The position numbers and the translations under genes were made by a program. A stretch of DNA of 64,000 nt, taken from contig CM067322.1 of the NCBI GenBank assembly GCA_034231615.1, positions 53,098,118 to 53,162,117 on the forward strand, in the 5' to 3' direction. The notes below the pieces were generated by a model, which was not told the origin of the DNA, did not search any database, and saw nothing but the letters and a program-made list of their open reading frames with translations. Below, one piece after another: positions 1 to 64,000 of the stretch (position 1 is the first letter of the stretch; every line of letters starts with the position of its first letter). The stretch comes from Meghimatium bilineatum (lineage: Eukaryota > Mollusca > Gastropoda > Stylommatophora > Philomycidae).

Positions 1-73
1 CGATGATATTATGTTGCAAAGCGATGTTTTATATTCCTAGTTCTCTGTACTATTATTTCTGGAATATGTAATA

Positions 74-776
74 TTAGATACAATAATATCATCATCATCA
101 TCATCAAGTGCCGCCTCCGCAACGAAGGTTGGCTGCAACGTATCTCCAACATCTCCTGTCTCTTGTCTTGGTGGTGCACTCTGCTAGACTGTAACCTGTC
201 CATCGTGTAATGTTACTCTCCCACTTGTATCTATGCCTACCTCTTGCTCGCTTCCCTTTGACTTTACCCTCAAGTAAGGTCTTGAATAGGGTGTCATGTC
301 TTTTAATGTGTCCAAAGTATTTTATTTGCCTGATCTTTATTTCTCTTAGTAGTTCTTTCTTCATATTAAGTGTCTTTAGCACCTCTTTATTTGTTTTCTT
401 CTCTTTCCATGATGTTCTCCCTATTCTTCTATATACCCACATTTCAAAGGCATCAATTTTGTCTTCTAATTGTTTATTTAGTGTCCATGTTTCTGAGCCA
501 TACATTAATATGGAATAGATGTAGCATTTTATAATTCTCATTTTTAACTTGTTTGTAATTTGTTTAGATATTAATAATTTCCTCATGTCATTGAAGGTAC
601 TTTTAGCCATTCCTATTCTCCTTTTAACCTCTGTTTCACATCTGTCATCATTTGTGACTATGTGTCCAAGATATTGATACTGTTTTACTTGTTGTAGTTT
701 CTCTCCCTGTATGTTTATGTTTACCTCCTGTTCTTCTGTGTCTTTGCTGATTATCATGGTTAGATACAATAATATA
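74..776 (-). mobile_element. 5'-truncated LINE insertion with 16-bp target-site duplication
   Basis: The direct repeat TTAGATACAATAATAT occurs at 74-89 and again at 761-776. Between them lies a minus-strand LINE 3' end. Its tail, read on the minus strand, is a (GAT)n run at about 90-106, directly against the left duplication. The 5' side stops abruptly at the right duplication. This is the classic product of target-primed reverse transcription with 5' truncation. The enclosed reading frame is still open, so the copy is probably fairly young. Its right flank is another, older LINE fragment on the same strand. Confidence 0.85.
104..769 (-). pseudogene. LINE reverse transcriptase, C-terminal part (221 aa, open)
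   Basis: The translation has the thumb and C-terminal tail typical of non-LTR (LINE) polyproteins of the endonuclease-reverse transcriptase type. In order it shows YQYLGHIVTNDD, MYGSETWTLNK (about residues 89-99), FEMWVYRRI, KYFGHIKRHD and a basic GKRARGRHRYKW stretch before a WTG motif. The family role is copying element RNA into DNA at a nicked target. The catalytic YADD/FADD box and the endonuclease are missing because the copy is truncated at its 5' end, so it cannot move by itself. The clade (RTE-like or another) is not decidable by eye. The start codon lies in the truncation zone and partly in flanking DNA, so it is not a natural start. Confidence 0.85.
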
Positions 777-825
777 CAGGTATGTATGTATTGTCTCGTC
801 TTTAATGTTTATCTATATCTGTTAG

Positions 826-1110
826 TTAGTTAGTTATTCCTTTAGGGCCAAAGACGTCACATAGGGAGGATGTCATAGATTTCCATGTCTCTCGTTTCAT
901 TGCAATTTGCTTTAGATCTTCATTGTTTCTGATACCGATGGTGAAACGTTCCCTTGCAATAGTTCCACGCAAAGTTTTCCTTGGTCTTCCTCGCCCTCTC
1001 TTGTCCGTTCGGTGACCACCACACCAAAGCTTGACAGGGGAGTCTTTCAGTATCCATTCGCATTGCGCGTCCGATGTATCTATATCGGAGTGACATAGAA
1101 ACTCAGCTGT
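826..1110 (-). mobile_element. LINE 3'-end remnant (degenerate reverse-transcriptase tail)
   Basis: The minus-strand frame contains KRGRGRPRKTLRGTI followed by a conserved-looking QIAMKRETWKSM block. This is the basic 'GRPRK' plus 'A.DR..W' signature at the extreme C terminus of many LINE polyproteins. The piece is short, lacks all catalytic motifs and begins at a small 15-bp tandem repeat. It is a relic from a different subfamily than the copy at 74-776. Confidence is moderate because only about 70 residues match the family pattern. Confidence 0.6.
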
Positions 1111-1155
1111 TGTCAGCATTTATATTGTCAGCATTTATATTGTCAGCATTTATAT
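1111..1155. repeat. 15-bp tandem repeat, 3 copies
   Basis: The unit TGTCAGCATTTATAT is present three times with no mismatch, at 1111-1125, 1126-1140 and 1141-1155. It overlaps the first codons of the minus-strand LINE remnant frame. Confidence 0.95.
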
Positions 1156-1647
1156 TGACTTCGACTTTTTACATATATGTTTTTAATTAATCTTAAATAT
1201 TTTATTGTTTCATATTTTGTTGCCATTCTAAAAGTTTTCAATTATTTTCCTATTGTTTTTTTCTCTGACTTATGAATGTCTGACTGTATGTATCTTCTGA
1301 TTCTCAGGAGGGAAGTCAAAATCAATCATTCACTCATTGATTTTTCATACCAAGAAAAACACAACTGTAATAATATTTATAAACTAACCAGAATAGAATC
1401 AATTTGTCTGGAATGTAATTCAATTTTTAGTTGGGCTATGCAAATTGACTGCATATTAAATAATGATACCACATTCAGTTCTGTTGAACGAATCTCTTAT
1501 GAAATCAAATTGCTTGTTAATATTTGATAACTTGAAGGAACGAAGCCTTTCAACCAGATCAGCATATATTTATACTTTAGATTTGAAAAGCTGTTTGTGT
1601 CTGCTTTAGTGTATATATAGTTCGCAATCCGTATCTTAGTGGTCTAA
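1156..1647. other. Unassigned AT-rich DNA
   Basis: An open frame of 83 codons exists on the plus strand at 1276-1527, but it has no recognisable motif and an AT-rich composition like its surroundings. I see no transposon ends or RNA gene. Confidence 0.5.
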
Positions 1648-2005
1648 GGGATGTTCATAAATTACGTTAAATAATTACGGGGGAAGGTGTCAGGAAATCT
1701 TTGACAATAGGCTTGGTTGCCATTTCTTTAGGATTACAAAATTTGATGTCAGCAATAATTATTTTTTTTTTAAATAAATTTTTTGAATTTGAAGCATTTC
1801 TCTACAACTGTGAAACAACTCGTGCATTTTCTTCGTAACTTTTTTGACGTTATCTTAGGAGAAGGGGATTTTTACATTTTGGGGCATAATTTTGCAGGAA
1901 GGGGCGGAAATTCTTGTTTTCTTGAAAGTTGTTGACAACGAAATGAAGGGTGGGGGGTGTAAACAAATCAGCCAGGCAATTGTTGATGTATTTCATGAAC
2001 AGCCC
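1648..2005. mobile_element. Possible MITE with imperfect terminal inverted repeats
   Basis: The left end GGGATGTTCATAAATTAC (1648-1665) matches the reverse complement of the right end at about 1988-2005, GGGCTGTTCATGAAATAC, at 15 of 18 positions. The interior has no long frame and is T- and G-rich. A terminal GGG followed by a TTCAT-AATTAC motif is reminiscent of short DNA transposons. No clear target-site duplication is seen, so the superfamily is left open. Confidence 0.45.
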
Positions 2006-2390
2006 GCCTCTTTACCGAAACAACGGAGTCAAATCATGAACACTCCTGGAATCCAAAATATAATATATTAAGATAGACTGACAATACAAATTAGCTTCAT
2101 CAGGAACTGATTGTGTATTATGCTTAATTGGAACTTAATAGATTATGAGCGATGAAGCTAGTGTTTCCTATGTGCAATATTTTAGAGTTGGTCGAGTTCG
2201 AGGAAAAGGGTTCCACATTCTTTTGTTTAATCTTGAAAATTTGAACTGACAGCGATATGTGCACAATATTTTGAGAAGCCGTGTATGTATGTATGTGGAA
2301 GGCATCTTCCATCATTTCGTATGCAAACATGAAACCACAGAAAGCTTACAATCATTTGATAGTACCAATGTTTGCCTCTACGTTTTCCTA
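2006..2390. other. Unassigned DNA
   Basis: No protein, RNA or repeat signature recognised. A 68-codon minus-strand frame at 2124-2330 looks like chance. Confidence 0.5.
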
Positions 2391-2810
2391 CACGTCTCAT
2401 ATACCTTCATTACTTGAAACTGTCAACTCAGGGGCTGTACATCTCATATAACTTCATTACTTGAAACTGTCAACCCAGGAACCGCACATCTCATATAACT
2501 TCATTACTTGAAACTGTCAACCCAGGAACTGCACATATTATATAACTTCATTACTTGAAATTGTCAACCCAGGAACTGCACATCTCATATAACTTCATTA
2601 CTTGAAACTGTCAACCAAGGAGGTGCACATTTTATATAATTTCATTACTTGAAACTGTCAACCCAGGAGCTGCACATCTCATATAACTTCATTACTTGAC
2701 TCTGCCAACCCAGGAGCTGCGCATCTCGTATAACTACATTACTTAATACTATCAATCCAATAGCTGCACATCTCATATAACTTCATTCCTTGAAACTGTC
2801 AACCCAGGAA
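2391..2810. repeat. 47-bp minisatellite, about 9 copies
   Basis: The unit begins CTCATATAACTTCATTACTT and ends with an AACCCAGGAAC-TGCACAT block. Roughly nine units are present, and they vary by substitutions (TATATAA versus CATATAA, GGAGCTG versus GGAACTG). Confidence 0.9.
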
Positions 2811-3812
2811 CATACATAAATTACGACACATAATGATGACACATATGACCCACATTTAAATCCGTGCCAAAGATTTGCACTTGTGTTTTGTTTTAAAACT
2901 TAGTGACCGTTATATATCCGAGTCTAATGTCAATTATACAGTCATGTGGACCGATTGTGATCACACTAAGGTGATTCTGTTTGACTTTTTCCGTAATGTC
3001 AACAGAAAGTATACACAAAATGACCACGCAAACATCACTGGATAAATGAAATGCATCATTTAGATTAACGGTTCCCAATGAACCAGCAGGTCTTATATTT
3101 GTCGATACCACTTGTCACTATCCGCGGCTCTCGTAAATAGTATACAGTTCTGTTGACTGATCGGGTATCATCCTTCCACAATTACGCTATTTGACTTGTC
3201 CCGTTATTTTCATTGCCTGTAGACACAAAGTGGCTAATGAAACTCACATAAAAAGGCGAATAGCGGGACTTTTGAATGATTAAACCAAAGAGTCTACAGG
3301 ACTGTGTATATCATGAGGTCTCTAAATATCACATTGTCATTTTAACCATTCGATCAGAATGCCTGCACAGAATATGATATTGTTGTTTATTAGAGATTAC
3401 ACAGGCAAATAAGAAAACATTTATTGCTGTAAATTTAAAGTCTGTTCCTGTTGTTATTTGGAAAGATGATTGGGAAAATGGCATTCTATAGGGTACATCA
3501 TTTCTACTTTCAAGGATACGGTTAAAATTATAATGTTTCCATTTCTAAAACTATATTTGATAGGGAAAGACTGGTGTTATATTTGGAAGCAATGATTCAT
3601 CTATACACGGAAGCAGATCTGAGAGTAGAGGCAACACAATGTGTGTTCAACAACGGTATTTAAGAAAAAGGACTTTGCATCAAGAAATTGAAGGTGATAC
3701 GAGTAATGATATAAAATTTGGAATGAGTAGATTACACATAAAAAGTTATACAATTATTGATATCACACTTAGCAGAATTGGTAAGGAAACATTCATATCA
3801 AACCAATAGTGG
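2811..3812. other. Unassigned DNA with a weak dispersed repeat
   Basis: No coding signature. The part at about 3170-3400 resembles 6740-6990 over scattered blocks. Both have a CATTG-CTGT-GACACAAAGT core, an ATAGCG-GACTTTTGAA block and a following GAGTCTA-GGACTGT block. This suggests an old dispersed repeat shared by both places, too diverged to classify by eye. Confidence 0.4.
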
Positions 3813-4400
3813 TATGAATAAGTTTATACTTGGAATATGCAGACAGGCTACATGCCGCATGAATAAGTTTATACTTGGAATGTACAGACAGACCACATGC
3901 CGCATGAATAAGTTTATACTTGGAATATGCAGACAGGCCACATGCCGCATGAATAAGTTTATACTTTGAATATGCAGACAGGCCACATGCCGCATGAATA
4001 AGTTTATACTTGAAATATGCAGACAGACCACATGCCGCATGAATAAGTTTATACTTGGAATGTACAGACAGACCACATCCCGCATGAATAAGTTTATACT
4101 TGGAATGTACAGACAGACCACATGCCGCATGAATAAGTTTATACTTGGAATGTACAGACAGACCACATGCCGCATGAATAAGTTTATACTTGGAATGTAC
4201 AGACAGACCACATCCCGCATGAATAAGTTTATACTTGGAATGTACAGACAGACCACATGCCGCATGAATAAGTTTATACTTGGAATGTACAGATAGACCA
4301 CATGCCGCATGAATAAGTTTATACTTGGAATGTACAGATAGACCACTTGCCGCATGATTAAGTTTATACTTATCATCCGTAAACAAATCACATGGGGCAC
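3813..4400. repeat. 45-bp minisatellite, about 13 copies (subtype 1)
   Basis: The unit starts CATGAATAAGTTTATACTTG and continues through a GACAGACCACATGCCG segment. Because 45 is a multiple of three and the unit lacks stops in several frames, long 'proteins' of a 15-residue repeat appear on both strands (for example 3793-4407 minus). They are artefacts of the repeat, not genes. Confidence 0.95.
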
Positions 4401-4970
4401 AAATCATGTTATGCTTGGAATACTTGCCTACGTCACATACAGCAGGAATATGTTTACTGGTTTATACTTGGAAAGCATACAAAAATCACATGAGGCATGA
4501 ATAGATTTATACTTGGCATGCGTGTATAAATCACGTGTGGCATGAATAGATTTATACTTGGCATGCGTGGATACATCCCATGAGACATGAATAGATTTAT
4601 ACTTTGCATGCGTGGATACATCACATGAGTAGATTTATACTTGGCATACGTGGATACATCCCATGAGTAGATTTATACTTGGCATGCGTGGATAAATCAC
4701 ATGAGGCATGAATAGATTTATACTTGGCATGCGTGGATAAATTATATGAGGATTGAATAGATTTATACTTGGCATGCATTGATAAATCACATGAGGCATG
4801 AATAGATTTATACATAGCATACGTGGATAAATTATATGAGGATTGAATAGATTTATACTTGGCATGCGTGGATAAATGATATGAGGTTTGAATAGATTTA
4901 TACTTGGAAAGCATAAACAAATCACATAAGGCAGGAAACGATTAATAGTATGAATTTGACTTGCATGAAC
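4401..4970. repeat. 45-bp minisatellite, diverged subtype 2
   Basis: The array continues with units starting CATGAATAGATTTATACTTG followed by GCATGCGTGGATAAATCACA. They have the same length and core (GAAT-A-TTTATACTTGG) as subtype 1. Some units carry deletions or a TTATATGAGGATTG variant. The two subtypes are segregated in space rather than mixed, which points to separate local amplifications from one ancestral array. Confidence 0.85.
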
Positions 4971-5381
4971 AAATTACATGAGGATTATATATGCCATTCC
5001 AAAAACAAACAAAAAATGAAGCCAAATTAAACCAATATAATGTTGTGCCATGGGGAAGTTTCCTACCTAGAAGACAGAAGCGATGAGCACTGCTTTTAGA
5101 AGTTTCCAAACTCGACTGGGAGGTATCACATCATGAGTCATGATTAGGTGTTTGCTTGAGAGAGGACCACATAAAAAACGAGCAATATATTATAACAGGT
5201 GAGAAACAAGAACATTCAGCAAGAATACCACTCGCTACATGCTGACTTGGTGTGTTAACCTACACCATGACAAGTCACACAAACTATGTAACAATATACT
5301 GTTAAAATAAGTTTAGTCGATTGATTTTATAAACAATTTTTTAATTTGTGTTTTTCTAAATCTTTCTTATATCTTTCTATA
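4971..5381. other. Unassigned DNA
   Basis: No frame, RNA or element recognised between the minisatellite and the LINE remnant. Confidence 0.5.
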
Positions 5382-6035
5382 CTAAACGTCTTCACGCTTG
5401 TGGTCACATGGAATGGAGTTTGTAGGATTCAAACTCCAAATTCCCGTAGAAATACATGACAACTCTTTCCAGAGCGTAGACTTCCTCTTATGAATATCCT
5501 GAAATTCCCGCGGTCTCTGGCAAGCTGTCCCGCTTCCTCCAACGACATGTGCATGCATTTTTGAATATCTCTTGTCCAACGACGTCTAGGTCGAGCTCTG
5601 CTTCTACTGCCTTTTAGCGCTCCCCTCCAATAACACTCTTTCCATGCCATCGTGTCTCTTCACATGGTCGAAAAAAACTTCCTTATTAATATGGTGTTCA
5701 AAAGTCAGCCTTCTTGAACGTTTTTTTTCTTAGCACGTCTTGGTTGGTCGTTCTTGCTGTCCATGGTATTCTTAGGACTTCTATAACACTTCATTTCAAA
5801 TGCCTCTATTCCCGCCGAAGACGGATGTGTTGGGCCATTGGCGCAAATAAAACGGCAACACAACGCATTTCCATTCTCTGGACTACATCCAATTGGAAAT
5901 CTTGTAGGACCAAGGTCCTGTTACAAGAGAAATCCAGGGGGAATTTGAGAATGAACGCTGAAGAAGAAGAAATGCCTCTATTCTCTTAGCTGTAGTTTTA
6001 TTTATTGTCCATATTTCGCAGACGTAGTTCGCCAC
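5382..6035 (-). mobile_element. LINE 3'-part, split by a SINE insertion
   Basis: On the minus strand the frame gives KGSRSRARPRRRWTRDIQKC followed by MSLEEAGQLARDRGNF, the C-terminal tail of a LINE polyprotein. The same family occurs at 39805-40229. Upstream in element order (5690-5811 and 5984-6035 on the plus strand) is the segment encoding the SETWTINKTTAK-like region, interrupted by a SINE at 5812-5969. Frameshifts and stops are present, so it is a dead copy. A further similar scrap lies near 6120-6170. Confidence 0.75.
5812..5969 (+). mobile_element. SINE family A copy, 14-bp target-site duplication
   Basis: The element runs from CCGCCGAAGACGGATGTG to a (GAA)n tail and is flanked by AAATGCCTCTATTC at 5798-5811 and 5970-5983. 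It sits inside a LINE remnant, which dates the SINE as the younger insertion. Related copies in the window are at 41743-41901 (+), 44611-44768 (-), 57668-57820 (-), with a diverged one at 43990-44155 (-). It has no coding capacity. Internal polymerase III boxes are not obvious. Confidence 0.85.
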
Positions 6036-7693
6036 AGGGAACATACACATACGTAACAAACATACCTTTTATGATCTAACATGTCGCAAGGAAGTAGTTA
6101 CCACTCGCAAATTCCAAACGATATAGTTGGTCTTTCTTACTGTCCACGGTATTCTCAGGAATTACATTTAGCAGTAGTAAACAAATGAAATTAGAGTAAA
6201 CCCCCTGCACATCCACTCCACACTAAAATGACTTTCTTTAAAAGATATACTGTAAACTCCCTAAAGTAACGTCGAAGGTTTATTTAGAAATGAAGACCAC
6301 GTCGTCACTTTAATCATCACATCTACGGTACTGACCACATTCCACTTTGAACGTTTGGTAATAGACGCACTGCTTACTGCATATGTTCATGGCAACACAA
6401 TCGATTTTGGTTATATCCCCCCCCCCCAGAAGCCCAAATGTACACAGTAGATCCATTTTCACTTGGTTCCCTTTTATATTTTGACTTTAAGACGTTTGCT
6501 AGTAAGCTGTGTTATGTCTTCTAACAGAAGTTGTCTCTGCTCAAACTATAGTAATCATGTTGCAGAAACCAGAAAAATCAATACTGGATCAGACAGACAG
6601 AAGGACAGAAAGTATAAAGAATGGCTAGCCTAACATCTTGACACGAAAGAAAGTTAAAATCGGAACTGAGAGTCAGTACTCACGTCAGACGATTGAAGTG
6701 GGTCTGTCGTCGCATATACAGTCATGTGTGCACATCGGTTTCATTCTTCGGAAGTTATGTTATTTCTCTTTCCCTGTGATCATCATTGGCTGTCGACACA
6801 AAGTTATGCACAAAACGAAAGATTACAATCTCGAAAATAAAACAAAAACACAACCAATAGCGCCACTTTTGAAGGATGAAAACCGGTGAGTCTATGGGAC
6901 TGTTGTATAACTGACGATCAACTCGACTGAAATGTCACATTATCGCCAAATATGGCACACAATATTGATATTATTGAGAAACTGGTGGTGGTGCAATAAG
7001 TGCATACATCATTCCTTTGATGAGGCAGCCGTTCTTCAAAGACGAACTCTAATCTTGTTTAATACTCTCTGGGACTATTACGTACATTACAATCGTATGG
7101 GAGTATAACTTGACTGCAGTCATTGTAAAAAAAATCTTCTGCAGGGTTTATATATTTGATCCTAGGAATTGCGAGAAATATAGCAAGTGTATCCTTTTGT
7201 ACAATATGAAAGTTTTTCTAGGAATTTATTTTATTCCCAGAAGGCATTAATCCCCTTCTTCTGCAGTTCTCTGAGAAGAAGTATCATATTCAGTAGACGT
7301 AAATTATAAGAGGTTTTGTGGATTTGTACATTTCCATGATATGCATCTTTTCAACTACAGTGCATAATTTCCTGTCAGATAGTATGCATATTACCACCGT
7401 CTCCGGGATGTGGTCACTGAGAAGGGTGAGATATCCAGCTATGCATTTCCCATAATCTAATTTATGGTTGCGGAAGGATTTCCAAAAGTTTCAGTCTCAT
7501 AATGATCATAACAGTTAACAGTTGTCGGTTGCAAAATCACAGGAGGCCCAATAAACTAGGCAATAATACTAATTGTTATTTAATTAACATGTTATTTCTA
7601 GCATTAATTTGATAATCACGGCGATAAGAACCTACGTATTTTTGTCAAACTTAATATTTGTTGACTTTGAAATTAGCTGCGTTTAAATCTGTG
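6036..7693. other. Unassigned DNA
   Basis: It contains a 10-bp-plus C run near 6419-6432 and the second copy of a weak dispersed repeat at about 6640-6990 (compare 3170-3400). Open frames such as 6638-6889 (+) show no motif. No gene or RNA recognised. Confidence 0.5.
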
Positions 7694-7841
7694 TATCTTC
7701 TTCTTCTTCTTCTGCGTTCGTTCTCAAACTCCTGCAGATTAGCAGGATGTAGTCCGGGAACGTAATGCGTTGTGTCATGGTATACAACATTGCTGCGATA
7801 TATGTGCCTTTCGGCCTGCCACATCCGACTTCAGCATGGCT
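7694..7841 (-). mobile_element. SINE family B fragment
   Basis: It begins on the plus strand with the (TTC)n tail complement and TGCGTTCGTTCTCAAACTCC, then matches the 20301 and 53626 copies up to CATCCGACTTCAGCATGGCT. There it joins the Penelope-like sequence. The 5' half of the SINE is missing, so the junction is a truncation or a later rearrangement. Confidence 0.8.
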
Positions 7842-8770
7842 CACATCATTGTCACTATTCATCCCCCTTACCTCAGCACATCAGTCTACTACAAACCTAC
7901 TGATGCACATGGCTTTCTGCTCTACACTTCTTCTCATCCTCCCGCCTGTCGTAACTCTCTACCTTACTCACAGCTTCTTCGCCTTCGTCGCTTATGTAGC
8001 GAAGACGACGATTTTCTCGACAAATCCTCTGAGATGATTGAGTTCTTCCGTAGACGCTCCTTCCCTGACAGCATTCTTTCATTGGCTTGGCTCCGTGTAC
8101 GCCAGCTATCTCGCCTTGATACCTTGAATAATTCCCAGGGTTCTTCCTCCTCCTCTGATAGGGTTAAACTGGTTCTTACCTTCCATCCCCATAACTCGAC
8201 TGTCCGTCGCATCCTGCTTAAATATTATTCCCTTCTCCAGTCTGATTCTGACACCCGTGACGCTTTCCACAAATTACCTCTGGTGGCCTATAGGCGCGAT
8301 AAAAATCTGAAGGACATTTTGGTCCACAGCCACCTCAGGTCCTCTGCACCTGACCATTTTGGTACCGTTCGTTGCTCACGTGGTCGTTGTTACACATGTC
8401 CTTGTGTGGTTTAGATGCGCTCCATCTCATTTCCCAATGTCAGTTTCTCCATCGATGAGGCCTTTACATGTGAATCCCGTAATGTTATTTACGTGATCAT
8501 ATATAAACGCCGTGGAAAACAATATATCGGTGAGACTGGCCTTAGACTGAGCGACCGCTTCTGTAACCACATGCATGCTATCAAACACCCACTCCTGTGG
8601 CCAATCAATTCAACGGCGACTGCCACCGCTGTGCCCTTGACATTCAGGTCACTGCCATCAGATCCTGCACCACCGATGATAGATCTAGGTACGCCCTAGA
8701 AAATCGTCTCATTTTCGAGTTGGGTACCATCAAGCCATTTGAACTCAATTCCGACCACTCTTTCGCTTAG
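7842..8770 (+). pseudogene. Penelope-like element: RT end plus GIY-YIG endonuclease, broken
   Basis: The first part has the post-catalytic region of Penelope-type reverse transcriptase: YYKPTDAHGFLLYTSSHPP, then PYSQLLRLRRLCSEDDDF and a long basic linker ending in CSRGRCYTCPC. After an in-frame TAG at 8412-8414 the same frame resumes with FTCESRNVIYVI and KQYIGETGLRLSDRF, the GIY-YIG endonuclease core (VIY, YIG and the catalytic-region Arg). Near 8585-8591 a frameshift moves the rest (CHRCALDIQVTAIRSC through FELNSDHSFA) to another frame, ending at TAG 8768-8770. Such proteins make and integrate element cDNA. This copy lacks the RT palm at its 5' side and carries one stop and one frameshift, so it is dead. 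The segment up to 8414 is easily mistaken for a free-standing gene because of the fused SINE start. Confidence 0.85.
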
Positions 8771-8977
8771 TTCTCGGTCGGATTGGTCTTTGTTGTGTTT
8801 ATTCATTTTGTGCCGCCATTTACGTCATCGTTTTGTTCCTCTCGCTCTACCTGTATTATCGTCTTTGTGTACTTCCTGTTCGTATCCTTCCGGCATCATA
8901 TTTCACTACCATATTTCACTCGGACACGCATTCATTTCTACTTGTGGTATTTTTTATCTTTGTATGTATGTGTGTAT

Positions 8978-9007
8978 CTTGAAAAAGGCCTAGTGGTCCG
9001 AAACGTC
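8978..9007 (+). ncRNA. Decayed hammerhead-ribozyme-like motif in Penelope 3' region
   Basis: About 200 bases after the GIY-YIG stop lies CTTGAAAAAGGCC, then TAGTGGTCCGAAACGTC. The layout fits a hammerhead core: a CUGANGA-like box (here TTGAAAA, degenerate), a short GGCC/GGTC stem II with a four-base loop, the invariant GAAA, then CGTC. Penelope-like elements are known to carry such motifs in their terminal repeats. The first box is degenerate, so activity is not expected. Confidence 0.5.
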
Positions 9008-9829
9008 GATTTTGTCCTGTGTATTGCCATTTGTATGATTATATTCTGTGTTTTCTTTTGTTGTATGTACCATATTTTTTCATGTAAACATCCGTCAGTG
9101 ATAGTGTGTTAGTCGTCATACAGTAGGACTTCATCACCTGTCTTCCTCGTGAGTACTATTTTCAATTATGTTGTACTAGCAGTACCACCTTCTATTGATT
9201 ACCATCGTATATTATCCAAAGAAGTAGGTGAAATACGAATCTCGGAAGAGGAGCGTCGTAGTGGACCCTTGGGTACGGAATCCAATTCTCTGTGTATGAG
9301 CCGTGTTGGGCAACGGCCGACAACTAAGATGGGTTTGGTTTGCAGTATCGTTAGAGACTTGTTCTCCACCCCCATCTGCGTTACCCGCAATGTTTAGAGT
9401 TCGAGTCTCGAAAATGCTTCGGTCAGACATTTGAACAATGCACTCCCCGACACTTGTTCATTGCTTGTCATGTGTGCAATAGGGAGGTGTATTCAAAGAT
9501 TTTTTTTTACTATACCTGAGAGTGCATGTTCAGGTTAGCGATATCAATAGTTGAGTCATGACTCCTACTTTGAATGGGTTCAATTGTGATGGTGATATGT
9601 GTGTTCTTGAGCACGAACAACACTTCGATCAGTCGGTCTCGTGCTGGACTAATGTAGCTTCGTTGCCATTGAATTAATTCACACACTACGCTGGCCTCTA
9701 GCGAGTGTTACCTTTTCCAGAATTGGCGTGTACTCGTAAGATCACCGTATGTTAGGGACATTGACATTGGTCGTTCCTCCAATGTTTTTGCTTTTTTAGC
9801 CGGCCGAGTCCGAATGCACAGATGCCTTT
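9008..9829. other. Unassigned DNA downstream of the Penelope-like element
   Basis: One segment at about 9380-9410 reads GAGTTCGAGTCTC, a tRNA B-box-like sequence, but I see no convincing A box or cloverleaf. Frames at 9149-9397 (+) and 9212-9430 (-) have no recognisable motif. Confidence 0.4.
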
Positions 9830-10088
9830 CATCACTGTGTGACGACAAGTGATGCTGGATGTAAGGGCGTAGAGGTTTTGGAGATATTTACTGTTTCTCT
9901 GCAAGCAGTTCTCATTCCAAGTACAGCAACTACATCCACGGACACGAGCCTAAAAGTGTTAGCCAGAAACACAGCAAGAGCAGCTGTATTTCTGTTTCCA
10001 ATGTGCACCACGAGACGGTGCTTTTAGAATCTTGATTATCTACTAACTCTGGGTCCGCTCGAGAGCAATGCCAGATCATTTGCACCAT
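9830..10088 (-). mobile_element. Element C, diverged 5' fragment
   Basis: The plus-strand text here aligns block by block with 32480-32742. It shares GCTGTATTTCTGTTTCCA, then TGCACC-CGAG, then AATCTTG-TTATCT-CTAAC and CTGGGTCCGC. It is the minus-oriented 5' part of the long non-coding retroposon seen at 17296-18630. It is the most diverged copy in the window. Confidence 0.65.
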
Positions 10089-10107
10089 ATGCATCCTTGA
10101 ATTGCTG

Positions 10108-10260
10108 TTATATCAGTCGAGTGAACAAGAAAAAATGAGCCTCTGCAAGGTCGATAGAATATGGAAGATGTTTCAAGGTAATCACATTGTTCTTTGCGAG
10201 GTAATTCTGTACAAGTAGGGATTGATGTGCTGGCGCGTTGTCATGCAGAATAATCCAAAT
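10108..10260 (-). pseudogene. Mariner transposase relic, catalytic half
   Basis: The minus-strand frame reads ILHDNAPAHQSLLVQNYLAK and, further on, LKHLPYSIDLAEAHFFLF before a TAA at 10108-10110. HDNAPAH carries the second catalytic aspartate of the mariner D,D34D triad. The residue 35 positions later, normally Asp, is His here, so the enzyme would be dead. No terminal inverted repeats were found nearby. It abuts element C on one side and a LINE on the other. It is a different lineage from the mariner at 33360-34245. Confidence 0.75.
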
Positions 10261-10289
10261 ATACGACAACCTTCACGGAAACCCTCGTA

Positions 10290-11215
10290 CCACATAAGTG
10301 CTTGTCATTTCTTTATTACAGAATCACCATATACTTTATAAATGCACAGATAAAAAAGAGCTAGGAATCAAATGTATAAACGTCAAGACACTGGAAGATC
10401 TAACCTTCGCAGATGATATTGCTCTACTGAGTTCAACACACCAAGATCTCCATGAAAAAAACAGAAAGACTCACATTTTTTGCGCATTAGATATGATTTC
10501 AAATAATTACACATAAAACGAAAATCATGAACTTTACCGGCCTGACAGAATCGATTAAACAAGATGATAATATACTAGACAACGTTTCAAATTTCATATA
10601 TTTGGGAAGCAAGATAACAGCGAACCCTAACCCTAACCCTAACCAACTCAGAAATCAAGACTGGGACAGCTCTCGCCTCCAACGCCTTTAATAAACTCTC
10701 AAACATCTGGTGATCGAAGATCGCAAGTAAACACAACAAACTGCCACTATTCAATGCAAGTGTGATTCCATCATTGACGTATGGATGTGAAAGTTGGAAA
10801 TCTACCGCAATAATGGATAAGAAGTTAGTTGCCTTCGAGAATAGATGCCTCAGAAAATCACAAATACTAATTGGAAAGATTTCAAATCAAACGACATGCT
10901 AAGAGAGGAGACAATACAATATTATGTGAATAACATCATCAGAAAACATCGCTGGACATACATCGGTCGCATACTTAAAATGAGGGAAGACAGAATTCCA
11001 CGACAAGTCTTCATGTGGACACCAGACGGCAAAAGGAAACAGGAAAGACCAAAAACAGCGCTCAGTAGAATTGTTATGAATGAATTAAAATCAATAGGCA
11101 TACATGCACAAGACCTGCAATCCTTGGCTATTGACCGACAGGCATGGAGAACTATAACATCCGCACCTATGTGCCAAACGTGGCAAAAGAGGAACTGACT
11201 GACTGATATACTTTA
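10290..11215 (+). mobile_element. LINE remnant with RT FADD box, carrying telomere-like repeats
   Basis: The plus strand encodes LEDLTFADDIALLSSTHQDL, the reverse-transcriptase catalytic box with FADD in place of YADD. The next frame carries NFIYLGSKIT, then YGCESWKSTATMDKK, and later RWTYIGRILKMREDRIPRQV with a final AQDLQSLAIDRQAWR motif. Several stops and frameshifts break it. The region at 10623-10644 is three CCCTAA units inserted between the LGSKITA and NELRN-like parts of the protein. The endonuclease and the N-terminal RT are missing. Confidence 0.8.
10623..10644. repeat. Interstitial telomere-like tract (CCCTAA)3
   Basis: The sequence is AACCCTAACCCTAACCCTAA followed by CC. It sits inside LINE coding sequence, where related copies have none, and AAC occurs on both sides. 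This looks like addition or repair-linked insertion of TTAGGG-type repeats. Confidence 0.85.
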
Positions 11216-11605
11216 TTAAGGGATGTTAGTGTCTGTGAGGGTGATTTATCAAGCAAAAGCAGAAAGTAATATTTGTACGTTGTTCAGTCACGGACATTTC
11301 ACGTTCAACGATGCAACTAGCACAACATAAAAAAAAGCATTTGTTTTTTATATTCGTGATTATATGTGACAGTCACGTCTGCAGTGTCCTTTCGTCGAAA
11401 CTCATTACCAATTTGTAAACATAGAATCTCCATACCATCTTCTTTCCTTCAAACACTAGTCGGATATTCAAGGGAAGGGATTGAAGCTGCATCGTACTTT
11501 GCTTATGACGGTTATAATTTATTTTTGATAATTATACTTCATTTTCGGTGCTTGTGTTTTCATTAAAATGATTATACTTTATTTGTGATGATTACACTTT
11601 AGACT
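11216..11605. other. Unassigned DNA
   Basis: No motif recognised. A GATGATTA-C-TT motif recurs a few times at 11530-11605 just before the minisatellite. Confidence 0.45.
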
Positions 11606-12314
11606 CTTAGTGTTAGTGGTATGTCGACAGTTGATACTATCTCTCCGTATTACTGGTATGTCAACAGTTAATACTATTTCTTAGTTTTAGTGGTATGTCG
11701 ACAGTTGATACCATCTCTTAGTTTTAGTAGTATGTCAACAGTTAATACTATTTCTTAGTTTTAGTGGTATGTCGACAGTTGATACAATCTCTTAGTTTTA
11801 GTAGTATGTCAACAGTTAATACTATTTCTTAGTTTTAGTAGTATGTCGACAGTTGATACCATCTCTTAGTTTTAGTAGTATGTCAACAGTTAATACTATC
11901 TCTTAGTTTTAGTGATATATCAACAGTTGATACTATCTCTTAGTTTTAGTGATATATCAACAGTTGATACTATCTCTTAGGTTTAGTGATATATCAACAG
12001 TTGATACTATCTCTTAGTTTTAGTGATATATCAACAGTTGATACTGTCTCTTAGTTTTAGTGATATATCAACAGTTGATACTATCTCTTAGTTTTAGTGA
12101 TATATCAACAGTTGATACTATCTCCTAGTTTTAGTGATATGTCGACAGTTGATACTATCTCTTACTCTTAGTTTTAGTGATATATCAACAGTTGATACTA
12201 TCTTAGTTTTATTGATATATCAACAGTTGATAATATCTCTTAGTTTTAGTGATATATCAACAGTTGATAATATCTCTTAGTTTTAGTGGTATGTCGACAG
12301 TTGATACTATCTCT
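11606..12314. repeat. 37-bp minisatellite, about 19 copies
   Basis: The unit contains TTAGTTTTAGTGATATATCA followed by ACAGTTGATACTATCTC. In the first 300 bp two variants alternate (GTATGTCAACAGTTAATAC and GTATGTCGACAGTTGATAC), making a 74-bp dimer. After about 11900 the array becomes a nearly uniform monomer with GATATATCAAC. A few units have small deletions, and one has an extra TTACTC. Confidence 0.95.
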
Positions 12315-12339
12315 GCTATTTAATCTATGCGGACTATTT

Positions 12340-12415
12340 TCTTATTTTTCTGTGTTTGTTCCAAAACTCCTGTTTTTTAGCAGGGGTGTAGTACAGAGAT
12401 CGAAATATATTGTCA
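12340..12415 (-). mobile_element. SINE family B/A tail fragment, diverged
   Basis: The stretch TTCTGTGTTTGTTCCAAAAC followed by TCCTG-TTAGCAGG-GTAGT-CAGAGA matches the shared 3' region of SINE families A and B. Confidence 0.5.
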
Positions 12416-12930
12416 AACTTCGCCGTGAATCTTCGCCTTACACTTGACGCATCTGGACACATTCAGATACCATCTGACACATTCACCAAGGATTTGGGAC
12501 ACTTTGACCTATGGAAAATGATAGCCAGCTTCAGCCTCCAAACGTTCCTAGTCGTCTCGTACTACCCTCAGACATAATTTGCTATTCTTTGCTATTTGTT
12601 GAAACTCCGGTAGCACATGGTTGGATTCAACATAATATAGTGTCTTTAATCACCAGCTCTCAAACTTAACCCCCACTCACTTATGGAAAATATTTATTCT
12701 GTTGTTCCCCCTTGAGACATAAAAAGCTCCTTGAATTTGTTGAAGACCTGTTTCTCAAATATAATCTTAAAAATATTGTTGAAATAATCACTTTTATGTA
12801 GCTCTCAATCTACACAGCTCTGCACTGTCCCCTCCCCATATTTAAAAATGTTTTATGTAGCTTTTTCGCACATCACGGTGGTTCTTTGATAGCACCCGCT
12901 GAGAACCACTGTTCTACACAAGCTAGTAAC
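12416..12930. other. Unassigned DNA; possible hAT-type end at 12885-12900
   Basis: GCTGAGAACCACTG near 12898-12911 resembles the terminus of hAT-type elements (CAGTGGTTCTCA in reverse). No matching left end was found, so only a possible fragment is noted. Confidence 0.3.
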
Positions 12931-13385
12931 GTGTCGTTGTTCTACACAAACTGGTAATGTTCTCACAAAGTAACAGGGCTATTTTTATGTTCTCATATAG
13001 TAGTAGTATTTCTATGTTCTCACAACGCAGTATTTCTATACTCTACCAATGTAGTTGCATTTTTATTGTCTCACGAAGTAGTAGTATTTCTTCGTTCTCA
13101 CAAAAAAGTAGTATTTATTTGTTCTACATAAAGTTGTAGTATTTGTATGTTATACACAAAGTGGTAATATTTGTATGTTATTCATAATATAGTAACATTT
13201 CTATGCTATGTACAAAGAAGTAGTATTTATTTGTTCTAAAAAGTAGTAGTATTTCTATGCTTTATACAAAGTAGTATATTTCTATTTTATATATAAAGTA
13301 GCAGTGTTTCTATTCTATAGGCAAAGTAGTAGTATTTCTATGTTATACACAAATCAGCAGCATTTCTTCGCTGCACACAGGAGTA
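12931..13385. repeat. Degenerate minisatellite, about 27-45-bp period
   Basis: The motif CACAAAGTAGTAGTATTTCT with TATGTT recurs irregularly about 12-14 times, with many substitutions and small indels. It is an old array compared with the others. Confidence 0.7.
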
Positions 13386-13680
13386 CGGAAGCCTAGTTCA
13401 TAGCTTACTATCACCGGTTACAGCATGCCCGGTTCGAAACCACGTCCGCACAAACAAAAATCCTGGTAATGACTGGTCCTCCAGTCGATACAGCTGTAAA
13501 TGTACACCTGACGCACGTGATAGTAGAGGTAAAGAAGACAGCAAGGATACGAACTGGCCACCTTACCTAATAGTTTCTGTCGTTTAGAACATAAAGAGTT
13601 CTTCATCCCCAACGGCAAGTCGCTGCTATGGGACATACTTTCACTTTACTCAATAAAGTTTTCTCTAATTCTTGATGATG
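13386..13680. mobile_element. Possible tRNA-derived SINE
   Basis: CCCGGTTCGAAACCACG at about 13429-13445 is close to a tRNA B box. An A-box-like stretch precedes it by about 40-50 bases (TAGTTCATAGC near 13393). The following 150 bases have an RNA-like, non-coding composition. No target-site duplication identified. Confidence 0.4.
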
Positions 13681-13689
13681 TCATCAACT

Positions 13690-14292
13690 GACAGCGAATT
13701 AGAAAGAGTCATCAGTTTTATACACGCTGGTTCTTTCATCAACATTAACGGTGATTGCTATGAAGAAGTCAGAAGGAAGTTGAATATCGCGTCGAAGAAG
13801 TTGATAGAAATTAAAAACATATGCCTGACCTGATGCACAACAAAAAAAATTAAAATTCCTTATAGCGTGCATATTCCCAGTGGTAATATATGGGTGTGAA
13901 TCCTGGACAATCACCAACAAAGTGATATATAAAATAATAGCATTTGAAACAAAATGTTACAGAAAAATCCTCAGAATACCACAGACCAAAAAGGTCATCA
14001 ATGTAGCCATCCAGAAATAAATGAATGTAAAATAAAACTGGCTATTTCCAGAACAATACAAAACTATTTTGGCAATATCAAGCGCCATGACTGCATAGAG
14101 AAGATCATGATGGAGGGCATGATGACAGGGTGCCGAACAGGAGGCAGACCTAGAAGAAGATGGGCGCAAGACATCAAAGACCATTCGAACATGACAGTAA
14201 CAGAAGCAGGAAGATTGGCTCAAGATTGACAGAAGTTTCTAAAGGCTGTAATGACTACTACATAATGTTCAGAATATGCCACCTGATGATGA
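13690..14292 (+). mobile_element. LINE 3'-part with GATGATGATG end
   Basis: Frames in order encode CYEEVRRKLNIASKKLIEIK, CESWTITNK, FETKCYRKILRIP, then NYFGNIKRHDCIEKIMMEG and GGRPRRRWAQDIKDHSN, ending in VTEAGRLAQD. This is the reverse-transcriptase C-terminal region of a LINE. At least two frameshifts break it. It ends near CACCTGATGATGATG, the same tail type as other LINE copies here. A sister copy lies at 24245-24725. Confidence 0.8.
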
Positions 14293-14881
14293 TGTAATCT
14301 ATTATAATTTAATCTCCGATAGCATATACAGCAAAGAACATTCTAATCCCTGGAGTTCGACATGACGCTTAATAATCACATTCCACTATTGAAGAAAAAA
14401 GCGAAACAGAAAGCCAATTTTCCCTGTCACAAACCGATATTGAATCTTGTTTATCAGAACCTTGGTCAGTTCTAGAATAACTGGTTATATTATTCACCGA
14501 GGAATAGAATAATATTGTTTGATATCATAAGTGACGATGGGATGTCTGTCAACAAGGGACCATGTTATCAATTACTGTGACTGGATTCTCAGTATTGACG
14601 TAAGTCCTTCTCTGGAATATTCATGCTTGGAGATCACCAAACCGAATCACTTATTTTGGTCCCAATTGATCCCACTTTCTCCGTATTTTTCATTCGCAGG
14701 CGACACAACATTTGAGCAAAGTAACAAATAATCATAATTTTTAGCCAAGATAAGTGTCGTAGTATCAGAAATGCACGCATGACTATTCTGCACTAGCTCT
14801 GGATTGACGGACAGAAACAGTGTTGAATTAACGAGCAGTATAATAATTTCTACGTGACGTTTAACAAACCTTAAGTACATA
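14293..14881. other. Unassigned DNA
   Basis: No motif recognised. Frames at 14531-14731 (+) and 14647-14880 (-) overlap and look like chance. Confidence 0.45.
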
Positions 14882-14998
14882 ACCGTGCTCGTTCCTTCAC
14901 TCCCGCTAGTGAGCAGGATATAGTCCAGATATGGAGAAGTGATGAGTCAATGTCGAAAGCTTAGCTTTAGTATCTGCACATCCGATTTCTGCATGGAA
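14882..14998 (-). mobile_element. SINE family B, diverged fragment
   Basis: GAGCAGGATATAGTCCAGA and CACATCCGATTTCTGCATGG match the corresponding parts of the better copy at 53626-53899. Confidence 0.5.
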
Positions 14999-15274
14999 TT
15001 ATCTATTGCATTGAATTAATACAGGACAAAAATAGTCACACCCAGCACTCCTTATTCGCCTCTAACGACATGTATGATATGTTACAGTATTATTATTCTT
15101 TATTGCCCTCTGAACTTATGTAAACAAGCTCATGAGTGTTTCAAGTCAGTTAGTTCCATAAGTAGTATGTCTGAATGTATGCGATTCAGAGAAAAAAAGG
15201 GTGTAACTTATTTTTCACAAATGTGCTTAAAAAGGGATAGGGGATTGATTACATTGTACTCGGGTTTTGCATAG
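14999..15274. other. Unassigned DNA
   Basis: Nothing recognised. Confidence 0.4.
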
Positions 15275-15495
15275 GGGACGCGTAACGCAGTGGTTAGAGC
15301 ACTGGCTTCGCATGTGAGTGGTCCTGAGTTTATTCTCCGGTTGAAACGGAAGTGTTTTTCAGATTGCAACGTCTTCCTGGTCGACCCAGCCTTAATCAAG
15401 AAGTAAAGACTCCGAGGGAGAGGAGATGGTCGCCTTCATAAAGCAGAGCTAATGAAATATGAGGTCCCTATCTTCTTACACTCCTTCGTCATTGA
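15275..15495 (+). mobile_element. tRNA-derived SINE, diverged copy
   Basis: The 5' part has an A box-like GTAACGCAGTGGTTAGAGC and a weakened B box GAGTTTATTCTC. It aligns along its length with the minus-oriented SINE at 61645-61914, sharing CTGGCTTCGCAT, GTGTTTTTCAGAT, CAGCCTTAA, GAAGTAAAGACT-CGAGGGAG and GAGATGG. Non-coding; presumably moved by a LINE. Confidence 0.7.
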
Positions 15496-16500
15496 TAAAA
15501 GCTTTGGCTTAACTTACTTTACTACTCTGGTTTACTCATATGTATTCTGCATGTCTCAACGAAGGGTAAGCCTGACGCCAAGGTATGCTAGCAAAATATG
15601 GAGTAACACATGAACACGGAAACAAATAAATCGCCTACCAGAAAAAGAGGACATCAAAAATGAGGTTCTATTTTTAAAAAATGACTACCTAAATATTGAC
15701 TATCACTATCTCGACAGAGAAGCACAATTTATCATATTTCCCACCTGGTCAGGTCACAACAGACTAAAGGGACTCTTATAAAAGGATACAAATGATTCTA
15801 TTACTTATGTGCATATTAGTACGTCAGCACAAATTGCAGAAAATATTTTGCAAGATTGCTGTGCAATCAACAAGTTGCGGACGGAATACTAGTTCACAGA
15901 GACAGACATCCACAGAAAGCTGCATGGGGGTCTTAAATATCTTTCAACTACATGCAATATTTATCAAGCACACAAAACTTATTGCGTAGACATAATTAAT
16001 TTGTGAGGCAGAATGAGAAGAGATCAAGTTATTTTCCTAAATACTGGTCTCAAAAGCATGTATCACATTAAAAAATAAAATGTGGAAAGTATTTGGGTTC
16101 AATACAGGAAGGCGTGACTATATTCCAGTTATGTAATATTACAAGCAGTTTCATTCAGCTTTCGTGACGTCACTGAACTCAAATGTTAAAATTAGACACT
16201 TCTCCCCGTATTGTACCGTATCTGGACATGATAGTGTGCTCGGATGTACCTACACATACGATCATTAGTTGTTAGTGTGTTGCTGAGAGCGGAAAATGTA
16301 GAATAAAATATGATAATGATATCGTGCAATGCATATCGTAAAGAACAAGAAAGTTTAGCTCTGGATAAGTTGGTCACGGTGATAAAAATAATGTTGAAAT
16401 CGCCTGTCAGCTTGAAAGGTACAAATATCATAGCCAAACTGTAAACCAATGATGATAGAACACATTCCTTTCTCCGGAATATATGCCGCTAGTGAACGTA
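15496..16500. other. Unassigned DNA
   Basis: No gene, RNA or repeat recognised over about 1 kb. Confidence 0.45.
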
Positions 16501-16830
16501 AGAAATGTTGCACCATTATCAAATATTTATATAAATGATGCACCATCATACAATATGTATATAAATGATGCACCATCATACAATATGCACATAAATGATA
16601 CACCATCATACAATATGCATATAAATGATACACCATCATGCAATATGCATATAAATGGTGTACCATCATACAATATGCATATAAATCTTGAGCTATCACA
16701 CTATATGTATATTAATGATGCACCATCATTAGATATTCATAGAAAGGGTGCACCATCACACAATATGTATATTAAAGATGCACCACCATAAGATATTCAT
16801 ATAAATGGTGCACCATCATACGATGTGCAT
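16501..16830. repeat. 30-bp minisatellite, 11 copies
   Basis: The unit starts ATAAATGATGCACCATCATA and ends CAATATGCAT. The period is 30 throughout, so 10-residue repeats are open on both strands (16483-16791 plus, 16355-16699 minus). These are repeat artefacts. Confidence 0.9.
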
Positions 16831-17265
16831 AAGAAATATATATATTCCAACTTACCATAACACTCAACAGCGGGTATCTTCAAATAAAGAAAGAAGATGT
16901 CAGTAACGCTTTATTTCCCTAGTGTTTTGGCAGAGCTGCAATATAAATTTGGAAGTCTCTATAAAAACGAAAGATTTGTCTTTTTTATTTCGCAGTGGGT
17001 GGGTAAGATCATCAGTTACAGCGATTTAACAGAGACCCAATAATTGATAGCATCTCTTATTCGAGATATTTTAAAAAAACCAGTTCATGTCTGGTTATTA
17101 TGGCAGTATTTACGTTCAATAGTTTATCATTTATTTCGTTTCGCTCAACATGCACTTCTGTCCGCGGTAAAAATTAAATCTGGTACATTGGCGCCACAGA
17201 CGAGCTATGTACGCCTCATCCATAGAGCCAGACAAAACAGTTAATATACTCCTTATGTAACACAC
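16831..17265. other. Unassigned DNA
   Basis: Nothing recognised. Confidence 0.4.
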
Positions 17266-17295
17266 GTTTTTTCAGAAAGTAGTTTTTATCACAAA
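17266..17295. repeat. Left piece of a 45-bp minisatellite split by element C
   Basis: TTTTTTCAGAAAGTAGTTTT and TATCACAAACTG match the array that resumes at 18631 on the far side of element C. Confidence 0.65.
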
Positions 17296-18630
17296 CTGCG
17301 GGGTGCAAAGGGAACGCATTGCTCTAGGCGGGCCCAGGGTTAGCAGATAACCAAGATCCCAAATGTACCTCCAAGCGGTGCACCCTGGAAACAGAAATAC
17401 AGCAGCTCGAGCTGATTCTGGCCAAATCATTTGGGGATCGTGTCCGAGAATGTGGAGGTAGCAGATGGAAAGAGATTTGACTGCACAAGAGACAGACACT
17501 ATCTCCGACACCACCAGTATCACCACATATAGCTACACTGTCGACATACAGAAAAGCTAGTCAGTCCAGTCCGAACATTGGAGGGGCGGCCAATGTAAAA
17601 TGCACGTAAAGGTAGATGCATGGCGAGAGACAAATAGATTTCATACCGAGTACAATGAAACAATGAAAGGGCAGAACAGCGCTAGAGGGCAGCGCGAACT
17701 GCAAATAGAAAGTGAAAAGTCCCTAGGAAAGGGGAACTACAACCTCCGTCAGCTCGAGACAAGCTTCTAGTTACCTGTGTTCCTTACAGGCAGAGACACA
17801 GACCCATCCATTGGCGTTTCGTAAAGCAAGAAGACCTAACCCAACTCTTATGTCGAGCCTTCCTAAACCGGAAATATGCTCGCGGAGAGAAAGGGTTCTG
17901 TACCCGAAGGGTTTAGGCAAGAAAGGAACAACGGTGGTAGTCCTGGCCCAACTCTACTGTCATGGTTTCCTATAACGGATGTACACTTGCAGAGAGAAAG
18001 GGTTCCGTACCCGATGGGCTCAGGCACAAAAGGGACAACGATTTAGCCCTGGCCCAACTCTACTGTCAGGTTTTCCTACACCGGAAATACACTTGAAGAG
18101 AGAAAGGGTTCAGTACCTAATGGGCTCAGGCGCTATTGGGACAAAGACGCTCAGCTCGAAAACGCCTTGCTCTAAAACGCGTGGTGTGAGACTCGAACTT
18201 TGACAAGGGGTACATGATGTCTGTGAACTACACCTCGGCTAAGAGGACGAAAGAGCCAGGGTCCAAATCCTCTGTTGAGTTCTTCCTCTTAAGGAACCAG
18301 GCTCACGGATGAGAAACGGTTCAGTACCCAATGGGCACAGGCACAGCACGTCCAATTACACGAGGCAAGTTCATAGACAGTGGAACACCTCGTGCGAGTC
18401 AGACGAGAGCAAAAGTCGTCTGGGCGAAGAGTCGCCACTACGCGTGCCTGGAGACAGATATAGAGGCTGTCACAGGCTAAGGGTAGCCCACCCGAATTGT
18501 CAAGGCATGCCGAAATCGGATGTGCTATGCCTACTAGGCGCATAACGGTGGCACAACGTAATCACGCTCCCGGCGGAAATCCCACGGATATCCGTGATGG
18601 TTAAAATGGAGCGAACGCAAAACAAACAAA
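17296..18630 (+). mobile_element. Element C: longest copy of a 1.3-kb non-coding retroposon
   Basis: It runs from GGGGTGCAAAGGGAACGC to a (AAAC)n-like tail, GCAAAACAAACAAAC. Related copies lie at 31678-32742 (inverted), 60198-60981 (5'-truncated, with a 10-bp duplication) and 9830-10088 (fragment). The middle (about 17840-18160) contains three or four internal repeats of about 100 bp, each with CCGGAAATA, GAGAGAAAGGGTTC-GTACC, GGGCTCAGGC and GCCCAACTCTACTGTC. No frame in it has recognisable protein motifs. Truncation at the 5' end plus the tail imply LINE-type reverse transcription. It could be the 3' untranslated region of an unseen LINE or a large SINE-like retroposon. Confidence 0.8.
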
Positions 18631-18770
18631 CATCACAACCTGCTTGAAACATGCCTTTTTTCAGATAGAAGTACTTATCACAACCTGATTGAAACATGCC
18701 CTTTATCCAGAAAGTAATTCTTATCACAACCTGCTTGAAACATGCCTTTTTTCATAAAGTAGTTGTATTG
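18631..18770. repeat. 45-bp minisatellite, 3 copies
   Basis: The unit starts TCACAACCTGCTTGAAACAT and continues GCCTTTTTTCAGA. Units begin at 18633, 18678 and 18724. Part of the same array is left of element C at 17266-17295. Confidence 0.8.
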
Positions 18771-19194
18771 GACACATGGGCAAACATTGTAATTTTTCAC
18801 TAGCGTCAGTGGAAATGTGTGTATTTTCAGGTAGCGAGAAAGGAGGTCAACGAGGCGTTGGTTTTCCCGTTGCAGCTAATAAAATTTTCTCTGTTAGGGT
18901 ACTATCTTAAGAGCGATCGTATTGTTACAATCAGAATTAAGGGTAAAAGGGACTTCACCATAGTTCCTCACAGGAACACGCAAAAGCCACACGATAGTCC
19001 TTTTTAAGACTGCAGCTAGAACTCACAGCGCAACTCAGCTGTGTAAAGACGCTCTACCGCCATGCAGGCATACACGCCACAGGAAACAGAGGTTCCCTGA
19101 CATAACCAAGATAGAATTCACTCCTAGGTTGAAAGAGCATGCCTCGACCAAATGAGGCAAACCCACCAGTAAAGAAACAAACAAAAGGGTAAAG
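18771..19194. other. Unassigned DNA with a weak tRNA-like stretch
   Basis: On the minus strand at about 19010-19070 a GGCGGTAGAGCGTC segment (A-box-like) and GTGAGTTCTAGCTGC (B-box-like) are spaced about as in a tRNA, but the stems do not pair well. At most a SINE or tRNA pseudogene. Confidence 0.3.
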
Positions 19195-20297
19195 AGAAAA
19201 ATATCTCTATTGTTCAGATCTATTCACCGACAACAGCAGATGACCATGAGATGGATACTTTTTACGAACAACTACAGCGCATTCTAGATACAACGAACAG
19301 ACAGCATTATTATATTAATGGGGTATTTCGACGCTAAAGTAAGGAAAGGAAGAGCACATCATGAGATTATATCTCCAGGGAAGTATAGCTTAAGTAATAG
19401 AAACAAAAGGGATGAACCATTGCTCAATTTCTTTTGTTTGGTAAACAATCTAGCAATCATGAATACATTTTTTGAACAACTTCCCAGAAGATTATTTACG
19501 TGGAGTTCAATATTGAAAAAGTAAAAATCAAATAGATTACATATTGATCCAACAAAGATGGAAAACAAGCATTCCCCTAAGTAAAACATTACCTGGAGCA
19601 GACTGCGACAGATATCACGAACTATTGATGATGACGTTTAAAGTAAATACAAAGAAAATCAACAAGAACACCCATATCATTAGATATAATACATTAGACA
19701 TCAAGCGATACAATATCAATTGAAATACAGATTTACCACACTACTAGATATACAAGAAGAATTAACACTAAACGATATTTCCAACAAAATAAGCCAAGCT
19801 ATCATCACCCCAGCAGTAAAGCTTTTAAAAAAAGACGCAGATAACAAGAATACATATCAGAAGAAACAATGACCTTAATTAAAGATAGAACAAGATGCAA
19901 AGCAGCCGGAAAAAGCCAGACTACAGAGAGCTATCACAACAAATTAAGAAACGAATCAGGCATGGCAAACAAAAATACGTGCAGAGACGTTCATGAACAA
20001 AGACAACAAGGAAATAACAAAAATATGTTCAATGATATAAGAACATTACAAGAGAATAACTTCCAACCCACACTTGGAGTACTAAAGGATTGAAAAAGGG
20101 AGTACCCTAACAGAGAAACCATATATTTTACATAGATAGAAGGAATATTGTCACGAAATGTATAAAGGAACAACCCAGTCATCAATGACTTAGAGCAAGA
20201 ACCAGAACCTACAATGGAAGAGGTCAGACATTCAATCAGAAATCTGAAAAAAGGAAAAAGCTCCAGGTAACGACGGAGCAACATCAGAGATGATACT
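19195..20297 (+). mobile_element. LINE 5'-to-middle part: endonuclease and start of RT, broken
   Basis: The first part encodes YSPTTADDHEMDTFYEQLQ and then MGYFDAKVRKGRAHHEI, NFFCLVNNLAIMNTFFEQ and PRRLFTWSS. This is an apurinic-type LINE endonuclease in which the usual MGDFNAKV reads MGYFDAKV, so a catalytic Asp is lost. Downstream come RSYHNKLRNE-like linker sequence and EPEPTMEEVRHSIRNLKKGK just before the reverse-transcriptase palm (NDGATSEMI). Multiple stops and frameshifts are present. The element is cut off at about 20297 by a SINE family B copy. It is the only endonuclease domain in the window. Confidence 0.8.
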
Positions 20298-20583
20298 TTT
20301 CTTTTTCTTCTGCCGTCGTTCTCAAACTCCTGTAGATTGACAGGATGTATTCAGGAGAACGGAATTCGTTGTGTCATGGTTTATAGCATTGCTGCGATAT
20401 CTACGCCTTTCGGCCTGACACATCCACTTTCAACATGGCTTTGGGTCACTGGTCCCATATGGGATGAGACAGCCATCTCCATCATATAATCTCCTTAGTC
20501 GCTACCTACGACATGCATGGAAGGTAAGCAGTGTTGCTATTCTCTTCTTCTCTCTCGGGGTCCCGGCAACACACTGGCGATAG
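20298..20583 (-). mobile_element. SINE family B, nearly full length
   Basis: In plus orientation it starts with TTTTTCTTCTGCCGTCGTTC and ends with CTCGGGGTCCCGGCAACACA. It contains GTCGCTACCTACGACATGC, the degenerate form of the self-complementary GTCGCC-TTTTACGACATGC of the 53626 copy. Sense is minus, ending in a (GAA)n tail. It truncates the LINE on its left. Confidence 0.8.
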
Positions 20584-21399
20584 AGGTGATACAAGCCTGT
20601 GAACATTCCAGTGTTCAATTATACTATACTTTATGCTGCAAGATATGGAAAAGCAGAATATGGAAAGAGAAAATATGGGGAGAGGTGGAAAAAAATCTAT
20701 AAGTATTTTTCGCGAAGTTTAAATTAGCACTAGCAGAAACTTCACTTGTTTTATTTCCGTATCACGGAAGATCAGTGAAATCCAACTACTATAACAAAGA
20801 TGGACAATTATCACGTGATGAGGCCACATTTGTGTAACAGTACCATGTGGTCTCTTAAATTGAAGTATTTATGGTGTCTATGAAAGAAGTAGAGGATGTC
20901 ACATACAATCATAGGCAGACTACGTAAACAGCCGGGACTATCAAGAATTTTCCAAAATCATCCATATCGCTAAAGATAGAAATCGTTGAAGAAATCGGAT
21001 GTGTTGTTGCATCCATTGTAGTATCTCTACGACCCTTACGGGTTAGGGATTATAGATGGATGAATGCTGTCAATATTTGCTTCTTATATTGTCTCGAACT
21101 CTCTCGAATTCGTTCGCAAGAATATTTTGTTTTTAAAAGGCTTTATTTTCTTCAGTTAGAAAATAACTAAATTTAGAATTGTTTGACCATAGCTCCTAGT
21201 AGTACGGGAAAGAATCAAGTATCCGAGTGCTAGAATAGCACATATGCTGTAACGTGTTATAAATTGCTATTTTATATTTTTTATATTGCTTCATTCCTTG
21301 TGAATGAAGTCTGATGAGGAAGCCCCTAAACATAGTACAATTCAAATTAAAGTGATCAATACTTAGTATACGACCTGTTCGGTCATATAAAGAGACAAA
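20584..21399. other. Unassigned DNA
   Basis: No gene, RNA or element recognised. Confidence 0.45.
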
Positions 21400-21600
21400 A
21401 TCGTTTAGAAAGACAAATAATGGAGGGCAGATTACCAAGGAGATAGAAGAAATAGGGCAGACGAAGAAGACGATGTATTGACCACATTAAAGATAACATG
21501 AATACATAGTTAGAAAATTCACGCTCAAGACAGAGAGGGGTTCAGAGAGTTCATTGGGAAAACAACGTTCTGGAAAGAATGTCACATGACACAGTAGTTC
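21400..21600 (+). mobile_element. LINE 3'-tail scrap
   Basis: The translation contains RRRRCIDHIKDNMNT and then FREFIGKTTFWKECHMT. The last block parallels FRRFIRKTTFWKGDVT at 39813-40229, so this is the C terminus of the same LINE family on the opposite strand. Confidence 0.6.
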
Positions 21601-21685
21601 ATTGGGAACACACTTCGTATGTATCTGTAGTAGTGTCTCCTAACGCAACAAATTCCAAACGTTATATAAGTAAATGTGTTCATAA

Positions 21686-22495
21686 TGATGTCATGTATAT
21701 AGTCCTAGACTAGAATAGTGCTACTAAAATGTCATGTATATAGTCAACGACTAGAATAGTGCTACTAAAATGTCATGTATATAGACCTAGACTACAATAG
21801 TGCTACTAGGATGTCATGAGACTACAATAGTGCTACTAAGATGTCATGTATATAATCCATGACTAGAACAGTGATACTAAGATGTCATGTATATAGTCCT
21901 AGACTACAATAGTGCTACTAAGATGTCATGCATATAGTCCTAGACTACAATAGTGCTACTAAGATGTCATGCATATAGTCCTAGACTACAATAGTGCTAT
22001 TATGATGTCATGTATGTAGTCCTAGACTACATTAGTGCTACTAAGATGCCATGTATATAGTCCTAGACTACATTAGTGCTACTAAGATGCCATGTGTATA
22101 GTCCTAGACTACAATAGTGCTACTAAGATGTCATGTATATAGTCCTAGACTACAATAGTGCTACTAAGATGTCATGTATATAGTCCTAGACTACAATAGT
22201 GCTATTAAGATGTCATGTATATAGTCCTAGACTACAATAGTGCTACTAAGATGTCATGTATATAGTCCTAGACTAGAATAGTGCTATTAAGATGTCATGT
22301 ATATAGTCCTAGACTACAATAGTGCTACTAAGATGTCATGTATATAGTCCTAGACTACAATAGTGCTACTAAGATGTCATGTATATAGTCCTAGACTACA
22401 ATAGTGCTACTAAGATGTCATGTATATAGTCCTAGACTACATTAGTGCTACTAAGATGCCATGTACATAGTAATAGACTGCAATAGTTCTACTAA
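21686..22495. repeat. 41-bp minisatellite, about 20 copies
   Basis: The unit starts GTCATGTATATAGTCCTAGA followed by CTACAATAGTGCTACTAAGAT. Variation is mostly single-base (TAGAATAG, ACATTAG, GCTATTA). One unit is deleted near 21810. Confidence 0.95.
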
Positions 22496-22680
22496 GAGCT
22501 ACACCTAATTTATAAATGTATGCGATTTTAGTGTCGCTCTTGGTCGAGAAGTTAGAGTATTTACCGCTGTTAGGTCCAAGCTGGAACCCCTATAGGACTG
22601 GTTATTTTTCTGTCTGAGAGTTCAACTCTCAACGGTATGAAATGATAAAACCGTTGAAAAAAAAACAAGATAATAATGAT
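22496..22680. other. Short stretch with possible tRNA-like boxes
   Basis: TTGGTCGAGAAGTTAGAG and GAGAGTTCAACTCTC, about 70 bases apart, resemble A and B boxes of a tRNA-derived SINE. The rest is not informative. Confidence 0.25.
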
Positions 22681-23090
22681 ATCCTTCATTTCCGTGGATA
22701 AAAAAAGAGAAGAATACTCGTATTTGGGGGGGGGGGGCAATGTAGATTACTACTTTCACAACTTTATATGCAGATATTCAATGACTGTCATATTCCAGGA
22801 AAGGTGGGTGGGTAGGGGTAATGTAGATTACTACTTTCACAACTTTATATGCAGATATTCATCGATGTTATCATTCTAAGTGGGGAGTGGAGGAAAGTGG
22901 GTAAGTGCACAGATAATCTGCTCCACCACTTTACATACAGTCATTCATTGACTTTATCAGGTTATGGCTTGAAGCCATGTGGAGATATCAGTGTTCGTGT
23001 TTGAACGTACAGTATGACTCCAATATGAAACCATGTAGAGATATCAGTGTTGGTGCCGAACGTCCAGTATGAATTAAATATGGCCATTTG
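22681..23090. repeat. Two short tandem repeats (about 81-90 bp x3, then about 58 bp x2)
   Basis: GTAGATTACTACTTTCACAA with the following ACTTTATATGCAGATATTCA recurs at 22743, 22823 and, diverged, near 22911. From about 22972 a second repeat with CCATG-GGAGATATCAGTGTT occurs twice. A run of ten or more G lies at about 22727-22737, and a C run near 23113. Confidence 0.75.
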
Positions 23091-23994
23091 AGTTATCCCA
23101 AAGTTGAGGCGCCCCCCCCCCCATTTCATGTTATGTAAATACTACAGAACTTCATAAAATGCTTCCATTTTGTAAGAAATTGTGCCATCGTACATGTGGA
23201 GAAGACATTTGTAACAACAGTAATCACGTTACCATAAACGTGTCACATTAACTCCAATTAATTAACCCCTTGAGGGCATATTCCTATATCTGGTCAATGC
23301 TAAAACAGATTTGTCTTTTTTTTCGATTCTTGAAAATTTGCCATTTATTTCTATCCTAAAACGTCATTGTATCTGTGAGCTTACTAATATTGAAAGCTGT
23401 CCATACGCAATCAGTATTTCTCTCCATTTGTATTTACTCTCCATTTTATCTTTGTGTTAAAACGTTTCGGCAGAAGCGTCGAATTAGTCTATTTTATACT
23501 GTGTAAACTATATTCAAAACTCAACCAAGAGCCATTATTGATAATTAAGATCTGAAAGTTTTAAGTATTTTAAATATTTAGGTGCATACATAAACAAATC
23601 AAGGAATTGTGCAGAATAAATCAAGAGAAGAATAGAGATTTCAAAATAAGCGCAAATTGTTCCCTCAGTTTTAATGTTTTGTTGATCTTACGTTTTGGTA
23701 TGTATTTAGAACGTATAATTATAAATATCTTCACAGATTGTTGGTTACTGCGCGACTATATGTTCTTGAATGTTTTGTGCGCCATGCGGATACGCGGCTG
23801 CAGTTCTCTGAATTAACAACGGATATTTAGATACAAACAGGGAATAAATATATAATTTACCACATTACTTTAGCAGTACGCTAAAGCTTATTACCTGAAA
23901 AATATGCTAAGAAAAGCAGCAGACAAAACACGAAGAAACCATGTCATCATTGAAAAGATTACAAGAACAACGCATGCGATCACAATCTATTGAA
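23091..23994. other. Unassigned DNA with a possible Penelope-type end
   Basis: On the minus strand at about 23462-23490, GACGCTTCTGCCGAAACG precedes TTTTAACACAAAGATAAAAT. The CCGAAACG block resembles the second half of the hammerhead-like ends of Penelope-like elements, but the first box is absent. Nothing else recognised. Confidence 0.3.
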
Positions 23995-24215
23995 CAGCAG
24001 ACTACCATTGTTTAGCCACTTCATGATGATCAACTTAAATTCGTCAGAAGCAATAGCATGCAACATGAGAATTAAAACACAAGTAGGCAGAGAAAGACCA
24101 AAAAGAATGTGGTTGAAAAAGTTACCGACATGCTGAGAAGTCCCAATATTACCGAATAGCAAGCCACTAAAGATGATTTAGCACCAAAAGAGATCGTCTT
24201 TCAATCCTGACACGC
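23995..24215 (+). mobile_element. LINE 3'-tail scrap
   Basis: The frame gives FSHFMMINLNSSEAIACNMR and then VGRERPKRMWLKK, a degenerate version of the GH...R motif and basic GRPRKRW motif of LINE C termini. It is followed by a shifted DML-SPNITE-QATKDDLA block. Confidence 0.5.
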
Positions 24216-24244
24216 CTAACAGCAAAAGCAGAGAAAAGACAAAA

Positions 24245-24725
24245 GAAGGAAGTGGAGAAAATAAAAGAAGACAGTAGCAATGTGTTGAATATTAACTTTT
24301 CTAAGACTTCCCTATCTATTACTATTAATTCAATATATGTGGGTGAATCCTGGACAATCACCAACAAGAGGAAAAATAAAATAGCAGTATATGAAACAAC
24401 GTTACAAAAAAAATCCTCAGAATACCATGGACCAAAAAAAGATTACCAATGTAACCTTCCTGACAGAAAAGAATGTAACAGAAAATTGGCTAAACAACAG
24501 TGTTTTTCCAGAAAACGAGGGCATGGAGAAAACCATATTGGAGGGAATGGTGCCAGGAGATTGAACACAACGCAGATCAAGAAGAAGATGTATGCAAGAC
24601 ATCAAAACCACATGAACATAACAATAACAAGCAGAAAGACTGTCTCAAAATAGATGTTTCGAAAGGCTGTGATGAATGCCACATCCTGTTAAGGATATGC
24701 TACCTAATGATGACTTTTTGCTATT
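24245..24725 (+). mobile_element. LINE 3'-part, sister of the 13690 copy
   Basis: It shares GAATCCTGGACAATCACCAA and the downstream ATCCTCAGAATACC with 13690-14292. It then has the GGGCATGGAGAAAACCATAT region equivalent to the H-basic tail, and ends at a TGCTACCTAATGATGA tail. Several frameshifts. Confidence 0.7.
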
Positions 24726-25076
24726 CGCATGACCTTCGGCATAAAAATAGACATATGTGCCAATGTGAAATCATACCTTCTAAAATGACTCATTTAATTA
24801 TTCCCTTGATTTTGATTGACTGTTACACAAAGAATAACTATAGTGATCAATGATAATCACATGAGTAGTCAAATGAGTCATTACAAAGGATTGATCCATT
24901 ACTTCCCATTAGCAAGTATATCTTGTATTGTAGACGGCCATGCAATAGGATTGTGAGCTTTACCATATCGAGATGTCTGTGAGTTACTGATGGAAATTTC
25001 TTAAACTAGGTATCATGGCATTGAACAAATGGTTAAATATTATAGCTAGAATATGCGTTTAGAGTTAGAGCAATTC
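24726..25076. other. Unassigned DNA
   Basis: Nothing recognised before the large minisatellite. Confidence 0.4.
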
Positions 25077-28000
25077 CTGCAACGTTTGTACACAACCTCC
25101 TGTTACTGTGAAGTGGACAATTCCATAGTTAAGCTGTTGCGTGTATCTAAAGTCCGTGAATGAATGTAGCTGGGGGGTATAAAGGTGGACAATCCCATAG
25201 TAAGGCCTTCCTTCTATATCTGGGCAGAATAGAGGTGGACAATCCCATAGTAAGGCCTTTCTTCTATATCTGGGCAGAATAGAGGTGGATAATCCCATAG
25301 TAAGGCCTTTCTTCTATATCTAGGCAGAATAGAGGTGGACAATCCCATATTAAGGCCTTTCTTCTATATCTGGGCAGAATAGAGGTGGACAATCCCATAG
25401 TAAGGCCTTTCTTCTATATCTGGGCAGAATAGGTGGATAATCCCATAGTAAGGCCTTCCTTCTATATCTGGGCAGAAAAGAGATGGATAATCCCATAGTA
25501 AGGCCTTTCTTCTATATCTGGGCAGAATAGGTGGATAATCCCATAGTAAGGCCTTTCTTCTATATCTGGGCAGAATAGAGGTGGATAATCCCATAGTAAG
25601 GCCTTTCTTCTATATCTGGGCAGAATAGGTGGATAATCCCATAGTAATGCCTTCCTTCTATATCTGGGCAGAATAGAGGTGGATAATCCCATAGTAAGGC
25701 CTTTCTTCTATATCTGGGCAGAATAGGTGGATAATCCCATAGTAAGGCCTTTCTTCTATATCTGGGCAGAATAGGTGGATAATCCCATAGTAAGGCCTTT
25801 CTTCTATATCTGGGCAGAATAGAGGTGGACAATCCCATAGTAAGGCCTTTCTTCTATATCTGGGCAGAATAGAGGTGGATAATCCCATAGTAAGGCCTTT
25901 CTTCTATATCTGGGCAGAATAGGTGGATAATCCCATAGTAAGGCCTTTCTTCTATATCTGGGCAGAATAGGAGGATAATCCCATAGTAATGCCTTCCTTC
26001 TATATCTGGGCAGAATAGAGGTGGATAATCCCATAGTAAGGCCTTTCTATATCTGGGCAGAATAGAGGTGGATAATCCCATAGTAAGGCCTTTCTTCTAT
26101 ATCTGGGCAGAATAGGTGGATAATCCCATAGTAAGGCCTTTCTTCTATATCTGGGCAGAATAGGTGGATAATCCCATAGTAATGCCTTCCTTCTATATCT
26201 GGCCAGAATAGAGGTGGATAATCCCATAGTAAGGCCTTTCTTCTATATCTGGGCAGAATAGGTGGATAATCCCATAGTAATGCCTTCCTTCTATATCTGG
26301 GCAGAATAGAGGTGGATAATCCCATAGTAAGGCCTTTCTTCTATATCTGGGCAGAATAGAGGTGGATAATCCCATAGTAAGGCCTTTCTTCTATATCTGG
26401 GCAAAATAGAGGTGGATAATCCCATAGTAAGGCCTTTCTTCTATATCTGGGCAGAATAGGTGGATAATCCCATAGTAAGGCCTTTCTTCTATATCTGGGC
26501 AGAATAGGTGGATAATCCCATAGTAAGGCCTTTCTTCTATATCTGGGCAGAATAGAGGTGGATAATCCCATAGTACGGCCTTTCTTCTATATCTGGGCAG
26601 AATAGGTGGATAATCCCATAGTAAGGCCTTTCTTCTATATCTGGGCAGAATAGAGGTGGATAATCCCATAGTAAGGCCTTTCTTCTATATCTGGGCAGAA
26701 TAGAGGTGGATAATCCCATAGTAAGGCCTTTCTTCTATATCTGGGCAGAATAGAGGTGGATAATCCCATAGTAAGGCCTTTCTTCTATATCTGGGCAGAA
26801 TAGGTGGATAATCCCATAGTAAGGCCTTTCTTCTATATCTGGGCAGAATAGGTGGATAATCCCATAGTAATGCCTTCCTTCTATATCTGGGCAGAATAGA
26901 GGTGGATAATCCCATAGTAAGGCCTTTCTTCTATATCTGGGCAGAATAGGTGGATAATCCCATAGTAAGGCCTTTCTTCTATATCTGGGCAGAATAGAGG
27001 TGGATAATCCCATAGTAATGCCTGTCTTCTATATCTGGGCAGAATAGAGGTGGATAATCCCATAGTAAGGCCTTTCTTCTATATCTGGGCAGAATAGGTG
27101 GATAATCCCATAGTAAGGCCTTTCTTCTATATCTGGGCAGAATAGGTGGATAATCCCATAGTAAGGCCTTTCTTCTATATCTGGGCAGAATAGGTGGATA
27201 ATCCCATAGTAAGGCCTTTCTTCTATATCTGGGCAGAATAGGTGGATAATCCCATAGTAATGCCTTCCTTCTATATCTGGGCAGAATAGAGGTGGATAAT
27301 CCCATAGTAAGGCCTTTCTTCTATATCTGGGCAGAATAGGTGGATAATCCCATAGTAAGGCCTTTCTTCTATATCTGGGCAGAATAGGTGGATAATCCCA
27401 TAGTAATGCCTTCCTTCTATATCTGGGCAGAATAGAGGTGGATAATCCCATAGTAAGGCCTTTCTTCTATATCTGGGCAGAATAGAGGTGGACAATCCCA
27501 TAGTAAGGCCTTCCTTCTATATCTGGGCAGAATAGAGGTGGATAATCCCATAGTAAGGCCTTCCTTCTTTATCTGGGCAGAATAGAGGTGGATAATCCCA
27601 TAGTAATGCCTTCATTCTATATCTGGGCAGAATAGAGGTGGATAATCCCATAGTAAGGCCTTCCTTCTATATCTGGGCAGAATAGAGGTGGATAATCCCA
27701 TAGTAAGGCCTTTCTTCTATATCTGGGCAGAATGGAGGTGGATAATCCCATAGTAATGCCTTCCTTCTATATCTGGGCAGAATAGGTGGATAATCCCATA
27801 GTAAGGCCTTCCTTCTATATCTGGGCAGAATAGGTGGATAATCCCATAGTAATGCCTTCCTTCTATATCTGGGCAGAATAGAGGTGGATAATCCCATAGT
27901 AATGCCTTCCTTCTATATCTGGGCAGAATAGGTGGATAATCCCATAGTAAGGCCTTCCTTCTATATCTGGGCAGAATAGGTGGATAATCCCATAGTAATG

Positions 28001-28240
28001 CCTTCCTTCTATATCTGGGCAGAATAGAGGTGGATAATCCCATAGTAAGGCCTTCCTTCTATATCTGGGCAGAATAGAGGTGAACAATCCATAGTGAGGC
28101 ATTGCCTGCACAGCTGGGTAAATTATAGATGGACAATCCCATAGTTAGGCCTTGCGTGTATCTAAATGTTCGTGAATGAATGCAGCTGGGCAGAATAGAG
28201 GTGGACAATCCCGTAGTTAGTCATTCCTTGTACCTTGATG
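25077..28240. repeat. 48/50-bp minisatellite, about 60 copies, with 72-bp edge units
   Basis: The unit starts GTGGATAATCCCATAGTAAG and continues GCCTTTCTTCTATATCTGGG and CAGAATAGAG. Two length forms exist, 50 bp with AATAGAGGTGG and 48 bp with AATAGGTGG; a third variant has AATGCCTTCC. At both edges (about 25110-25180 and 28100-28240) units are longer, about 72 bp, and hold an extra GTGAATGAATG-AGCTGGG segment. Because 48 is divisible by three, minus-strand frames reading PRYRRKALLWDYPP repeatedly open. These are not genes. Confidence 0.95.
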
Positions 28241-28749
28241 TCCGTGAATGAATACTGCAATACAGACTGGAGCTGACATGGTAATATATCATGACTGAAA
28301 TACACAGTTCTAAGTATAAAATAGAAATGAAAAACATATTGACACATATTGAATGTGTATTATATATCTCGAATCAAGTGGTTCGCCGAACCACAGCCAC
28401 CACTGTTATTTGGCAAAAACATCAACTCTGATATAACCAAAGTGGACTCATATCCGCGGATACAGGGAGCGGACATCACTATAAAAGATGTTTAAAAAAA
28501 TTAACAGATGCAAAACACTAGACTATACTGTGAATATCGTGGTCAAACCATGGCCTTCATTATTGTTGATATTGACAGTTTTGATATAACCGACTTGGAC
28601 TAACATTCGAGGTTGAAGTAGACGTTTCACCCCACAAGAAGTATATTTTTATTTTTTTCACAACAGAGACATGGAATATGTAATGATAATGATAAAATAA
28701 TACATAGAAATGTATAGAAGTGAGCATCATGGGAGTTTCGCCAGAAAGT
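28241..28749. other. Unassigned DNA
   Basis: Nothing recognised. Confidence 0.4.
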
Positions 28750-28985
28750 CAAATAATTATCTTCTTCTTCGTTTGCGTTTGTTATTCAATTCCTGCAGAT
28801 TAGCATGATGAAATCACGAGAACATAATGCGATGTTACGTGGTTTACTGAAACATCTGCGTCTTTAGACCTGAAACATCCGATTTCAGCATGACTTCTGG
28901 ATCACTTTGGTTCTCTATAGGATGGGGCAGCCAACTCCACCACTAAACCTCTTAAGTTGTCTCCCACTAGTCGTAAAAGCACATA
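28750..28985 (-). mobile_element. SINE family B, old copy
   Basis: It has TCTTCTTCTTCG, AATTCCTGCAGATTAGCA, CATCCGATTTCAGCATGAC and GGATGGGGCAGCCAACTCCA in the same order as the 53626 copy, with many substitutions. Confidence 0.65.
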
Positions 28986-30564
28986 TCAGAGTGCAGTGAG
29001 AACGGTACCAGAGTAATAAAGATAAAGAAGCAGGACATCTAGTGGCACAGAGATACAGTCATGAGAAATCTCATAGAGAGAAAGATAATAGGACACTGAG
29101 AGGAAGATAAAAAACAACTAGAGGAGGGAAATGTGAGGCAATGTTTTGACCGTGTCAGTGTTCGGAACGCTACACTATTTCGGCTATTCATTAATGTCAT
29201 TCGTTCTGATAGTCATTCATTATTCTGACGGTTAATTAGGTTGGGCAGAGTGGGAAATGAGGAAAGAGAGACAGGAAAACATATATGAAAGAGACATTGA
29301 TAGAATACCAGGATGGGGGTGGTTTGGTTTGGGATATGGGTAGGGAAGGGAAGGGGAAAGAACTGCGTTAGAAGTTTCAACACAGTTATTTCCCATGGGT
29401 TGTCAGTTTAGTAAATTAGTCTCACAAGAGTCGAGTAGGAATAAAAGAAGCAGGGGGAAACTAAGCTGAAAAATATAATAATAAAAACAAACCAGGGCCA
29501 AGTAGTCATAAGAAAACAGAATAATGTGAGGTGTTATGACATGGAAGATAAATATAGAAATAAATCAATCAGTGACAGAATTAATTGAGGGATGGTGAAA
29601 ATAAATAAATTGTACGAATGACAAGAAAACACTTCGATCAAAATATAAATAGATAGGAAAATAGACAAACTTGCAGATCGATAGATAGATAAATATATTA
29701 CGTAGATGGGTGTGTATGCAGGTAGGTAGGGGTGTTGGTAGGACAGACTTATTTACAGACAGGCAGATAAATCCATCGCCAGATTTAGACTTGATAAGCT
29801 ATTTGAGATATGGGGCCATTTATACGTCCTTTATACGTAATATATTACAATTGTTCACTAGACAATTTTTTGAGGGAACCCCCAAGACAGTGGGGGCCCT
29901 AAGCTATAGCTTGTTTAGCTTATACGTAAATCCTGCACTGGATATATCTATACAAACATATTGATATAAGTAAAGAGGAAGAACAAGATAATGATATCAT
30001 TCCTTTAGCCACGAGCAAGAATGTGTTGACAGTCAATGTACTTTCTGACTAAAGCACAGATTCTTATCAGTTGTGGAACTAAGGCGTAACCCAGTCTAAT
30101 GTAAGCTTTCAAGGGCATCGATATATAAGAAGATGTATATATATTTGCTGTATAGTTCCAGACATTCCAATGCGCCAAAATCTCATGATTACCATTTCGT
30201 ATCAGAGGAACATCACACGCACCTTGACCAATTATCTCATCATTCTATCGTCAGATTTCAGGACCCATCCTCAGTGATGGCACATCTAGCATTTCTTATC
30301 AGATAGGAATATGCTACAAAAGGACAATGGTGCAGTGTCTTCCGGCCTGAACGTCTTCATTGTCCATTTGAATTTATTAAATTTAGTAATGTAAGGCAAA
30401 ATTAAGAAATTGAGACACGATGTAAGTGTGATAATTTTTTTCACATTTGATTAGTTGTCCCTTTATCCCCCACCAATTTTCTTAGTTGTCTCCTGCAAAT
30501 ACATAGAAAGAAGATAGTGGCCCTATTCTTTGCAACCTGAATTACACATATCTACCCAGTTGCT
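28986..30564. other. Unassigned DNA
   Basis: It has short GATA/GTAG microsatellite-like stretches at 29680-29750. A frame at 29710-29964 (+) has no motif. No gene or element recognised over 1.5 kb. Confidence 0.45.
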
Positions 30565-30571
30565 GCACAGG

Positions 30572-30638
<67 letters not shown>

Positions 30639-30654
30639 TACCTACCTAACTGCC

Positions 30655-30742
<88 letters not shown>

Positions 30743-30762
30743 AGGCAGTTAGGTAGGTATGC
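30565..30762. repeat. (TA)n tract with a 23-bp perfect inverted repeat
   Basis: GCATACCTACCTAACTGCCT at 30636, ending at ACA 30658, is repeated in perfect reverse complement at 30740-30762, across about 80 bases of (TA)n that is itself self-complementary. Another TA run precedes it from about 30573. Together these could form a long cruciform or hairpin. Confidence 0.95.
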
Positions 30763-31340
30763 AAATAGACTGGCAGGCAGGAAGACATACTCACAGACAG
30801 ACAGCCTTACAGACAATCAGACCGATCTGGCATGAGACTAAAGATGAATTTACTTTATGGGGAATTAAAAAAAACACGCACATTTAATGTGGCAGATGTC
30901 AAACTGTTCAGTCTTCAAATTCTCATTTAAAATCTTATTAGCGCCCGTGTTATTCTGAGAAAATTTACCTTACCTGTCATCGCTTTCCGTTACTCTCTGT
31001 TCCTTTTTATCTTCAGCTTCGGACTGATCTCTCACGGCATACCAATATTACATTCTCTCCAACCTTCTTTAGTTTCACGAATAACGTGAATGAAACTATC
31101 TTTGACAGTCTCCGAGAAGATTCACATAAAAGTCAACTTGTTTATTCCTGTTTATTATTTCATTACTGATTCATATAATACTGTTTACCGTTTTCATATT
31201 TCTGATATTTGTTACTAATGTTTTTTCCCCCTATTCGTCTCTGTTGTCAAACTTGCCCTTGTTAGCGTAATTCAGAGAAAACATTTGAATTTTATTGTTA
31301 TTTACAGATTGACTGTGATATCTATGTCTCTACGACTCTG
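30763..31340. other. Unassigned DNA
   Basis: A few GACA/GGCA microsatellite units at 30768-30810, otherwise nothing recognised. Confidence 0.4.
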
Positions 31341-31675
31341 TTCTTGTGTTTCTATTCAGTGTCTAATTTTGATCTGTTCTTGTCTTTCTATCCAGTGTCT
31401 ACTTTTGATCTGTTCTTGTCTTTCTAATCAGTGTCTACTTTCGATCTGTTCTTGTCTTTCTATCCAGTGTCTACTGTTGATTTGTTGTATTTCCATCCAG
31501 TGTCTACTTTTGATCTGTTCTTGTCTTTCTATTCAGTGTCTAATTTTGATCTGTTCTTGTCTTTCTATCCAGTGTCTACTTTTGATCTGTTCTTGTCTTT
31601 CTATTCGGTGTCTACCTTTGATCTGTTCTTGTCTTTCTATCCAGTGTCTACTTTTGATCTGTTCTTTTTTTTTCT
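31341..31675. repeat. 36-bp minisatellite, about 9 copies
   Basis: The unit starts CTTGTCTTTCTATCCAGTGT followed by CTACTTTTGATCTGTT. Thirty-six is a multiple of three, so a 149-codon frame of a 12-residue repeat (31285-31734) is open by chance. The array ends exactly where element C begins. Confidence 0.9.
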
Positions 31676-31677
31676 GT

Positions 31678-32742
31678 CCATATCTGTATCCAGGCACGCG
31701 TGTATGTGGTGACTCTTCGACCAGACGATTTTAACTCTCGTCTGTCTCGCACGAGGTGATCCACTGTCTATGAACTTGCCTCGTGTAATTGGATGTACTG
31801 TGCATGTGCCCATCGGGTACGGAACCGTTTCTCATCTGTGAGCCTGGTTCCTTAAGGGGAAGAACTTAACAGAAGAGTTGGACTCTGGCTCTTTCGCCCT
31901 CTTAGCGGAGGTGTCATTCATCAACATCGTGTACCTCTTGTCAAAATTCGAGTCTCACACCAAGCGTTTGAGAGCAAGGCGTTCTCGAGCTGAGCGACCT
32001 TGTCCCAATAGCGCCTGAGCCCATCAGGTACTGAACCCTTTCTCTCTGCAAGTGTATTTCCGGTATTAGAAAACCTGACATTAGAGTTGGGCCAGGGCTA
32101 AATTCGTTGTCTCTTTTGTGCCTGAGCCCATCGGGTACGGAGCCCTTTCTCTTCGCGGGCATATTTCCGGTTTAGGAAGGCTCGACATTAGAGTTGGTTT
32201 AGGTCTTATTGCTTTTCGGAACGCCAATGGATGGGTCTGGGTCTCTACCTGTAAGGAGTACAGGTAACTAGAAGCTCGTCTCGAGCTGACGGAGCTTGTA
32301 GTTCCCCATTCCTAGGAACTTTTCACTTTCTATTTGCAGTTCGCGCTGCCCTCTAGCACTGTTCTGCCCTTTCATTGTTTCATTGTACTCAGTATGAAAT
32401 TTGTTAGTCCCTCTTCATGACTCTACCTTTACGTGCATTTTACATTGGCCGCCCCTCCAATGTTCGGACTGGACTGACTATTTTCACTGTATGTCGACAG
32501 TGTCGCTATATGTGGTGATGCTGGTAGTGTCGGAGATATTGTCTGTCTCTTATGCAGTCAAATCTCTTTCCATCTGTTACCTCCATATTCTCGGACACAA
32601 TCTCCAAATGATTTGGCCAGAATCAGTTCGAGCTGCTGTATTTCTGTTTCCAGGGTGCACCGCGAGGAGGTACATTTGGAATCTTGGTTATCTGCTAACC
32701 CTGGGTCCGCCTAGAGCAATGCGTTCCCTTTGCACCCCCCAT
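31678..32742 (-). mobile_element. Element C, inverted copy
   Basis: Its reverse complement matches 17296-18460 almost throughout, including the start GGGGGTGCAAAGGGAACGC, the GCGCTGCCCTCTAGC region and the internal repeats. It keeps the 5' end (at 32742) but stops about 170 bases before the normal 3' tail, at the boundary with the 36-bp minisatellite. Losing the 3' end is unusual for a retroposon and suggests deletion or array expansion after insertion. Together with the 17-kb copy it forms a 1-kb inverted repeat 13 kb apart. Confidence 0.85.
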
Positions 32743-33357
32743 GTATCATGATTTACGTAAAAGGCTTTCAACTCAGCCCTTCTGCATATTACTAGAGCGG
32801 TAGCTTTAAATATTAGAAAACATCATCGATCGCCAGTATCAAGGAAAGGACAGGATGTGAATTTGACACATCTATCAGCACTACAGACAACAGAAGAAAA
32901 TGATGTGCATCAACGCATTCTCCGTAACACCTCTACGATCTTAGAGTAGTCTTGGATATTCCATAATGAGTACGGTATTGCACTTCAATGAATATGCTGC
33001 ACTGATTACTGTTTTGCACTTTCTTGGTTATACTGTACTGACTTCTATATTGCACTGTCTTGGATGTGCTGTACTGAGTAGTGTATTGAGCTGTACTGTA
33101 TCTTTCAGCACAGTATTCAACATAAAAGCTCTCTTATCATCAATTATAACTATTTATTCCATTTTCTCCCTAAGATTGTGTATGTTTCCATAAACTAGAT
33201 ATGTAGTTTTATTGAAAATTTAACAGGACAAAAGGAGAAAAGGTGTGACTTCATTGTACTTCAACAAGATTTATTTCATGTTACGTACCTCATAAAGTAA
33301 GGTACATCTATTTCAACTGCGGACGTAAGTGACATTTGTTTATATCAGAGTTTTTTA
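32743..33357. other. Unassigned DNA
   Basis: A weak repeated motif (CTTGG-TAT/TGTGCTGTACTGA) occurs at 32950-33100. No gene recognised. Confidence 0.4.
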
Positions 33358-34247
33358 TACGAGGCGTGTTCAAATGAAAACGGGACTTGTTACACCACGC
33401 GTGATAGAGCGCACTGATATTGATGACATTTTGCACTAGTAATGAGTATCCAATAATTTACATACGGTCACGTGTTCATCTTCCCAGCATGCATATGTGC
33501 TGCAGAAGACTGTTAACAATATGGCGGGTGTGATTCCGAACCCGTCCAAAGTGAATCAGCGTGCTGTGATCCAGTTTCTTTCATTTGAAGGATGTCAAGC
33601 AGTAGACATTCATCGGAGAATGAAGGCAGCATATGGTGACAAATGTTTGTCGAGGACCAGAGTGATGGAGTGGGTGCGTATGTTTAAAGACGGACGTGAG
33701 TTAACGGCAGATCTTGCACGGCCAGGTCAGGCGCATATTGTTGCAACAGAAGAAGACACTTTAGACAAGCTGCATAAGGCCATCAAGGCTAAGCGACCAG
33801 GCAGACTTTCTCAAGGTGTGATTCTTCTCCACGACAACGCTCGTCCGCACGTCGCAAAAATTGTGCAGGAAACATTGGCAAAGAAGAATTGGGAAGTTCT
33901 TCATCACCCAGCCTATAGTCCCGATTTATCCCCGTGTGATTTCCATTTGTTCGGACCGTTGAAGAAAGCACTAAAGGGACAGCGATTCAACAGCGACGCA
34001 GACGTGAAGACAGCGGTGACCACATGGTTCAGAGAACAGCCACGCAACTTTTTCTCGGACGGCATTCGACGTCTACCTAAACAGTGGGATGCTTGCCTAA
34101 ATGCATACGGAGATTTTTTCTGATGAACCCAGGTGCATTCTTATTCACAAGTGGTTGCTTTGTTCAATTCCGTTGAAAATATTAAATTGCGTATGATACT
34201 TTTTAAATAAATCCACAAGTCCCGTTTTCATTTGAACACGCCTCGTA
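33358..34247 (+). mobile_element. Mariner transposon, 886 bp, perfect TIRs, internally deleted
   Basis: The left terminal repeat starts CGAGGCGTGTTCAAATGAAA at 33360. Its perfect 31-bp reverse complement ends at 34245. The element is bounded by TA dinucleotides at 33358-33359 and 34246-34247, the target duplication expected of the mariner family. Full-length mariners are about 1.3 kb, so about 400 bp is missing from the middle. Perfect repeats and an open frame argue for recent activity, probably mobilised by a full-length relative elsewhere. Confidence 0.92.
33497..34123 (+). CDS. Mariner transposase, internally deleted (208 aa)
   Basis: The frame has an N-terminal DNA-binding half, with QRAVIQFLSFEGCQAVDIHR and RTRVMEWVRMFKDGR giving the paired helix-turn-helix type fold. 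It then jumps from KAIKAKRPGRLSQ directly to GVILLHDNARPHVAK and YSPDLSPCDFHLF. HDN and CDF supply the last two aspartates of the D,D34D triad (34 residues between them). The first Asp and its surrounding segment are gone. Full-length proteins are about 345 residues. The deletion keeps the frame, so a protein could be made that binds the terminal repeats but cannot cut DNA. Translation may instead begin at the second Met, residue 9 (MAGVIPNPSK). The 3' end SDGIRRLPKQWDACLNAYGDFF is intact. Confidence 0.88.
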   Translation: MLQKTVNNMAGVIPNPSKVNQRAVIQFLSFEGCQAVDIHRRMKAAYGDKCLSRTRVMEWVRMFKDGRELTADLARPGQAHIVATEEDTLDKLHKAIKAKRPGRLSQGVILLHDNARPHVAKIVQETLAKKNWEVLHHPAYSPDLSPCDFHLFGPLKKALKGQRFNSDADVKTAVTTWFREQPRNFFSDGIRRLPKQWDACLNAYGDFF

Positions 34248-34416
34248 TATAAAAATAATGTAGGTCGTGGATCGACGAGATACAACCTCTGAGGTGTGAA
34301 TTCTTATATTGAAGGGGCAGTTATAGGCGTATTTATAGGACTAGAGCAGAGATATTGTCTTGTCAGACCTATCTGAAGGAAAAACTGTATTGTGATGTTA
34401 CAATCTTGAGACAGAC
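34248..34416. other. Spacer between mariner and fold-back element
   Basis: Nothing recognised. Confidence 0.4.
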
Positions 34417-35021
34417 CGCAACCGTATAAGTAAATTTAAGAAGTAAGCCAGAGGACAATTTTAAAAATTCTTGAGACTAACGGGAATTGAACCAGTCCGT
34501 TCTACGGCACCAAATCGCCTAGCAACAATTGCACACGCGTTTTTCCGTACTTGACTAACCGCATCTCCAAAAAAAGATGCGATTTCATCAAGCCATTCAA
34601 ATCGTGCACACAAAGTCACCCGAACGGACCAATCGAGACAAGGACTATTACAACAACAACAAACATCCCGTACAGGTTTTGAAATATCCTCAGTAACAAC
34701 AAACACATAACATTTAACTAATAAAAAATTTAAATTTAACTAATTTAACACATAACTAATACGGATATCATGTTATGTGTTTGTTGTTACTGAGGATATT
34801 TCAATACCTGTACGGGATGTTTGTTGTTGTTGTAATAGTCCTTGTCTCGATTGGTCCGTTCGGGTGACTTTGTGTGCACGATTTGAATGGCTTGATGAAA
34901 TCGCATCTTTTTTTAGAGATGCGGTTAGTCAAGTACGGAAAAACGCGTGTGCAATTGTTGCTAGGCGATTTGGTGCCGTAGAACGGACTGGTTCAATTCC
35001 CGTTAGTCGCAACCGTATAAG
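34417..35021. mobile_element. Fold-back element 1 with tRNA-like ends and 14-bp duplication
   Basis: Two arms of about 235 bp (34478-34711 and about 34769-35007) are near-perfect reverse complements around a 55-75-bp AT-rich spacer. The outer arm ends read GGTTCAATTCCCGTTAGT, a tRNA B-box match (GGTTCAATTCC), and further in, TTAGTCAAGTACGG resembles an A box. CGCAACCGTATAAG is duplicated at 34417-34430 and 35008-35021, as left by retroposition. Frames on both arms (34461-34706 and 34777-35043) encode the same apparent peptide because of the symmetry. Confidence 0.8.
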
Positions 35022-35124
35022 AGAGTTAGATGTGGTCGCATGAGCTAACGAAAGAAAAGAAGAAGAAAGTTCTCAATATATTTACTGAACCTCTACTTAG
35101 AAGTTATAACGCAGTGCAGACGCA
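35022..35124. other. Short unassigned gap
   Basis: Nothing recognised. Confidence 0.4.
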
Positions 35125-35200
35125 ACTGACTGGAATCGAAATCGTGACCTCGTAAACATAGGACGTATGGCTTAACCACTCCGCTGCAACGTACCCAAAA
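35125..35200 (-). mobile_element. tRNA-like sequence, probably SINE head or tRNA pseudogene
   Basis: The minus strand has GCAGCGGAGTGGTTAAGCC (A-box region) and, about 30 bases on, CACGATTTCGATTCCAGTC (B-box region with the TTCGATTCC core). The acceptor ends do not pair, so it is not a working tRNA gene. Confidence 0.5.
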
Positions 35201-35680
35201 GAAAACTGAAAGCTACGAGTATAATAATACAAAGAACAGAAGAATCGTTGAGTTCATTACATAGCCTACACAAATGTACGAATATGAATATTTGAAGTTC
35301 TCACAGCAATAATCAATTTGAAGTATGGTGACCACTTATCTAATCCGTTTCCTAGCTTATAGTGATTAAATCGATTCCGATACACTCATGATTACCGCCC
35401 GATTACAATCACTATCTTGTTTTTCCTTTCACTGCTACTAATGTCCACTTCACAGTTAGACAAGTTTTGGTATGAACCATCCATTAGATCTCGCACTGTT
35501 ATATTTCTCTCAATAATATGTTGGTTTGTTATCCTTATTTCTATTGGATTCTACGTGTTAGGAATACATTTCATAGTATTGTTATTTATTCTGTCAATCT
35601 GCAAACGGCATTCTATTAATTTGCTGCACGTAAATTAATGTAGGAAGCATGAGGATAAATGAAAATAATTCATTTACTTG
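35201..35680. other. Unassigned DNA
   Basis: A hydrophobic 73-codon frame at 35417-35638 (+) has no family motif and an AT-rich composition; probably chance. Confidence 0.4.
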
Positions 35681-35938
35681 ACGGGAATTGAACCAGGTCT
35701 GTTCTAGCAGCACCGAATCGCTTTGCAACACAAGTAAACAGGTTTTCCGTACTTGACCAACCACATCTCCAAAAAAAGATGTGGCGCAGTCAAGACTTTC
35801 AGGAAAGAAAAAGACTGAAATTCTTGACCGAGCCACATCTTTTTTTGGGGATGTGGTTGGTCAAGTACGGAAAACCTGTTTACTTGTGTTGCAAAGCGAT
35901 TCGGTGCTGCTAGAACAGACCTGGTTCAATTCCCGTCA
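35681..35938. mobile_element. Fold-back element 2, related to element 1
   Basis: Arms of about 105 bp at 35681-35785 and 35830-35938 are reverse complements around a 45-bp spacer that is itself partly palindromic. The arms resemble the outer part of element 1 (GGTTCAATTCCCGT, GCGATTCGGTGC, TTGGTCAAGTACGGAAAA, CATCT-TTTTTTTGG) at roughly 75-80 percent by eye. No clear target duplication. Confidence 0.8.
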
Positions 35939-36061
35939 GCTGTAAGTATTAATTAGCTGCATAGATTTTATTATCCATTTTCTAACTACATTCCTGAAAT
36001 AGTCCATGTTTGAAATACATGTCTATATACATCTACATGAATTAGTCCATATGTGGTATAT
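35939..36061. other. Unassigned gap
   Basis: Nothing recognised. Confidence 0.4.
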
Positions 36062-36185
36062 CTATCATCATCATCATCATCAAACCCTTCAGGATCGTAA
36101 GGGGTGTTACTCTGGAAACATCAACACAAAGGTTTCGCCGTGCCTCACTGTTATCCGTTCTTTGTTTGAGGGTGGATAAACTTAA
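36062..36185 (-). mobile_element. LINE 3' end with (GAT)n tail
   Basis: The minus-strand translation ends LKQRTDNSEARRNLC-DVSRV and then a (GAT)n run, TGATGATGATGATGATGATA. This is the same tail type as 74-776. Confidence 0.55.
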
Positions 36186-36199
36186 TTCTGTCCAGTCAG

Positions 36200-36430
36200 C
36201 ATATATATATATTTGTCTATTGTCTTTCCCCAGGTCAATGATAGTTGTTCGTATCCAGGCATGTCGTTAAGCGTAGTGGTGGAGCCTCAGTTGTCGTTCC
36301 AAGGCCAGATTTGTCGCCTTTGTTCCGTTTAGTCCATGCTTTTTCAAGGTTATCTTGGTGTGTTATGTTCTTTTTTGTCTTTGTCCACCTTTAACTCTAT
36401 ATCCGGATATATTTTAGTTTTATGCTCTTA
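36200..36430 (-). mobile_element. LINE 3'-tail remnant, matches 59925-60122
   Basis: It shares GTCGTTCCAAGGCCAGAT, TTCAAGGTTATCTTG and TTAGTCCA with the clearer copy near 60 kb. Confidence 0.6.
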
Positions 36431-36434
36431 TTGA

Positions 36435-36780
36435 TGCAATGAGAACATTAAACGGCCCAAGTTCTACCGGATCACCACCCTTGCTTAATGCAGATGAGGC
36501 AACCCACCTTAAAGAAAAAACCCTAATCCTAAACAGATGGGCACACCATTTGAAAACAATTTTAAATAAGCTATCATCCTACAGCGTAGAAGCAATAGAT
36601 CGCATGCCACAATACAACATAAGAGAAATGTTTGACATATCACCAACAAATCAAGGAGTACATCTGACATTGGACACATGTCGCATGGAAAAGCTCCTGG
36701 TATGGATACTATCCCAGTAGACATCTACAAGATAGGAGGAGAGGTGCTTATCCAAAAGCTTACCAAGATCTTTGTTACGT
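36435..36780 (+). mobile_element. LINE reverse-transcriptase N-terminal remnant
   Basis: The frame has LNADEATHLKEKTLILNRWA and HLKTILNKLSS, then IREMFDISPTNQGV. After a frameshift at the GGAAAAGCTCC point it continues GKAPGMDTIPVDIYKIGGEV and LIQKLTKIF. GKAPG-D-IP is the first conserved block of the LINE RT finger domain. It is on the opposite strand to the two fragments on its left. Confidence 0.8.
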
Positions 36781-38561
36781 GCTGAAGCTCAAGAACAGTT
36801 CTGCAAAATATGTTCATATTTCTGCTCAACTGTTATCAAATGTACAGTGGTGTGGCATAGTCACGTCATATGTACATGTTTTTTCAGTTTGTTTTGGTCT
36901 GCCTTTATTGCGAAGTATGTTGACCTCTCCCTGACGATTTTGGTAGCGGGACGGGTCTGTTTTGAGTGCAATTTCACTTGTGATGTTTTTTATAGCTCTT
37001 TTATTTTCTTGCTGTGATACTTAATTGTTTCCCTGCGTACACTCTCCTTCATCTTTGGCCTGAAATCTTCTCATACATTTTTCACGACATCACCATGTGA
37101 TGGTACGCACTGAAGGACAGTTTTCATCTCTTTGTGCTTGATGTGAAATTTAGTATGTTTTTCATGTGAGACAGTTTATCACCGTTGATAGCTTGCAGAA
37201 CAGACAGTGCATCTGTGAATATGATGACTTGATGACAGTGGCATTATTAAGTAACATAACAAGCTAACATATGTTGTTTAATGTGCCTGCACAAAAGACT
37301 GTGAATCTGTGAATTTGACCACTTGTTGACAAAGACAGTGTTAAGTACTATAACACGGTAACATATGTAGTATAGTGTGCGCTAATTTAAACATAGAATA
37401 TACTTAATTTAGAGATGAAATATATTCAGCCATGCGTCAATATGGTAGCAATCCTGCACGGATAAATAAAATGTTTGTAATTAAGAAACTTTTGTATCCT
37501 TTCGTACCACAATTTTTGTATGAAAGGAAAGTATCCTCATAGCTATATTTCATACCCACAAAATTGCAATTCTCAGAGATGTGATTGAGAATTAACCTCC
37601 CACTCCGAGGCGGGGAGTCCAGAAGACGATAACGTAATTGTACAGATGAAATTGTGCGGGACTACCATGAGAAGAAAACCGCACAGTAATCCTTGTCACC
37701 TGCTAAGTGTTTGCTGTTGTATTAGGGTTGGTCTTTTAAGTCATTGGTGAGACTTCCAGACCCTCACGGGTGTATGACTAAACTATCAGTCTTTCCCTTA
37801 TTCTTCACTATCTCTAAAATATGATTGAACCTTTACGAATCTTCCATCAAATCAGTTTTGGTACGCAACCGAACAACTTGCAGTATTTTCTTGAGAGACA
37901 TACACAAAAATCTACAATATGTAAGATCCATGTTGAATTTGTCGATCCATGACAAACTTTGACCAGAAACAAAAATGGCTTCTGAACTGTCAAAAACAGA
38001 CTGACAAAAACACGAAAATAACAGAAATGTTACAATTTAAATATTCTAGTTAAATTACATTTTGTCCTAGTCTGCTCCCGTGTTAGTGGTTCATGTGTGA
38101 GCACTGAATATCAACGTTACTCACAGGAGACTGCCACACGCACCAGTAAATTATATTTAAACATGGCTGCCCTAGTGGAAAACCCCACGCCTGCAATCTT
38201 AACATCGGACATATTTCCGCACGTACGGGTGTTTAAATTATACATTCATCAAGTTTGGTTATCGTGCTTAACGAGTCCAGTTTTCAAGTCAAGATTTCAA
38301 AAACAGTGTAAACATACTGTACTCTTGCCTCATTTATAGTATACGCAAAATTTAAAAAAAAATAGAAACGAGCAGCCCATCGACTAACTAAATACCACCA
38401 TTCGTCTCTGTGAATTATGTCCATTTTATTTTATGCAATGAATGAAGTTTCAGCTTGCAAAGAAATACCAACATTAAGGTACATTTCTTTATGGTCTATG
38501 GGCATTTTGTATTTTTGATAATATCAAGTTATTCGTAGCTTCTGTTTAGTATCTTATTGTA
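36781..38561. other. Unassigned DNA
   Basis: Pairs of similar lines occur at 37230-37390 (ACATATGT-GT and AGTA-TAACA). Frames at 36772-37017 and 38097-38339 have no recognised motif. No gene, RNA or element recognised in nearly 1.8 kb. Confidence 0.45.
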
Positions 38562-38973
38562 GATTAGCAAAATAGTTGCCCGTTTGTTACCTCCTGTAAA
38601 TGTGCTCTAACAAAATAGTTGCTCGTTTTTTACCTCCTGTAAATGTGCTTTAACAAAATAATTGATCGTTTGTTACCTCCTGTAAATGTGCTCTAACAAA
38701 ATAGTTGCTCGTTTTTTACCTCCTGTAAATGTGCTCTAACAAAATAGTTGATCGTTTTTTACCTCTTGTAAATGTGCTTTAACAAAATAATTGATCGTTT
38801 TTTACCTCCTGTAAATGTGCTCTAACAAAATAGTTGCTCGTTTTTTACCTCCTGTAAATGTGCTCTAACAAAATAGTTGCTCGTTTTTTACCTCCTGTAA
38901 ATGTGCTTTAACAAAATTGTTTCTCGTTTGTTACTTCCTGTAACTGTACTCTGTAACATAATCGCTGCTCGCT
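38562..38973. repeat. 43-bp minisatellite, about 9-10 copies
   Basis: The unit starts CTCGTTTTTTACCTCCTGTA followed by AATGTGCTCTAACAAAATAG. Variants alternate CTCG/ATCG and GCTCT/GCTTT. Confidence 0.95.
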
Positions 38974-39804
38974 TATTATCTTCAGAGATACATCATCAGT
39001 GTCTAGGTTAATCCAGCAAGCTAGAAATATAAAGTCTCCTATAACACAGGGTAAATGAGAGCATGAACGGAGAAGGGTAAATCACAGTGTTACTAGTAGT
39101 AGAAACAAAATAATAATAACAAGGACAGACGGAATTTCAACTGAGTCTCCTGCATGACAAAGAGGAAATTTTGAAAAAAGAAAAGTTTTTTGTAGAAACG
39201 TCATGTCTTTGTTTAATATTATTTTGTTGTTTTTGATAATTATTACCGCATGTTAGAATTTTCTTCGAATATTTTTTTTCACGTGCAAGAACTGGATCCA
39301 TTGAGTCATTTACGGAAAAAAATTATTGTGATAAAAATAAACTTTCGTCCAAAAATATTAAGGAATAGAAAATATATTATCAGAGAAAGTAAAAATAACA
39401 GTAGGAGAAACAAAGCTTGTCGCAACCAACGTTCCGTCTTAGACGATAAACACAATATAAAATAGAATTAATAAAGGTGAAATATTTCTAACGTTAGTAG
39501 ACTGAAAAATTGATCTAGTGATAGGGGAGCGATAACCGGTCAAATTTGTTGATCTAGTAATGCTGATGGGACAATCGTACTTGTACGTAGAGATCAGATA
39601 ATAAATTAATGTTGGTTTGAGGGCGAGGGTTTTTGGGTTGGGCTTAACGATATTTGCCAATTACAGACATCATTAAATTCAGAAAAATTTGAGACAATAG
39701 AATAGACATACACTTCATGGACAGACCTACAATATTCAGGTAGAAAAGGATGAGGGATTTTGGGACATGATGTTTAGAAAACGGAGATATAGACAGGGTT
39801 CTGA
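38974..39804. other. Unassigned DNA
   Basis: Nothing recognised. Confidence 0.4.
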
Positions 39805-40229
39805 ATGCCACGTCATGTGACGTCTCCTTTCCAGAACGTAGTCTTCCTTATGAATCTCCTGAAATCCCCGCTGTCACTGATAAGTTGTCCCGCTTCCTCT
39901 AGCGACATGTGCATGCATTTCTGAATGTCTCTTGTCCAACGACGTCTTGGTCGGACTCTATCTCTACTGCCTTCTATTACCCTCTCCAACAACACTCGTT
40001 CCATGCCATCGTATCTCTTCACATGGCCAAAAACAACTAACTTCCTTTTTAATATGGTGTTTAAAAGTCCGTCTACTTGAACGTTGATTTTTCTTAGCAT
40101 GTCTTGGTTGGTCTTTCTTGCTGTCCATCGTACAGTCTGGACTCTTCTATAGCACTTCATTTCGAAGGCCTCATTTTTCTTGGCTGTAGTTTTATTAATT
40201 GTCCATGTTTCGCTGCCGTAGATCGCCAC
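39805..40229 (-). mobile_element. LINE reverse-transcriptase C-terminal remnant
   Basis: The minus-strand frame starts MAIYGSETWTINKTTAKKNE, then FEMKCYRRV, VFGHVKRYDGMERVLLERV, and RPRRRWTRDIQKCMHMSLEE, ending FRRFIRKTTFWKGDVT. This is the thumb-to-tail part of a LINE polyprotein, open for 138 codons. The catalytic palm is absent. Related copies are at 5382-6035 and 21400-21600. Confidence 0.85.
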
Positions 40230-40495
40230 CGGGAATACACATTGGATGCTTCAGCACACAGAGTCCTCCAGCGAATTATATCCTCAGCAATGCGGATGAG
40301 TCTGGAAATATCTTGCCCTGTCCATTCCTTGATGTTGTCTGTCCATGTCTTTATTTGTCCTCCTCTGCTTCTTCCACCCTCGACAGTTCCCTGCAGTATT
40401 GTTTTTGACAAGGAATCGTGCCTGCATACATGTCCGAACCATGCTAGTTTTTCTGTGTGTGATTATCCATTGTAGTATTTCAGTGGGCAAAAGGT
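40230..40495 (-). mobile_element. LINE 3'-tail of a second family, fused to the first
   Basis: The frame reads MSKTILQGTVEGGRSRGGQI and KTWTDNIKEWTGQDISRLIR, with a final RWRTLCAEAS. It is the C-terminal tail of a distinct LINE family. A read-through frame (40157-40411) joins it to the neighbouring LINE of another family. This is an insertion junction, not a fusion gene. Confidence 0.75.
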
Positions 40496-41733
40496 TTAGC
40501 TAGTGGTGCCCATCTCCTCTCCATCTGTCCTTTTGATGTGGTTACATGGATGTGTTTTCTCTCTCCATCTCCATTGCACTTTGCTGATGTTGACACTACA
40601 TCACATTTGAACTTCGCGCTGAGCGCATCGCTTCCATTTCACTAGGTCACAACCTTACTTCGTACGCATCCACATTAAGACTTCTAAACTTGATAATACC
40701 TTCACTATGTTGTTATCTTTTAATCCATTAACGAAGTAACCTTCAAGATATTATCTCGAATTGACATATTTTCTACTGCACTCTAATTCACTGAATATAA
40801 TACATAACATAGATCCCTGCTTCACAGAATGAAAACACAACGCCATATCGTCGTGTTGACGTCACACATGTGATGATAATGTTCCTCCTTCGAAAGCGAA
40901 GATGAGAAGATGATGATGAAAGCCATGACTTGCGAGATGAAAACTGGATTAAAGTAAGGGAAAGTTGCGCAATGTCGTCAGCCTCACTCTCTCGCCCCTA
41001 CACATATGGTCTCTGTGGTAAGACGATTCAAGACAACTGAGAGTGACCATGGTACCTTACTGTCTCATCGTGCTTTTTGACTCTCTACGACCCTAGCTGA
41101 ATGACGCCTTAATGTCCCGCGGTCAATGTTATTTAAGCTCATTTGCGCAGTCCGCCGCATCCAGACTTTACAAGCTGGGCAGGACATGGATCCATACATC
41201 AGAAGCTATGGACAGAACCCATTTGTCGCCTTTACTGATTTTAAACGTCGAAGGGGCTTCGTAGGTATCATTGCTGTTGTATGCAGAAAGCGGTTATGAT
41301 CCACAAGTGAGGTCTAGATAGAAGAATATCAGTGAGTGGGGGACATAATCTTCGATTGTACGCCGTTTCAGTGTAAATAGGCATTGTCCTTATTTCCGGA
41401 CGCTTATTTACAAGTGCGTTGTTCGGAGATCATGTTGGTTATTGCTTTAAGTGATGGAGGTGCATGTGCACTGAATTACAATTTTGGCCAGCAGCATATT
41501 GAACTGCTTAGATGGAGGTAGTTTCCATGAGAAAACCATAGTTTTGTGAGATCAATGTATGTCAGTCTGTGCTGTGTGCGGTGTTTGCCCCACTTCAGGA
41601 GTTTACATACTTATACAATTCACGTCTTGTTGTGTCTGTGTTTTGACCCAGTCCATATTTCATATTTGCAAGAGGCACACAATCATACTACACTGCTCAG
41701 GTTGTAGTAATCCTGAATGATATTTGATTCTTC
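40496..41733. other. Unassigned DNA
   Basis: No gene or element recognised. The portion at 41120-41280 has a non-repeat, less AT-rich look but no coding signal I can name. Confidence 0.4.
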
Positions 41734-41742
41734 ATTCGAAAA

Positions 41743-41901
41743 CCCGCCGAAGACTTATGTGTTGGGCCATTGGCGCAAATAAAACGGCGACACAACGCAT
41801 TTTCATTCTCTGGATTACGTTTTGCTGGAAATCTAGTAGCGTCATAGTGCTGCTACAAGGGAGATACACCAGGAGTGTGAGAATGAACGCTGAAGAAGAA
41901 G
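41743..41901 (+). mobile_element. SINE family A copy, 9-bp target-site duplication
   Basis: It runs from CCGCCGAAGACTTATGTG to the (GAA)n tail and is flanked by ATTCGAAAA at 41734-41742 and 41902-41910. Sequence matches the 5812 and 44611 copies. Confidence 0.85.
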
Positions 41902-41910
41902 ATTCGAAAA

Positions 41911-42176
41911 TTACATAACGGCACTGCGGGAATTCCCATAAGTGCACAATTCATTAGTCAGCTAATAAAGTATACACCGTGTTCGAGTCAATTGTTGGTT
42001 GTGCGTTATATGGATCTTTCCAGAACAAAAATATGCTCTTCCTTCCATCTCTGCTGGTTACTCGTTACTCCCATATTGATCAATCTCTCAGCCAAGTTTG
42101 TTGACTCTTTCAGCCTCCTCTTTATCATTTATGGCGTAGTATATTTAACACAAAATGCTATTGACTAAGTTAGTGA
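41911..42176. other. Unassigned DNA
   Basis: Nothing recognised. Confidence 0.4.
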
Positions 42177-42330
42177 ATATTTTTTCTTGCAATGTTAGCT
42201 AATGCCTTATTTTTTCATGCAATGTTAACTAATGCCTTATTTTTTCATGCAGTGTTAACTGATGCCTTATTTTTTCGTGCAATGTTAACTGATGCCTTAT
42301 TTATTCATGCAATGTTAACTGAGGCGCTAT
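42177..42330. repeat. 30-bp minisatellite, 5 copies
   Basis: The unit starts TGATGCCTTATTTTTTCATG followed by CAATGTTAAC. Confidence 0.9.
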
Positions 42331-42559
42331 TTTAAAAACAGATGACCGGAGCTATAATGAGATAAATATAGTACAAGTCAAATCAGCATTTCAAAAAATG
42401 AGAAATATTCTTCCCAATGGGAGTAGTATCAACGCATACGCGAGTTAGAGTGCTAGGATGTTATATTGAGTTAATTCTTCTTTATGAATGCGTATCATGA
42501 GCAGTAAATAAAATAGCCCAAGATAAGCTGAAAGAAACTGAGATGTGTTTTATGAGATG

Positions 42560-42870
42560 AAATATGATAATGTCATGGATAACAACAAAAATTAAAATTA
42601 AAAATTTAGACTTCCTCAGAGATGCTGGAATAAAAAGACAAATTATAGAACATATTAGAAGCAGACAGTTAAGTTTTTTAGGACATGTGATGAGAAGAAC
42701 AAAACTTGAACATTTAGTAACCACCAAAAAAGATAAAGGGGAGACGAGACAGAGGAAGAGAAATCTCTGTATTGATTTTCATTGCGGCACGAACAAATAT
42801 CAGAAACTGAACTTATTAACAAGACATAGAGTTGTGGAGAAACATGATCGCATATGCCACTCATACTGAC
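42560..42870 (+). mobile_element. LINE 3'-part remnant
   Basis: The plus-strand frame has FLRDAGIKRQIIEHIRSRQL, SFLGHVMRRTKLEHLVTTKK and GETRQRKRN, the GH-R motif and basic tail of LINE C termini. It is degenerate after about residue 75. Confidence 0.75.
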
Positions 42871-43989
42871 ACTTGATTCAGCTGAGATTTAAACGGAATG
42901 GATATGGTTCGAATATTGTGTGCCTATTGTAATATTAGACAAATGTAACCACCTTCCTGAGGACAACATACACTTCTGATTCTATCTTGATTGACCGAAC
43001 CTTTTGGATGTTGGGGAAGGCTGTACCCAATCTAACTACCAAAGGAGCACTCTCACCTTATAATCCAAGTATTTTTGCTCAAAGTACGTTCCATCACATG
43101 TGCAATGCGAAGTTCAACATACACAAATCGTAAACTGTTGAAATATTCAGCATCACAGTACACAATAACAAACTTGAAGTACGTGAAATAAAATGTAAAG
43201 ATTATTAGACAACACTAGTCTTGCTTACAGGAAATGAAATAATGGTCACCCTTGGACCGCGATAGAAGTGTGAACAGACATTGGCTGAAAATTTCATTAC
43301 CATTTTGGAAAGTACGATAGTATTAAGCGACCACATGGATCGTTGGTTGGACAGTATGAATGCTCTGGATTATATGTACTTTACTTTGGCTTTGTGTTGT
43401 CTATAAATCTTCTTATATTGTGCAAACGGCTTGGTTCGCTCCACTGGTAAATGTCTTGTGATTATGTAGAGATTAATCACTATTTGACATTTGAACTAGA
43501 TTGTAGGTTTAAGTATAGTCTTAGTGAAGAATTTTTGTATTATTATAGCAATCTTGTCATAGTGGAGACATTTCGTTCTTGGTACGAACATCTAGTACTA
43601 ATCTCCAATTAGTAAAAAAAAGTATCTTTTCTTATTCGGACATGAGTCCAGTTTGGTTATATGGTCGTTAAGACCATAATAATTAATGGATGTTGTGGTT
43701 CGGGTAATCCTACTAGCACAGTCTCCAAGAGAAGTATAAATCCTAGTGCATAAATAGAAAAAAATATAGTTTTATTGTCGTATATATTAAAAATCGTATC
43801 TCGGTGAAGATATATTTCTGTTAGTGCAGAAGTTTTAAATTTGTATAGAAATTTTAAAATATCTCTTTGTAGAAATTTTAATTTAGCGGGTAGACAGCGG
43901 ATAGAGTTTTCATGATTCCATTGAACGTCTCCGAAATGCGAAAGAACGATTAATGAGCCCATTGGTATCCTTTGCTTTGGTCCATATCT
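42871..43989. other. Unassigned DNA
   Basis: A frame at 43657-43962 (-), 101 codons, has no recognised motif. Nothing else seen. Confidence 0.4.
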
Positions 43990-44155
43990 TCGTTTTCAGT
44001 GTTCATTCTCACTCACACTCCCAATGAATCTCTCTTGTTGCAGGACCATGGTCCTATTAGATTTCCAGCAGGATGTAATCCAGAGATTTTAATTGCGTTG
44101 TGTCGCCATTTTATTTGCGTCAATGTCTCGACACATTCGTCTTCGACAAAACTTC
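43990..44155 (-). mobile_element. SINE family A, diverged copy
   Basis: CAGGACCATGGTCCTATTAG and TTTCCAGCAGGATGTAATCC, then TGTGTCGCCATTTTATTTGC, align with the 44611 copy. Ends are degraded. Confidence 0.75.
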
Positions 44156-44282
44156 TGTGCATATAAAGTGCAAACATTTAAATCCAATGCACAGATTTAT
44201 AAAAACATAACATATAAACTTCCAGAAGGCCACATTGAAGACATGTAGCCATGTTTGAGATATTGTGTTCCGATACATTTCA

Positions 44283-44464
44283 CAAAAATAAATGGGGCAA
44301 AGGGAATGATCTCATGGACCACTGACTCAGCAACTAACCAACAAAAAAAATGGGGCAAAGGGAATAATCTCATGGACCACCGAACCAGCAACTAACCAAC
44401 ACAAATAAATGGGGCAAAGGGAATTATCTCATGGAAAACTGACTCAGCAACTAACCAACACAAA
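44283..44464. repeat. 58-59-bp tandem repeat, 3 copies
   Basis: AAATGGGGCAAAGGGAAT followed by ATCTCATGGA and CAGCAACTAACCAACA recurs at about 44291, 44349 and 44408. Confidence 0.9.
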
Positions 44465-44610
44465 TAAACGTAAACAAGTTAATGTCCTGGGACTTAAAAA
44501 ATGACTCTCACGTAACAGAAGACTAGCACGTTTGAAACAATATTTTATGATATGTATGTCTCAGAAATGTTTTAATTGTCGCTTGATATAAAATGCAAAA
44601 TGAGTTGTTT

Positions 44611-44768
44611 CTTCTTCTTCTTCGGCGTTCATTCTCAAACTCCTGCTGAATTCTCTTATAGCAGGACCATGGTCCTACTAGATTTCCAGCAGGATGTAGT
44701 CCAGAGAATGGAAATGCGTTGTGTCGCCGTTTTATTTGCGCCAATGGCCCGACACATCCTTCTTCGGC
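44611..44768 (-). mobile_element. SINE family A copy, 7-bp target-site duplication
   Basis: Plus-strand text runs from CTTCTTCTTCTTCGGCG to CATCCTTCTTCGGC, flanked by GTTGTTT at 44604-44610 and 44769-44775. It includes the GCAGGACCATGGTCCTACTA block related to the 34-bp minisatellite at 46 kb. Confidence 0.8.
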
Positions 44769-44775
44769 GTTGTTT

Positions 44776-45103
44776 AAAAAAATATAATTTAAGTGATATA
44801 GTGTAATATAGTGAATATCTTTACGAAACATAAAAACGTAAACTACTTAAGGAGGGTAGAGTTTTTCCATACAGTAAATATAGAATTAAATTGAAGTAGT
44901 GACCTAAAGATAAGCATCGTCACTATTGATTGCGTTTGTAAGACTCGATGAAATTTTCTGTAAAAATTACAATATTATTACTAACTTGAAATGTTTTCTG
45001 TATATTACCAATGTTTAGGATACATTTAATTAATTTAGTAATTGTAAAAATTTGCTCGTTTTGTTTGTAATATTCTGTCATAACCTTTTACACGTGATAT
45101 ACA
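44776..45103. other. Unassigned DNA
   Basis: Nothing recognised. Confidence 0.4.
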
Positions 45104-45152
45104 TGTGTGTGTGTGTGTGTGTGTGCGTGTGCGTGCGTGCGTGCGTGTCTGT
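45104..45152. repeat. (TG)n / (CGTG)n microsatellite
   Basis: TG repeats pass into GCGTGCGTGCGTGCG at about 45125-45147. Confidence 0.9.
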
Positions 45153-45239
45153 GATACTTTATTTTACAAACGCATGCAATTTGTAAATAATTTGATATCT
45201 TGTACGTAGCAGTCCAATAAAAAAACATAATATATACAG

Positions 45240-45385
45240 TAAGACAAGATTTATACATTAAAACCAAGATTTATACAGCACAAAAAAAAAAGATTTCTAC
45301 AGCAATAAAAAAAATGTCGGCATTAACACAAGATTTCTATATTTCAAAAAAATTTAATACACTAAGACATTTCTACACTAAGACT
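45240..45385. repeat. Degenerate about 25-bp tandem repeat
   Basis: AAGATTTATACA and AAGATTTCTACA blocks alternate with A-rich spacers five or six times. Boundaries are uncertain. Confidence 0.45.
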
Positions 45386-46145
45386 GTTAGTCCACGAAGT
45401 TCAAACCCAGATTTTCGTGCAGTTGTATTTCATTGGAAATTTTGACACATAACAGTAGTTGAATTTTTACCAGTTATTGTTCTGAAGAAATCTTGTCTTA
45501 ATTAATAAATATTTATTAATGAAGAAATCTTGTCTTAATGAAGAAATATTGTCCACTTTCTCTAAATATATAGCCAGATCACTGTCTTGTGCCGACTCGT
45601 GAAAGTATATGGATGAAATAATTTAAAGATGGCAAGAATTTGCACGAAAAGAGTTACATGTTCTATTGTAAAAAAGAGCAACGTTGTGTGAAAAGAGAAG
45701 AAATGCAGCAGTTCAACAGCGGAGAGTAGATAGAAAGCCACAAGTAGACCAAAAACCATCTAGAGTGGTCATTCCATGCCCGAGCTGTGCAAGGAAATTT
45801 GCAGCTTTAACTTTAACTCAATTTCAAAAATGGATGTAAAAAATGGTCATCATCACTTGTGATGGTCTAACAACAAGAAAACTCTTCTTAATTTGCATTC
45901 GAACCAAGATTTCGTTGCACGGTAGCCAATGCTCTAACAACTACGTGAACTCATACTTTCGGATTTGGCCATTATCGGTTTAGATCAGGGCAGTGCAAAA
46001 TGTGACACGCAACGCCATTGTTTTATTACCCGCCATATTGATCTAATAAAAGTACTCTATGAATTAGCATTCAAACTCATAACGCTTAGACCTCCAAGTG
46101 ACTACACACACACACAAATATCTTGACCCCATAAAACGATAGAAT
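45386..46145. other. Unassigned DNA
   Basis: Nothing recognised. Confidence 0.4.
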
Positions 46146-49100
46146 TATCCCACTGGATCTCTCTTGTAGCAGACCAATAATCTCACTGGATTTCTCTTGT
46201 ACCAGGACAATGATCTCACTGGATCTCTCTTGTAGCAGGACAACGATCTCACTGGATCTCTCTTGTAGCAACAACATTGATCTCACTGGATCTCTCTTGT
46301 AGCAACAACACTGATCTCACTGGATCTCTCTTGTACCATAACACTGATCTCACTGGATCTCTCTTGTAGCAACAACACTGATCTCACTGGATCTCTCTTG
46401 TACCATAACACTGATCTCACTGGATCTCTCTTGTAGCAAGAACACTGATCTCACTGGATCTCTCTTGTAGCAACAACACTGATCTCACTGGATCTCTCTT
46501 GTAGCAACAACACTGATCTCACTGGATCTCTCTTGTAGCAACAACACTGATCTCAGTGGATCTCTCTTGTAGCAACAACATTGATCTCACTGGATCTCTC
46601 TTGTAGCAACAACACTGATCTCACTGGATCTCTCTTGTAGCAACAACACTGATCCCACTGGATCTCTCTTGTAGCAACAACACTGATCTCACTGGATCTC
46701 TCTTGTAGCAACAACACTGATCTCACTGGATCTCTCTTGTAGCAACAACACTGATCTCACTGGATCTCTCTTGTAGCAACAACACTGATCTCACTGGATC
46801 TCTCTTGTAGCAACAACACTGATCTCACTGGATCTCTCTTGTAGCAACAACACTGATCTCACTGGATCTCTCTTGTAGCAACAACACTGATCTCACTGGA
46901 TCTCTCTTGTAGCAACAACACTGATCTCACTGGATCTCTCTTGTAGCAACAACACTGATCTCACTGGATCTCTCTTGTAGCAAGAACACTGATCTCACTG
47001 GATCTCTCTTGTAGCAACAACACTGATCCCACTGGATCTCTCTTGTAGCAACAACACTGATCTCAGTGGATCTCTCTTGTAGCAACAACATTGATCTCAC
47101 TGGATCTCTCTTGTACCATAACATTGATCTCACTGGATCTCTCTTGTACCATAACACTGATCCCACTGGATCTCTCTTGTAGCAACAAAACTGATCTCAC
47201 TGGATCTCTCTTGTAGCAACAACACTGATCTCACTGGATCTCTCTTGTAGCAACAACACTGATCTCACTGGATCTCTCTTGTAGCAAGAACATTGATCTC
47301 ACTGGATCTCTCTTGTAGCAACAACACTGATCCCACTAGATCTCTCTTGTAGCAACAACACTGATCTCACTGGATCTCTCTTGTAGCAACAACACTGATC
47401 TCACTGGAACTCTCTTGTACCAGAACACTGATCCCACTGGATCTCTCTTGTAGCAACAACACTGATCTCACTGGATCTCTCTTGTAGCAACAAAACTGAT
47501 CTCACTGGATCTCTCTTGTAGCAACAACACTGATCACACTGGATCTCTCTTGTAGCAACAAAACTGATCTCACTGGATCTCTCTTGTAGCAACAACACTG
47601 ATCTCACTGGATCTCTCTTGTAGCAACAACACTGATCTCACTGGATCTCTCTTGTAGCAAGAACACTGATCTCACTGGATCTCTCTTGTAGCAACAACAC
47701 TGATCCCACTGGATCTCTCTTGTAGCAACAACACTGATCTCACTGGATCTCTCTTGTAGCAACAACACTGATCTCACTGGAACTCTCTTGTACCAGAACA
47801 CTGATCCCACTGGATCTCTCTTGTAGCAACAACACTGATCTCACTGGATCTCTCTTGTAGCAACAACACTGATCTCACTGGATCTCTCTTGTAGCAACAA
47901 CACTGATCTCACTGGATCTCTCTTGTAGCAACAACACTGATCTCACTGGATCTCTCTTGTAGCAACAACACTGATCTCACTGGATCTCTCTTGTAGCAAG
48001 AACACTGATCTCAGTGGATCTCTCTTGTAGCAACAACACTGATCTCACTGGATCTCTCTTGCAGCAAGAACACTGATCTCACTGGATCTCTCTTGTAGCA
48101 ACAACACTGATCTCACTGGAACAACTCTCTTGTACCAGAACACTGATCCCACTGGATCTCTCTTGTAGCAACAACACTGATCTCACTGGATCTCTCTTGT
48201 AGCAACAAAACTGATCTCACTGGATCTCTCTTGTAGCAACAACACTGATCTCACTGGATCTCTCTTGTAGCAACAAAACTGATCTCACTGGATCTCTCTT
48301 GTAGCAACAACACTGATCTCACTGGATCTCTCTTGTAGCAACAACACTGATCTCACTGGATCTCTCTTGTAGCAAGAACACTGATCTCACTGGATCTCTC
48401 TTGTAGCAACAACACTGATCCCACTGGATCTCTCTTGTAGCAACAAAACTGATCTCACTGGATCTCTCTTGTAGCAACAACACTGATCTCACTGGATCTC
48501 TCTTGTAGCAACAAAACTGATCTCACTGGATCTCTCTTGTAGCAACAACACTGATCTCACTGGATCTCTCTTGTAGCAACAACACTGATCTCACTGGATC
48601 TCTCTTGTAGCAAGAACACTGATCTCACTGGATCTCTCTTGTAGCAACAACACTGATCCCACTGGATCTCTCTTGTAGTAACAACACTGATCTCACTGGA
48701 TCTCTCTTGTAGCAACAACACTGATCTCACTGGAACTCTCTTGTACCAGAACACTGATCCCACTGGATCTCTCTTGTAGGAACAACACTGATCTCACTGG
48801 ATCTCTCTTGTAGCAACAACACTGATCTCACTGGATCTCTCTTGTAGCAACAACACTGATCTCACTGGATCTCTCTTGTAGCAACAACACTGATCTCACT
48901 GGATCTCTCTTGTAGCAACAACACTGATCTCACTGGATCTCTCTTGTAGCAAGAACACTGATCTCACTGGATCTCTCTTGTAGCAACAAAACTGATCTCA
49001 CTGGATCTCTCTTGTAGCAACAACACTGATCTCACTGGATCTCTCTTGTAGCAACAACACTGATCTCACTGGATCTCTCTTGTAGCAAGAACACTGATCT

Positions 49101-50104
49101 CACTGGATCTCTCTTGTAGCAACAACACTGATCCCACTGGATCTCTCTTGTAGTAACAACACTGATCTCACTGGATCTCTCTTGTAGCAACAACACTGAT
49201 CTCACTGGAACTCTCTTGTACCAGAACACTGATCCCACTGGATCTCTCTTGTAGGAACAACACTGATCTCACTGGATCTCTCTTGTAGCAACAACACTGA
49301 TCTCACTGGATCTCTCTTGTAGCAACAACACTGATCTCACTGGATCTCTCTTGTAGCAACAACACTGATCTCACTGGATCTCTCTTGTAGCAACAACACT
49401 GATCTCACTGGATCTCTCTTGTAGCAAGAACACTGATCTCACTGGATCTCTCTTGTAGCAACAACACTGATCTCACTGGATCTCTCTTGTAGCAACAACA
49501 CTGATCTCACTGGATCTCTCTTGTAGCAACAACACTGATCTCACTGGAAGTCTCTTGTACCAGAACACTGATCCCACTGGATCTCTCTTGTAGCAACAAC
49601 ACTGATCTCACTGGATCTCTCTTGTAGCAACAAAACTGATCTCACTGAATCTCTCTTGTAGCAACAACACTGATCTCACTGGATCTCTCTTGTAGCAACA
49701 AAACTGATCTCACTGGATCTCTCTTGTAGCAACAACACTGATCTCACTGGATCTCTCTTGTAGCAACAACACTGATCTCACTGGATCTCTCTTGTAGCAA
49801 CAACACTGATCTCACTGGATCTCTCTTGTAGCAACAACACTGATCTCACTGGATCTCTCTTGTAGCAACAACACTTATCTCACTGGATCTCTCTTGTAGC
49901 AACAACACTGATCTCACTGGATCTCTCTTGTAGCAACAACACTGATCTCACTGGATCTCTCTTGTAGCAACAACACTGATCTCACTGGATCTCTCTTGTA
50001 GCAACAACACTGATCTCACTGGATCTCTCTTGTAGCAACAACACTGATCTCACTGGATCTCTCTTGTAGCAACAACACTGATCTCACTGGATCTCTCTTG
50101 TAGC
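46146..50104. repeat. 34-bp minisatellite, about 116 copies, nearly 4 kb
   Basis: The unit is ATCTCACTGGATCTCTCTTG followed by TAGCAACAACACTG. The outermost units differ and read TTGTAGCAGGACAATGATCT, a close match to the GCAGGACCATGGTCCTACTA region of SINE family A. Variant units (GGAACTCTCTTGTACCAGAAC, TAGTAAC, TAGGAAC, CTGATCCCAC) recur at fixed spacing, showing higher-order structure of about 475 bp. Minus-strand frames of 60-79 codons are artefacts. Confidence 0.95.
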
Positions 50105-50210
50105 AGGACAATGATCTTACTAGATTTCTAGCAGTATGTATACAAGATAACGAAAATAATTTATGTCCTGATTAATTTGTGCTATTGATCCTACACATCC
50201 GACTTCAGTG
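50105..50210 (-). mobile_element. Degenerate SINE family A/B remainder next to the 34-bp array
   Basis: Directly after the array the text continues as ACTAGATTTCTAGCAG-ATGTA, then a weak middle, then CCTACACATCCGACTTCAG, which keeps the order of the SINE region (ACTAGATTTCCAGCAGGATG ... CACATCC). Confidence 0.6.
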
Positions 50211-50989
50211 ATTGTAGGGTTAGTTGTAATCTATTTTATAAAATAGCATGGGTGTTGAATCCCTGAATCCCACTCTTATATCTGCGGACTTGTAGTTAGT
50301 TCACATGTCTCGGTGTGCAATTATTGTTGCCTGGCCACGAACTAAACGTACAACTACTTTATAATGAGTACTTCTGTGACACGTTACATTTAGTTTCCGA
50401 CAGTTAGTGAGTCTGGATTGAAAGTTTCGACGTATTGGCGTGCACATATAGCGGACTGAAATGCTGTTTCCTAATGCTATCAATCTGCATCGATAGATTG
50501 CTTCAGAGAATCGATACTGGCGTACCTATTGCCGTAAAAGCAATCACCAGCGATATAGCTGTCTGTTTGCTTTTTTTGCTGGGCTGGTTGACTGTGGTGT
50601 TGTTTTTGTCGGTGCGGGGGATTATTTGCCATGACTGCATTGTTACGTTCGTTCATGTTTGCTGGTTGTCAAGTGTGGAATGATGTTGTTTAGTTTGCTT
50701 GTTTTCTGTATTGTGTGGTTTTCGTGGTGAATTATTTTAATTATAGGTCTACGTGTGTGACTGTAACTAGTTATGCGTGTTTATGATGCTAACTTCAGAA
50801 GAGCTCACACTGGTGGAATCCATAACGGAATCATAAAATGTCAAGTATGCAACTTGTATGTCCGATTTCTACTCCCGTCAGTATATTTGTGCATAATGAC
50901 ACTCTTATCTATGTTTATCTATTTATTATGAAAGTGTGTCCACAATGCTTTATTGTAGTTGAAAACTATTCTGGAGAAGTACATGCGTA
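50211..50989. other. Unassigned DNA
   Basis: Frames at 50435-50683 and 50838-51026 (+) have no named motif. The first is hydrophobic around residues 40-60. No gene called. Confidence 0.4.
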
Positions 50990-51425
50990 TACAGAAAGTC
51001 TTTTCAAATTAACATATTTTTATTGAAACTCTGTCTAAATTAACATATTTGTGATGGAAGTATTTCTACGTTAACATATTTGTGATAGAAGTTTGTCTAA
51101 ATTAACCTACGTGTATAGGACTTACTATGCGTTGAAACAAGATTCATGTCAAAGACAATGCCAGAGATACACCAGATTATAGTGTAAATTGTAACTTGTG
51201 AATATGTCTAAATTAAATATTTGCGCTGGAAGTATGTCTAAATTAAATATTTGCGCTGGAAGTATGTCTAAATTAACATGTTTGTGCTGGAAGTCTGTAT
51301 ATATTGACATGTTTCATCTGGAAGTCTGTCTAGATTACCATACTTGTGCTGAAAGTCTGTCTAGTCTCTTGTGTATGTTGATTGTCTGTATTATCATGAT
51401 TCAGCTGAAAGTCTTTCTTAAGTGA
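50990..51425. repeat. Diverged 30-35-bp tandem repeat
   Basis: CTAAATTAACATATTTGTG with GGAAGT-TGTCTA recurs about ten times with substitutions and gaps; AATATTTGCGCTGGAAGTAT occurs exactly twice near 51220-51270. Confidence 0.7.
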
Positions 51426-51507
51426 CATATTTATGATAATTGTGCATTAACGATCACCCAACTATCATTCTACATTGAAGACTTCATATTTGTGTTTGGT
51501 GCATGTT

Positions 51508-51866
51508 TTATTTTCTAAAAAGCACAGGTTAATGCTAATTCATCTGTGTGTTTCTAGGAACCACAATTTAGTACTAATTCAACTGTGTGTTTCTAGGAAC
51601 CACAATTTAGTACTAATTCAACTGTGTGTTTCTAGGAACCACAATTTAGTACTAATTCATCTGTGTGTTTCTAGGAACCACAATTTAGTACTAATTCAAC
51701 TGTATGTTTCTAAGCACCACAATTTAGTGGTAATTCATCTGTGTGTTTCTAGGAACCACAATTTAGTGCTAATTCATATGTGTGTTTATGAAAACCAAAA
51801 TTTCGTGCTAATTCATTTTTGTTTTTATACGGACCAGAAATTCGTCTGTATGTGTCTAGGAACATA
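51508..51866. repeat. 39-bp minisatellite, about 9 copies
   Basis: The unit starts AATTCAACTGTGTGTTTCTA followed by GGAACCACAATTTAGTACT. Being 13 codons long, it opens a 130-codon repeat frame (51475-51867), not a gene. Confidence 0.9.
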
Positions 51867-51936
51867 GAAGTAAAAAAAAAAATTTAAGTTATAATACTGT
51901 TTTCTGTATACATGTAAAAAAAATGTCGGGAGAGGG

Positions 51937-52194
51937 GTGACGAGAAGGTTTGTGCTTGATGTTGGTTACTTCTTATATTTATGTCGCGGACAGAGCTGCC
52001 CTGGATGCGGAACATGTCGCACTTGGTCTGGATGCATATTCCCAAACACTGAGCACACCTGTCACATAATTTTTACATGTGGTGTTATCAGCTGTAACAT
52101 GTACAGCGACCATAATCTGGGAGAACACAGTGACTGGGGGACAAAACCGAATCCTAGTGAGAGCAATCAATGTAATTATGATCGTTACGAATAG
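51937..52194 (+). other. Cysteine-rich open frame, nature unknown (85 aa)
   Basis: The frame has CPGCGTCRTWSGCIFPNTE and CHIIFTCGVISCNMY, eight cysteines within about 40 residues, then an Asn/Ser-rich tail. The spacing vaguely recalls the Cys-rich linker before GIY-YIG domains of Penelope-like elements (CxxC, then FTC...NxxY), but NVIY reads NMY and no GIY-YIG follows. There is no splice or start context I can verify. Chance or a broken element fragment are the simplest readings. Confidence 0.25.
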
Positions 52195-52404
52195 CTTTTA
52201 CCTTTCCAACCATGTGAAGACTGGTCTCGGTAGAGTGTGAAGATCATGCCAGTAGTAGGCACAACGGGTACAAATGTGACTAAGGGGATCGGAGCGACGT
52301 GAACTGTACAGGCAACGGCGAGCAATCCAGAACGTCTTGGCCACTCACTGCATCCGGGACATTTTACATTAGTCTCGACTTAGTCTTTCCACTGGTTCCA
52401 AACT
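52195..52404. other. Unassigned DNA
   Basis: Nothing recognised. Confidence 0.35.
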
Positions 52405-53222
52405 AACCCAAATACAGCGCAAGCTACCGTTCAGACACTTCTACAACCCAAATACAGCGCAAGCTACAGTTCAGACACTTCTACAACCCAAATACAGCGC
52501 AAGCTACAGTTCAGACACTTCTAGAACCCAAATACAGCGCAAGCTACAGTTCAGACACTTCTACAACCCAAATACAGCGCAAGCTACAGTTCAGACACTT
52601 CTACAACCCAAATACAGCGCAAGCTACAGTTCAGACACTTCTAGAACCCAAATACAGCGCAAGCTACAGTTCACACACCTCTACAACCCAAATACAGCGC
52701 AAGCTACAGTTCAGACACTTCTAGAACCCAAATACAGCGCAAGCTACAGTTCAGACACTTCTACAACCCAAATACAGCGCAAGCTACAGTTCAGACACAT
52801 ATACAACCCAAATACAGCGCAAGCTACAGTTCAGACACATCTACAATCAAAAAATACAGCGCAAGCTGCAGTTCAGACACATCTACAATCAAAAATACTG
52901 CACAAGCTACAATTCAGACACATTTACAATCCAAATACAGCGCAAGCTACAGTTCAGACACATCTACAATCCAAATACAGCGCAATCTACAGTTCAGACA
53001 CATCTACAATAAAAAAATACTGCTCCCGCTACAGTTCAGACACTTCTACAATCAAAAGTGCTGCGCAAGCTATAATTCAGACACATCTACAATCCAAATA
53101 CAGCGCAAGCTACAGTTCAGACGCATCTACAATCCAAATACAGCGCAAGCTACAGTTCAGACACATCTATAATCTAACTACAACGCAATCTACAGTTCAG
53201 ACACATCTACAATCGACATACC
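52405..53222. repeat. 40-bp minisatellite, about 20 copies
   Basis: The unit starts ACCCAAATACAGCGCAAGCT followed by ACAGTTCAGACACTTCTACA. The first half is nearly identical copy to copy. From about 52840 units diverge (AATCAAAAAATAC, CACATCTAC), so age increases to the right. Confidence 0.95.
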
Positions 53223-53625
53223 ACAATTGTTGATGTATTATGAGCTCCTTATGGAAACACGACTGGTTGGTGAACAGAAGAAACTCTCCGTAGTCTCTCA
53301 AAGTGTCTCTAACGAGACACGAAAACGTGATACCCAACAAGACAGATCAATAAACACAAAGATACCCAACAAGACAGATCAATAAACACAAAAATGTCCA
53401 AACCTTTTCCTATGTGTCCTAAATTAGACAGTAGATAAGATTATGTTCCAGGATTGGACCTTTCGGTGATCTTCGCACACAGCAGAGAGTTGCAACAACA
53501 TAAGTTTGAAACTCTTGCCACCACCATCAGCACCAGAGATACGTAGTAACAACACAAGTCTCATTGTCATCATCGCCTGCGATGGACATCTAGTATATCT
53601 TCATTTCATATATGTTTAAAATGAC
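53223..53625. other. Unassigned DNA with one 32-bp duplication
   Basis: GATACCCAACAAGACAGATC with ATAAACACAAA occurs twice at 53330-53392. Nothing else recognised. Confidence 0.5.
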
Positions 53626-53899
53626 CTCTTCTTCTTCTTCTGCGTTCGTTCTCAAACTCCTGCAGATTAGCAGGATGTAGTCCCGAGAACGGAATGCGTT
53701 GTTTACAGCATTTCTGCGATATCTGCGCCTTTCGACCTGACACATTCGACTTCAGCATGGCTTTGGGACACTGACCCTATATGGGATGGGACAGCCAACT
53801 CCATCCCATAACCTCCTTAGTCGCCTTTTACGACATGCGTGGAAGGTAAACAGTGTTGCTATTCTTTGCTCCCCTTTCGGGCCCCGGCAACACACGGGC
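53626..53899 (-). mobile_element. SINE family B, best copy
   Basis: The plus-strand text runs from CTCTTCTTCTTCTTCTGCG to GGGCCCCGGCAACACACGGGC. Sense is minus, starting GCCCGTGTGTTGCCGGGG and ending in (GAA)n. It contains GTCGTAAAAGGCGACTAAGG (a small hairpin) and shares its last about 70 bases (ACTACATCCTGC-CAGGAGTTTGAGAACGAACGC) with SINE family A. Other copies: 7694, 20298, 28750, plus fragments. Confidence 0.85.
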
Positions 53900-54932
53900 T
53901 AAAATAATCTCTAAAATGTTTTATTAAAGAATGAAGTTCCCTTCCGAAAGATGTAGATATCACAGTAAACGTATTCTTAATTAAGTTTACTTAAAGTAAT
54001 CTTAAAGATTACCGATATGAAAACGAACACAGGAGTCAAACCTCCAGAAGAGTGTTATCTTTCTGTAAGTTATCGTCGCTTTTTTTTTATAATCATACAG
54101 AGATAATGGCTATCACCATTATTTACAAATAAGCAAAAAGACGATTGTTGGGCATTAATCTTTCACTAGAATAGTTGTGAATTAATTGCGACACTTATTT
54201 CTATTATGTTTCACATATATCTTGTGGTATTTGTAGTGCGCCTGCTCAAACTCCTGGGATTTGATTATTTCTTGAATTATTTCTAGAAGGCGGTAAATTA
54301 TGATGCAAATAGATATACGAGTTCTCGTATATGTCATGTTAATGTCTAACTTATCATAACACGTACCCTACGTCAAGTTTGTCTCAGACCACAAAGTCCC
54401 AATAAAATAAAAACCAACACGGCCTTATATAAGATTAATGTCTGGGGTTAAAAGTCTCGTGCCTCAGTGAGAAGCTTTAATCCTCCACCTAAACAAAAAA
54501 ATCAAACTTATATTTTTTGGTGAATATTACCCATGTGGTTCGTAAATGAGAGCAAAGAACAGTAACACTACCGTTAGCATGTATGTTGTAAGAGGTGACC
54601 AATGTGTCTGGACTTGGAAGGTGAGGGTTAGCTAACAGATCTCATGATCCCTACTGTGATAGAGCATGCTGAAGACTCATGTCTGAATTGCTGGGAGGGG
54701 AACAATCGTTTTACCTCCAGCATGCTTCGTAGCTGCCGGAAAGCAACAGGAAATTATCCATTAGAAGACTTCCCATCTTGTGGCACTGCGCCCTACAGCA
54801 ACTTTGAACACAACAGTTGTCTGGTACTAAATAATCGCTGAAGCAAGTTTCTCATCAAAAAGAAATGCCAAAAACCAGTTTATATTGTAAATTGTAATTT
54901 GATACAAAGGCATAGGAAAGATGAACTACAAA
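53900..54932. other. Unassigned DNA
   Basis: A frame at 54644-54841 (+) has no motif. AGCATGCTG at 54663 and CAGCATGCT at 54719 are a short inverted pair. No gene recognised over 1 kb. Confidence 0.4.
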
Positions 54933-55650
54933 CGTGTACTCTCCCAGCGTTCTTTCACTTGTATGCTCTCGGCGTTCTTTCACGTGTACTCACTCAGCGT
55001 TCTTTTACTTGTACTATCTCAACGTTCGTTTACTTGTACTTTCTCAGCGTTCTCTTACTTGTACTTTCTCAGCGTTCTCTTACTTGTACTTTCTCAGCGT
55101 TCTCTTACTTGTACTTTCTCAGCGTTCTTTTACTTGTACTCTCTCAGCGTTCTCTTACTTGTACTTTCTCAGCGTTCTTTTACTTGTACTCTCTCAGCGT
55201 TCTTTTACTTGTACTCTCTCAGCGTTCTTTTACTTGTACTTTCTCAGCGTTCTCTTACTTGTACTTTCTCAGCGTTCTTTTACTTGTACTTTCTCAGCGT
55301 TCTCTTACTTGTACTCTCTCAGCGTTCTTTTACTTGTACTCTCTCAGCGTTCTCTTACTTGTACTCTCTCAGCGTTCTCTTACTTGTACTCTCTCAGCGT
55401 TCTTTTACTTGTACTCTCTCAGCGTTCTCTTACTTGTACTCTCTCAGCGTTCTCTTACTTGTACTCTCTCAGCGTTCTCTTACTTGTACTTTCTCAGCGT
55501 TCTCTTACTTGTACTCTCTCAGCGTTCTCTTACTTGTACTCTCTCAGCGTTCTTTTACTTGTACTCTCTCAGCGTTCTTTTATTTGTTCCCTCTCAACGT
55601 TCTTTTACGTGTACCCTTTCAACGTTCATTTACTTGTACTCAATAATATC
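54933..55650. repeat. 24-bp minisatellite, about 30 copies
   Basis: The unit is TCTCAGCGTTCTTTTACTTG followed by TACT. With no stop codon in any plus frame and a length of eight codons, three overlapping frames of over 240 codons are all open (54899-55734). Three open frames at once show this is repeat structure, not coding. Confidence 0.95.
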
Positions 55651-55689
55651 GTTCTAATACTTGTAATCTCTCATCTTTCTTATACATTA

Positions 55690-56050
55690 ATCTCTCAGCG
55701 TTCTTTCACTTTCTCTCAGCGTTCTTTTAATTAACTCTCAGCGTTCTTTCACTTTCTCTCAGCGTTCTTTCACTTTCTCTCAGCGTTCTTTTAATTAACT
55801 CTCAGCGTTCTTTCACTTTCTCTCAGCGTTCTTTTAATTAACTCTCAGCGTTCTTTCACTTTCTCTCAGCGTTCTTTTAATTAACTCTCAGCGTTCTTTC
55901 ACTTTCTCTCAGCGTTCTTTTAATTAACTCTCAGCGTTCTTTCACTTTCTCTCAAAGTTCTTTTAATTAACTCTCAGCGTTCTTTCACTTTCTCTCAGCA
56001 TTCTTTCACTTGTTCTCTCTCAGCGCTTTTTCACTTGTACTCTCTCAACC
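55690..56050. repeat. 43-bp dimeric minisatellite derived from the 24-bp array
   Basis: Units of CTCTCAGCGTTCTTTCACTT (about 21 bp) alternate with TCTCAGCGTTCTTTTAATTA (about 22 bp) in strict pairs. The TTAATTAAC mark recurs at about 55791, 55834, 55877, 55920 and 55963, exactly 43 bp apart. The core CTCAGCGTTCTTT is the same as in the 24-bp array. Confidence 0.92.
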
Positions 56051-56587
56051 GTTCTTTCATGTGTACTTTTACAACATTTTTTCAGATGCACGCTCTAAGC
56101 AATCTTTCACTTTTCTTCTCTCATCGTCCTCTTATACGCTCGCGGAGTTTTATCATCATTATTGATGGGAATAAACATTTATTGTGGAAAAGTACACTCA
56201 CATTAACAATACGATACATTCTTACGTGACATTTTACAAACACATCACATATGACATTTGAATGTGTATACTTTTGTTTACAATTGATTGATTAAATGTG
56301 TTATATAAATACATAGACACCAGAGCCATAGGTCAATGGAAATCAGGTGACCCTTATGAAATACTGTATTTAATTCATATAATTTCTAAGCGTTATTCTT
56401 AGCAGATATTTATATTCCCACAATAACATTTGCACGAATATTTGTAAATTCACAATAATGAAATGATCAGTCTATCCTAACATGGAACTTTAATCTTGCT
56501 GTTACATATCGCTTATTAGTATTAATGTTCACGATATATTTTGATGAAGGTCAAATTTAGAATACACTTAATCCTAATTAGTTTACG
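56051..56587. other. Unassigned DNA
   Basis: Decaying repeat scraps to about 56150, then nothing recognised. Confidence 0.4.
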
Positions 56588-57648
56588 CCAGTGGTTCTCA
56601 TACGTTTTTGTACCATAGTCCCATTTCCAATAAATCATGTAAGCCTGCAGTCTATCCACAAATCTGCATACTTATTATTTAATTTCTTAATTTTTATTCA
56701 TATAAAATTATCAAATGACATAAAACCCAAGAACCGATGTGTCCACCAACTAACCACCATTAATACATACAGTAAATACGAGAAAATGAAGGTCCAGGTA
56801 AAGACAAAATAATACAACTTTTAAAGCTGCTGAATCCTTATGGTTTAAATAGTCGTATAATGTATAATTGCTATTTTCATTTGATCTCACTTATATAGTT
56901 GTTCTTACCAAGCGGAAGTTTGCAAGCGATGTCAATAAGTATTCTATGGTTCATGATTCATATAGAGCTCAATAATGATATGGCTCAATATTCCGAGGGA
57001 GCTCAAGTATGATATTGATCAGGATTCAGATGGAGCTCAAATATGCTAGGGATCAGGATACAGATAGAGCTCCGTTAATATTAATAGATATACGCTAGTT
57101 TGTCTTCCTCCCTGCACTTCATACTACCAAGTAATTTCAACTTAGTTTTTTTTGTAAGAAGTAAATCCAGGAATATGGTAATTAAGTTTTGATAATCACT
57201 AAAGATATACATAGTAACACACACAAATCAACGTTTCGACCAAAAGGTTTTATCAATACAAAAATTACAACAACATTAAAACATAGAACAGAAAACGGAC
57301 AGTAAGACTTTTTTTTAAAAATTGTTCAGTATTTCCTAAAGCTTCATCTCTATTAACGCTCTATAGACGACTAGAGCCCAACCTAAACGTTATGTGGTGC
57401 TTCTGAGATGCTATATATCCAGTTTGATACAAAACAATGGTAGCATACCACATTCAGGATGGAGACATAAAACAAGCATAATTTATTTTGCTACATACAT
57501 TTTTTTGGCAATACAAATATGCCCAGTAATTTGCCACTGCTTTCTGAAAGATTCGAATGCATATTTGCGGGATAATATCCCCGTGCCTTAGCCGTCATAG
57601 TCACCTTCTGTACCACACCACCACAGAGCCGGACCCACTTTGAGAAAC
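56588..57648. mobile_element. Possible hAT-type non-autonomous element
   Basis: The left end GCCAGTGGTTCTCATACGTT and the right region GGACCCACTTTGAGAAACAT look like the two ends of hAT non-autonomous elements (CAGTGGTTCTCA... and ...CTTTGAGAAAC). The interior has no transposase motif. The right terminus is degraded and no 8-bp duplication is visible. Confidence 0.35.
57226..57258 (-). ncRNA. Hammerhead-like motif, possible solo Penelope end
   Basis: On the minus strand TTGATAAAACCTTTTGGTCG is followed by AAACGTTGAT. This gives a CUGANGA-like box (TTGATAA), stem II ACC/GGT with a TTTT loop, the GAAA box and CGTTG, the same arrangement as at 8978-9007. No protein-coding Penelope sequence is next to it. 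Confidence 0.35.
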
Positions 57649-57667
57649 ATTAGTTTATTTTATTCTC

Positions 57668-57820
57668 CTTCTTCAGCGTTCATTCTCAAACTGCTGCTGA
57701 ATTTCCTTTGTAGCAGGACCATTGTCCTACTAGATTTCCAGCAGGATGTAGTCCAGAGAATGGAAATACGTTGTGTCGCCGTTTTATTTGCACCAATGGT
57801 CCGGCACATCCGTCTTCGGC
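57668..57820 (-). mobile_element. SINE family A copy
   Basis: It begins CCTTCTTCAGCGTTCATTC and ends CACATCCGTCTTCGGC, with GCAGGACCATTGTCCTACTA inside. No clear target duplication was found. Confidence 0.85.
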
Positions 57821-58249
57821 TGGATTAACTTGTTTAATAATAAGACCCACAACCCGTAAAAGTCGTAAGTTTGCTACAATTGGGATATCAGTACGTATAT
57901 CCCTTCAAACACCATCTGTCTTTAGTCATTCGGGTGAATATAAAAAATCATGTCTGGACTTTTCTTGATGTTATTAGTTTAAGATTTCTTTGGTTATCTA
58001 ATCTTGCTCCGCGTGAATACCCTCAAAAGTAGCTCTCTACAACAGTCAATTGTGTATTTTTGTTCATGAGTATATATATCTTATGTTTTACATAACCGAT
58101 TGTTTATGAGATGTATGTAGCATGTACTTTTCTAAAGCCTGAAACATTCCGTTTCTTTCCGTTTCTACATTTAATATGCAGTTCTCATATTCATATAAAA
58201 AATAGTTATAACTGGTTTACAGTATATCATAATCATGACAATAATCTGA
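57821..58249. other. Unassigned DNA
   Basis: Nothing recognised. Confidence 0.4.
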
Positions 58250-58906
58250 AGAAGACTACCTGCAGTGATAACTTAACAAAGAAGACTACCTGCAGTGATA
58301 ACTTAACAAAGAAGACTACCTGCAGTGATAACTTAACAAAGAAGACTACCTGCAGTGATAACTTAACAAAGAATAATATCTGCAGTGATAACTTAACAAA
58401 GAAGACTACCTGCAGTGATAACTTAACAAAGAAGAATACCAGCAGTGATAACTAAACAAAGAATAATATCTGCAGTGATAACTTAACAAAGAAGACTACC
58501 TGCAGTGATAACTTAACAAAGAAGATTACCTACAGTGATAACTTAACAAAGAAGACTTCCTGCAGTGATAACTTAACAAAGAACACTACCTGCAGTGATA
58601 ACTTAACAAAGAACACTACCTGCAGTGATAACTTAACAAAGAAGACTACCTGCAGTGATAACTTAACAAAGAAGAATACATGCAGTGATAACTTAACAAA
58701 GAAGACTACCTGCAGTGATAACTTAACAAAGAAGAATACATGCAGTGATAACTAAACAAAGAATAATATCTGCAGTGATAACTTAACAAAGAAGACTACC
58801 TGCAGTGATAACATGACAAAGAAGAATACCTGCAGTGATAACTTAACAAAGAAGACTACCTGCAGTGATAACTTAACAAAGAAGACTATCTGCAGTGACA
58901 AATTAA
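58250..58906. repeat. 30-bp minisatellite, 22 copies with no length variants
   Basis: The unit is AAGACTACCTGCAGTGATAA followed by CTTAACAAAG. All copies keep exact 30-bp register over 650 bp although bases vary (AATAATATC, AACACTACC, AAGAATACA). A frame of the 10-residue repeat is open to 58455, then closed by TAA in CTAAACAAAG variants. Confidence 0.95.
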
Positions 58907-59924
58907 TATTTGTTTAATGAGGCCATCTACATGATGATAGTTATGTTTTTTGTTTTTTTTTACTTTCCTTGCTAACTTAGGAAGAATAAATCTATAGCGC
59001 AATGAGATCCAAATTCAAAACACAAGATCATTCAGCTTGGATGTGCCAAGAAAACAGTAGGATAATAGAACGCATACAAGATTTATTTAAAAATTCTTAA
59101 ATCCTACGATCATTTATCTTCAGAGAAATTTAAATCCATTTCATGTATTTAGTGCCAAACTTTCACCATATCAATGGCCATACAAGATATATTTCCATTC
59201 TGTTTTTAGATGACATCGATGCCCGATGTAAACAAAATATGTTGATGAATGTCCCCTTTAAACGATCGGCAATCTGTCAGCATTAGCAACAATCTGTCTG
59301 GATATTTCCAGATTACAACTGGGCATGTTTCTAATTAGAGATGATCTTGCATGGGATTTAGGAGAATAAGATCGGGATGAAATGTCCAAGTTCCATATTG
59401 GAATAGGAAGTGTGTGCTATGATCATGTGTGATACACTTGCCAAGCAGTTTGCTATCAGTAATACATATAGTTACGAGTGTATTCGTTGTTTACTAATAA
59501 ATAGTTACAGAACCAAATACCACACTATAGTAGATAGGTGTCATGAATGTTGAGAAATGTTTATGTAAACTGAGACTTGTAAGAGCTAAACAATTAGTCA
59601 TGTAGATGAAAACTACAAGAGAATGAGTAATATAATGTAGCCACAATGTCAGATGATGTCCGACAACATGGAGTGTGCCTCAGTAACTAAATGAATAAGT
59701 GATATATACTGCGTAATGTATAAAGGTTAATATCAAAGCGTTACTATCAATATCAATAAATAACTATCCGCAAGTAATATTCATGGAACCAGAACCGTAG
59801 GATAGTCAAACAAATAAAACAGCAAAAGGATAACAAGTAGCTATGTAAAGAAATCTGCAAATGAAAAGCAAATGACCGTGTAAATAAAATTGCTAAAAAA
59901 TGATAACATATAGGTACCGCAAAG
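58907..59924. other. Unassigned DNA
   Basis: Nothing recognised over 1 kb. Confidence 0.4.
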
Positions 59925-60122
59925 TAGTCTATTGTCTATCCCCAGGTGAGTGATGGTTGATCGGGATCACACTTGCCGTTAAGCGTTGGGGTGGGTGCTT
60001 AAGCTGTCGTTCCAAGGCCAGATGTGTAGCCGTGGTTGCATTTAGTCCACGTTTGTTCAAGGTTATCTTGATGTTTTCTATCCACCGTTTTCCTGGTCTA
60101 CCTTTGGTTTTGCGCCTGGATA
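59925..60122 (-). mobile_element. LINE 3'-tail remnant
   Basis: The minus-strand frame reads RRKTKGRPGKRWIENIKITL and then NKRGLNATTATHLALERQLK, the basic GRP-KRW tail of LINE polyproteins. An older copy lies at 36200-36430. Confidence 0.7.
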
Positions 60123-60187
60123 TTTTTTGTTTGTTTGTTTTGTTGTTGTATGCTCTTACTGTGGATTACACAAAGGGGTAAAAAACT

Positions 60188-60991
60188 AACTCAAATACCT
60201 AATCCAACTCTAATGTCGAGCCTTCCTAAACCGGAAATATGCTCGCGAAGAGAGAGGGTTCTGTACCCGATGGGCTTAGGCAAGAAAGGGACAACGATGG
60301 TAGTCCTGGCCCAACTCTACTGTCAAGGTTTCCTATACCGGAAGTACACTTGCAGAGAGAAAAGGTTCTGTACCCGATGGGCTCAGGCACAAAAGGGACA
60401 ACGATTTAGCCCTGGCCCAACTCTACTGTCAGGTTTTCCTACACCGGAAATACACTTGAAGAAAAAAAGTGTTCAGTACCTGATGTTCTCAGGCGCTATT
60501 GTGCTCAGCTCGAGAACGCCTTGCTCTCAAACGCGTGGTGTGAGACTCGAACTTGGACAAGGGGTACACGATGTCGGTTTATGAAACCTCGGCTAAGAGG
60601 ACGAAAGAGCCAGGGTCCAACTCCTCTGTTGAGTTCTTCCCCTAAGGAACCAGGCTCACGGATGAGAAACGGTTCAGTAGCCAATGGGCACAGGCACAGC
60701 ACGCCCAATTACACAAGGCAAGTTCATAGACAGTGGGGCACCTCGTGCGAGTCAGAGGAGAGCAAAAATCGTCTGTGCGAAGAGTCGCCACTACGCGTGC
60801 CTGGAGTCAGATATAGAGGCTGTCACAGGCTAAGGGTAGCCCACCCGAACTGTCAAGGCATGCCGTAATCGGATGTGCTAGGCCTACAAGGCGCATAACG
60901 GTGGCACAACGTAATCACGCTCCTGGCGGAAATCGCACGGATATCCGTGATGGTTACAATGGAGCAAACGCAAAACAAACAAACTCAAATA
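60188..60991 (+). mobile_element. Element C, 5'-truncated copy with 10-bp duplication
   Basis: AACTCAAATA flanks the element at 60188-60197 and 60982-60991. The element (60198-60981, 784 bp) corresponds to about 17840-18625 of the longest copy. It keeps the 3' end GCAAACGCAAAACAAACAAA and lacks the 5' 540 bases. This is direct evidence that element C moves by LINE-type retroposition. Frames at 60135-60584 and 60521-60868 are by-products without known motifs. Confidence 0.85.
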
Positions 60992-61632
60992 ATAATACAA
61001 CCGCAAGGAGTTAAGAAATTTAAAGTAAACTAAAGCCCATAATTATCAACATGATGCTCAATTTCAGTATTCTCATGAATATTTTACAAATCTGACTTTA
61101 GTCAGACTTCGACATGTTGATTCAGTCTCTGAGATCAGTCGAACTTTGACACGGCGATTCCGTCTCCTTCTGTGTGATTTGTAAAACTTATTTACTCAGG
61201 ATTTTCACATTTTCCCCATGGCCATCGTCAGAATTAGAGTTTCACAACGACAAAAAAGGAGTATATAAGCAAAACCTCAGTCTACTTTAGATGTTATGAC
61301 TTAGATTGCATCATTTAGCATTGCTGTCTCAACCAATCCACGCATTAGATACTGTGTGTTCTTCTTATTGTCAGTCATTAAAAATCACGGATACGCCAGT
61401 TCAGCCAAGATGAATGACTCAACCTGCATGCCCTAATATCAGAAGTAGGCTGTGGGTAAGCACGCGTGATTATCACTATTTTGAAGTAGCATAATGTTAA
61501 TGGCAAACCACTGAACGTAGCCTATTCATATTGCCTAGAAAATTACTATAGCCAAAACACAATGGTTGATGGCTAGATCCTGAATAGGGATACCCTGCCA
61601 ATTTTCTTTATATATAATGTTAATAGTTATTA
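60992..61632. other. Unassigned DNA
   Basis: Nothing recognised. Confidence 0.4.
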
Positions 61633-61926
61633 TGACATTATTAGTAGTAACGTAACCCACATCACTTATTAATGCCGTAGGGGTGTGAGATGCTAGCGAT
61701 CTCACATTTCAGTGGCTCTGCAAATGATGGCGGTAGCCATCTCCTCTCCCTCGCAGTCTTTACTTCCCGGATTTAATCCGGTACCCATTTAAGGCTGGCT
61801 CGCCACGGGAGCCGTTACGATCTGAAACACATTTCCGCATCAACTGGGGAATGAACCCAGGATCACTCATATGCGAAGCCTGTGCGCTAAACCACTGCGC
61901 TACTCGGCTCTCCCATGACATTATTA
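61633..61926 (-). mobile_element. tRNA-derived SINE, full length, 12-bp duplication
   Basis: ATGACATTATTA is duplicated at 61633-61644 and 61915-61926. The minus-strand element (about 270 bp) starts GGGAGAGCCGAGTAGCGCAG with an A box (TAGCGCAGTGG) and a B box (GGGTTCATTCCCC) about 50 bases on, both in tRNA positions. The body contains GGAAGTAAAGACTGCGAGGG and a hairpin-forming TGAGATCGCTAGCATCTCAC. A diverged relative is at 15275-15495. Confidence 0.88.
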
Positions 61927-63107
61927 TGAGCACTTGAATCTCCTTGCTAAAGTTCTTGCATGGCCGTGCCGTGCTATAATGCAGAGAGGCGGTCACATCA
62001 AGTGGAACAATCAAAATACATTGTCGGGGGCGGCATATCGAATAAATACCATTTAAAAAAGGGGGGAGGTGTGCATTTCGAAGAAGTGTATGATACAAAC
62101 TTTACCGCGCGGTCTTAAGTACTTACGTCATATTTACAAGGTAAACGAATGATTACTAATATAACTAGGAATCATCCAGGAATATGGAATAAATCAAAAG
62201 GCAGCAGACGAGATGTGAACCACGTCCAATCGGCTGACACCTATTTTACTCACATATTGAGTCAATATTACCGAGATAAGAAGAGACAGGATTGAATTGA
62301 TTAGAGCAGTCATGGATACCCTACTAGAAGACGAGGGGGAAGTCGAACGTGACAATGTACATATTCAGAGAATGGTGGAAATAGGAGTGACTAGAGGTGA
62401 TGGGAGAAAGTGCTCCCTCTCCGGAAAGTTCAGAAGAACGCGTAATCAGCAACTGACTGGGACACTGAGCTTATACACTTTTAGATGGCTGATGGATCGG
62501 CAAGCAGAGCATATATGGGAATGTCCCCAGTGCCGTGACGCTTGTTCCTAGTCAAGAATCAAGAACTGAGTCAATACATTTTTCAAATCCGACCAATGGG
62601 AGGACGTAAGATAATATAAAATATAACATAATATAAAAACAGAACACAATGAAATCATGGTTTTAATTCCTGGAAAATCTGAAGTCTCTCGTAAGTTGAG
62701 AGAATAGAGGATAAAACATATACAAGCGAGTTACTGCTATGAAAATACAAACCAAGAGGAAGCTAAGTTTATGTAAAATCAGAGTTGTTTAGTATTTTAA
62801 CGCGTGCATGTGCGTGTATGGCTCCAGAGAAAAATGTAAGCGCGCATGTTAAAAGATTAAAGTTCAGGGTCACATTAAACGGAAGTGAATTCAAGGTCGC
62901 TGAAAAGTGGAACGATTCTTTTTATATGAAACACGATATTCAGGATTCAGTTCCAGCTTCTAATTCTCAGCAGAGAGGTAGAAAGATAGAAAGAGCGAAC
63001 ATGAGAGAGAAAGATGAAGATTCTTCACTATAATTATTCCATAATACATTGGATGAAATGTTTTGATTTAGAAGGGAAAATACATGTCAGTATATATTTC
63101 TACTAAC
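61927..63107. other. Unassigned DNA
   Basis: A frame at 62297-62551 (+), 84 codons, has RGDGRKCSLSGKFRRTRNQQ but no family motif I recognise. Nothing else seen over 1.2 kb. Confidence 0.4.
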
Positions 63108-63296
63108 ACATGATGTTGATGAAGTAGTCCCTTTAGCATTGAGCAGGTAATACTTGACACATGCTGATGATGATGACGTAATCTCTTTAGCTGTGAGCAG
63201 GTAGCTCTTGACACATAATGATGATGTAATCCTTTTAGTTATGAGCAGGTAGCTCTCGACACATGATGATGATGAAGTAATCCCATTAGCTGTTAA
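63108..63296. repeat. 48-54-bp tandem repeat, about 4 copies
   Basis: GAGCAGGTA with GCTCTTGACACAT and a variable GATGATGATG stretch recurs at 63141, 63195 and 63243, plus a partial unit. The length difference comes from the number of GAT triplets. Confidence 0.85.
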
Positions 63297-63387
63297 CATC
63301 ACGTCTTTCCTACAAAACCGCTGGTATCCCTTTGTTGAGTAGCAGAAGTGGCATCCAAACTCATATACGGACTGTTGTTTCTAAGGA

Positions 63388-63650
63388 ATGGTTGTGTTAT
63401 AGGGTTTATGTGTTCGTGATTGGTTGTGTTAGTGGGCTTGTATGTGCATGTTTGGTTGTGTTAGTGGGCTTATGTGTGTATGTTTGGTTGTGTTAGATGG
63501 TTTATGTGTTCGTGTTTGGTTGTGTTAGTTTAGTTTATGTGCGAATGTTTGGATGTGTTAGGGGGTTTATATGTGCATGTTTGGTTGTGCTAGTGGGCTT
63601 ATATGTGCATGTTTGGTTTTGTTAGAGGGTATATTTGTGCATTTTTGGTT
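63388..63650. repeat. 32-bp minisatellite, about 8 copies
   Basis: The unit is GGTTGTGTTAGTGGGCTTAT followed by GTGTGCATGTTT, with G/T-rich variation. Confidence 0.92.
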
Positions 63651-64000
63651 GTCGAAGAAAGCCATTCCAGTTCAGAAGTATCCAGGGATCGTTATCTCCT
63701 GATAAAAGTGTAACATATACTTCTGGAACAACTAGCTTAACCGTCAGTTTGTTGACCCATATTCAAGGATCCTACATCTTGAATTCTGAGCATATGTCCG
63801 AGAAGGACTCGTATGGAACGTCCGCTGACAGGCATCTCTTCTCATTCATGGGGATTATGTGATAGAAGACAACTGTAGGAAATTGAGGCATGCTTTTAAC
63901 TCATGAGTAGGGAACAACAGGACATACAACATGGACCATCAATATATACATTAGGCAATGGGTCCTGTGAAGGTGAATGTGGGAGAAATTTCTACTGGAA
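63651..64000. other. Unassigned DNA at window end
   Basis: A frame at 63635-63862 (+) has no recognised motif. Nothing else seen. Confidence 0.4.

What the first reader, a model, noticed from the sequence alone, without database searches (positions are those of the whole stretch)
46146..50210. A 4-kb, 34-bp minisatellite that seems to have grown out of a SINE
The outermost units read TTGTAGCAGGACAATGATCT, almost the GCAGGACCATGGTCCTACTA block of SINE family A. Directly after the last unit (50105-50210) the sequence carries on in SINE order (ACTAGATTTCTAGCAG, then CACATCC). The edge units are closer to the SINE than the inner ones, which carry the derived TAGCAACAACACTG. This is what expansion from an internal SINE segment would leave.
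Basis: partly seen in the sequence, partly recalled or inferred. Interest (0 to 1): 0.75.

Follow-up and report, generated by a model that had tools for sequence, protein, structure and literature searches.

The report
Minisatellites born from one SINE hairpin
A 4-kb stretch of 117 short repeats grew, in place, out of the inside of a small jumping element (a SINE), and the same spot of that element has started repeat arrays at many other places in this genome, so it offers a natural series for watching how such arrays are born.

Summary
The 34-bp array (46147-50105, 117 units) ends inside a SINE: 50083-50209 matches a profile of the window's five SINE copies at E 5.5e-20 and is 98 of 123 identical to a consensus from loci on another contig. 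Units 2, 3 and 117 alone keep the SINE's GGACAA. An exact 25-mer of the derived inner unit occurs 64 times in the 1.6-Gb genome, all here. The left SINE end is not detectable.

It is not a one-off. Two close copies of a 13-mer from the SINE hairpin occur 6838 times (backwards 8); one SINE-body 13-mer gave 0. Of 24 array loci fetched on C1, 22 run into SINE body. Spacings are 23-58 bp. All seven measured 38-41-bp units run from the base to the apex of a predicted stem-loop; the window's 33/34-bp class does not. Only 1 of 100 SINEs sampled by a body anchor carries an array. SINE-derived minisatellites are known; the hairpin hot spot seems new. The mechanism is inferred.

The parts
46147..50105 (+). 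34-bp minisatellite, 117 units; the + strand is taken to be the SINE's antisense strand, because the CTT/GAA tail lies at the low-coordinate end (inference)
   Evidence: TRF; unit table; exact derived 25-mer found 64 times in the genome, all here
46161..46259 (+). left edge units 1-3, 33 bp each, ancestral form (units 2 and 3 keep GGACAA)
   Evidence: (17.6-18.4 bits to the SINE profile, above all inner units)
50083..50209 (+). last unit running on into the SINE body: SINE remnant, consensus positions 31-153
   Evidence: nhmmer 67.0 bits, E 5.5e-20; 98/123 identical to the genome consensus
46040..46146 (+). left flank; expected SINE tail end (consensus 1-30) not detectable
   Evidence: 447 of 1000 shuffles score as high
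48479..49464 (+). two overlapping exact 511-bp copies at offset 475 (about 14 units), a recent multi-unit duplication inside the array
44612..44772 (+). SINE family A copy, single unit
43986..44151 (+). SINE family A copy, single unit
57663..57826 (+). SINE family A copy, single unit
5808..5971 (-). SINE family A copy, single unit, 14-bp flanking repeat GAATAGAGGCATTT
41740..41903 (-). SINE family A copy, single unit, 9-bp flanking repeat

Best explanation
The array is an in-situ expansion of a short internal segment (consensus 31-63) of one old SINE copy. Step 1, shown: the SINE (about 157 bp, CTT/GAA tail, target-site duplications) is spread through the genome. Step 2, inferred: one copy first duplicated the segment, perhaps by slippage or unequal exchange between two partly similar stretches 33 bp apart in the SINE (TCCCACTGGATCTC and TCCTACTAGATTTC), which would give the 33-bp period of the edge units. 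Step 3, supported: repeated multi-unit duplication and homogenisation spread a derived 34-bp unit through the interior, leaving ancestral units at both edges. Step 4, shown: the same segment has started arrays at many other SINE copies with several different junctions, so it is a hot spot. The measured junctions of the 38-41-bp class run from the base of the predicted 3'-terminal stem-loop to its apex loop, so a hairpin, as DNA during replication or as RNA during reverse transcription, probably causes the first duplication in that class.
For: Homology of edge and flank to the SINE. Ancestral block only at the edges; derived 25-mer private to this locus. Exact 511-bp block duplication. Retroposon nature: 60 of 100 sampled copies share an 8-mer or longer between left and right flank vs mean 3.8 with shuffled partners. 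Recurrence: 8 of 75 loci from the unit 21-mer (size-biased), 1 of 100 from the body anchor, and 6838 close pairs of a hairpin 13-mer genome-wide, the window's own array included (backwards control 8), against 0 for a body 13-mer with the same gaps. That body 13-mer is present in 31 of 100 anchor loci (hairpin 13-mer 11 of 100) and in 10 of 74 unit-21-mer regions. Arrays inside whole SINEs with an 11-bp flanking repeat: L013, L187. Junctions. Same insertion in two copies (98.7% and 99.1% flank identity) with 12 vs about 122 units: L190/L191.
Against: The left SINE end and a target-site duplication are missing at the window locus. The direct repeat 33 bp apart is not stronger than chance in the consensus: 11/16 is reached by 58 of 100 shuffles. 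The window junction (31-63) does not end in the apex loop, and five of the 19 pair loci (33/34 bp) and the 58-bp unit of L186 do not fit base-to-apex either. The fold is a single-sequence prediction. Only 1 of 100 anchor-sampled SINEs has an array. Only one body motif was counted as control, and its genome-wide single count is not known.
Confidence: 0.9

Rival explanations
1. Array-bearing SINEs are themselves retrotransposed: a few source copies with a duplicated hairpin arm spread, so many arrays share one birth, as in VNTR-bearing composite elements such as SVA.
For: Some loci share a junction: L013, L058 and L188 (ACAATG/TTCTC, 41 bp); L014, L187, L193, L194, L195 and L197 (ACA/CATTCTC, 40 bp).
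Against: Spacings of 23 to 58 bp and at least eight junction types, by my reading, need several births anyway; of the 24 array loci only L190/L191 share flanks; the window's derived 25-mer is private to the locus.
Confidence: 0.25
2. The first duplication happens during reverse transcription: the enzyme copies the 3' arm of the SINE RNA, reaches the apex of the stem-loop and re-engages at its base, so the new insertion already has two arms.
For: The segment next to the tail is copied first (general knowledge of target-primed reverse transcription); all seven measured 38-41-bp units run from the stem base (17-19) to the apex loop (56-59).
Against: DNA slippage across the same hairpin predicts the same junctions; the window and the other 33/34-bp loci do not fit base-to-apex.
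Confidence: 0.35
3. A SINE landed beside or inside an older minisatellite, and the similarity of unit and SINE is incidental.
For: The left side has no SINE sequence.
Against: The unit itself is SINE sequence (30/33 in units 2 and 3), the last unit runs on into the SINE body without a break, and arrays run into SINE body at 22 of 24 other loci.
Confidence: 0.02
4. The SINE family took its segment from the minisatellite.
For: Family B elements in the window lack the segment.
Against: The derived array 25-mer is confined to this locus, while the SINE form is genome-wide.
Confidence: 0.02

Closest known systems
SINE-derived satellites (sSats) of squamate reptiles (Vassetzky et al. 2023, PMC10702118; abstract, Discussion, the Squam3 section and some passages read)
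   Same: Tandem arrays of an internal SINE segment with SINE sequence continuing at one, sometimes both ends; many loci per genome; several unit variants; homogenisation in long arrays. Its Discussion also cites SINEs with short (about 30 nt) internal duplications.
   Different: Units in the sections I read are 67-215 nt, in snakes mostly one 67-nt unit; here 23-58 bp, several junction types at one hairpin segment, in an unrelated short retroposon of an unidentified genome.
[quoted passage not shown] 1998; seen only as a reference and table entry in PMC6947457 and PMC9659126)
   Same: A VNTR family grown from inside SINEs.
   Different: Unit listed there as (GGCAGA)n from a GAGGCA dimer; here segments of 23-58 bp.
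Minisatellites derived from human Alu (Jurka and Gentles 2006; seen through passages of PMC3389668 and PMC6947457)
   Same: Minisatellites born inside a SINE.
   Different: There tied to short direct repeats; here the measured junctions have 0-3 bases of exact microhomology and the 38-41-bp class tracks a predicted hairpin.
SVA and other VNTR composite retrotransposons (PMC4432496, seen in a search listing only)
   Same: Tandem repeats inside a retroposon.
   Different: There the VNTR is part of the mobile unit (recalled); here arrays differ from locus to locus.

Membership tests
SINE-derived minisatellite / satellite | Repeat unit corresponds to a segment of a SINE | tested here: met
   Units 2 and 3 are 30/33 identical to the predicted SINE junction unit
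SINE-derived minisatellite / satellite | A terminal unit runs on into the SINE up to near its end | tested here: met
   Right end, SINE to position 153 of 157; at the left end tested and not found
SINE-derived minisatellite / satellite | Many loci in the genome | tested here: met
   6838 close pairs; 19 loci in the first 100 places, by my grouping
SINE (retroposon) | Target-site duplications of variable length | tested here: met
   60 of 100 copies share an 8-mer or longer across flanks vs mean 3.8 with shuffled partners
SINE (retroposon) | Short element with a simple-repeat tail | tested here: met
   About 157 bp, CTTCTTCTTC at one end
SINE (retroposon) | Pol III promoter from tRNA, 7SL or 5S RNA | tested here: inconclusive
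   No tRNA gene by ARAGORN and no Rfam match at gathering score in the window; A and B boxes were looked for by eye only. It could be a short LINE-derived retroposon.
VNTR | Copy number varies between alleles or paralogues | tested here: inconclusive
   L190 vs L191, 12 vs about 122 units with 98.7-99.1% identical flanks; an assembly artefact is not excluded. No population data for the window locus.

The most novel reading that the evidence does not exclude
One short hairpin in a SINE is a genome-wide nursery of minisatellites: hundreds to over a thousand arrays of different period started independently in one segment, with junctions set by the stem base and apex loop. Array birth would then be structure-driven, and each stage (2 units to over 100) could be read in one genome.
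Probability: 0.5. Interest if true: 0.65.

Novelty: new member of a known kind. Interest (0 to 1): 0.55.

Why it matters
How the first duplication of a minisatellite arises is hard to see, because mature arrays erase their start. Here one SINE family offers a series of loci with a known ancestral sequence, a fixed orientation, flanking repeats that mark the undisturbed insertion at some of them, and about 2, 3, 5, 20 or 120 units. The junctions cluster, so models (short-repeat slippage, hairpin stalling, reverse-transcriptase jumping) make different testable predictions.

Tried and rejected
Hairpin duplication as the origin of the two-armed form (family A) from the one-hairpin form (family B): gapped self-comparison was suggestive (19 of 2000 and 2 of 300 shuffles reach it), but on the genome consensus the ungapped 16-mer repeat is reached by 58 of 100 shuffles. 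Not claimed.

Other arrays in the window: of 34 tandem loci, no other array's unit matched the family A SINE. In the edge search the array 44282-44468 has family A copies about 140 bp away on both sides, and 11604-12314 has a family B-like copy 25 bp beyond its right end; whether either is more than neighbourhood was not tested. The repeats at 17860 and 60204 belong to one dispersed element also found near 32 kb. The doubled inner unit of the finding's own array found no SINE at E 1e-3, so this test misses old arrays and its negatives mean little.

SINE in public collections, exact patterns: none in viral contigs or in bacterial and archaeal genomes. By blastn: array edge and a family B copy vs phages, none; family B copy vs plasmids, none. 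Four sequence strings in papers: none. Organism: not identified. Protein hits were mostly unnamed; names seen were one Cacopsylla and two Elysia and one bacterial MAG. The size, 1.61 Gb in 32 contigs, would fit a land snail, but that is a guess from recall.

Limits. In the 21-mer sample arrays are over-represented, because they hold more 21-mers. The pair count misses arrays with a changed 13-mer (for example L037 and L136 are not among the first 100 pair places). All loci that I fetched by coordinates come from the first 38 Mb of one contig. Junctions were read from hand-entered consensus units, uncertain by a base or two, and were not tested against a null model. A second body control (GCAGGATGTAGTC pairs) did not complete. 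A first script on unit ranking used a wrong rotation and was redone.
Full report
1. The array. TRF gives 46147-50105, period 34, 116.7 copies, 95% match. Cut at CTCTTG it has 117 units in 26 variants, 58 of them identical: 102 of 34 bp, 14 of 33 bp, 1 of 37 bp. A 511-bp block is repeated exactly at an offset of 475 bp, so part of its growth was by blocks of about 14 units.

2. The SINE in the window. Five full copies of 'SINE family A' lie at 44612-44772, 43986-44151, 57663-57826 (+), 5808-5971 and 41740-41903 (-). Two have clear flanking repeats of 14 and 9 bp. By eye a third (44612) has GTTGTTT on both sides; the script listed another 7-mer for it, and only 5- and 6-mers for the last two. 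A second form ('B', copies at 7699, 53627, 20297, 28760 and weaker ones) shares both ends but lacks the segment.

3. Link of array and SINE. A profile of the five copies, built without the array, scores 50083-50209 at 67.0 bits (E 5.5e-20) and the three leftmost units at 17.6-18.4 bits; no inner unit exceeds 14.7. The right flank beyond the last unit outscores 1000 of 1000 shuffles (45 vs at most 15). The left flank does not: 447 of 1000 shuffles reach its score. So the SINE body is preserved on the right, and the tail end has been lost or has diverged on the left.

4. Genome. The window lies at C25:53098118-53162117 of a 1.61-Gb assembly in 32 contigs. The 21-mer CACTGGATCTCTCTTGTAGCA, taken from the unit, occurs 4188 times, the window's array included (read backwards: 0). 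The first 100 places, all on C1, make 75 loci, fetched in 74 regions. A consensus from the 69 loci with one exact 21-mer (two of which, L013 and L037, turned out to be arrays), trimmed by hand to 157 bp, reads CTTCTTCTTCAGCGTTCATTCTCAAACTCCCACTGGATCTCTCTTGTAGCAGGACAATGGTCCTACTAGATTTCC... ...CATCCGTCTTCGGCG. Against it, the right edge plus flank of the window array is 98 of 123 identical, the first 29 without a break.

5. Edge versus interior. The unit expected from joining SINE 41-63 to 31-40 is 33 bp, as are the edge units. Units 2 and 3 match it at 30/33 without a gap; the commonest inner result (74 of 117 units) is 28/33 with one gap; random window 33-mers score at most 12 against 27. GGACAA is found only in units 2, 3 and 117. 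Unit 1 is no closer than the interior (27/33), and by identity to a contiguous SINE 33-mer only unit 117 stands out (30/33). Six interspersed 33-bp units (CAGAACACTG, 29/33) look intermediate. The derived inner 25-mer GTAGCAACAACACTGATCTCACTGG occurs 64 times in the genome, all in this array (exact matches only). So the derived form arose and spread here.

6. It is a retroposon. In 100 consecutive loci sampled by a body 32-mer that occurs 5810 times (fetched), 60 share an 8-mer or longer between left and right flank, against a mean of 3.8 with shuffled partners; for 10-mers, 44 against 0.7. Four pairs of these loci share flanks, so about 96 are independent. No tRNA gene or Rfam family was found in the window, so strict SINE status (pol III promoter) stays open. 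The body also resembles the longer B form, so it may be a LINE-tail-derived SINE.

7. Recurrence. In the 21-mer sample, 8 of 75 loci carry arrays: L013 41 bp x 8, L014 40 x 23, L017 26 x 2.9, L018 31/41 x 2 each, L037 39 x 4.9, L048 38 x 14.8, L058 41 x 13, L082 41 x 6. This sample favours arrays. In the body-anchor sample 1 of 100 does: L136, 44 bp x 21.8. L116 is a SINE inside an unrelated low-identity array. In the 134 regions fetched at that point (L009-L142), the internal SINE expansions (9 loci) lie in the hairpin segment; L055 is a dimer of the whole SINE.

8. Hot-spot test. CTCTCTTGTAGCA twice, 8-36 bases apart, occurs 6838 times in the genome (backwards control 8; the window's own array is included). 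GTCGCCGTTTTAT from the SINE body, same gaps, occurs 0 times. The body 13-mer is present in 31 of 100 anchor loci against 11 of 100 for the hairpin 13-mer; in the 74 regions chosen by the unit 21-mer it is present in 10 (the hairpin 13-mer in all 74 by construction). Its genome-wide single count was not measured. The first 100 pair places, 0.5-20.3 Mb of C1, fall into 19 loci by my grouping: 12 with spacings of 38-41, 5 of 33/34, 2 of 31 and 2 of 23 or 26, two loci (L018, L193) being mixed. If 19 per 100 holds there are about 1,300 array loci. This is a rough extrapolation from one contig end.

9. Loci. I fetched the 15 of those 19 not yet held. Units include 31, 33, 34, 38, 40 and 41 bp, with a 23-bp spacing in L193 and a 58-bp unit in L186. 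A 34-bp array of about 122 copies (L191) equals the window array in size and belongs to the same 33/34-bp class, as do L185, L189 and L190. With the earlier nine there are 24 fetched array loci on C1. SINE body follows the array at 22 of 24 (score 20 or more or, for L136, seen directly), in L186 and L195 for only 20-25 columns; L014 scores 9 and L017 16. No shuffle control was run for these scores. The tail side is weaker: L048, L058, L037, L190 and L191 score 6-11, much like the window (9). The head references differ, so those scores are not strictly comparable. Exact 11-bp repeats enclose SINE plus array at L013 (GATTACAAGAT) and L187 (TTCTCCATATG). A third 11-bp match, at L193, is not counted, because nearly the same letters occur in its array.

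10. Variation. L190 and L191 share flanks (605 bp at 98.7%, 324 bp at 99.1%) and lie about 260 kb apart; their arrays have 12 units (pattern count) and about 122 (TRF; the pattern count, which misses changed units, gives 73). Either the locus was duplicated and one array changed about tenfold, or the assembly holds two alleles or an artefact.

11. Junctions. On the consensus: 19-59 (L013, L058), 17-57 (L018, L082), 17-56 (L014; L037 with one base less), 19-56 (L048), 28-59 (L018 second), 30/31-55/56 (L017, two units), 31-63 (window). L136 joins about 24 to about 62 with filler bases (read by eye). Exact microhomology is 0-3 bases. The predicted fold has its outer stem starting near 18, the inner stem at 28 and the apex loop at 56-59. 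Of the 11 rows, right-hand ends fall in 56-59 in 9, at 55 in 1 and at 63 in 1; left-hand ends are 17-19 in 7 and 28-31 in 4. This was noticed after the fact on few loci, some of which may share a birth, and was not tested, so it is a lead. The window's 33-bp class, joined between two similar stretches 33 bp apart, needs no hairpin, though that similarity by itself is not above chance.

12. Literature. Minisatellites from SINEs are established: PMC6947457, PMC9659126 and PMC3389668 (passages read) cite mouse B1 (Bois 1998; the first two) and Alu (Jurka and Gentles 2006). PMC10702118 (abstract, Discussion, Squam3 section) describes SINE-derived satellites in squamates with SINE ends beside the arrays, cites SINEs with short internal duplications of about 30 nt, and says it is uncertain whether such satellites are restricted to squamates. 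My searches listed no paper that I recognised as describing this family. Only one search used its letters, the organism is unknown, and the library holds open-licence PMC papers only.

13. Verdict. Observation confirmed, origin supported. The array itself is a new member of a known kind. Its interest comes from the nursery: many births at one small hairpin segment in one genome, at several stages.

Noticed in passing
window 1-64000: 34 tandem loci of period 10 or more cover 17,037 of 64,000 bases (26.6%), among them a 50-bp x 60 array within 25179-28253 and a 25-bp x 47 array at 54935-56057.
   Followed up: partly
17860-18131, about 31800-32380, 60204-60494: A dispersed element with an internal tandem repeat of about 107 bp; copies match at about 86-92% beyond the repeat. 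A second TE with tandem repeats inside.
   Followed up: no
7699-7854, 20296-20578, 53626-53899, 28760-28959: Family B retroposons, up to about 280 bp, sharing both ends of family A but with a single short hairpin in place of the segment; possibly 3' ends of a LINE.
   Followed up: partly
11604-12406: A 37-bp x 19 array ends 25 bp before a family B-like copy starting at 12339; not tested whether they are connected.
   Followed up: no
L190 and L191 (C1 3.82 and 4.07 Mb): The same SINE insertion in two copies with near-identical flanks but 12 vs about 122 units.
   Followed up: partly
L097/L099, L098/L100, L090/L091, L117/L118: Pairs of distinct places with 94-100% identical upstream flanks, hinting at segmental or assembly duplications on C1.
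   Followed up: no
L186 (C1 1.48 Mb): A 58-bp unit reaching SINE position about 95, a junction class outside the hairpin rule.
   Followed up: no
104-808 (-), 7743-8414 (+), 33446-34123 (+): Remains of a LINE-type reverse transcriptase (some relatives carry PF00078), a Penelope-like element (relatives with GIY-YIG and PF26215) and a mariner-type DDE transposase.
   Followed up: partly
18465-18558 (-), 60818-60897 (-): A distant relative of the family B body with another short palindrome (CACGGATATCCGTG) near the hairpin's place, which might point to a conserved 3' stem-loop.
   Followed up: no
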